From Paenimyroides viscosum (GTDB taxonomy: Bacteria; Bacteroidota; Bacteroidia; Flavobacteriales; Flavobacteriaceae): a stretch of 34,366 nt of DNA. Location of the stretch: NCBI RefSeq assembly GCF_003858535.1, contig NZ_RQTJ01000006.1:1-34366 (forward strand), read 5' to 3'. Shown here one piece after another: positions 1-34,366 of the stretch. The translations under genes and the position numbers were made by a program. A model generated the notes under the pieces. That model was not told the origin of the DNA, searched no databases, and saw nothing but the letters and a program-made list of their open reading frames with translations. Numbering within the stretch: the stretch's first letter is position 1; the number at the start of each line of letters is the position of its first letter.

Positions 1-669
1 TTTACCGCGATCTACACAGGCATTTGCGCCAATTTCGACCTGATTGCCAATGACTACATCACCGATTTGCGGAATTTTTACCAAGCCTCGTTCGGCACAC
101 GGACGAAATCCAAAACCGTCGGCACCAATAGTCGCGTTTGGATGAATGATGCACTGATGACCAATTTTACTGCGTTCGCGTACTACGGTTCCCGACCAAA
201 TAGTGGTTTGTTTGCCTATAATACAATCGTCTAAAACGGTTACGTTTGGGTACATGATAGTTCCATCACCAATTTCGGTACGCGGTCCAACATAACACCC
301 CGCTCCTATTTTTACTCCGTTACCAATTTTAGCAGAATCGTCGATCACCGCCGTAGGGTGAATATCAACAGCAAATTCGGGCATTGGCGAAGCAAACAGT
401 TCCAAAATCTGACTCATAGCCAAATCGGCATCGGGTACTTGAATGAATGCTCGGTTTTCGCCCGGTTCAATAGAAATATCTTTATTTACAACCGCTACAC
501 TTGCTGCAGATGATTGCCATAGTTTTTCGTATTTTTTGTTTCCGATAAAAGATATATGGTTAATATGTGCTTTACTTAATTGTTCGGTACCAGTAACTTG
601 CTGATTGGTATTTCCTACAATTTTGCCGTTTAAAACAGTGTTTATTTCGTTAACCGAGTAAGATTTCAT
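1..669 (-). CDS. lpxD: UDP-3-O-acylglucosamine N-acyltransferase, 3' end outside window
   Basis: Reading leftwards from an ATG at 669, the sequence stays open for 223 codons to the window edge, so the gene is cut at its 3' end (the family is usually about 340 residues). The N-terminal part is the LpxD uridine-binding domain, followed by left-handed beta-helix hexapeptide repeats (IGNGVKIGAGCYVG, then IGDGTIMYPNVTV and similar). The LpxD-typical stretch GADGFGFRP and the run KIPQIGDVVIGNQVEIGAN are present. The enzyme transfers an R-3-hydroxyacyl chain from acyl carrier protein to UDP-3-acyl-glucosamine in lipid A synthesis, in the cytoplasm at the inner membrane. The active-site His region expected further downstream is not in view. 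Family assignment is firm; only the end is missing. Confidence 0.95.
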   Translation of the reverse strand, partial: MKSYSVNEINTVLNGKIVGNTNQQVTGTEQLSKAHINHISFIGNKKYEKLWQSSAASVAVVNKDISIEPGENRAFIQVPDADLAMSQILELFASPMPEFAVDIHPTAVIDDSAKIGNGVKIGAGCYVGPRTEIGDGTIMYPNVTVLDDCIIGKQTTIWSGTVVRERSKIGHQCIIHPNATIGADGFGFRPCAERGLVKIPQIGDVVIGNQVEIGANACVDRGK

Positions 670-784
670 TAAAATAGGTTATTAGATTTAGTAAACAAAT
701 AAAATACATTACGTTTTAAATTCCTAACTTTACTAGATCATATCAATTTAAAATTCATTATTTTAAAATTAAACCTATAAAGAA

Positions 785-1318
785 ATGAAAAACATTGTGG
801 TTTTATTAATTATTTTTCTTTGGCTGAGCTTTGGTTTACAGCAAAATGTTTTTGGTGGCACTGTTGATTTTACTAATAGTTTTAATATAAAACCGACTGA
901 TTTTCAGGATGAATATGCTGATTTTTATTTAGTAATTACAGCATCGGGTAAAGATTACAAAAAACTACATAAAACCATGGTTTCTGTTAATCAAAATTTT
1001 GCTATTCCTATTAATACTTTAGGACGCTATTATAACGAAAAATCACACAAAATTATTGTTAACGAAGATGATGAAGATGAAATTTACCGTGGGGAATATT
1101 ACCCACGCAGGTTTGAAGAATTGAGTTTAAGTATTGAAAACGCTTATTATTACAATGATAATTATATGGAGCCAAAACAATTTCCTACAACAATGATGGT
1201 GGTTGCAGGGATGTTTAATGAAAAAACAAAAGCAGATAGTTTACGCAATATTTTGCTAAAAAAAATACCTGATGCCTATATTATAAAAGCACGGATTTAC
1301 GTTGGTTGCATGCATTAA
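785..1318 (+). CDS. small exported protein of unknown function, possible SPOR-like C-terminus
   Basis: The 177-residue product starts with a hydrophobic signal-like segment (residues 1-24, ending near VFGG), so it is probably exported. The middle is rich in Tyr, Asp and Glu with an acidic run EDDEDE. The last 40 residues (MMVVAGMFNEKTKADSLRNI onward) have the spacing of a SPOR-like unit: a hydrophobic beta strand, G-x-F, then an amphipathic helix with Ala and Leu, then a strand. This is only a resemblance. It is divergent from lpxD across a 115-bp gap and followed by a strong terminator, so it is a single-gene unit. I do not recognise the family. Confidence 0.75.
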   Translation: MKNIVVLLIIFLWLSFGLQQNVFGGTVDFTNSFNIKPTDFQDEYADFYLVITASGKDYKKLHKTMVSVNQNFAIPINTLGRYYNEKSHKIIVNEDDEDEIYRGEYYPRRFEELSLSIENAYYYNDNYMEPKQFPTTMMVVAGMFNEKTKADSLRNILLKKIPDAYIIKARIYVGCMH

Positions 1319-1330
1319 ATGTTTACATGA

Positions 1331-1366
1331 AAAAACACAGATTGCTTTAAGGCAATCTGTGTTTTT
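1331..1366. terminator. bidirectional rho-independent terminator
   Basis: A perfect 15-bp inverted repeat (1331-1345 with 1352-1366) around a 6-nt loop, with A-runs on one side and T-runs on the other. It sits between the convergent 785-1318 gene and the efflux operon ending at 1385 and can serve both. Confidence 0.9.
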
Positions 1367-1384
1367 ATTAAATTAAACTTGCAT

Positions 1385-2650
1385 TTAATCTTTATCTTCA
1401 ATTATTACCTCATCACCGTTTGTTTGTGTATCAATTTCAGGTTTTATTTCTTCTATTTCAATGCCGTTTTCTATCTGTGCTGCATCGTTAATCACTATTT
1501 CTTTTAAAACCTTTTGCTTTTTTATATACAGGGCAATAAAGCTTAAAATAAATCCTACTAAGATAATAAGGCTTAAATTTTGAATGTACGGATAAGTTAA
1601 TTCAAGTGATCCGTTTTCAATAATTAAGATACGAAACGCTGGTAAAAAATGTGTTAATGGAATAACCTGTGCTATCATTTGAACCCACTCTGGTGTTTGA
1701 CTCAATGGCCATGTAAAGCCTGAAAGCATAAAACTTGGCGTAGCAATAACCATTAAAATTTCTGTTGCTTTTAGTTGATTTGGTATTAAAATACTTACCA
1801 GAATACCTATAAAACAAACTGCCAATATAAAAAAACCTGCAACTAAAGTTAAGGCACCCAAGTTTTCGTAAAACGGAATATTGAACCACCACGTAAAGCC
1901 CCAATACATAAGCCACACAACAAAACTCATTAACAAATACGGAATTATTTTAACCATCATTAAAGAGAAAGTTGACCGTGTTTGCTTAACCAAATTTTTA
2001 AAAGTTCCGTTTTCAAATTCTGATGCAAATGATAACGCCAGCCCTAACAACAAAACTTGCTGTAAAACCGTAGCTAAAACTCCTGGCCATAAAAAATACA
2101 TATAATTGGTACTTCGGTTATTTTTTTTAATAAAGGTAGTTTTAAAAGGTTCGTATTGGTTCATTAATAAACTTTCTGGTGTACCTTGTTTTCGCAATGT
2201 TTCTAACTGTGTACCAACTTTCATTGTACCTAAAACCAACTGTATAGAACTTGATGCGTAATTTGCCGTTAGTATGTTTGCCGTGTTTACTATGGTTGTT
2301 ATTTCCGGATACCGTTTTGTGAGCACCTCTTTTTCAAAACCTTTAGGAATCATCACTATACAGGCAGCTTCTTTTTCAATCATTAAGTCATTGATATTAT
2401 GCGTATCAAACTGTAACGAAACTATATGCAATACTTCATTATCCTGCATCATTTCAATAACCTTGGCACTCATGGTGCTTCTATCTTCGTCAACTACAAT
2501 AATTGGTAAATCGGTTACCTTTCCCTTACTGTAAATATATCCTATTAAAATTCCGTAAAGCAAAGGTGCTCCAAAGAACAAAATCTTTAGTACTTTATTA
2601 CTCCAGAATAACCGGAATTCTCTTTTAAGTAAATTCAAAAAAGATTTCAT
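1385..2650 (-). CDS. ABC-2 type transporter permease (YhhJ/YbhR-like)
   Basis: 421 residues with one N-terminal membrane helix (about 23-40), a periplasmic domain (about 45-185, starting with the family-typical PIIVVDEDRSTMS), and a C-terminal block of about five membrane helices (about 187-375). It ends in a charged cytoplasmic tail rich in Glu and Ile. This matches the ABC-2 permease fold used with HlyD adaptors in drug or lipid export. It is the last gene of the marR-tolC-hlyD-permease operon, 3 nt after the adaptor. No ATP-binding protein or second permease is encoded next to it, although many related operons carry two permeases. The ATPase, if needed, must come from elsewhere. The substrate is unknown. 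Confidence 0.88.
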   Translation of the reverse strand: MKSFLNLLKREFRLFWSNKVLKILFFGAPLLYGILIGYIYSKGKVTDLPIIVVDEDRSTMSAKVIEMMQDNEVLHIVSLQFDTHNINDLMIEKEAACIVMIPKGFEKEVLTKRYPEITTIVNTANILTANYASSSIQLVLGTMKVGTQLETLRKQGTPESLLMNQYEPFKTTFIKKNNRSTNYMYFLWPGVLATVLQQVLLLGLALSFASEFENGTFKNLVKQTRSTFSLMMVKIIPYLLMSFVVWLMYWGFTWWFNIPFYENLGALTLVAGFFILAVCFIGILVSILIPNQLKATEILMVIATPSFMLSGFTWPLSQTPEWVQMIAQVIPLTHFLPAFRILIIENGSLELTYPYIQNLSLIILVGFILSFIALYIKKQKVLKEIVINDAAQIENGIEIEEIKPEIDTQTNGDEVIIEDKD

Positions 2651-2653
2651 ACG

Positions 2654-3610
2654 CTATCGTTTTAAAGTTACTGTTGACTTTGTAAGAATATCCTGCGCTT
2701 CGGTACTGTTTGAAGGCTTTATAACCAACTCGTACAATGGCTCCTGCATATCGTAATCCGGGTAAGCAGTTGAGATATTTGCATACGCACCTATTTGTTT
2801 GATATTTTGTACCACACCAGCAATAGCCGCTTTTTTATAAGGAACCTCAACTGTTACCGTTTTGCCTTTTTCGTAATTTTTTACTTCGCTTTCCGGAATA
2901 GTGAAACGAAAATAAGTTGTTGTTTGCAGTGAGCCTTTAAACAAAGTATACCCCGGCAAAGCCAATTCGCCCAACTTTAAGGTAATTGTTTCTATCTGCA
3001 TATCTTGTGGTGCAAGAATATAGCGTTCTTTTTCGGCTACTTTTACTTCTTGTAGCGCACCTAACGCTCTATCTTGCTGACCTAATGCCATTGTTTGTTG
3101 CTCTAAACGAACACCGTTCTTAACATCGGCTATTTCGGCATCAACGGCAATTAGCTGTGCTTGTGCACCCTGGTATTTCGCAAAAACCTCATCGTATTGC
3201 TGTTGCGGTATTAAAGAATCTTTTACCATAGCATCTAAACGCTGTAACGATTTACGTGCAAATTGATACTGTTCGTTCAACGCCGTTTTTTTGGCATTTA
3301 ATTGTTTTAACTGGTTAGCGGTAGCACCGTGAACACTCATATCATACTGCGCTTCGGCAGATTTCACGGCTCCTTGTGCCTGCGTTTTTTTTGCTTCAAC
3401 TTCAGGAATGTCTAAAATAGCTAACGTATCGCCTTTCTTAACAAAATCGCCTTCGTGAACCAAAATTTGATCTATTCTTCCGGCTATTTTTCCAACAACA
3501 GCAATTTCATCACGTTCTACTTTTCCTTGAATCACTTTTGCTACTTCCGATTTGTTGTTACAAGCAACTATGCTTAATGTAATTGCTACTAATGAGATTA
3601 TTTTTTTCAT
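2654..3610 (-). CDS. HlyD/EmrA-family membrane fusion protein, lipoprotein
   Basis: 318 residues. The N-terminus is a lipoprotein signal with lipobox IVAC (Cys17), so the protein is anchored in the periplasm. It then shows the biotinyl-lipoyl-like half (GRIDQILVHEGDFVKKGDTL), a long coiled-coil hairpin (about 75-185, rich in Ala, Gln and Lys), and the second lipoyl half and beta-barrel (LGELALPGYTLFKG; FTIPESEVKNYEKG). It should bridge the inner-membrane permease at 1385-2650 and the TolC protein at 3615-4991. It lies 4 nt after tolC and 3 nt before the permease gene, so the genes are co-transcribed and probably translationally coupled. Confidence 0.92.
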   Translation of the reverse strand: MKKIISLVAITLSIVACNNKSEVAKVIQGKVERDEIAVVGKIAGRIDQILVHEGDFVKKGDTLAILDIPEVEAKKTQAQGAVKSAEAQYDMSVHGATANQLKQLNAKKTALNEQYQFARKSLQRLDAMVKDSLIPQQQYDEVFAKYQGAQAQLIAVDAEIADVKNGVRLEQQTMALGQQDRALGALQEVKVAEKERYILAPQDMQIETITLKLGELALPGYTLFKGSLQTTTYFRFTIPESEVKNYEKGKTVTVEVPYKKAAIAGVVQNIKQIGAYANISTAYPDYDMQEPLYELVIKPSNSTEAQDILTKSTVTLKR

Positions 3611-3614
3611 ATGA

Positions 3615-4991
3615 TTAGTGTATTGTGATAAACGATGTTAAACTTCCTGATGACTGATAGGTTTCTATTGCTGCCTGACGTTGCTTTATAATAGTTTCTA
3701 TTTTATTTAACGATTCTTTATAAATATCGTTTTCTGCAGTTAAGCGTTCTGTAACACTTATTAAGCCTGCTTTATATTGCTTTTCTGCCATTTCGTTGTT
3801 GTTCTGCGCAATTATTTCGCGTTGTTTGGCAATGCTTATTTGCTGCAACATGGCATGGTACTCTATTTTATTTTTCTTTAATTGCAGCGCAAGTTTCTCT
3901 TTGGCATCACTTAACTTGTTTTCTATTTGCAAGGCATTCAATTCAGCTTCTTCAATTTTATGCTTGCGTTCAAACCCACTAAAAAGCTCCCATTTTAAGG
4001 CTAAACCTACCATCCAGGTTGGATTCAATGTTAAATTATTCACTTTTAAATTTGCAGTTTGATTTATTGTTTTGATAGGTATTTCTGTTTCGGCATTAAA
4101 AATCGATGTGTAACTGTATCCGCCAAAAGCACCTAAAGTTGGTAACAAACTACCTTTTTCTTTTTTAACAGCGAAATTTGATGCTTTTTGAAACGATTCT
4201 AATGCTTTAATTTCATTTTTATTTTCAGATGATAATTCTTCAAAAATAACAATAGGTTCTACCAAATGATTCATTTCAAGAATAATTTCAGTTGCAACAC
4301 CCGTAGCCTGATTTATTTTTAAAGCCAATAGTTCTTGTTTGTGTTGCACATCGGTTTTCTTTGATTCCAATTCTAGGCTGGCTAGTTTTATTTTATCGCG
4401 ATCATACGGAATTGCCAAACCTAACGCAATGGCTTTTTCTACGCGTTCCGTTTCTTTTTTAAGACGTTTTTCGCTATCATCAATCAACTTTTCAGCTACT
4501 TTAAGCATTTGTAACTGATCAAAACTTAAAATGATATCTTTTACAACAGCATCGTTTTGTAGATCCATCATAAAACCAGTTCCTTCGTTTTTATATGCCA
4601 ATGCTTTTGCACCATTATAAATTTGTCCGCCACTGAATAAAACGGCTTTTGCAGTAACGCCTCCATGAAATGCCTGCCCTTTTGTTGAAAAATTTGTAGC
4701 ACCATTAAATAGCGGATATCCCGTAATAGGCAACGTAAGCGTTGGTAAATCTAATGACGCTTCACTGTTTAAATATCCATACAAAGCGGTAGCTTCAATT
4801 TTCGGAATATATTTACTTAAAACACTTTTACGCTCAAGTTCTAACTTCTGTTTTTCAATTGTTTGGTTAACCAAAGTAACATCTTTTTTTAAAGCAGCGT
4901 CTAATGCTTGCTTTACGTCGTTACCAACTTGAATTTGACCAAAAGTTGACCCATAAACTAAACTAATAATTATAAAACCTAACTTTTTCAT
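3615..4991 (-). CDS. TolC-family outer membrane efflux protein
   Basis: 458 residues with a signal peptide (residues 1-19, cleavage near FGQ). The body is the duplicated TolC arrangement: long amphipathic helices separated by beta segments predicted to form the outer-membrane barrel. The second half carries typical TolC wording (WELFSGFERKHKIEEAEL; EMAEKQYKAGLISVTERLTA). The start overlaps the marR stop codon by 4 nt (ATGA), which argues for translational coupling to the regulator. It forms the outer-membrane exit duct for the HlyD-permease pair downstream. Confidence 0.92.
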   Translation of the reverse strand: MKKLGFIIISLVYGSTFGQIQVGNDVKQALDAALKKDVTLVNQTIEKQKLELERKSVLSKYIPKIEATALYGYLNSEASLDLPTLTLPITGYPLFNGATNFSTKGQAFHGGVTAKAVLFSGGQIYNGAKALAYKNEGTGFMMDLQNDAVVKDIILSFDQLQMLKVAEKLIDDSEKRLKKETERVEKAIALGLAIPYDRDKIKLASLELESKKTDVQHKQELLALKINQATGVATEIILEMNHLVEPIVIFEELSSENKNEIKALESFQKASNFAVKKEKGSLLPTLGAFGGYSYTSIFNAETEIPIKTINQTANLKVNNLTLNPTWMVGLALKWELFSGFERKHKIEEAELNALQIENKLSDAKEKLALQLKKNKIEYHAMLQQISIAKQREIIAQNNNEMAEKQYKAGLISVTERLTAENDIYKESLNKIETIIKQRQAAIETYQSSGSLTSFITIH

Positions 4992-5443
4992 TTTTCGTAT
5001 CTTTTAATGTTGTCATAAATCAATTGGAAAGCATCGCGAATAATCAGCGTTTGTTCTTGTGTTAAACCTTCTGTAGATTGATCAATAGTTTCATCTACAA
5101 CATTCATAACACTTTGCTCGATATTTTTTCCTTTTTCGGTAAGATAAATTAAGTTGGTACGGCGATCGGTTTCATGCGGTTCTCTTTTTACAAAACCTTC
5201 TTTAACCAAATTATCTATTAAACGTGTAATGCTTGGTTTATCGCGATTTGTAGCATCGGCAATTTTTTGCTGCGAACAGCCGTCTTCTTTCCATAAAATT
5301 GCCAAAACCGACCATTGTTCTCGGGTCAAACCTACTTCACTAGCCTTAAATTTTTGTAATAAAAATCTGTTCAATAACATAGGAACACGTCCCGCTAATA
5401 AATCATATTTATTTTCACTTGTCAACACATCTGCTGTTTTCAT
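4988..5443 (-). CDS. MarR-family transcriptional regulator
   Basis: 151 residues, the normal MarR length. The winged helix-turn-helix is clear: GLTREQWSVLAILWKEDG, SQQKIADATNRDKPSITRLI as recognition region, and the wing VKREPHETDRRTNLIYLTEK with the conserved D-R-R. As the first gene of the efflux operon it probably represses its own promoter until a ligand, perhaps a pump substrate, binds. Two similar palindromes placed over the promoter (5448-5500) support autoregulation. The ATG at 5443 fits the family N-terminus. Confidence 0.93.
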   Translation of the reverse strand: MKTADVLTSENKYDLLAGRVPMLLNRFLLQKFKASEVGLTREQWSVLAILWKEDGCSQQKIADATNRDKPSITRLIDNLVKEGFVKREPHETDRRTNLIYLTEKGKNIEQSVMNVVDETIDQSTEGLTQEQTLIIRDAFQLIYDNIKRYEK

Positions 5444-5447
5444 AATA

Positions 5448-5500
5448 TAGTTGCTTAAACAACTACAAAGTTACAAAAACAATAGTTAACCAAACAACTA
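5448..5500 (-). promoter_or_regulatory. marR operon promoter with two candidate MarR operators
   Basis: On the minus strand the -7 element TAACTTTG (5473-5466) and a -33 TTTG (5494-5491) are about 17 nt apart. Two related 18-bp palindromes, TAGTTGCTTAAACAACTA (5448-5465) and TAGTTAACCAAACAACTA (5483-5500), flank the -7 box and cover the -33 box, 14 of 18 positions identical. The placement suits repression by the MarR product encoded just downstream. Confidence 0.7.
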
Positions 5501-5620
5501 AAATTCATTAAAATTTTATTAAGCCCTGAAAATTCGGTTTTAACAATAATAATAACTGATTAATACACAAACAATATAAAATACTAATCTGCGTTAAAGA
5601 AAATAGATAAACATAAAAAC

Positions 5621-7843
5621 ATGCTGAAAACACTTTTAAAACTTATGCTGTGCAGTATAGCTTTGCCTGCTTGCGCACAAAAAAGCAATACTAAAGAACC
5701 TTTGAATTTAAATTTAGAAAACTTTACGAAAGATTTCCCAACAGGTTGGCAAGAATTCGGGCAAGGCAGCTATTCTGTTAAAGCAGATTCGCTTATTAAA
5801 CAAAGCGGTAACTATTCTGCATCTCTTGAAAACATAAGTGAATCCGGATTTAAAGCATTGGCAATTAATCTTCCTAAGAACTATGACGGTAAATTAATAC
5901 AGTTATCGGGCTATATAAAAACCGAAAATGTAAAAGATGGTTTTGCCGGATTATGGATGCGTATTGATCCGGAAATAGCTTTTGATAATATGTCTGAACG
6001 TGGAATTACCGGAACTACCGACTGGCAGAAGTATGAGGTTACATTGAATTTAGATCCTAAGAAAACCGATAAGATTGTTCTTGGCGGATTACTGGTTGGA
6101 ACCGGTAAAATGTGGCTTGACAATTTAAGTGTATCAATTGACGGCAAAGAGTTGGACAATCCCCTTTTAAAAACATATACGCGAGAGTTGGTGCCTGCCG
6201 AAAAAGATAAAGCATTTGATAACGGTTCACAAATTTCTTTGGCTAATTTAAACGAAACACAGCTTACTAATTTAGAGTTTATGGGCTATGTATGGGGCTT
6301 TTTAAAATACTATCATCCCGAAATTGCTAAAGGAAATTTTAATTGGGATTATGAATTATTCCGAATACTTCCTGCTTACTTAAAAGTTAAAAACAATGCA
6401 GAACGCGATCAGTTGCTGATTGATTGGATTGATAAACTAGGTACTGTTCCGGTTTGTAAATCTTGTAAAGTTGATACCCAACAAATCTATATTAAACCAA
6501 ATCACTCATGGGTTGAAAAATTCAATGTTCAAAAAGCATTAAAAGATAAAATCGATTACATCTTCAATAACCGCAATCAAGACAAGAATTTTTATATTGA
6601 TTTAGCTCCCGGTGTTCAAAATCCGATCTTCGAAAACGAAAACGATTATAAAAACATGACCTATCCCGATGACGGTTTCAGGCTGTTGTCACTGTATCGT
6701 TATTGGAATATGGTCAACTATTTCTTTCCGAATAAATACATAACCGATAAAAAATGGAATGATGTTTTAAAAGAACATCTTCCTAAATTCATCAATGCTA
6801 AAAATGAATTGGATTACGAATTTGCAGCTTTGCAGTTAATTGGCGAAGTAAATGATACGCACGCAAATCTTTGGGGAGGTGGTGATAAAATAATGGAAAA
6901 ACGAGGCTCGAACTATCCGCCATTTAAGGTAAAATTTATCGAAAACAAATTGGTTGTTGCAGATTATTACAATCCGGAACATCAATCCAAAGCACATGTT
7001 AAAGTAGGCGATGTTATAACACATATAAACAACATTGCGGTTGAGGATATCATAAAAAAAGAAACGATAAATTATCCGGCATCAAACAATGCTGCACGTT
7101 TGCGTGATATTGCCGAAAATATGCTGCGTTCACCTAACAATGAAATTGCAATAAAATATATAAGCGATAATGGTTCAAAAGATATTGAAATTCCTTTATT
7201 CGATAGAAAAGATTTGAATTATTACTATTGGTACAAGGTGAATGAAAACGAAAAAGCGTACAAAATTTTAAACAATGATGTAGGATACATTACACTTGCT
7301 AACATTAAAAGTGAGGATATTGCTGAAATAAAAAGAATGTTTAAAAACACGAAGGCAATTATAATTGATATTCGAAATTATCCATCGCATTTTGTTCCGT
7401 TTGAATTAGGATCGTACTTTATGGAAAAACCAACACCGTTTGTAACATTTACCAAAGGTGCTGTTAACACACCCGGAGCATTTTATTTTATGGAAGGTCC
7501 TAAAATTGAACCAGACGGAAACAACTACAAAGGAAAACTGGCGGTTTTAGTGAACGAAACCTCACAAAGTCAGGCTGAATATACCGCAATGGCATTTAAA
7601 GCTACACCTAATTGTGTAATTATTGGAAGTACAACAGCAGGTGCCGATGGAAATGTATCAAGAATTACTTTACCTGGCGGTTTATCTACAATGATTTCGG
7701 GAATAGGCATTTATTATCCAAATAAAGTCAACACCCAAAGAGTAGGGATTGTTCCTGATGTTGTTGCTAACCCTACAATTGAAGGAGTAAAAAACGGTAA
7801 AGACGAAGTTTTAGACAAAGCCCTTGAAATACTGAACAAGTAA
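5621..7843 (+). CDS. exported S41-family (C-terminal processing/tricorn-like) serine peptidase with N-terminal beta-sandwich
   Basis: 740 residues. The N-terminal signal ends in LPAC, so it is probably a lipoprotein, although Pro at -2 of the lipobox is unusual. Residues about 30-180 look like a carbohydrate-binding-module-type jelly roll (GNYSASLENIS; WQKYEVTLNLD; MWLDNLSVSIDG). A helical region with the family-typical RYWNMVNYFFPNKY (361-373) follows, then a PDZ-like segment (about 430-520, HVKVGDVITHINNIAV). The S41 core follows (about 545-735), with probable nucleophile Ser650 and nearby Glu653 in SQAE, and the later GSTTAGADG. It is a single-gene unit with its own terminator, divergent from the marR operon. 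The substrate is unknown. Confidence 0.88.
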   Translation: MLKTLLKLMLCSIALPACAQKSNTKEPLNLNLENFTKDFPTGWQEFGQGSYSVKADSLIKQSGNYSASLENISESGFKALAINLPKNYDGKLIQLSGYIKTENVKDGFAGLWMRIDPEIAFDNMSERGITGTTDWQKYEVTLNLDPKKTDKIVLGGLLVGTGKMWLDNLSVSIDGKELDNPLLKTYTRELVPAEKDKAFDNGSQISLANLNETQLTNLEFMGYVWGFLKYYHPEIAKGNFNWDYELFRILPAYLKVKNNAERDQLLIDWIDKLGTVPVCKSCKVDTQQIYIKPNHSWVEKFNVQKALKDKIDYIFNNRNQDKNFYIDLAPGVQNPIFENENDYKNMTYPDDGFRLLSLYRYWNMVNYFFPNKYITDKKWNDVLKEHLPKFINAKNELDYEFAALQLIGEVNDTHANLWGGGDKIMEKRGSNYPPFKVKFIENKLVVADYYNPEHQSKAHVKVGDVITHINNIAVEDIIKKETINYPASNNAARLRDIAENMLRSPNNEIAIKYISDNGSKDIEIPLFDRKDLNYYYWYKVNENEKAYKILNNDVGYITLANIKSEDIAEIKRMFKNTKAIIIDIRNYPSHFVPFELGSYFMEKPTPFVTFTKGAVNTPGAFYFMEGPKIEPDGNNYKGKLAVLVNETSQSQAEYTAMAFKATPNCVIIGSTTAGADGNVSRITLPGGLSTMISGIGIYYPNKVNTQRVGIVPDVVANPTIEGVKNGKDEVLDKALEILNK

Positions 7844-7857
7844 GATTATTTAAGGAC

Positions 7858-7899
7858 AAAAAAATGCCTGTAAACTATAGCGTATACAGGCATTTTTTT
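7858..7899. terminator. rho-independent terminator, usable on both strands
   Basis: A 15-bp inverted repeat (7858-7872 with 7885-7899) with A- and T-rich arms around ATGCCTGTA / TACAGGCAT lies between the convergent peptidase and Crp/Fnr genes. Confidence 0.88.
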
Positions 7900-7911
7900 A
7901 TAACTGTGAAA

Positions 7912-8514
7912 TTAAAACATTTTCTCCAGATAAATCTTTCCTTCAATGATCTTTAGATAGCCTTGTTTTTCCAGATGTTTTATGGTTCGTATTACGGTTT
8001 CAACCCGTAAGCCGGTTAAATCTGCTAATTGTTGTCGAGATAATTCCACCAAGAAAAAATCGGTTTTTGTTCCGGATTGCTCTTTAAGGTAATGCAGTAA
8101 CTTCAACAGACGCTTTTCAGGATTTTGCGATGACAATTCGGGTGCCATAATGGCTTTATAATACAGACGGCGAGCTAAACTTCGGTTTAATTCTATAGAA
8201 ACTTCGGGGTGTTTATACAGCATTTCATCGAATAACGATTTTTTAATCTGCACCACTACACCAGCCGAAATAGCAATGGCGTTAGCCGGATAAGGTTCAT
8301 TTATAAAAAGCGGTGGTTCGCCAAAGCTGCGCCCTGCCGTAAAAATTTCCTGAATAAATTCTTTACCGTCCTCGCTGTAATTGTTCATCTTCACCTTGCC
8401 TTCAACCACCTGATAATAATACGATGGAAAATGTCCTGCCTTAAAAATCAGTTCATTTTTAACCACATTACGCAAGGTTCCGCCACAGCTTAATATCAAA
8501 TCGACTTTAATCAT
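7912..8514 (-). CDS. Crp/Fnr-family transcriptional regulator
   Basis: 200 residues. The N-terminal half is a cyclic-nucleotide-binding-type beta-barrel (FKAGHFPSYYYQVVEGKVKM; FTAGRSFGEPPLFINEPYPA). It is followed by the dimerisation helix and a C-terminal winged helix (about 155-195) with recognition region LSRQQLADLTGLRVETVIRT. No N-terminal cysteine cluster is present, so it is not an iron-sulfur FNR sensor. It sits next to a channel gene and a flavohaemoglobin gene whose promoter carries a Crp/Fnr-type palindrome. I therefore infer a role in the response to nitric oxide or low oxygen, like Dnr or NnrR; this is not proven by sequence. A -7 box (8533-8540) lies just upstream. Confidence 0.9.
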   Translation of the reverse strand: MIKVDLILSCGGTLRNVVKNELIFKAGHFPSYYYQVVEGKVKMNNYSEDGKEFIQEIFTAGRSFGEPPLFINEPYPANAIAISAGVVVQIKKSLFDEMLYKHPEVSIELNRSLARRLYYKAIMAPELSSQNPEKRLLKLLHYLKEQSGTKTDFFLVELSRQQLADLTGLRVETVIRTIKHLEKQGYLKIIEGKIYLEKMF

Positions 8515-8532
8515 TGTATTTTAAATGAACTA

Positions 8533-8540
8533 CAAAGATA
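8533..8540 (-). promoter_or_regulatory. -7 promoter element of the Crp/Fnr regulator gene
   Basis: TATCTTTG on the minus strand matches the Bacteroidota consensus TAnnTTTG, 18 nt before the start codon at 8514. It suggests the regulator has its own promoter although it follows the channel gene. Confidence 0.55.
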
Positions 8541-8556
8541 GGCAGTTATTGTAAAT

Positions 8557-9828
8557 CTACTTGCTCATTGCCAAGGTATAAACTGTATAAGGAAATATTT
8601 TTTTGGATATATAAAAACTGATAAACACCAAAACCGCCAACGGCAGCCACAATGCGTACGAATTAAAAATTCCGAAGGTTAAAAACAAGGCTGTAAACGG
8701 GGCGTGCAAGGTTGCTGCAACGGTTAATGCTACACCTAAAACCACAAAATTAATCAGTTGGGCCTCGGCAAAAAAGTATTTCTGAACGATAAATCCTACC
8801 AAAGCACCCATAATGGCTCCACCGAAAATACTTGGTGCAAACACACCGCCATCGCCACCTAATTTTAAGGTAAATCCAGTCGCAAAAGGTTTTAAAAGCA
8901 AGGCTCCAAGCAAAAGCCAGAAACTTAGCGAAACAAACAGACTGTTATGGTGAATGATACTTTCTATTGCATGGTATCCATCGCCATACAGTTGCGGAAA
9001 AACAAACAACACGCAACCTAAAAGTACTCCACCAGCGATTAATTGCAGGTACGGACTAAAATCTAAAAAGTTATTCTTCTTTACAAATGTCACAACTTTG
9101 GTCATGTAAACTCCGTAGCAGCCTGCCAAAATACTCAGCGCTATAAAAAACGGAATTGCCTGATAATGTATAATTGTTTCGTGATTTCCTAAGTTAAAAA
9201 CCGGCGTAACATTCATAAGCAGAATTATTAATGTAGCAAAGCCAACGCTTACAAGATGTGTTACCCAAAACACTTTTGTTTTTTGCTTGCCGATGGTTTC
9301 GTACGAAAAAAACAAACCAGCCAACGGACTACAAAACAAAAGCGTAACCCCACATGCAATTGCCGAGCCGATAAATTCTTTACGGTATTTTTTAAAGATC
9401 GGATCTTTTTGTGATGCCATATCGCCCAAAGCAGCTGTTGCCACCACGGTTGAAACTTCAATACCCGTGCTTCCGCCAAAAACCACCGTTAAAAATCCGT
9501 TGAAAAAATGCGATGGCACTTTATAAGCAGGCAGTTTTTTGCTTTCGCGCACAGCTTGGAGCACTTCGGAAATTCCTTTGTTCTTTTTTTTGTTGAAAAC
9601 GTAGGTTCTTAAAAAATGGATAATCACCAAACCGATCAACGGAAAAATAAAGAAAAACAGGTTGAAATTCTGCGCTTTGTTAAAAAGCAAATGTTCATAT
9701 TCTTCCACTAAATTTTTAAACATCAACGTGATTAACCCAACGATAATTCCCACTAATGCAGCACAATACACAATGCGGCTCCACTTTACCCACACAATAT
9801 TTTTCTTTGTAACGATACTATTGTTCAT
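8557..9828 (-). CDS. ClC-family chloride (or related anion) channel/transporter
   Basis: 423 residues, almost entirely hydrophobic, with the multi-helix ClC layout and no C-terminal CBS domains. The three ion-path motifs can be placed. GSGIP is replaced by NKGIS (about residues 83-87), GREGP by GSTGI (119-123) followed by Glu124, and the later GGVFAPSIFGGAIMG matches the GxFxP motif. The position of the gating glutamate therefore holds Thr121, so proton coupling as in classical exchangers is doubtful. It lies between the flavohaemoglobin gene (upstream, with a terminator between) and the Crp/Fnr gene. The family is clear; the transported ion and whether it is a channel or exchanger are not. 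Confidence 0.88.
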   Translation of the reverse strand: MNNSIVTKKNIVWVKWSRIVYCAALVGIIVGLITLMFKNLVEEYEHLLFNKAQNFNLFFFIFPLIGLVIIHFLRTYVFNKKKNKGISEVLQAVRESKKLPAYKVPSHFFNGFLTVVFGGSTGIEVSTVVATAALGDMASQKDPIFKKYRKEFIGSAIACGVTLLFCSPLAGLFFSYETIGKQKTKVFWVTHLVSVGFATLIILLMNVTPVFNLGNHETIIHYQAIPFFIALSILAGCYGVYMTKVVTFVKKNNFLDFSPYLQLIAGGVLLGCVLFVFPQLYGDGYHAIESIIHHNSLFVSLSFWLLLGALLLKPFATGFTLKLGGDGGVFAPSIFGGAIMGALVGFIVQKYFFAEAQLINFVVLGVALTVAATLHAPFTALFLTFGIFNSYALWLPLAVLVFISFYISKKIFPYTVYTLAMSK

Positions 9829-9834
9829 ATACGC

Positions 9835-9862
9835 AAAAAGAGAAGCATTGCTTCTCTGTTTT
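9835..9862 (-). terminator. rho-independent terminator after the flavohaemoglobin gene
   Basis: An 8-bp stem AGAGAAGC / GCTTCTCT (9839-9846 with 9850-9857) with a 3-nt loop is followed on the minus strand by TTTTT. It ends about 10 nt before the ClC start codon, so ClC may depend on read-through from hmp or on a promoter inside this short gap. Confidence 0.75.
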
Positions 9863-9878
9863 TAAATTATAAATTTTA

Positions 9879-11081
9879 TTAGATAGATTTCGGTCCGAAT
9901 TCCTCAAAGAAAATATGATTTTCACTGATTTTATTGTCGGTTAGCTCTTTGAGTGCTTTTTCGATAAAAGGTTTTGGTCCGCAAATATAATACTCGGCTT
10001 CGGGTTCAAACTGCCATTTTTCAATTTTAGAAAAATCGAGCATTCCTTTGTAAACATCTTTTGCTGCCAAGGTTTCGTTCACCACTTCGTAAAACTGATG
10101 TTGTTTTACCTGTTGATTTTCTTTAGTGATTGATTCAATTTGGTTTCCAAAAGCACGAACTTCTTCATTTCTACAAGCGTGAATCCAAACTAATTCATTG
10201 TTTTCTGTTGCTTTATCTAAAGATTCCAACATAGACATTAAGGGTGTTTGACCGATTCCGCCGCTAATAAATACTTTTTTAGGATACAGATTCTGTAACG
10301 TAAAGTTTCCTGCTGGCGCACTGATTGCTAAAATGTTTCCTTCGTGAACCTCATCATGCAAAAAGTTACTGATCATTCCGTTGATATCCAGTTTTTCGTT
10401 GCGTTCACGTTTAACTGAAATTCGTAAATAATCTTTATTCGGTGCACACGAAATGCTGTATTGTCTGATCTGGTTTAGATTGATGTTTGGAAGAAAAACC
10501 TGCACGCTGATGTATTGACCCGGAATGAAATTTGGAACTTCACTTCCATCTTCCGTAACCAAATAGAACGATGTAATTTCTTTAGATTCCTGAACTTTAC
10601 GTTGCACCTTAAAGCTTTTCCAGCCAATCCATTGTCCGTTTGTCTGTTGCTTGCCTTCATACATTTTAGCTTCGTGACCAATCATCAACCCGGCTAATTG
10701 TCCGTACGCAGCTTTCCAAGCATCCAAAACCTCATCTGTAGCCAAATCCTGTAACACTTCTTTGATCGATGCCAGTAAATGCGTACCCACAATATCGTAT
10801 TGTTCCGGCTGTATATTTAAACTGGTATGTTTGTGACCAATTAAATCAACCGCAGGCATTAAAACTGCTGGATTTGATATATTTTCTGCATACGCCAAAA
10901 CCGCCATAGCCAAAGCTGTTTGCTGCTTGCCCGACTGTTGATTGCCCATATTAAAAAGATTTTTTAATTCGGGATGGTGTGTAAACATTCTGTTGTAAAA
11001 GTGTGTAGTTAAAGCAATTCCGCCCGTACGTAACAACGGAACGGTGCTTAATATAATTTCTTTTTGTTTATCTGAAAGCAT
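9879..11081 (-). CDS. hmp: flavohaemoglobin, nitric oxide dioxygenase
   Basis: 400 residues, the usual length. The globin domain (1-140) has the B10 Tyr29, E7 Gln53 and proximal His85 (in HKHTSLNI). The FAD domain (about 150-260) carries the flavin motif RQYSIS, and the NAD domain (about 265-400) carries GIGQTPLMSML and the C-terminal FFEEFGP. The enzyme oxidises nitric oxide to nitrate with O2 and NAD(P)H in the cytoplasm. Upstream is a Crp/Fnr-type palindrome at an activator distance from a -7 box, and a Crp/Fnr regulator is encoded two genes on. The ATG at 11081 gives the canonical MLSDKQKEII N-terminus. Confidence 0.96.
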   Translation of the reverse strand: MLSDKQKEIILSTVPLLRTGGIALTTHFYNRMFTHHPELKNLFNMGNQQSGKQQTALAMAVLAYAENISNPAVLMPAVDLIGHKHTSLNIQPEQYDIVGTHLLASIKEVLQDLATDEVLDAWKAAYGQLAGLMIGHEAKMYEGKQQTNGQWIGWKSFKVQRKVQESKEITSFYLVTEDGSEVPNFIPGQYISVQVFLPNINLNQIRQYSISCAPNKDYLRISVKRERNEKLDINGMISNFLHDEVHEGNILAISAPAGNFTLQNLYPKKVFISGGIGQTPLMSMLESLDKATENNELVWIHACRNEEVRAFGNQIESITKENQQVKQHQFYEVVNETLAAKDVYKGMLDFSKIEKWQFEPEAEYYICGPKPFIEKALKELTDNKISENHIFFEEFGPKSI

Positions 11082-11102
11082 GATTTAAAATTTTATTTTA
11101 AG

Positions 11103-11149
11103 CAAAATTAGCTCCGTTTAAACATCAATTCTTATGATTGTAATCATAA
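11103..11149 (-). promoter_or_regulatory. hmp promoter with Crp/Fnr-type box
   Basis: The -7 element TAATTTTG (11110-11103) is preceded by TTATGATTGTAATCATAA (11132-11149), with perfect 8-bp arms around 2 nt. If transcription starts about 4 nt after the -7 box, the palindrome is centred near -41.5, the classic class II activator position for Crp/Fnr proteins. Confidence 0.7.
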
Positions 11150-11177
11150 AAACTGCTTTTTAGTAAATATTTCACAA

Positions 11178-11206
11178 AAAAAACCACTAACCTATTCGAT
11201 TAGTGG
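11178..11206 (-). terminator. rho-independent terminator
   Basis: Stem CCACTAA / TTAGTGG (11200-11206 with 11184-11190), followed on the minus strand by a run of eight T. It ends the small secreted-protein gene at 11239-11721 before the hmp promoter. Confidence 0.75.
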
Positions 11207-11238
11207 ATTGTATGTAAAACAACTATTTAGTTTTGAAT

Positions 11239-11721
11239 TTATTTAGCAGATTTCAACACTAAATTATCAATATAAACCGCTTGGTGAATGCTGTTTAAAA
11301 GGACTTTAAATCCTAAATGCGCATCGTTTTTTAGGTTAATTGTGTACGATTTTTTTGTTCCAGAAATCACCGATGGTTTTGAAATTGATACATACGATTT
11401 ATCATCGGATACATTGGCAATTGAGAATAATTCTAATGAAGCATCTCCTGAGTTTTTAGAAATATCTAACGTTAAATTATATGTTCCTGCTTTAATTTTT
11501 GGTGTAGATAAAATCATTCTTTCACCAGAACTCATCATAGAATAAAACGTAATTTTCCCTTCGCTATTATAAAGCATTGATTTGCCTGATTCAGCATTCC
11601 AACATTTATCTATTTTTTTCCAAGAATCAAAATTTTCATTAATACTTGTAACGGTTGTGCATTGCGCAGTTGAAGTGATTACACCACTAAAAAACAATAA
11701 TCCTGCTAAAGCTGTTTTCAT
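11239..11721 (-). CDS. small secreted protein, jelly-roll/choice-of-anchor-like
   Basis: 160 residues with a signal peptide (1-19, cleavage near STAQ). The mature part begins INENFDSW, then has alternating beta strands (MILSTPKIKAGTYNLTLDIS; KKSYTINLKND) and ends with a YIDNLVLKSA strand. This order is what one sees in jelly-roll modules of the MAM or choice-of-anchor type found in Bacteroidota secreted proteins. No catalytic motif and no type IX secretion C-terminal signal are apparent. It is alone between two terminated units, so function is unknown. Confidence 0.78.
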   Translation of the reverse strand: MKTALAGLLFFSGVITSTAQCTTVTSINENFDSWKKIDKCWNAESGKSMLYNSEGKITFYSMMSSGERMILSTPKIKAGTYNLTLDISKNSGDASLELFSIANVSDDKSYVSISKPSVISGTKKSYTINLKNDAHLGFKVLLNSIHQAVYIDNLVLKSAK

Positions 11722-11927
11722 ATTTTAATTTAGATTGAATACAAATAAAGTGTAAATATACTTAAAAAATCATAATAGAAAAAAAACATACCTAATAATT
11801 ATTTTTAATTTCTTATTGATATAAAAATGTAAAGCACACACTTTTATTTTATAATCATTTATGTTATTGACATTATAATTTTAAAGCAATTTTCCTTATC
11901 TTGTCACTAGAATTATAGCAACTATAT

Positions 11928-12629
11928 ATGTCTAATACTATTGTTGAGGTTAAAAACGCAAGCAAAACATATCTTTCTGGAGACACCACCGTTGTTGCTT
12001 TACAACCAACAACAGTAACCTTTAATAAAGGGGAACTCACCTTAATTATGGGACCGTCGGGTTCAGGAAAAACAACGTTATTATCTTTAGTCGGGTGCAT
12101 TATTTATCCTACAGAGGGGAATGTTTTTTTAAATGAAACCAATGTTACGCAATTATCAGAAAAAGAACTTGCAAACATTCGATTAAACACCGTGGGTTTT
12201 GTCTTTCAACATTTTAATTTATTAGAACCTTTAACGGCTTTAGAAAATGTTATGCAACCTATGTTGTTACAAAAAGTACCAATATCCAAAGCAAAAGATC
12301 GCGCCTTAAAAGCATTAGAAAAAGTTAATTTACTAGACAGAAAAAACAATCTACCAAAAAAATTAAGTGGTGGTCAAAAACAACGTGTAGCCATTGCAAG
12401 AGCTTTGGTAACGAGTCCAGACATTATTTTGTGTGACGAGCCAACCGCATCGCTCGATGCCAAAAGTGGAGCTGTTATTATGGAAGAGCTAAAAGAATTA
12501 TCTCGTCAAGACAAAGCTGTTATTATTGTAACGCATGATTTACGCCTTCGCAAATTTGCCGATCGCGTTATTTATGTAGAAGAAGGTAATGTATCAAATG
12601 AAATATCAAATGAAGAAGATTATAAATAG
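11928..12629 (+). CDS. ABC transporter ATP-binding protein (DevA/LolD/MacB-type)
   Basis: 233 residues with all nucleotide-binding motifs: Walker A GPSGSGKT (42-49), Q-loop Gln94, signature LSGGQ (146-150), Walker B IILCDEP (166-172) and switch His203. The LolD/FtsE/MacB subclass fits, and the neighbours (adaptor, FtsX-fold permease, TolC) define a DevABC-like exporter. It powers the permease at 13539-14672 from the cytoplasmic side. Its last 20 nt overlap the start of the adaptor gene. A 206-bp AT-rich gap lies upstream; I see no clear promoter box there. Confidence 0.94.
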   Translation: MSNTIVEVKNASKTYLSGDTTVVALQPTTVTFNKGELTLIMGPSGSGKTTLLSLVGCIIYPTEGNVFLNETNVTQLSEKELANIRLNTVGFVFQHFNLLEPLTALENVMQPMLLQKVPISKAKDRALKALEKVNLLDRKNNLPKKLSGGQKQRVAIARALVTSPDIILCDEPTASLDAKSGAVIMEELKELSRQDKAVIIVTHDLRLRKFADRVIYVEEGNVSNEISNEEDYK

Positions 12630-13539
12630 TTTACTTATTGCAACAGTACTTTTAGTTGCCTGCGGAAAAGACAAAGAAAAACAAGTAGAACCTTTAACCA
12701 CAGATCAAATAACATCTTTTGTAGGCATTGGAAAAGTAATGCCAGAAGCCGGAGTTTTGAACTTAACTGTAGATGAAGCAACCAAAGTTACTAAACTTCA
12801 TAAAAAACTAGGCGACACCATTAAAAAAGGGACTGTTTTATTTGAAACGGAAGCCGTAACGCAACAGTTACAATTACAACAAGCTGCCGCAAGTTATAAC
12901 GCTACCAAAGCAAATAACCGAATTAACGTTGCAGAGATTAAACAAGCGCAATTAAAATTGGCTGAATTAAAAAATCAATACCAAACAAGCCAGCGATTAT
13001 ATAATCAGAAAGCAGAAACAAAACAAAAACTTATTGTTGATAGTTTAACGTATTTGCAACAACAGCAAATGGTTAAACAATTACAAGAAAAACAAGTTGC
13101 TGAAAACGTGCGCTTAAAAGAGCAAAACATACAAGTAAAAGCTGCTAAAATTGATTTAGCGAGTAAAAAATTCACTGCTGCTCAAGATGGTATTTTAACG
13201 GTTTTTGATGTTCAAGTCGGTGAGATTTTACAACCAAATGTATCTTTTGGAGAACTAGCATCGAATTCTGAATTGATAATTGAAGCAGAAATAGATGAAT
13301 TTTATGCCAGTGAGCTAAAGAAAAATCAAAAGGTAGAAATTACATTAGTTGGGCAAACCAGCGTTATTGCTAAAGGTTTGGTTTCATTTGTTGGTTTGGG
13401 ATTGCAAAACAAATCAATTTTATACGAAACTATTGGCGAGGCTAATGACCGCAGAGTGCGTAGATTTAATGTTCGCATTACAGAAGGCGCAGATAAACTG
13501 TTGATTAATCAAAAAGTAGAATGTAAACTGTTGAAGTAA
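12610..13539 (+). CDS. periplasmic adaptor (HlyD/DevB-like), lipoprotein
   Basis: An ORF is open from an ATG at 12589, but the ATG at 12610 gives a proper lipoprotein signal (MKKIINSLLIATVLLVAC, lipobox Cys18), so I choose that one; it overlaps the ATPase gene by 20 nt. About 310 residues: lipoyl half (VTKLHKKLGDTIKKGTVLFE), a Gln/Lys-rich coiled-coil hairpin (about 75-185), the second lipoyl half (GILTVFDVQVGEILQPN), then beta-barrel and membrane-proximal parts. It should link the FtsX-fold permease to the TolC protein encoded downstream. The stop codon overlaps the permease start (TAATG). Confidence 0.9.
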   Translation: MKKIINSLLIATVLLVACGKDKEKQVEPLTTDQITSFVGIGKVMPEAGVLNLTVDEATKVTKLHKKLGDTIKKGTVLFETEAVTQQLQLQQAAASYNATKANNRINVAEIKQAQLKLAELKNQYQTSQRLYNQKAETKQKLIVDSLTYLQQQQMVKQLQEKQVAENVRLKEQNIQVKAAKIDLASKKFTAAQDGILTVFDVQVGEILQPNVSFGELASNSELIIEAEIDEFYASELKKNQKVEITLVGQTSVIAKGLVSFVGLGLQNKSILYETIGEANDRRVRRFNVRITEGADKLLINQKVECKLLK

Positions 13540-14672
13540 TGTGGAAACTAGCCTGGAAATTTATTAAGTACGATCGTGCCAAATCTGTAGGAATTATAAC
13601 TGCCATTGTTATTAGTATTTTCTTGATTGGTCAACAAGTAGGTTTACTGTTATTTTTAATGGGATTAATGGGCAATTTAGTAGGCAACGCAAATGTAAAC
13701 GAAAAAGACATTTGGGTTATAGAATCACAAACTGCCAATGCCAATACATTAAATAAAATTGACCAACGTTATGTACAGCAATTAAAATCGATTCCAGGCG
13801 TAGCACAAACATACGGAGTAGTTATTGCAAGTGGTGAAGCACGTTTTTTAGATGGAAACACAGCTGGCGTAACTGTTATTGGTAGCGATGCGCCACAGTT
13901 TGTTATTGGTCCGAATGCTTCACGTATTTCGGAAGGATCTGTTAACGATTTAAATTTACCCGAAGCTGTTTCGGCAGAATTTTACAACGCCAAATCATGG
14001 AATACAGATTTGTATTTGAACAAACCCATTGAAATTAACGGAAAAAGCGCACAGATAAAGGTGATTACAAAAAAAGCGCAGGCTTTTGGCGGGAATTATA
14101 TGTACACAAACACTGCAAATGCTCGTTTCTTTGGAAATGTTCCAGCTTATCAAATAAGTTTAATTTCACTAAAATTAAATGATGCGGCAGCTAAAGAAAC
14201 GGTTATTGCTCAAATAAACCAGTTGTATCCTAATTTAAGAGCTTGGGACGCAAAAAAACTGCAAAATTCTACTGTTAAAGAAATTTTAGTATCATCGAAT
14301 ATGGGAATGAGTTTTGGTACGTTGGTTGTATTTGCTATGATATCAGGCTTCTTTATTATTGGTTTAACATTGTATTCATCGGCATTAGATCGCGTGAAAG
14401 ATTACGGAACATTAAAAGCCATTGGTGCAAATAACAAGTACGTAAACAAACTACTAATTATGCAGGCTTTTATGTACGCTATTATTGGTTTTTCAATAGC
14501 CTTCTTATTGCTGTTTGGCTTTGCGCAAGGAGTTAAAAACAGTGGTTTAAATATTAATTTTAGTGTTGGTTTTGTTAGTTTCTTGTTAGGAATTACGTTA
14601 TTTATTTCGGTTGGCGGATCGTTATTTGCTGTTAGAAAAATATCAAAATTAGAACCTGCTTCGGTATTTTAA
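13539..14672 (+). CDS. FtsX-fold ABC transporter permease (DevC-like)
   Basis: 377 residues. A membrane helix at about 17-47 is followed by a periplasmic MacB-PCD-like domain (about 50-245, with IDQRYVQQLKSIPGVAQTYG) and three C-terminal helices (about 250-280, 300-330, 340-362) typical of FtsX permeases. The DevC-like features are the short length and the ...RVKDYGTLKAIGANNKYV cytoplasmic loop that contacts the ATPase. It overlaps the adaptor stop by 1 nt and precedes the tolC gene by 3 nt. In cyanobacteria this class exports glycolipids; the substrate here is unknown. Confidence 0.92.
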   Translation: MWKLAWKFIKYDRAKSVGIITAIVISIFLIGQQVGLLLFLMGLMGNLVGNANVNEKDIWVIESQTANANTLNKIDQRYVQQLKSIPGVAQTYGVVIASGEARFLDGNTAGVTVIGSDAPQFVIGPNASRISEGSVNDLNLPEAVSAEFYNAKSWNTDLYLNKPIEINGKSAQIKVITKKAQAFGGNYMYTNTANARFFGNVPAYQISLISLKLNDAAAKETVIAQINQLYPNLRAWDAKKLQNSTVKEILVSSNMGMSFGTLVVFAMISGFFIIGLTLYSSALDRVKDYGTLKAIGANNKYVNKLLIMQAFMYAIIGFSIAFLLLFGFAQGVKNSGLNINFSVGFVSFLLGITLFISVGGSLFAVRKISKLEPASVF

Positions 14673-14675
14673 ATT

Positions 14676-15938
14676 ATGAAGAAATTATTTGTCAGTTTAT
14701 TTTTATATGGATGTTCCTTTGGATACGGACAAGATTTATCGTTACAAGAAGCCTTGTTGCAAGCAAAATCATATAAAAAAGAACAAGGGTTGTTAGAAGT
14801 TCAAATTCAAGAAATTCAACAAAAAATCAATAAAAGAAAACAACTTCCCTTGCTAACAGGTGAAGGAAATTTACAACGTAATTTAATAATTCCTGTTACA
14901 CCTGTGCCTTCTATAGCTTTTGATCCAAATGCACAACCAGGTGAGATTACTCCGCTAAAATTCGCTACAGATTGGTCTGCAAAAGCGGGATTGCAAGTAT
15001 CTTGGGATGTTTTTAATCCACAGAAAAAATGGACGAACAAACAAACCGATATCCAATACGAAAAAGCTAAGTTAAATGCTGCCTTAAATGATGAAAATCT
15101 TGAGAAAGAAGTTATTGATTTATATGCGCAAGCTTATTTGGCACAACAGCAGCTTGATATTGCTTTATTAAAAGAAACCGATTATGCTGAGGTTTTAAAT
15201 GTAATTACAAAACGTGTAGAAGCTGGAAGAGCATCTGAATTTGATAAGAACAATGCCTTAAAAACGTATTACGAAATCCAAATGAATCGTAAAGAGGCAC
15301 AAATTGTTTTGCAAAATAAGTATGTAAGCTTAATGAATTACTTAAACGTTGCCGAATATGATAAGTTTACAACAACGATTGATGATATTTTAAAATCTGT
15401 ATTAGATAAAAATTCTGATCTTGAACAACAACTTTTATTATGGGATGTTCGGCTGAATGAAGAAGAGATAACTTTTAATAAAAAATCGTACTTACCTACC
15501 CTAACTTTAAACGGATATTACGGTGCACAGTTTTATGACAATGATTTACGATTTTTTAAAACCGATAATTGGTTTGGAAACAGCTATGTTAGCTTAGGTA
15601 TTAAGATTCCGATTTCGCAATGGTTGGAAAAATCGGGTGAACAAAAAAAATTAAGCTTACAAAACCAATTGGTAACTGCAAAACTAAACGAACAAGTGCA
15701 AAGCGATACGCAATTTACTACACAACGTATGAATGATGTAGCGTTATTAAATGAAAAAATAAAACAACAAGAAGAAATTATCAAACTAAATGAAGCAAAT
15801 CTTAAAATTGTAAAAGCGCAATTTAATGAAGGAACTATTTTAATTAAAGAATACAATAAAGAAATCCAAAATACACAAGACGCTTATAAAAAACTATGGC
15901 AAAACCAGTATGATTTAGTTTCTAAAATAATTGAATAA
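14676..15938 (+). CDS. TolC-family outer membrane protein
   Basis: 420 residues, signal peptide 1-19 (ending near GYGQ), with the paired long-helix TolC pattern and beta segments (LTLNGYYGAQFYDND; YVSLGIKIPISQWLEKSGEQ). It is the fourth gene of the ATPase-adaptor-permease-TolC operon, giving a complete tripartite exporter in one transcript. It is clearly diverged from the TolC protein at 3615-4991, so the two pumps do not share an obvious recent duplicate. Confidence 0.9.
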   Translation: MKKLFVSLFLYGCSFGYGQDLSLQEALLQAKSYKKEQGLLEVQIQEIQQKINKRKQLPLLTGEGNLQRNLIIPVTPVPSIAFDPNAQPGEITPLKFATDWSAKAGLQVSWDVFNPQKKWTNKQTDIQYEKAKLNAALNDENLEKEVIDLYAQAYLAQQQLDIALLKETDYAEVLNVITKRVEAGRASEFDKNNALKTYYEIQMNRKEAQIVLQNKYVSLMNYLNVAEYDKFTTTIDDILKSVLDKNSDLEQQLLLWDVRLNEEEITFNKKSYLPTLTLNGYYGAQFYDNDLRFFKTDNWFGNSYVSLGIKIPISQWLEKSGEQKKLSLQNQLVTAKLNEQVQSDTQFTTQRMNDVALLNEKIKQQEEIIKLNEANLKIVKAQFNEGTILIKEYNKEIQNTQDAYKKLWQNQYDLVSKIIE

Positions 15939-15987
15939 AAAGCAAAATAATTAAACTTAGTGAACTCAAGTAAAAACCTCAGCACAA

Positions 15988-16752
15988 TTACTTAATTTTA
16001 GGATGTTTAATCATATTGCCTACGTAAATAAACAAGTCAGGAAAATACTGCTTAAAAATAGTTTCCTTTTCAAAAAACAATTCTACCAAAACAGAAATCA
16101 ACTCTAACCGATCGGTAAGCGCATAAGATCTTAAAAACCCAGCCTGACTAATTTTTTCTTTATTGTTAGGAACTTCAATCCATTCATTAATTAATCGGAA
16201 ACCTTTTTTAAAACGATCTGCTTCGGGATGTTTTGCATAGGTCTGCAACATTTCAAAACAAAGTGCATGTGTAAACTCATGCAAAGCTACATCTTTACCA
16301 TCATCAGTCAAATAAATACCACGTTCAAATTCATTCAACGCCAACATAATAGTTCTCATTTTGGGGTTAAAATGTCCGTTATGTGTTTGGTCTAAATGCG
16401 GAAAATACTGTGCCGTAGGATAAACTACCACCTTATCAAAAGTATTGATTAAGTACGTTTTATAACCCAAGGTAAGCTTTACATAACTTGCTGCAATGGC
16501 AACTTTTTGCGCGTTGGTCAAGGGCGCATTTTCTTTAATAACAAATTCGTATTGTTGCAAAAAGTTTAAAATACGTTTGCTAAAATTAAGTTTAAACTTA
16601 TGAGGCACTTGGTTAAATAGTGGAAATACCTTTGTGATAACTCCTGCAAACTGATAAATTACCTGTTCTGGAGTAAGTTTTAGGTTAAAATTTCCTTTAG
16701 GCGTATTTAAACGATAGCGGTCATAAAACAATCTAGAGCCAGAAAAAAACAT
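15988..16752 (-). CDS. MtfA-like zinc-dependent peptidase
   Basis: 254 residues. The zinc-binding HEFTH (158-162) sits in DVALHEFTHALCFEML, the form seen in the MtfA/M90 family, and the upstream segment (LTNAQKVAIAASYVKLTLGY; FDKVVVYPT) also follows that family. A third ligand probably lies in the helix after it (NEWIEV, Glu about 194). MtfA proteins are cytosolic peptidases; in enterobacteria MtfA inactivates the Mlc repressor, but no such partner is visible here. Convergent with the DevABC-like operon, 49 bp away. An (AAC)8 tract lies 31 bp upstream of the start. Confidence 0.82.
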   Translation of the reverse strand: MFFSGSRLFYDRYRLNTPKGNFNLKLTPEQVIYQFAGVITKVFPLFNQVPHKFKLNFSKRILNFLQQYEFVIKENAPLTNAQKVAIAASYVKLTLGYKTYLINTFDKVVVYPTAQYFPHLDQTHNGHFNPKMRTIMLALNEFERGIYLTDDGKDVALHEFTHALCFEMLQTYAKHPEADRFKKGFRLINEWIEVPNNKEKISQAGFLRSYALTDRLELISVLVELFFEKETIFKQYFPDLFIYVGNMIKHPKIK

Positions 16753-16783
16753 ATTTTTAGTTTAAGATAGTAAAATTTTAGAA

Positions 16784-16807
16784 AACAACAACAACAACAA
16801 CAACAAC
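16784..16807. repeat. trinucleotide microsatellite (AAC)8
   Basis: Eight uninterrupted AAC units, read as GTT repeats on the coding strand of the peptidase gene, 31 bp before its ATG. Unit-number changes would alter promoter or leader spacing. Confidence 0.95.
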
Positions 16808-16809
16808 AG

Positions 16810-17082
16810 GAAAACCCTAACATTGCGTTGAAATTAAACGATACTTATCCATAGCGCATTATCTGTGTATATGTAACAAACTAAAAACCAATGTAGTTGT
16901 TTTTTTTTACCACAAAGGTTCTGTATTTACTGTTGAACAAATTTTAGGTTACATAGTTTTTTTATCTTGAAAAATAAATAGAGCTTGACTATGTGTTTTA
17001 TCAATGATAAAAACTACTATACCTATTGTTGCTTATATCTTGCCAATAAATAGTTAAACAACTATGTTTTTTATTGTGTTTT
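16810..17082. other. AT-rich non-coding spacer with short repeats
   Basis: No credible gene. It holds several variants of CTATGT (near 16949, 16989, 17062), a perfect TTTTATC / GATAAAA hairpin at 16996-17012, and a 20-mer (16843-16862) matching 17 of 20 bases with 34301-34320. Similar CTATGTG words occur at 19512-19652 on the other side of the sigma/Cas12f-like pair. Confidence 0.6.
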
Positions 17083-17216
17083 AAAAACATATAAGTGTGT
17101 GTATCTGTGGCTATTTAATAAAAATGAGCCCACGCGTTGTATATACAATGTGCATTTAGTGAGTGTTGCTAGCAAACTCACCCTACGGGTGTACAAGCAC
17201 CCTCGTTATTGTATTT
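17083..17216 (-). ncRNA. candidate guide RNA of the dead-Cas12f system
   Basis: Starting right after the stop codon of the Cas12f-like gene, on its strand, four hairpins can be drawn in a row: GGGTG/CACCC (17202-17198 with 17191-17187); GTGAGT/ACTCAC extended by TTG/CAA (17181-17173 with 17168-17159); TTGT/ACAA with outer CAC/GTG (17152-17145 with 17140-17131); and GGCT/AGCC extended by ATTT/AAAT (17130-17122 with 17116-17109). About 21 nt (17108-17088) then precede TTTTT (17087-17083). Position and structure are what one expects for an omega-RNA or fused Cas12f guide RNA. The guide boundary cannot be fixed by eye, and the same features could be only a 3' UTR. Confidence 0.5.
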
Positions 17217-18320
17217 TTAAGCTGTAATAAGTTCTATTCCCGCCTTATCTGCCTTGTATTTTATTTTTGTCATGAGGTTATGATAACTCCAATTCCTTAA
17301 CACAAATTCTTCTGTTTTAGCCACCTCTATTTTCTCCTGCATATCCAGCAAGATCAAAGTACCTGCCCGATGCTGTACACAGAAATCTATCAGTCTTTTA
17401 CTGTAAAGGTGTAAACGGTTGTTTACATAGTTGTCTTCTGCTTTTCTTAATTTCTCTGTAGCCTTTAATTTTCTTTTGATTCCTTTGTCCGAGCGGCAGT
17501 AATTAACACCTATACACACACGTTCCATTGATTTCTGGATAGCCAGCCTTCTGTAAAGAAACTCTTCCTGGGTACCAATGGTTAAACGGGCTTTTCCAAT
17601 TTTTACAACCAACGGATATTCCAACGAAAGCGACGCTTCTGCAACAACTTCTATGTTCAGATTATTATCTTCCTTCTGTATTTCAAATACCGGCAGCCAG
17701 AAGATTTTACCGTCCTGTAACTTGATATGTGAGGTACAAAGTTTCACTTCGCCAGCAACCACCTGTTCCAACAACTTTCGTTTGTCTGTAAAATCTTTTC
17801 CCAAATACGTATAGAACGGAATGGAAAACAACCGGAAACAAAAGGCCCTTTTATCTGCATTGTACGAAAACCCGCCAATACCTTCCAGTCCAAAAGGGAA
17901 TGCCATATTCCTCTTAAAACTCTTAACAGAAGATTCTCCTCTCCTATATCCTTCAATATCTTTTTTAAAGGAAGAAAGCAATGCGTTGTTCAAACAAGAC
18001 AGTATGTTTGTGGGAATTTCACCTTTAAAACGATCGGATACCACACGATAAGTAGTGTTTATACGCGAACGCTGCAACATACCCGTTGCATCCTTTTTTT
18101 CATCGGCGAGTTTGTACTTGATTCCGTCAGACAGATAAAAGAACTCGCGTATCATTTCCTGTACATACAAATGCGACACAATAAGGTTGGCTGCCCTGTA
18201 GCACCTGTTCTGCCATCTGTACAAGGTATCCAGCGCTTCCTTGCGTTCTGCCTGTGTAGGGAGATCGACTACAATCTGTATTTTTCGGGTCAATTTCATG
18301 GTTGATGTTGCCATAATCAT
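17217..18320 (-). CDS. nuclease-dead Cas12f/TnpB-like RNA-guided protein
   Basis: 367 residues. The N-terminus (MKLTRKIQIVVDLPTQAERK) and the helical part look like the wedge and recognition regions of Cas12f/TnpB. The C-terminal part follows the Cas12f RuvC layout: EASLSLEYPLVV (228-239) aligns with the first motif xVDLGIxYP, with Ser230 in place of the catalytic Asp. AGTLILLDMQ (319-328) aligns with AGTIxxEDL, with Leu325 in place of the catalytic Glu. LRNWSYHNLMTKIKYKADKA (341-360) is the conserved helix before the zinc finger. The protein stops at GIELITA, lacking the CxxC zinc finger and third catalytic Asp. It starts 4 nt after the sigma gene, so both are co-expressed. I infer RNA-guided DNA binding without cleavage. 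Confidence 0.85.
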   Translation of the reverse strand: MIMATSTMKLTRKIQIVVDLPTQAERKEALDTLYRWQNRCYRAANLIVSHLYVQEMIREFFYLSDGIKYKLADEKKDATGMLQRSRINTTYRVVSDRFKGEIPTNILSCLNNALLSSFKKDIEGYRRGESSVKSFKRNMAFPFGLEGIGGFSYNADKRAFCFRLFSIPFYTYLGKDFTDKRKLLEQVVAGEVKLCTSHIKLQDGKIFWLPVFEIQKEDNNLNIEVVAEASLSLEYPLVVKIGKARLTIGTQEEFLYRRLAIQKSMERVCIGVNYCRSDKGIKRKLKATEKLRKAEDNYVNNRLHLYSKRLIDFCVQHRAGTLILLDMQEKIEVAKTEEFVLRNWSYHNLMTKIKYKADKAGIELITA

Positions 18321-18324
18321 ACTG

Positions 18325-19101
18325 TTATAATGCTTTCTGCTGATACTGCATCAATTTATATCCCGCCATAAATTCATCGTGTACTTCTTTTTGGGAAATA
18401 TTAAGCTCGCTGGCGATGGCTGCAAAGGAAAACTTCTTTTCGAACCGGAGGTTTAACACTGCAGACTGCCTTTCGTTGATGCTTTTTTGTTCTTCTGGCT
18501 TTGTAGCCCCTATTTGTTTTTTTTCAAGGACATTGTACTTATCAACAATATTTTTAAGGTCTTCGATGGCCCGCTTTACCTGGTTCGATGTTTCCTTGAT
18601 GCCTTTACCAGTTACCTGCGCAATTGCCTTGTACCTGAAACCGTATTTTAAGCAAAGCTGTATCAGGTGTCTTCTTTCTGAGCTTATCAAAGGCAGTGCC
18701 TTGTTTACCAGATCAAATAAACGCTGCTGCTCTTCTTGATCTTTTAAATTTTCAATAACATCTGCCGGATCGTAACCTGCCAGATAGTTTCCATAATTTT
18801 CGTAGCTCTCGAACGATCGTACGGTTGTTTTAAAAAATTTGTTGTGCGGTTTGGAATAGTGCGAATAACAGCTATATTTCATTACATATCGCAGAAAAAA
18901 AAAGATATGCATGGGATCTTCTACCTTTTCGCGGTATTCCCATAATTTTAAAAAAGCATCCTGTACCAGATTTTCTACAACAAAATCATCATCGAGTATC
19001 TGTCTGCCCAACCAAAAGATCCTTCTGCTGTATTGGGCATGAATGTTTTCTAAAGCAGCGGGATCACTGTTTTTTAATAATTCAAAATTCTTTTCAAGCA
19101 T
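18325..19101 (-). CDS. ECF-type RNA polymerase sigma factor with extra C-terminal helix-turn-helix
   Basis: 258 residues, longer than usual ECF factors (about 170-200). Region 2 spans about 10-80 (NLVQDAFLKLWEYREK is the core-binding and -10 region). A long linker (about 85-130) follows, then region 4 (about 135-185, LKYGFRYKAIAQVTGKGIKE). A further 60 residues contain a second region-4-like unit (QSAVLNLRFEKKFSFAAIAS to about 250). No anti-sigma gene and no susCD-type genes are adjacent. It is the first gene of a two-gene operon with the dead Cas12f-like gene, so I infer that the RNA-guided protein positions this sigma factor. A -7 box lies at 19160-19167. Confidence 0.88.
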   Translation of the reverse strand: MLEKNFELLKNSDPAALENIHAQYSRRIFWLGRQILDDDFVVENLVQDAFLKLWEYREKVEDPMHIFFFLRYVMKYSCYSHYSKPHNKFFKTTVRSFESYENYGNYLAGYDPADVIENLKDQEEQQRLFDLVNKALPLISSERRHLIQLCLKYGFRYKAIAQVTGKGIKETSNQVKRAIEDLKNIVDKYNVLEKKQIGATKPEEQKSINERQSAVLNLRFEKKFSFAAIASELNISQKEVHDEFMAGYKLMQYQQKAL

Positions 19102-19141
19102 AATAGGGGTGGTTTTAATTATCCTTTTCTCTGATGGTATA

Positions 19142-19214
19142 CTTTCTTCATTTGTAGCGCAAAAGTAAAAAGACAGCTGAATCTGGTTCTAATAAATTTA
19201 ATCTTCAATCAAAA
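19142..19214. repeat. 73-bp direct repeat, copy 1 (sigma operon promoter region)
   Basis: Matches 20221-20292 in the same orientation at roughly 80% by eye; the longest shared runs are GCTGAATCTGGTT and TAATAAATTTAATCTTCA. This copy contains the -7 box of the sigma gene. Confidence 0.8.
19160..19167 (-). promoter_or_regulatory. -7 promoter element of the sigma/dead-Cas12f operon
   Basis: TACTTTTG on the minus strand fits TAnnTTTG and lies 58 nt before the sigma start codon. No convincing -33 TTG is seen at the usual distance. The element is inside a 73-bp repeat copied at 20221-20292, where the TA is lost. Confidence 0.5.
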
Positions 19215-20220
19215 TCTAATAGAAATATTTCGAATTTCATTCTCCATAATTCGTGATTGATACATTTCGGTTTCTCTGTACTTTACGTCCAGCCTTTATT
19301 TTATAGCTTGGAAGCCGTGAATCTTCGATTTGTGATCAAAAGAAGCAAAAATCTTTTTTCTTTATATGATTAATAATCTATTTTACTTTTTGAAATCATG
19401 AATCTTCGATTTCTTACCTCACTTCAAAACGGTTAAACTCTTCCTCGTTCACTAGCTGATCAAATTTATTCATTCTCTTATATTTAATCCGTTTGATGTA
19501 ATTATTTCCATCACATAGAAACATAGATTTTTTGTTATGTTTTTAAAAGATTATGATAGACGTTTTACTTTTCGCATAGCAAACTATGTGAAGAATAGTA
19601 TTATTTTCTATCACATCTTTACCAATTAGTGATAATTCTATGCGTCTATGTAGTTAATTTTATTTATTTTGAATTACACCCAACGGCTTTATATTTAATA
19701 ATAATGTATTCATGAATCTTTGATTTCGCTACGCTCAAACAGACATTTTGTTCTTAACGTGTAAAAACATTCATAGCTTCACGGCTTTTTTATAATGTCG
19801 GTTTTTAGACCCCCCTAATTAGTCTATTCCCTTTTCAATCAAAATGCCAATGTTGAACAAATCCAGAATTAAAAGCATTTTTATAAATGGTTTTTTGTTT
19901 TATGTTTTTTATTTGTTATCTTTAGCTGTTTTTACTTCCTAAAACACCCATTTTTACTTTTTTGAATTTTTCGTTTTTTTCTGACTAAATTGAAATATTT
20001 AGAATAATTTTCTGTTTTTGTGTAAAATTTCAGAAAATGTGTTTCATGCACTATCTATGCCTTTACTATGCTTTATCTACTTAGTATCCTCCTACCTGCG
20101 TATTTAGAAAATCTTTCGGTGACCCGTTTCATCAAAATGCTTGATAATTGATCTCTTCTTATCTTCTATTTTTACTCAAAAATCCAGATGTTGAATTGTT
20201 TTGGATTTAAGAGCGAAATT
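19215..20220. other. about 1 kb non-coding, AT-rich stretch between the two repeat copies
   Basis: No gene that I can support on either strand. It holds three copies of TGAATCTTCGATTT or a one-base variant (19319-19332, 19399-19412, 19713-19726), CTATGTG/CACATAG words at 19512-19518, 19584-19590 and 19646-19652, and a TAGAC/GTCTA inverted repeat near 19806-19826. It looks like decayed DNA or a region of regulatory or guide-type repeats rather than coding sequence. Confidence 0.6.
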
Positions 20221-20292
20221 ATTTTTTCAATTTGCGACCAAAAGAAAAAAGATTGCTGAATCTGGTTTTAATAAATTTAATCTTCATCAAAA
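20221..20292. repeat. 73-bp direct repeat, copy 2
   Basis: Second copy of the element at 19142-19214. The promoter-like part reads TTTCTTTTG here, so it lacks the TA of a -7 box. It is not followed by a gene on the minus strand. Confidence 0.8.
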
Positions 20293-20378
20293 ACCCCACT
20301 TCCTCTACTCTGTTCCCTTTCAAAAAAACAAACCCTTTTTGAAGTCCCAGCACCCGCATTAGTCCTTTAACATTTAAT

Positions 20379-20624
20379 TTGGAAAATATAAATAAAGGCG
20401 TTACTTTTAGAGTGCGAGTAAAAAAGTTAAAAAGCCCCATTTGTATGGTACCAAAGCAAGATTTTGCGGTGCTGCGACAATGGCTTTTGTGTACAAAATA
20501 CGGTGAGGTACTACCATACGGTAAGCCTATTGCTGTATATAAGGTGCCAGTGCAACAAAAAGGTTTGCTGTACCTAGTTAAGGCGGATGGGTTATGGCGG
20601 TATGTACAAATTTCGTTCTCATAG
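20379..20624 (+). CDS. small hypothetical protein, uncertain start
   Basis: 81 codons from a TTG at 20379; the first ATG in frame is at 20445. The reading frame is open upstream only to a stop at 20340. The composition (KKLKSPICMVPKQDF; YGKPIAVYKVPVQQKGLLYL; GLWRYVQISF) looks like a real globular, beta-rich protein rather than random AT-rich translation, and the local GC is higher than in the flanking spacer. A 42-codon ORF follows after 10 nt on the same strand. I do not recognise the family. It may be a decayed remnant. Confidence 0.4.
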   Translation: MENINKGVTFRVRVKKLKSPICMVPKQDFAVLRQWLLCTKYGEVLPYGKPIAVYKVPVQQKGLLYLVKADGLWRYVQISFS

Positions 20625-20634
20625 ATAAGATTTT

Positions 20635-20763
20635 ATGTGGTTATGGAACGATGTTTTTCTGGAGTATGAAGATTTCTTGCAGAAAAAGGCAAGGCGGTTT
20701 CACACTTTAGTATCGAGGGCGACCAAACCCACTTTTAAACAAAAAGTTAAAAGCTACCACTAA
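20635..20763 (+). CDS. very small hypothetical protein (42 aa)
   Basis: ATG at 20635, stop at 20761-20763, 10 nt after the preceding small ORF. The product begins MWLWNDVFLEYEDFLQKKAR and is basic at its C-terminus. Its last third overlaps an imperfect palindrome (20693-20782). Same strand and tight spacing suggest a two-gene unit with 20379-20624, but there is no recognisable domain. Confidence 0.35.
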   Translation: MWLWNDVFLEYEDFLQKKARRFHTLVSRATKPTFKQKVKSYH

Positions 20764-20782
20764 AGCATATGTGAAAACCGCC
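20693..20782. repeat. imperfect long inverted repeat, possible structured element
   Basis: Outer arms GGCGGTTT-CAC (20693-20703) and GTGAAAACCGCC (20771-20782), then CTTTAGT (20705-20711) with ACTAAAG (20759-20765), then CTTTTAA (20732-20738) with TTAAAAG (20747-20753). The nesting gives one extended stem-loop of about 90 nt. Confidence 0.6.
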
Positions 20783-20993
20783 CATGCCGTATGCGAAAGT
20801 ACAAAACTTTTTTAGACATGAAGCGATTTCACGATACTCTCGAGGTAAAATTGGTCGTTTCGATTCGAGATTACATCGTTATAATTTGTCTTAAACAGAC
20901 TTATTATCAATTCGCTAAAACAAATATAAGCTTTATTTATTTATATGCAAAAAATATTTTAATTAAAAACCAAAAAACATTATAAAAAACATA

Positions 20994-21488
20994 ATGAACG
21001 ATAGAAATACCAAATTTAGAGAAAGTATAGGTCATAAATTAAAAGAATATCGTCTCAAGAATTTCTTATCAATTGATGATATTGTTTATATGTCCGAAAT
21101 CTCTAAAAGTTCAGTTCTAAAAGCTGAAAAAGGGACTGCTAAAGACATAGATTTATACGTAGAATATGCAAAAGCAGTACAATATCCTTTAGCCACTTTG
21201 ACAGATTTCAATATTCCGCTTATACCTATCAATACCCTACCTAAAGAAAGATTAGAAGCTGTTAATCTAACTGCTAAAATCAGAGAGCATATCGTAAACA
21301 GTAGATTTTTAAAAGCGGGTAAAGTTGTAGCAGAAATTAAAGAAGAACTACTAAGATTAAAGCTTATTCCAAAAGAAACTACTTCGCAAGCAGTTGCTGG
21401 TGTTATGCGTAATCTTAAAGAAGATGGTTTGGTAGCAACTGCTGATAAAAAAGGAAGGAAAGAGGTTTATTTAAAGTACAATGAATAA
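20994..21488 (+). CDS. Xre-type helix-turn-helix regulator with C-terminal winged-helix-like part
   Basis: 164 residues. An N-terminal Xre HTH (about 8-65: IGHKLKEYRLKNFLSIDDIV, then SKSSVLKAEKG) is followed by a C-terminal region (about 90-160) with alternating helices and a basic strand KKGRKEVYLKY that resembles a winged helix. It lies convergent to hsdR, 143 bp away, at the left edge of the restriction operon, and may control it, but nothing in the sequence proves this. The upstream region is very AT-rich with the repeated-structure element at 20693-20782 about 200 bp away. Confidence 0.8.
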   Translation: MNDRNTKFRESIGHKLKEYRLKNFLSIDDIVYMSEISKSSVLKAEKGTAKDIDLYVEYAKAVQYPLATLTDFNIPLIPINTLPKERLEAVNLTAKIREHIVNSRFLKAGKVVAEIKEELLRLKLIPKETTSQAVAGVMRNLKEDGLVATADKKGRKEVYLKYNE

Positions 21489-21631
21489 TGAATACAGGTA
21501 GTCAGTATAATCTGTTTCTAATGTCAACCAGTTTTATTTATCTCACCAATTCTTAGCTATAAAGAAAATATCCAAATTAGTTTGAAGACGTACACTTCTA
21601 CAGTTAGTTTATTAAATCGACTCATTTCTTT

Positions 21632-24600
21632 TTACCGATTCTTTTTGAAATTTTCCGCTTGTTCCAACACGTTTTTGTACACATCTTCCTGTGTTATGGG
21701 CGGATACCCAAATTCATGAAGTTTCACGATAATATCCATTTTTAATTGTGCTTTGATATCATCACGGTCGTTCCAGTCAGGATATTTAGCGGTATTGTCA
21801 ACAATCTTTTTTATTTCACGTGCCAATTCCAACATCTTATCGTTATCGAATTCAAAACCGTATTGCTTACAAATCATATCCAAAATATCGTAAAAAGCTT
21901 TTTCTTCGTAATCAATACCCAAATCCTGAAAAGAATCCATTTCGGCACGAAGCTTAATGATCAACTCGATCATTTGCTCTGCTGTATCAAACTGAATGCC
22001 TTCATAATCTAAAATATCACCCTCACTACGTTCGTTGTAACGGTTGATGATGGATTGTAAACGCTCTGAAAAATCTTGTCCTTTTACTTTATTTACCTTT
22101 TTAAAATCGTTGATGGTTTGCTTTAACAAACGTTCTAAAATCTTAATCTTGGTATTAGGCAACTCCAAATTGGAGATTTTCTCTATAAACTTATCATTGA
22201 ATAAATCAATCGTATTCGCTTTATTATCATCGAGTTTAAAGATTTCTTCCACACCTTCTGATATGATGGCTTCTTCGACCAATTTAGCGACTTTGGCATT
22301 CATTTGAGCCGTATCTGGTGCTTCACCTTTGGTCAACTTCACAACAATTGATTTCACGGCAAAATAGAAATGAATTTCATCTACTTCTCTCGAACTAAAC
22401 AATTCTGAACCGCTGACTAGATTGTATGAAGATTTTAGCTTCTTCGTTACATTCACAAAAAACTTCTCAGATTCTTGTGTTAGTAATACCAATTCAGAAG
22501 CTCTGTTTAAACAGTTTAAACGCTGAACAGGTACTCCTTCAAAATAATCTTTTGAATCAAAGCGATGAAAAAATTGGCGTAATAAATCTAACTGATCTCT
22601 CACAATAATTTCTGCTTGTGCAATATCTTCAAAATCATCGTCTGCAGTTTGATTGTTAAACATCCCCAGTGCATGATTCAGATTCTTTTTGAGGCCGATA
22701 TAATCAACCACCAAACCTCTGTCTTTTCCTTCGTATTTTCGATTGACACGAGAAATGGTCTGTATCAAATTATGTGTTTGCAATGGTTTGTCAATGTAAA
22801 TGGTATCCAAGAAAGGAACATCAAAACCGGTTAACCACATATCAACTACAATTGCAATTTTAAAATTGGAATTGATTTGTTTAAACTGACGGTCTAGCTC
22901 TTTTCGTTCGTCTTTATTACCCAATAAATCCCACAACTCCTTTTCATCATCTTTATTGCGAGTCATAATCATTTTGACACGCTCAATCGGCTTGATTTCT
23001 TTTTGTTCTTTATCGGTTAAGCCTTCAGCTAATTTTATATCGCCCCATTCTGGTCGTAATGCTAAAAGTTCTTTATATAATTTATAGGCAATGCCACGAG
23101 AGGCACACACAAACATCACTTTACCTGCAACAGTTGCGTTTTCTTCTAATCTGCTTTCATAATGCTCAACAAAATCTTTGGCAATGGCTTTAATGCGGTC
23201 TGAATCACCTAAAACCACTTCCATTTTAGCAATCGCTTTTTGGCTGGCTTCTACATGATATTCAGACGCGCCTTCGGCAACTGCATTTTCATAATAGTTC
23301 TCAATTTCCTGAACCTTGTTATAATCCAAATTCACTTTTGCAGCCCTACCTTCATAGACCAATCGAACGGTAATCTCATCATTAACTGATTCAAACATGG
23401 TGTATTGATCCACCACATCACCAAATACTTCTAACGTTTTATCAATTGGTGTTCCAGTAAACCCTACATAAGTTGCATTTGGTAATGAATCGTGTAAATA
23501 TTTAGCAAAACCATACGATTTGGTAACTCCTTTTTCATCGTCAATTTTTACTTTTAAATCTAAATTGACTTGTGAACGGTGGGCTTCATCTGAAATACAA
23601 ATAATATTGGTTCTGTCGGATAAAATTTCTGAATCTTCGGCAAATTTCTGAACGGTTGTTAAAAATACACCTCCGCTTTCTCTACCTCTTAATCGACTTC
23701 TTAAATCGGCTCGTGATTCAATATTGATAATGTTTTCATCACCAATAAAATCTTTTGCATTGGTAAAGTCTTTCGACAATTGATCGTCCAAATCGGTTCT
23801 ATCAGAAATGATAATAATGGTTGGACTTGCGAAATCGGTAGAACGCATTAATAACCTAGAAAGATATAACATGGTATAACTTTTTCCACAGCCTGTTGCT
23901 CCAAAATAAGTTCCTCCCTTACCATCACCTTCGGGTTTGCGATGCGCTTTTATGTTTTGATACAACTTTTTAGATGCGTAATACTGCGGATAACGTGTGA
24001 GTATTTTTAGTTCGTTTTTTGAATTATCCGGAAACAGCACAAAGTGATGAATAATATCAACTAAACGGTTTTGGTTCAGCATTCCATGAACAATAGAAGT
24101 TGTAGTATCAATACCTGTTAAGGCTTTCTTTTCGTCACCTGTAATTTTGTTCCAACCATAATAAAATTCGTAAGACGAAAATACCGTTCCTGCTTTATTG
24201 TTCACTCCATCACTAATTACACAAAAGACATTGTATTTCATCAGTTCCGGAATAGCTCTACGGTAACGAATCGTTAATTGTTTAAACGCATCGTGAATGG
24301 TAATTTCTTCTTCAATAGCTGTTTTAAATTCAAAAACTACTACCGGAATGCCATTGATGTACAAAATCAAATCAGGAATACGTAATTCCGTTCCTTGAAT
24401 TTCTAATTGATTGACAATTTTAAAACTATTCTTGCTTATATCTTTTATATCGATAAATCGAATATGTAAGTCTTTCTTTGCCGGATTATTGCGTTTGAAA
24501 ATAAACCCATCCGCCAACAGCTTACAGATGTATTTATTGGATTCATACAAATTAGAAGCGGATTGAAACGCTAATTCATTGACCAAGCTTTCCAGTTCAA

Positions 24601-24769
24601 TTTCTTCCAAATCGGGATAACGCTTCAACAAAAAAGTACGTAAATCCTCTCTCAATAATACGTCTTGATTAGAAGAACGATCGAGTTCTTTTCCGTTAAT
24701 GTATCGATAACCTTCTGTTTCCAAAAGGCTGATAAATGCTTGTTCTAATTGTGATTCAGTGTATTTCAT
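21632..24769 (-). CDS. hsdR: type I restriction endonuclease, R (motor/nuclease) subunit
   Basis: 1045 residues from the ATG at 24769; a TTG two codons further upstream also keeps the frame open, but ATG is more likely. The N-terminal nuclease domain shows Asp133 (PDLILY) and Glu147-x-Lys149 (VVFEFKT), a PD-(D/E)XK site. The translocase has Walker A GATGCGKS (about 290-297), DEAH (394-397) and later helicase motifs including VDMWLTGFDVP and QTISRVNRKYEGK. It completes the HsdMS enzyme encoded at 31417-34192 but is separated from it by six accessory genes. A 21-codon copy of its 5' end remains at 27464-27529, pointing to an insertion or duplication event. Confidence 0.97.
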   Translation of the reverse strand: MKYTESQLEQAFISLLETEGYRYINGKELDRSSNQDVLLREDLRTFLLKRYPDLEEIELESLVNELAFQSASNLYESNKYICKLLADGFIFKRNNPAKKDLHIRFIDIKDISKNSFKIVNQLEIQGTELRIPDLILYINGIPVVVFEFKTAIEEEITIHDAFKQLTIRYRRAIPELMKYNVFCVISDGVNNKAGTVFSSYEFYYGWNKITGDEKKALTGIDTTTSIVHGMLNQNRLVDIIHHFVLFPDNSKNELKILTRYPQYYASKKLYQNIKAHRKPEGDGKGGTYFGATGCGKSYTMLYLSRLLMRSTDFASPTIIIISDRTDLDDQLSKDFTNAKDFIGDENIINIESRADLRSRLRGRESGGVFLTTVQKFAEDSEILSDRTNIICISDEAHRSQVNLDLKVKIDDEKGVTKSYGFAKYLHDSLPNATYVGFTGTPIDKTLEVFGDVVDQYTMFESVNDEITVRLVYEGRAAKVNLDYNKVQEIENYYENAVAEGASEYHVEASQKAIAKMEVVLGDSDRIKAIAKDFVEHYESRLEENATVAGKVMFVCASRGIAYKLYKELLALRPEWGDIKLAEGLTDKEQKEIKPIERVKMIMTRNKDDEKELWDLLGNKDERKELDRQFKQINSNFKIAIVVDMWLTGFDVPFLDTIYIDKPLQTHNLIQTISRVNRKYEGKDRGLVVDYIGLKKNLNHALGMFNNQTADDDFEDIAQAEIIVRDQLDLLRQFFHRFDSKDYFEGVPVQRLNCLNRASELVLLTQESEKFFVNVTKKLKSSYNLVSGSELFSSREVDEIHFYFAVKSIVVKLTKGEAPDTAQMNAKVAKLVEEAIISEGVEEIFKLDDNKANTIDLFNDKFIEKISNLELPNTKIKILERLLKQTINDFKKVNKVKGQDFSERLQSIINRYNERSEGDILDYEGIQFDTAEQMIELIIKLRAEMDSFQDLGIDYEEKAFYDILDMICKQYGFEFDNDKMLELAREIKKIVDNTAKYPDWNDRDDIKAQLKMDIIVKLHEFGYPPITQEDVYKNVLEQAENFKKNR

Positions 24770-24783
24770 AATCAATAATTGCT

Positions 24784-25818
24784 TTACTCCTCGTCTTTTT
24801 CAGGTGGAGTTAATTTAACGATTCGATCAAAATCGCTTTCAAACAATTGGTCTTGTATAATTCTGTATTTTTCAAATTCCGTTTCTGCATGAGCTTTGGC
24901 AATTTCGGCAGTTACTTTGCCTGCATTTTGCAACACTTCTCGGTCTGTAGCTTCTATAAATCGGTTCAAACGGCTTTCCCAGTCTTCCATCGTCATCGGA
25001 ATTTGTCTGATCGCCATATCCTCGGCAATATCTAAATAAGCTGAAACCAACCGTTGTAATTGTTGCATTTCGCTTTCGGACAAATAATTTTTAGCTACAC
25101 TGACATCAAATTTTTGAATTTTACCATCTGGAGCATCTTTCCAAGTGGTTAATCCCATATTTCCCTTTTGATGATCGGCTCTATTTACAATAACTTCTGC
25201 GGCTGTTTGACCGTGTATTGCCCAATGTAATTTGTTTTGAACCGTAGCAAAAAAGCGTTTCGTAACCTGAGCTGTTACATCATAATCAATAGCGGTTGAA
25301 TAAAGGTCTGTTATTTTTTGATAGAATTTGCGTTCACTCAATCTGATTTCCCGTATGCGCTGAAGCTGTTCTTCAAAGTATTTTTTTCCGAGAATCGTTC
25401 CATCGTTTTTAAGACGCTCATCGTCCATTGCAAAACCTTTGATGGTAAACTCTTGTACAATTTGAGTAGCCCATTTACGAAATTGCGCCGCACGTTCGGA
25501 ATTTACCTTGTAACCAACCGCAATAATTGCAGAAAGATTGTAGTGTTGTGTATTGTAGTTTTTGCCATCTTGGGCAGTTATTCGAAAATTTCGAATAACT
25601 GAATTTTCATCTAACTCATTATCATTAAAAACTTTCTTTAGATGGTAATTGATGGTATGCGTTTCTACATTGTATAGCGCACCCATCATTTTTTGCGACA
25701 ACCAAATATTTTCATCTGCATAAATAGCATCAACACCACCTTCGCCCGAAGCTGCAATAAAAGTTAAGTATTCTGCCGATGAAGAGCGTACTAAAGATTT
25801 TTTATTGTTTTCTTTCAT
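24784..25818 (-). CDS. RhuM-family protein
   Basis: 344 residues with the RhuM signature wording: IWLSQKMMGALYNVETHTIN, NYNTQHYNLSAIIAVGYKVN, and RAAQFRKWATQIVQEFTIKG. The central part (LSERKFYQKITDLYSTAIDY) and TAAEVIVNRADHQKGNMGLT also match the family. RhuM proteins were named in a Salmonella pathogenicity island; they are often carried in type I restriction loci, where their function is unsettled. It is 14 nt before hsdR and follows hipA by 45 nt, so it is part of the same minus-strand run. Confidence 0.9.
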   Translation of the reverse strand: MKENNKKSLVRSSSAEYLTFIAASGEGGVDAIYADENIWLSQKMMGALYNVETHTINYHLKKVFNDNELDENSVIRNFRITAQDGKNYNTQHYNLSAIIAVGYKVNSERAAQFRKWATQIVQEFTIKGFAMDDERLKNDGTILGKKYFEEQLQRIREIRLSERKFYQKITDLYSTAIDYDVTAQVTKRFFATVQNKLHWAIHGQTAAEVIVNRADHQKGNMGLTTWKDAPDGKIQKFDVSVAKNYLSESEMQQLQRLVSAYLDIAEDMAIRQIPMTMEDWESRLNRFIEATDREVLQNAGKVTAEIAKAHAETEFEKYRIIQDQLFESDFDRIVKLTPPEKDEE

Positions 25819-25863
25819 TGTGTTGACTGTTTATCGTAGAGTTGTGTTTTATAAATATAAGAA

Positions 25864-27114
25864 TTAGGATTTAAAAGCATTTGCCATTAATTCTTGTTCA
25901 GCTCGTGAAATTCCAATTTGTTTGGCAACCACTTGCCAATTTTTAACTACAGCAGTTACTTCATCGATGATCTGATCCATTTCTTTAGCCGCTAATCGGA
26001 AATATTCACCAACACTTTTGGCGAGTTCGAAATCCAAATCGTTCGTATCCATATCGATATTCAAAGCTAAACCATCTTTATCTATGGATGGATTCAAATC
26101 ATAAGCAGGAGATAAAATCCAACCGTCATTCGTTAAAATAAATCCGTGATTTCGTAAATGGTCATCTGTATTTGAAATGGCAATATTAAAGATAATTCTA
26201 CGCCACAATTGTGCTAAATTCTCATTGATATTACATCCATTGGTCTGAATAAACTCCACTAAATCTAAATAACTGGCAGGCTGACTTTTTATAGTCTCTT
26301 CATTATTCGCAGTCATGGTCATCGCAGAAGCAAAATGAATTCGATCTGTTCTTTCACGATCAAAACGTTTGGTGAAAAAAGTATGATACGGTCCATTAAT
26401 TTTCTCGATTTTACATTCAGCCATTGTTATGCCTGCTTTTAAAGCGAGTTGATATGCTAAATATTCCCAAGCTGCTTTATCTATCGTATCATTTTTAGAT
26501 GGAAATTTAGCAATCCATGGATGTTTGTTATCATCCAAAATATTGGCTTTCGGACGTGCTCCCCCCAAAGAAGAACCAGGTGCTATCAACAATTGTAACC
26601 ATCTGGCCATGGCTTCGTTGTCGGTATCATTTTCGTAATGAACCACCGCTTGCTGTAATTCTCGCACGGTAGACCAAGGTGGTGTCGATTTTTCTGTATC
26701 GTTATCTAAAAAATCACCTTTCGGATCTAGTTTAAAACGTAAAGCACCCATACGCGTTTCGTCATAAACCCCTAATAGGAAATCGATATCATATAATGTT
26801 TTCGCTTTTTCACCTTTTAATTTGGCGAGTTGTGCCTCACGTCTTTTCAGTAAGGTACGTCCCCAAGTATCGGGCATACTGTCTAAAAAAAGACCAAAGT
26901 TTTCTTTTTCGTTGGCAAATTGTGGACCTGCAAATAAATGTAAATCGGGATCTAACTGATATTGATGTCCAGATTGTAGCCATAGTTTATCATACGAAAA
27001 GCTGAAAGCCTTACGCCCTTTAGCTTGATGAGCAGATAAAACGCCCATTAACAATGGAGCTTCTAAGCCTTGCCAATCTGCATAAACATATATATCGGTT
27101 TTTTGTACTGCCAT
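25864..27114 (-). CDS. hipA: HipA-family serine/threonine kinase toxin
   Basis: 416 residues. The HipA kinase features are present: GGARPKANILDD (184-195), Lys203 in WIAKFPSK, catalytic loop NTDDHLRNHGF (315-325) with Asp318, and metal-binding Asp339 in PAYDLNPS. HipA kinases inactivate translation factors (glutamyl-tRNA synthetase in E. coli) and cause growth arrest. It follows hipB by 1 nt, so the pair forms a toxin-antitoxin unit with its own operator upstream. It lies inside the restriction operon, between the OLD-family gene and rhuM. Confidence 0.94.
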   Translation of the reverse strand: MAVQKTDIYVYADWQGLEAPLLMGVLSAHQAKGRKAFSFSYDKLWLQSGHQYQLDPDLHLFAGPQFANEKENFGLFLDSMPDTWGRTLLKRREAQLAKLKGEKAKTLYDIDFLLGVYDETRMGALRFKLDPKGDFLDNDTEKSTPPWSTVRELQQAVVHYENDTDNEAMARWLQLLIAPGSSLGGARPKANILDDNKHPWIAKFPSKNDTIDKAAWEYLAYQLALKAGITMAECKIEKINGPYHTFFTKRFDRERTDRIHFASAMTMTANNEETIKSQPASYLDLVEFIQTNGCNINENLAQLWRRIIFNIAISNTDDHLRNHGFILTNDGWILSPAYDLNPSIDKDGLALNIDMDTNDLDFELAKSVGEYFRLAAKEMDQIIDEVTAVVKNWQVVAKQIGISRAEQELMANAFKS

Positions 27115-27115
27115 C

Positions 27116-27397
27116 TTATAACAAATCTAAATCTTGTAATTTTCGTCCGAACGTGTCGTCTGCTGCTAACTTTAAAAAATCATCTTGTAAGCCTAATACA
27201 CGAAGTACATTAAAATAGGCACCCATCGCTACACTTGGATCTCCTTTCTCGATTAAACTTAAAGTAGAGCGGGCAATATCTGCTCTTTCAGCAACTTGAA
27301 CAGCCGTTAATTTTCGACGTTTACGAGCGAGTTTAATTTGCTCACCCATTTGTGCCAAAGTATCTTTATATCGAGGTAAAACAATTTGCTTTTTCAT
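27116..27397 (-). CDS. hipB: HipB-family Xre antitoxin
   Basis: 93 residues. The HTH spans about 14-72 (QIKLARKRRKLTAVQVAERA, then ARSTLSLIEKG). The product should bind HipA and repress the pair through the inverted repeat just upstream (27398-27452). The start codon lies about 20 nt after a TATATTTG -7 box located between the operator arms. Confidence 0.92.
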   Translation of the reverse strand: MKKQIVLPRYKDTLAQMGEQIKLARKRRKLTAVQVAERADIARSTLSLIEKGDPSVAMGAYFNVLRVLGLQDDFLKLAADDTFGRKLQDLDLL

Positions 27398-27452
27398 AAA
27401 CGTCCGTTATTTCATACAAATATAAACAAAATGACTGAAATAACAGACGTTT
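27398..27452 (-). promoter_or_regulatory. hipBA promoter and operator
   Basis: Two 17-bp arms (27398-27414, AAACGTCCGTTATTTCA; 27436-27452) are inverted copies with one mismatch, 21 bp apart. The -7 element TATATTTG (27424-27417, minus strand) sits between them. This is a typical layout for a repressor dimer pair blocking the promoter, so autoregulation by HipB is likely. Confidence 0.8.
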
Positions 27453-27463
27453 TAATTTATATC

Positions 27464-27529
27464 TTATTTATTTTCTGTTTTTAAAAGGCTTATATATGCT
27501 TGTTCTAATTGAGGTTTGGTGTGTTTCAT
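27464..27529 (-). pseudogene. 21-codon remnant of the hsdR 5' end
   Basis: ATG at 27529 encodes MKHTKPQLEQAYISLLKTEN and one more residue before a stop; the intact hsdR starts MKYTESQLEQAFISLLETEG. DNA of 27483-27529 matches 24723-24769 at about 80% by eye. It starts 4 nt after the OLD-family stop codon, so it marks where hsdR once followed that gene directly. Confidence 0.85.
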
Positions 27530-27532
27530 GTT

Positions 27533-29332
27533 TTAAAAAGGCAAGTCATCATTTAATTCAACTTGTATGTTTTGTAATGGATTAACATGTGTTAAATTAT
27601 TTATCCCTACAAACAGAGCCAAATTTTCAGGAAACAAATCATCCGTAATTATAAAACCTGGATTATTAATATGATTCCATATTTTCAAAGAACTCTTATC
27701 GTCGCTTGTATACCCTATTACTTCTTCTAATTTTTTAACATTGAAGTGAATTCTATCAATTATTGTACTTTCAATTAAATTTCTATTGGTTGTTAACATC
27801 CCTTTTTTAGTTCTATCACCACCTGTATAAATAGGATCGGCTTGCAATGCGTTTAAATCTGCAAACCCTCTAATTTGGGCGATAGAAATATCTGCTAAAT
27901 CAAAATCCCAATCATTAACTAAAAAATAATCAATCTGAAAATGTTTACACAATTCAACAATGTATAAGGCTGTTGCCTTTCCATGATGACAAACAAATGA
28001 TATATTTTCAAAATTTAAATAAGTATCCGCAAATTTAGATTTATCAATTATATCATCTCTTGTAGCAATAGCTTCTAGTACTTTTCTCCTTATTACTTCC
28101 TTATACACTAAAACATCATTAGGCCCTTCTACAAGAATTACTTTTTTACTGAAAAGCATTCTATTAAGATTAGGTTCAACGGTTTTGATATATTCATTAA
28201 ATCGTGCTACATTAATTGGTTCATCAAAATCAGCAGGGTTTAATCCTAAAAATGGATTAACAAAATATCCTACATTATTATAAGCATTTATTGTTTGATT
28301 ATTCTCATCTGTATCTAGACGAATAATTCCTTTAGTATCAAAAGCATCAATCATTCTGTCTGAGTGAGTAGTATATATTACTTGATGGCCTTTTTCAGCA
28401 AGGGTACATAAAACCATCTTATAAAAATACTCTTGATGATTTTCGTGTAAGAAACTCTCAGGCTCTTCAAATAAAAACAAACATCTATCATCGATATTAG
28501 TTTCTGCAATTGCTTGTATAACTGCCATAACAAACATAGAAATAAAGCCATCTCCAAAATGATCAATAGGAATTAGATTCTCAGAATTACCATTTAAACC
28601 AACCTTAAACATCATTTTTAAAAATATATCCTCATAATTAGGTAAACCAAAATCAACAAAACAACTATTGTTTCGTAGGTTTTGGTGATAATTTCTTTGT
28701 ATAGTTTCTATAAATTGTTTTAATTGAGAATTATCTAAAACTTTATCAGTTGCATCCTTAACTTCAGTTTCAAAATCATCTTTTTTAGCTTTCATAGTAT
28801 TGTCGGCATCTACTAACTTTTGTATATGCTTAGCTAAAAAAGATTTTAGATTTCCCCAACTTGTTTTTTGAGTAGAAATCTCTTCTTTTATATTATGAAA
28901 ATTGATATAGTAAATAGGGGCCTTTTGTTTAATTACCCATTTCTTACTATATTGATTTGATCCAGGATAACAATTACATACATCTTCAACTGATGTAATT
29001 GTGTTATTTGAAACATTTATTATTGTATCATTTTCATAACTATTTCCTAGGCGTAAATGACTATCTGAAATATCTATAGAAAATCTCAATTTAAATCTTG
29101 GAGCATTAGCCCAATTTAAATTATGAAAATCATTTATTGTAAAAGTCTCTTCTCTTACTGACTCATAAAGTCCATATTTTAAAGCATTCAATAAATTACT
29201 TTTCCCTGAATTATTATATCCGATTATTGCAATTGGTTTAAGATAATCATCATTTGGAAAAAGAAAGGTTTGAGCTACACCAAATGATCTATAATTCTTA
29301 AGTTTTATTTCATGGATTCTTATTGATGACAT
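27533..29332 (-). CDS. OLD-family ATP-dependent nuclease (ATPase plus TOPRIM)
   Basis: 599 residues. The ATPase half has Walker A GYNNSGKS (38-45), a signature-like GDGFISM (260-266) and Walker B LFLFEEPESF (285-294), with an H-loop His323 in TTHSDR. The C-terminal TOPRIM domain has EGPND (402-406) and the acidic DWDFD (474-478). Class 1 OLD nucleases (which include GajA of Gabija) have this arrangement. No GajB-like helicase is next to it; instead its neighbour is a TIR-domain protein. Its leader duplicates that of the PD-(D/E)XK gene at 30214-31377. I infer an anti-phage role from family and location. Confidence 0.9.
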   Translation of the reverse strand: MSSIRIHEIKLKNYRSFGVAQTFLFPNDDYLKPIAIIGYNNSGKSNLLNALKYGLYESVREETFTINDFHNLNWANAPRFKLRFSIDISDSHLRLGNSYENDTIINVSNNTITSVEDVCNCYPGSNQYSKKWVIKQKAPIYYINFHNIKEEISTQKTSWGNLKSFLAKHIQKLVDADNTMKAKKDDFETEVKDATDKVLDNSQLKQFIETIQRNYHQNLRNNSCFVDFGLPNYEDIFLKMMFKVGLNGNSENLIPIDHFGDGFISMFVMAVIQAIAETNIDDRCLFLFEEPESFLHENHQEYFYKMVLCTLAEKGHQVIYTTHSDRMIDAFDTKGIIRLDTDENNQTINAYNNVGYFVNPFLGLNPADFDEPINVARFNEYIKTVEPNLNRMLFSKKVILVEGPNDVLVYKEVIRRKVLEAIATRDDIIDKSKFADTYLNFENISFVCHHGKATALYIVELCKHFQIDYFLVNDWDFDLADISIAQIRGFADLNALQADPIYTGGDRTKKGMLTTNRNLIESTIIDRIHFNVKKLEEVIGYTSDDKSSLKIWNHINNPGFIITDDLFPENLALFVGINNLTHVNPLQNIQVELNDDLPF

Positions 29333-29367
29333 AATTCACAGTGTTTCCTTGGTTATTAGTGTTTATA
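29333..29367. repeat. leader repeat, copy 2 (before the OLD-family gene)
   Basis: 35 bp immediately before the OLD-family ATG, 32 of 36 aligned positions identical to 31378-31413 before the PD-(D/E)XK gene. Beyond it, 29372-29385 still resembles the hsdS 3' end (11 of 14 positions). Confidence 0.85.
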
Positions 29368-29428
29368 GTTATTACCCCATCAACATTTTCAAATATTATA
29401 TCAACGTTTGAGGTTTAAATAATTTTGT

Positions 29429-30112
29429 CTAATCTTCTACTTTAACTAATTCTGCTAGTTTGGAAGCGATAGAATCCATCGTATCCTCTTTAGTACTAAG
29501 GCCACTTCTTGATCCCAATAATGGACTTACTTCTCGTAAATCATCATATGTTGTATTGTGAACAATTGGAACTAACAAATCGCGAGCTAACAATACAGAA
29601 AGTTCCTTATCAGCAATTCCTTCACCTTTTATTCTTTTAAGAAAATTTGGAGTTACTAGAACAATTCCAACTCTTGATTTGATTAAACCTTTATCAATTT
29701 CTCGTAGTAATGAAGAACCTAACAATACATCTTTTTCACTAAACCAGACTGTAACTCCTTTTGACTCTAATAAATCATGCATTTCTTGGGCAGCTTCTTT
29801 CCTATCATCCCATGCATGGCAAAGAAAAACATCTCTTAAATCAGGAAGGTCTGCTCGTTTCTCTATATTTTCTCGAACTGGGGTAAGAGTTCTAATTTCT
29901 GCAGGTGTATATAAGATTGTCGAACCTCCAGCAGACCAACGTGCTCTGGATTTACCACTACTTACACTTGCTGCTCTACTTGCAGAAGAACTATAAGGAG
30001 ATGAGTACGATGAATAAGAATTATAACTTCTATAACTACCCCCACATGCAGGGCAGTTTGCTCTTGCACTTGCTGAACGATGACCATTTACTGGTGCTGT
30101 ACATCTTGCCAT
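29429..30112 (-). CDS. TIR-domain protein with N-terminal zinc-ribbon-like region
   Basis: 227 residues. The N-terminus has C4, H11, C20 and C23 (CPAC) that could bind zinc, followed by a Ser/Tyr-rich low-complexity linker (25-65). The TIR domain covers about 93-225: DVFLCHAWDDR (94-104), GVTVWFSEKDVLLGSSLLRE (119-138), and IADKELSVLL with Glu170 at the position of the NAD-hydrolysing catalytic Glu. Bacterial TIR proteins make signalling nucleotides or deplete NAD during phage defence. It sits between the PD-(D/E)XK and OLD-family genes; the pairing does not match Thoeris, which needs a ThsA-type partner. About 60 bp before the next gene is free of ORFs. Confidence 0.9.
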   Translation of the reverse strand: MARCTAPVNGHRSASARANCPACGGSYRSYNSYSSYSSPYSSSASRAASVSSGKSRARWSAGGSTILYTPAEIRTLTPVRENIEKRADLPDLRDVFLCHAWDDRKEAAQEMHDLLESKGVTVWFSEKDVLLGSSLLREIDKGLIKSRVGIVLVTPNFLKRIKGEGIADKELSVLLARDLLVPIVHNTTYDDLREVSPLLGSRSGLSTKEDTMDSIASKLAELVKVED

Positions 30113-30152
30113 ATTTGTAATTTTATAATTGGTTAATAGTTTAGTTTTAGTT

Positions 30153-30217
30153 TTACCCCTCCAACGTTGCCAAGCGACTTAACAATAACGATTGAAGCTG
30201 AGTGAGTTTTTGGTTAT
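30153..30217 (-). pseudogene. duplicated 3' end of hsdS
   Basis: The minus strand here reads NQKLTQLQSLLLSRLATLEG then a stop, the exact C-terminus of the HsdS protein encoded at 31417-32643; DNA differs at only a few wobble positions. It begins within the stop codon of the PD-(D/E)XK gene. It is a scar, not a gene. Confidence 0.9.
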
Positions 30218-31377
30218 TTATTTATAAAGTTTTTCAAAGCATCTACGATTTCATCAGCTAATCTTTCAGATTCATTTGGTTTGATTAATTGAAAAACTTC
30301 TGGTTTTGTAAAGTCGAAAAAAGCGTATTTTTTATCAAATAGTAGTTGAAAATCATCTTCTGTTTTATTCTCTATATGACGACCTATACTAAATCCGTTT
30401 TTGTCGTTACAGATATAGTATAATACATCCTGAAATTGAAATGTTAGTAAGGTTGGTGTTTCAGAATTACGATGGGTTACAGCAGTAATTTTTTCTTTAT
30501 CCACTTCCGTTAAGTCAACTTTAAATTCTTCGTTAATCCGTCTTACCAACTCTGTGAAAAACTCATGAACTGTATGCCATTTCACGTGGATGAATTGACT
30601 TTTAATCATAGCATATTCATCATCTTGGTCAATTTTAATTTTAGGACAAGTAGGCCAAAACTGCTTTGCTTCTTCTAAGTATAGGGCTGAAATCTCCTTT
30701 AATTTCAAGGCCAATTTCATATCGTTTAGAAATTCTGTAGTTGCTTGTTTATAATGTTGTAAACCCACTTTAAACGCATCATCTACTGGGTAAACATCTA
30801 TACATTTCCCTATCCAATTTAATACAGACTGGATATAATCTTTACATTTCAGTAGCGATTGTACTTCAGGAGGAAAATCGTTATAAAACGAAGGTTTGTT
30901 ATGTTTTACAGTAAGGTAAAAAATGTGGGTTACGGTGAATCCCTTACATTGCGTTTTATAATAATAGCGGGGAATCTGGTATTTGTGTGTACAATTACCA
31001 CATTCATTCTCTAACACCTCTTCTTTGTTACTATCCCCAGCAAATATCTTGTTTTCAATGATTATGGCCTGCTTATTCGAATTGGTAATAAGAATGTCAA
31101 TATTATCTTCCTCTTTCTTTATTACTTCATGAGGTAATACAACAACATCTTTTATATCAAAATTGGTAATACCAAACTCTTCAAAGAAAAGTTCTAAGAA
31201 TAGCGTTCCTTGCTTATGTGAGCCTTCTGGATTTAATAAGTAGGCAATCATTCGCGAGTGTAGCGATCTTTCCTCCGTCATTTTATACATGACTTTAAAC
31301 CAATTAAATTGGTTGTATGATGAAATATCAATTTCTTCAATTGCCTTTATAAATGGAGAATAATTAGCTGATAACAT
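30214..31377 (-). CDS. PD-(D/E)XK nuclease-superfamily protein
   Basis: 387 residues. The N-terminal half carries the nuclease-like core: helix with ERSLHSRMIAYLLNPEGSH (36-54), then Asp94 in NIDILITNS and Glu108-x-Lys110 in IIIENKIF, the D...ExK arrangement. A cysteine pair CGNC (126-129) and HKYQIPRYYYK follow. The C-terminal half has no motif I recognise. It directly follows hsdS with a 36-bp leader and is followed by a copy of the hsdS 3' end, so it was inserted after hsdS. I infer a defence role, perhaps cutting modified or unmodified DNA; the target is unknown. Confidence 0.85.
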   Translation of the reverse strand: MLSANYSPFIKAIEEIDISSYNQFNWFKVMYKMTEERSLHSRMIAYLLNPEGSHKQGTLFLELFFEEFGITNFDIKDVVVLPHEVIKKEEDNIDILITNSNKQAIIIENKIFAGDSNKEEVLENECGNCTHKYQIPRYYYKTQCKGFTVTHIFYLTVKHNKPSFYNDFPPEVQSLLKCKDYIQSVLNWIGKCIDVYPVDDAFKVGLQHYKQATTEFLNDMKLALKLKEISALYLEEAKQFWPTCPKIKIDQDDEYAMIKSQFIHVKWHTVHEFFTELVRRINEEFKVDLTEVDKEKITAVTHRNSETPTLLTFQFQDVLYYICNDKNGFSIGRHIENKTEDDFQLLFDKKYAFFDFTKPEVFQLIKPNESERLADEIVDALKNFINK

Positions 31378-31413
31378 AATTCATAGTGTTTCTTTTGGTT
31401 ATTCGTGTTTATA
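31378..31413. repeat. leader repeat, copy 1 (before the PD-(D/E)XK gene)
   Basis: 36 bp between the hsdS stop and the PD-(D/E)XK start, nearly identical to the leader at 29333-29367. Reading on the minus strand it ends AAACACTATGAATT before the ATG. Confidence 0.85.
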
Positions 31414-31416
31414 TTT

Positions 31417-32643
31417 TCACCCCTCCAACGTTGCCAAGCGACTTAACAACAACGATTGAAGTTGAGTGAGTTTTTGGTTTTCACTGATGTGAATATTTAT
31501 TATATCTCTTAATTTTGAAATTGTGTTTTCAAATGATCTTGTGATATATTCATTTGGAATTAATAATTCAAATTGTTCAATTTGTTTACTACTTATATGA
31601 GGAATAGAAGTTCCTGTATGAACTTGTGAGCAATAATATTCAAAGTTCAAATTAATCAATGTTTGGTAAATAAAATTTTGAATATATGAATCACTTCTTA
31701 AACAAGCTACTCGCTGTGCTAAAATCATAGGCAATTCATGTTCACCTATTAATGACCAATTTTTACCAACTTTAGAACCATCCATTCCAATTACGATATC
31801 ATTAGTTTTTAAAAAACATTTTTCAATTCTTGGATTCATTTCTCCATCATAATATTTCAACGTATCCCATCTTAATGCTCTTTCAGTAACATTTTCACCT
31901 CGTAAAACTTTAATACCTTTTTCAAAGGAATAAAAATCACTATCGAATGCAAAGCCATTTAATACTTTACAAATATCTTTTAACGTTCCAACCTCCCAAC
32001 CCTCAGGAATCTCCTTTTCTAATTCTTTATTGAAAACCATCGCACCACCTGAAGATTTGTAAGGTTGTCCTTCTTCGTTCGGAAATTCAAAATCCACAAA
32101 CCATTGCTTGTATAACGTTTGTGCAGTGGCTTCTAACTTCTCGCAGATTTGTTCGTTGACTTTAATTTTGTTTGCTACCGCTTGGTATTGGGCTACAATT
32201 TCGCGTTGTTTTTCGATGGATGGAACAGGTAATTCTATTTCACATAACTCTTCCCATTGAAAACCACCACGAATAGAACTATCGCATCTAAAATCTGCAT
32301 AGCGATCAAACTCAGTTCTTCTAAACCATAACATTAAATATTCTGGTAGTAAAAGATTTTCGTCTATCACTTCAAATACAATATAAGCAGGAGAAATAAT
32401 GACATCTTCTCCTAAATTATTTAAGACAACTGGTAATTTATGAACTCGAATAACAGACATAAAATCGCAACAAAATTGTCCTTGCTTTACGATCTTATAT
32501 TTTGAAAGATCAGTTCCAACAATATTAGAAGTTGATTTTCTAAATTCTTTAGTCATACTTAATCCTTGAAGATTAAGCACTTTCATGTCTTTATTTTTAT
32601 TATCAACTTTTCTAATATAATCTCCAAGTATTTTATAACTCAT
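31417..32643 (-). CDS. hsdS: type I restriction-modification specificity subunit
   Basis: 408 residues made of two target-recognition half-subunits (about 1-150 and about 215-365), each followed by a conserved helical spacer (PSIEKQREIVAQYQAVANKI; ISENQKLTQLQSLLLSRLAT). The order and length are normal for a functional HsdS; the recognition sequence cannot be predicted by eye. The start overlaps the hsdM stop by 11 nt. Its 3' end is copied at 30153-30217 and, more weakly, near 29372-29385. Confidence 0.94.
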   Translation of the reverse strand: MSYKILGDYIRKVDNKNKDMKVLNLQGLSMTKEFRKSTSNIVGTDLSKYKIVKQGQFCCDFMSVIRVHKLPVVLNNLGEDVIISPAYIVFEVIDENLLLPEYLMLWFRRTEFDRYADFRCDSSIRGGFQWEELCEIELPVPSIEKQREIVAQYQAVANKIKVNEQICEKLEATAQTLYKQWFVDFEFPNEEGQPYKSSGGAMVFNKELEKEIPEGWEVGTLKDICKVLNGFAFDSDFYSFEKGIKVLRGENVTERALRWDTLKYYDGEMNPRIEKCFLKTNDIVIGMDGSKVGKNWSLIGEHELPMILAQRVACLRSDSYIQNFIYQTLINLNFEYYCSQVHTGTSIPHISSKQIEQFELLIPNEYITRSFENTISKLRDIINIHISENQKLTQLQSLLLSRLATLEG

Positions 32644-34192
32644 AGCCCAACGATTTAAATACGTTTGCCACTTCTTGTTTCAAAGCTTCTTCTTGCTGAA
32701 ACAAGTCTTTCAATTCGGTTTGCAAGGTTTGCATTTGGGTATCGTAATCGATGTTTTCATCACGGTTTACAAATTCAATGTATTTACTTGGTACTAGCGA
32801 ATAATCTTTTTTACGGATTTCTTCTAAACTAGCACTGTAAGAATATTCAGGGATGTTTAGATAAGTTTCTTTCCAACTGCTTTGTTGCCAATTGTGATAG
32901 TGTGTAGCTATCGTAGTAATTTCTTCTTCGCCAAACTGGATAAACTTCTTTTCAAACGGTTCGCCTTTTTGGCGTAAATCCATAAACAAAACTTCGCCTT
33001 TTCGGTTACGGTACTTTTTAACACCATCGTTTACTTCAAAAGTTCTTTCGTTTTTATTACGGTTCAAAATCCAAAGCGTCACCGAAATATCTGTAGAGTA
33101 AAACATCGCTCTTGGTAAAATCACAATCGCTTCTACCAAATCATTTTCAATAATTTGTTTACGAATTTTGTATTCTTCACCACCACCACTCAAAGCACCG
33201 TTCGCCAAAATAAATCCGGCAACACCATTTTGCGAAAGCTTTGAAATCATTGTCAAAATCCACGCATAGTTGGCATTGGATTTTGGAGGGACTTCGTAAC
33301 CTGCCCAACGTGGATCGTCCGTTAATTCGTTTTCAGCTCTCCAATCTTTTAAATTGAACGGAGGATTCGCCATGATGTAATCGGCTTTCAGATCTTTATG
33401 CTGATCGTCACCAAATGTATCTGCTGCTTTGTTTCCTAAATTGGCAGAAATACCACGAATAGCCAAGTTCATCTTCGCCAGTTTAAACGTGGTATTTGTT
33501 AACTCTTGTCCGTAAATGGAAATGTCTTTTTTGTTTCCTTGGTGTTTTTCAATAAACTTTAACGATTGTACAAACATACCACCCGAACCACAAGAAGGGT
33601 CATAGATTTTACCTTTGTACGGTTCTATCATTTCGGCAATCAGGTTTACAATAGATTTTGGCGTATAGAATTCTCCTTTTCCTTTTCCTTCGGCAATGGC
33701 AAACTTGCTCAAGAAATATTCGTACACACGTCCCACAATATCTTGGGCTTCATCACGAAGCGTATCGATGTTGTTGATGGTATCCAATAAAGCCGAAAAC
33801 TTAGATTGATCCAATCCCAATCGAGAAAAATAGTTATCGGGTAACGCACCTTCCAGAGATTTGTTGGTACGTTCTATCGTTTTAAGAGCGGTATCTACTT
33901 TTAGGGTAATGTCTTCTTGTTTTGCATTTTCGATAATGAAATCCCAACGCGATTCTTCTGGCAAATAGAATACATTTTCAGCCTGATAAAATTCGGGTAT
34001 TTCTAAGAAGGCTTCTTTGCCTTCTGCTATTAATTCTTCTCTACGTTTGATGAATTTATCACTTGCAAATTTCAAGAAGATTAAACTCAGTACCACGTGT
34101 TTATATTCTGAAGGTTCTATCGAACCACGTAATTTGTTTGCTGCATCCCAAAGGATTTCTTCTGTACTTTTTGTTTGTACTTTTTTAGCCAT
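32633..34192 (-). CDS. hsdM: type I N6-adenine DNA methyltransferase subunit
   Basis: 519 residues. After the N-terminal helical domain comes the AdoMet site (DPSCGSGGMF, 198-207), then the catalytic NPPF (276-279) of N6-adenine methyltransferases, in ADYIMANPPFNLKDWR. EFYTPKSIVNLIAEM (174-188) is also family-typical. With HsdS it methylates the host sites, and with HsdR it forms the restriction complex. It is the first gene of the operon; a promoter-like pair lies at 34213-34239. Confidence 0.97.
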   Translation of the reverse strand: MAKKVQTKSTEEILWDAANKLRGSIEPSEYKHVVLSLIFLKFASDKFIKRREELIAEGKEAFLEIPEFYQAENVFYLPEESRWDFIIENAKQEDITLKVDTALKTIERTNKSLEGALPDNYFSRLGLDQSKFSALLDTINNIDTLRDEAQDIVGRVYEYFLSKFAIAEGKGKGEFYTPKSIVNLIAEMIEPYKGKIYDPSCGSGGMFVQSLKFIEKHQGNKKDISIYGQELTNTTFKLAKMNLAIRGISANLGNKAADTFGDDQHKDLKADYIMANPPFNLKDWRAENELTDDPRWAGYEVPPKSNANYAWILTMISKLSQNGVAGFILANGALSGGGEEYKIRKQIIENDLVEAIVILPRAMFYSTDISVTLWILNRNKNERTFEVNDGVKKYRNRKGEVLFMDLRQKGEPFEKKFIQFGEEEITTIATHYHNWQQSSWKETYLNIPEYSYSASLEEIRKKDYSLVPSKYIEFVNRDENIDYDTQMQTLQTELKDLFQQEEALKQEVANVFKSLGYEL

Positions 34193-34212
34193 GAATTTAT
34201 TGATGTTTGGCG

Positions 34213-34239
34213 TAAATATACTAAATGTTAAAAAACAAA
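34213..34239 (-). promoter_or_regulatory. probable hsdM operon promoter
   Basis: A -33-like TTTG (34239-34236) and a -7-like TATATTTA (34220-34213), one base off TAnnTTTG, about 15 nt apart and 20 nt before the hsdM start. Confidence 0.45.
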
Positions 34240-34282
34240 AGAAATGAAAACAAATGAAAGTGCTATGAGGAAACCCGTAAAT

Positions 34283-34309
34283 TGGGTATTTTATTTGTAA
34301 AATTACCCA
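34283..34309. repeat. inverted repeat upstream of hsdM
   Basis: TGGGTA-TTTTA (34283-34293) pairs with TAAAA-TACCCA (34298-34309) with one bulged T and a 4-nt loop. It may be an operator or the end of a unit outside the window. It overlaps a 20-mer (34301-34320) resembling 16843-16862. Confidence 0.6.
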
Positions 34310-34366
34310 TAGTGCATTATTAAACGAGATTAATTTTTAGGTTGTTAATATTTCTGTCGAATACAA

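What the first reader, a model, noticed from the sequence alone, without database searches (positions are those of the whole stretch)
17217..19101. Nuclease-dead Cas12f-like gene co-transcribed with an ECF sigma factor: candidate RNA-guided transcription system
Seen: the sigma and Cas12f-like genes are 4 nt apart on one strand. The RuvC motifs read EASLSLEYP and AGTLILLDMQ, so Ser and Leu replace the catalytic Asp and Glu, and the C-terminal zinc finger and last Asp are absent. Known: dead TnpB proteins act as RNA-guided repressors, and dead Cas12f homologues linked to sigma factors in Bacteroidota have recently been reported to drive RNA-guided transcription. Inference: this locus is a member, perhaps a new branch, that recruits RNA polymerase to guide-matched sites.
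Basis: partly seen in the sequence, partly recalled or inferred. Interest (0 to 1): 0.95.

Follow-up and report, generated by a model that had tools for sequence, protein, structure and literature searches.

The report
RNA-guided activator bypassing an RNA switch
This bacterial gene pair encodes a cutting-dead CRISPR-type protein and an RNA-polymerase sigma factor closely related to a solved RNA-guided complex; its predicted guide RNA likely aims RNA polymerase at an RNA on/off switch that in related bacteria sits in front of nutrient-import genes, where transcription would start past the off signal.

Summary
17217-18320(-) is a full-length nuclease-dead Cas12f. 18325-19101(-), 4 nt upstream, is an ECF sigma factor. 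Both match one solved series: PDB 9n9c dCas12f (E 8.9e-168) and the RpoE chain of 9n9q (E 1.6e-84). It is a member of the known dCas12f-sigmaE kind, not a new branch. New here: a predicted guide RNA lies directly downstream (scaffold 17202-17136, guide from 17135), its scaffold conserved in 25 distinct copies; 13 of 22 loci share the guide start GCGTGGGCTC. In relatives the closest matches of that guide lie on the switching strand of a roughly 130-nt leader with a promoter box, strong covariation, two mutually exclusive folds (hairpin or terminator) and no Rfam match. It precedes SusC/SusD operons and, at several loci, the sigma-dCas12f operon itself. 9 of 9 dCas12f genomes in the family sample carry it, against 29 of 190 others. 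RNA-guided initiation there would start beyond the terminator's 5' arm and bypass the switch (inferred). In this genome the best match is a leader on another contig (10 of 12 seed bases); the window's own leader is diverged and matches weakly. RNA binding and transcription are untested, and the original paper could not be read.

The parts
17217..18320 (-). nuclease-dead Cas12f (dCas12f), 367 aa
18325..19101 (-). partner ECF sigma factor (sigmaE), 258 aa
17136..17202 (-). predicted guide-RNA scaffold, starting 14 nt after the dCas12f stop; three stems
17118..17135 (-). predicted guide GCGTGGGCTCATTTTTAT; its 3' end is not known
20683..20866 (-). diverged leader switch (closing helices, central strand, terminator with T-run), starting about 1.8 kb and ending about 1.6 kb upstream of sigma; 91% identical copy at G000:C62:2571-2785
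20770..20788 (-). weak candidate target: G (20788) followed by GCATGGGCGGTTTTCACA, on the 5' arm of that terminator; 8 of 12 seed bases, not significant alone
20921..20928 (-). TATATTTG, Bacteroidota-type -7 box (consensus recalled) of the leader
20994..21488 (+). divergent gene, 164 aa, HTH/XRE-like by 24% identity to an HTH_3 protein beside another leader; Pfam finds no family in it

Best explanation
The locus encodes a nuclease-dead Cas12f, its partner sigma factor and, predicted from conservation, a guide RNA, and it likely works as an RNA-guided transcription activator. Related genomes show where it points: the guide matches, with rare exceptions behind a 5'-G, the switching strand of a structured leader in front of SusC/SusD import operons and, at several loci, in front of the sigma-dCas12f operon itself. 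That leader has its own promoter box and can fold either as a closed hairpin (terminator prevented) or as an intrinsic terminator. The R-loop would open the DNA exactly at the terminator's 5' arm, and the sigma would start RNA polymerase downstream of it, so the new transcript would lack that arm and could not be terminated. The result would be a second, guide-encoded, switch-independent promoter for outer-membrane importers, with positive feedback where the operon targets itself. Shown by calls: homology, scaffold, guide, guide/leader matches, leader covariation, promoter box, gene context. Inferred: RNA binding, R-loop, RNA polymerase recruitment, start-site position, bypass. In this genome the likely target is the leader at G000:C50:2976-3107, on the contig of the second sigma-dCas12f locus; what it drives there is unclear.
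For: dCas12f and sigma match chains of the same PDB series over nearly their full length. Scaffold directly after the dCas12f stop, 25 distinct copies by pattern, three stems; in 19 aligned copies 7 of 18 pairs change on both sides in at least one. With the common guide (18 nt, up to 3 mismatches) in nine dCas12f genomes, 6 of 6 non-guide hits with 1-2 mismatches and 7 of 18 with 3 mismatches lie in leaders; the reversed pattern gives 12 background hits (places read). 14 of 21 leaders in those genomes match a guide of the same genome at 10 or more of 12 seed bases behind G (no shuffled control there); in the ten named genomes 12 of 14 leaders match at 9-12 of 12, 11 of these 12 behind G. Leader in 9 of 9 full-length-dCas12f genomes against 29 of 190 others, p 1.5e-7, and in 9 of 10 named dCas12f genomes. 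Leader folds: 22 of 26 hairpin pairs change on both sides in 44 distinct rows; closing helix, its 5' strand outside the model, 7.3 bp against 3.1 +- 0.2 shuffled, 0 of 500 (42 distinct of 46 rows); terminator 5 of 18 pairs in 14 rows. Promoter box TAnnTTTG on the leader strand in 39 of 46 upstream stretches (45 of R1 leaders, 1 of the window's own leader), 2 of 46 on the other strand, 6.5 +- 2.4 in shuffles. Geometry: G to end of terminator stem 65-70 nt in 14 of 14.
Against: No experiment was possible. The start distance (about 46 bp from the 5'-G) is recalled from the preprint and was not seen. In this genome no leader matches the guide perfectly (10, 9 and 8 of 12), the self-site is weak (8 of 12, p 0.29), and the next sigma gene is 2.9 kb from the C50 leader and 1.7 kb from the window's own site, with no large ORF between. 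In the self-target test of 22 guide/locus rows only 7 rows, 6 distinct loci, scored; three more loci (L009, L019, L070) could not be scored by that script. Flagellimonas-type loci, G063 and Myroides L018 show no such self-site, and L010 and L016 have a leader before sigma that their own guides match poorly or not. G100's guides do not match its R1 leader (6 of 12), the Flagellimonas hadalis leader L143 has T instead of G before the site, and 1 of 10 named genomes has no leader. Single-sequence folding of two full leaders gives the hairpin, not the terminator, as the minimum. All 14 sequences of the model came from guide hits or from loci beside dCas12f, and the genomes are related, so the Fisher p-value overstates independence.
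Confidence: 0.7

Rival explanations
1. Roadblock: the dCas12f R-loop on the leader stops RNA polymerase coming from the leader's own promoter, so the system represses SusC/SusD as TldR proteins repress flagellin, and the sigma serves another role.
For: The guide site lies downstream of a canonical promoter box, where a bound complex could block elongation. TldR proteins repress host flagellin transcription (passages of PMC13418256).
Against: The sigma gene stands directly before dCas12f in the loci whose upstream gene was read, and its PDB relative is a chain of the same structure series. A repressor would not need a dedicated sigma. The two effects could coexist.
Confidence: 0.12
2. Antitermination on RNA: the guide RNA pairs with the 3' arm of the terminator in the nascent leader RNA and frees the downstream gene, without DNA targeting.
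For: The guide resembles the terminator's 5' arm, so it is complementary to much of the 3' arm.
Against: By reading the alignment, the match to the 5' arm is longer and less interrupted than to the complement of the 3' arm, which carries extra or changed bases. A G precedes the site in all 14 aligned leaders. The protein is a relative of a DNA R-loop structure (9n9m).
Confidence: 0.06
3. In this particular genome the system is drifting or decaying: the proteins are intact but the guide no longer has a good functional target.
For: No site within 3 mismatches of the window's 18-nt guide except the guide itself and one poor hit. The Myroides relative L018 also has a deviating guide whose genome's two leaders it does not match. 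Long ORF-poor, repeat-rich DNA upstream of both sigma genes.
Against: Both reading frames are intact, the paralog is 61% identical and also intact, and a leader with 10 of 12 seed bases behind G exists. The window's own leader is 91% identical to a second copy.
Confidence: 0.2

Closest known systems
dCas12f-sigmaE RNA-guided transcription system (PDB 9n9c, 9n9m, 9n9o, 9n9q; Hoffmann et al. 2025 preprint, recalled, not held)
   Same: dCas12f and sigma homology over nearly the full length, lost RuvC residues, missing C-terminal part, adjacent guide RNA candidate, 5'-G beside the matched sites
   Different: The window's genome (Myroides-like by its closest named relative, L018) carries two loci; guide-to-leader-switch targeting and self-targeting are reported here from sequence. 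Whether the original work describes them could not be checked
TldR, nuclease-dead TnpB repressors (Nature 2024, seen only as a citation)
   Same: Dead RuvC, compact, RNA-guided regulator without a CRISPR array (recalled)
   Different: No sigma partner in TldR (recalled); here the closest solved relative is dCas12f and the likely effect is activation
Type V-F CRISPR-Cas12f
   Same: Same fold and sequence family
   Different: Catalytic residues and C-terminal part missing, no repeat array beside the gene
Riboswitch or attenuator leaders (Rfam)
   Same: Alternative hairpin and terminator folds in front of importer genes
   Different: No Rfam family matches the leaders tested; ligand unknown; its switching strand is what the guide matches

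Membership tests
dCas12f-sigmaE RNA-guided transcription | Full-length dCas12f homology | tested here: met
   E 8.9e-168 to 9n9c over residues 3-365; Foldseek top hits 9n9m and 9n9c, although the AF2 model is modest (pLDDT 69.8, pTM 0.55)
dCas12f-sigmaE RNA-guided transcription | Inactive RuvC | tested here: met
   Asp to Ser230 and Glu to Leu325, C-terminal part absent; activity itself not assayed
dCas12f-sigmaE RNA-guided transcription | Adjacent partner ECF sigma | tested here: met
   4 nt apart; E 1.6e-84 to the RpoE chain of 9n9q
dCas12f-sigmaE RNA-guided transcription | Guide RNA encoded beside the gene | tested here: met
   Conserved scaffold plus guide after the stop; expression not tested
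dCas12f-sigmaE RNA-guided transcription | Genomic target with 5'-G motif (motif recalled) | tested here: inconclusive
   Met in many relatives; in this genome only 10 of 12 seed bases at C50:3030
dCas12f-sigmaE RNA-guided transcription | RNA polymerase recruitment and start at fixed distance | not testable with these tools
   Needs ChIP and 5' RACE
TldR repressors | Closest to TnpB and free of a sigma partner (definition recalled) | tested here: not met
   Best solved matches are dCas12f and Cas12f, and a sigma gene is adjacent
Type V-F CRISPR-Cas12f nuclease | Active RuvC and CRISPR array | tested here: not met
   Catalytic residues replaced; no direct repeats in 16753-17216
Known riboswitch or leader class (leader element) | Match to an Rfam model | tested here: not met
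   None at gathering threshold in 12 loci; one leader with E up to 10 gave only five scores far below gathering; none at E 0.05 in three loci

The most novel reading that the evidence does not exclude
Bacteria use a natural RNA-guided RNA polymerase to override an RNA switch: the dCas12f-sigma complex opens the DNA at the switching strand of an unrecorded riboswitch-like leader class and starts transcription past its terminator, so one guide turns on a whole set of outer-membrane importers, and the system itself, whatever the switch senses.
Probability: 0.45. Interest if true: 0.88.

Novelty: new member of a known kind. Interest (0 to 1): 0.68.

Why it matters
RNA-guided transcription is a very new mechanism and its natural purpose is, as far as I know, an open question. 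A shared guide that matches one conserved leader gives a concrete candidate regulon (SusC/SusD importers, other ECF sigma operons, and the system itself) and a testable logic: bypass of an attenuator, plus positive feedback. The leader is a strongly supported structured RNA without an Rfam match, so it is a candidate new switch class whose ligand could now be sought. The fixed geometry between guide site and terminator makes both claims testable with one reporter.

Tried and rejected
Rejected: an exact self-target in the window (no GCGTGGGCTC in the genome besides the guide). Also rejected: an R1-type leader in the window; the default search found none, and with filters off over 19000-21200 the best score was 8.5 bits, E 0.39. 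The diverged leader was found by eye and supported. Also rejected: a repeat array beside dCas12f, known Rfam families, a plasmid home (four weak hits, annotated transposase or TnpB) and tRNA genes in the window. A search with the diverged leader in 199 genomes gave the own genome (two places) plus two short hits in G145 that look like chance: one lies between tRNA genes, one inside a coding region, both read by eye. Guides 3 and 4 of G144, the deviating guide of L016 and both guides of the C50 locus have no convincing target in the stretches scanned. The phage and E. coli collections, viral contigs and metagenomes were not searched.

Literature: searches listed nothing on the natural dCas12f-sigma system by title and abstract start; two lists were capped (20 of 56, 20 of 155). 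The preprint by DOI and PMC11702177 are not held. PMC13418256, PMC11844463 and PMC12803034 were seen as passages only. So I do not claim that leader targeting is unpublished.

Weak points of my own counts: labels of downstream genes rest on a motif rule (17 of 46 SusC/TBDR, 6 sigma-dCas12f, 2 ECF sigma, 4 receiver-like, 17 unlabelled); on reading, three of the unlabelled (L096, L109, L113) look like SusC starts and four (L009, L010, L016, L123, the last two one place) are sigma-dCas12f. The family sample had 11 of 199 genomes with a match; G021 and G143 were counted as without full-length dCas12f (matches of 52 and 53 residues). That searches drew the same 199 genomes is taken from their equal handles. 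In one search the guide of L019 was set to the common guide, which the printed sequence bears out. An earlier count said 11 of 14; the recount gives 12 of 14.

Full report
OBSERVATION. The window holds a sigma gene (18325-19101, minus) followed 4 nt later by a Cas12f-like gene (17217-18320, minus). The Cas12f-like protein matches PDB chain 9n9c_A 'Nuclease-deactivated Cas12f' at E 8.9e-168 from residue 3 to 365, and the Cas12f nuclease 9nzr at E 2.9e-34. In the latter alignment Ser230 and Leu325 stand where the nuclease has Asp and Glu, and the nuclease's C-terminal part is missing. Ser230 is invariant in the 29 sequences picked and aligned, the window's own included. The sigma protein matches chain C of 9n9q, 'RpoE', at E 1.6e-84. 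An AlphaFold2 model of modest quality (pLDDT 69.8, pTM 0.55) still ranks 9n9m, 'dCas12f-gRNA-DNA complex (partial R-Loop)', and 9n9c first among PDB chains (E 1.5e-40 and 2.3e-38, 67% and 62% identity). The locus is thus a member of a known and very recent kind. 784 related proteins were found, and the best 120, the only ones listed, are 66% identical or more, so it is not a new branch.

GUIDE RNA. Directly after the dCas12f stop lies a conserved stretch, GGGTGCTTGTACACCC...GGTGAG...CTCACT...GCATATACAAC, followed by a variable part. 25 distinct scaffold copies were collected by pattern. The RNAalifold consensus of 19 copies has three stems, and 7 of 18 pairs change on both sides in at least one sequence. 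In the window the scaffold is 17202-17136 and the guide starts at 17135: GCGTGGGCTCATTTTTAT. Of 22 distinct loci read, 13 share the guide start GCGTGGGCTC and 12 share GCGTGGGCTCTCTTAT; nine deviate. The paralogous locus in the same genome (C50, 61% identical dCas12f) has two scaffolds in tandem with other guides.

WHAT THE GUIDE MATCHES. The common guide (18 nt) was searched with up to 3 mismatches in the nine genomes with a full-length dCas12f: 30 hits, of which 6 are guides themselves. All 6 further hits with 1-2 mismatches and 7 of the 18 with 3 mismatches lie in one conserved element; 11 do not. The reversed pattern gave 12 background hits. The element was recognised by reading the hit contexts and turned into a covariance model (R1) from 14 sequences (A2).

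THE LEADER ELEMENT. It is about 130 nt long. One fold is a long closed hairpin; the other is an intrinsic terminator (GGCGTGGGCTC...GAGTTCCACGCC plus T-run) that uses the hairpin's inner strand. The RNAalifold consensus is the terminator, while the minimum-energy fold of two single full leaders is the hairpin. On 44 distinct aligned rows 22 of 26 hairpin pairs change on both sides and 98.9% of cells are paired, none of 500 shuffles reaching this; the alignment was fitted to this fold, which favours it. On the 14 rows of A2, not so fitted, the values are 9 of 26 and 94.2%. A closing helix whose 5' strand lies outside the model gives independent support: mean 7.33 bp in 42 distinct sequences (of 46 rows; the rest duplicates or without the motif used) against 3.13 +- 0.20 shuffled, 0 of 500. 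For the terminator fold, 5 of 18 pairs change on both sides on A2. A TAnnTTTG box (the Bacteroidota -7 consensus, recalled) stands on the leader strand in 39 of 46 upstream stretches (45 of R1 leaders and the window's own), clustered near -52 and -71, against 2 on the other strand and 6.5 +- 2.4 in 200 shuffles. It is therefore very likely a transcribed leader with a built-in switch. Rfam has no match in the leaders tested.

GENE CONTEXT. By a motif rule 17 of 46 leaders precede SusC/TonB-dependent receptors, 6 the dCas12f sigma gene, 2 another ECF sigma and 4 a receiver-like gene in what looks like an integrative element; 17 stayed unlabelled, seven of which I read as SusC or dCas12f sigma starts. 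Pfam confirms SusC and SusD for the two operons given to it. A small divergent ORF stands beside 36 of 46; many read as HTH/XRE-type, and Pfam confirms HTH for the one tested (L067). The window fits: a 164-aa gene (20994-21488, plus) lies divergent to the sigma gene and is 24% identical to that L067 protein (E 2e-08), though Pfam finds no family in it.

DISTRIBUTION. R1 finds leaders in 38 of 199 family genomes. All 9 with full-length dCas12f have one, against 29 of 190 others (p 1.5e-7; genomes are related and the model comes partly from them, so significance is overstated). Leaders thus exist without dCas12f, and dCas12f appears to exploit them. Of ten named dCas12f genomes from another search, 9 have a leader, and 12 of their 14 leaders match the guide at 9-12 of 12 seed bases, 11 of them behind a G; the two in the Myroides MAG do not match. 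In the nine family genomes 14 of 21 leaders match a guide of the same genome at 10 or more of 12 behind a G. One deviating guide of G144 finds its best match among 46 leaders in a deviating leader of its own genome, upstream of a SusC (10 of 12, next best 9); with four guides tried this is suggestive only.

SELF-TARGETING. In a test of 22 guide/locus rows, 7 rows (6 distinct loci) carry a site with 10-12 of 12 seed bases behind a G roughly 145-215 nt upstream of their own sigma start (p 0.003 each against 300 shuffled guides, distances corrected for the 40 nt of gene included). Three further loci (L009, L019, L070) were not scored by the script. G100 (L070) shares AAAGCCTTCCC between a guide and a site about 190 nt upstream of its sigma, one base off the expected register. 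Flagellimonas-type loci show none.

THIS GENOME. Three R1 leaders exist: C50:2976-3107, C1:66444-66575 and C68:42148-42280, matching the window's guide at 10, 9 and 8 of 12. The window itself has a diverged leader of the same architecture (20866-20683, minus), strongly conserved in a Myroides MAG (89% mean column identity over the aligned stretch, higher in the core by eye) and 91% identical to a copy on C62, folding 3.3 sd below shuffles, with a -7 box at 20928-20921. The best guide match in the 1.9 kb upstream of sigma falls on the 5' arm of its terminator in the same register as in the other leaders, but at 8 of 12 it is not significant alone (p 0.29). So the target in this organism is likely but not settled.

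MECHANISM. From the 5'-G to the end of the terminator stem is 65-70 nt in 14 of 14 leaders. The predicted outcome is transcription independent of the switch. Roadblock repression and RNA-level antitermination remain as rivals.

VERDICT. Known in kind, since the system is solved. Unusual in what it points at: a strongly supported leader RNA without an Rfam match, in front of importer operons.

Noticed in passing
window 21632-34192: Defence island: HsdR, RhuM-like (PDC-S05), HipA with HTH, OLD/GajA-like, ThsB/TIR-like, PDC-S26, HsdS, HsdM.
   Followed up: partly
G000:C50:6033-7917 (L061): Second intact sigma-dCas12f locus in the same genome, 61% identical dCas12f, with two tandem guide RNAs; no convincing targets in the window or on that contig.
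   Followed up: partly
G000:C62:2139-4265 (L132): Second copy of the window's diverged leader with a divergent HTH-like gene; near the contig end a frame closes with ...MLE, perhaps the edge of a third, missing sigma gene.
   Followed up: no
L086, L087, L121, L115: The leader also precedes a receiver-like orphan gene in what look like integrative elements (ssb- and ThiF-like ORFs by eye in some), with no dCas12f beside it.
   Followed up: no
window 19102-20680: About 1.6 kb of ORF-poor, repeat-rich DNA between leader and sigma gene, partly shared with the C50 locus.
   Followed up: partly
L062, L068: SusC/SusD operons behind the leader continue with a Pfam-detected Met-zincin (DUF4953) in L062 and an M16-like peptidase (read by eye) in L068, hinting at peptide import.
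   Followed up: no
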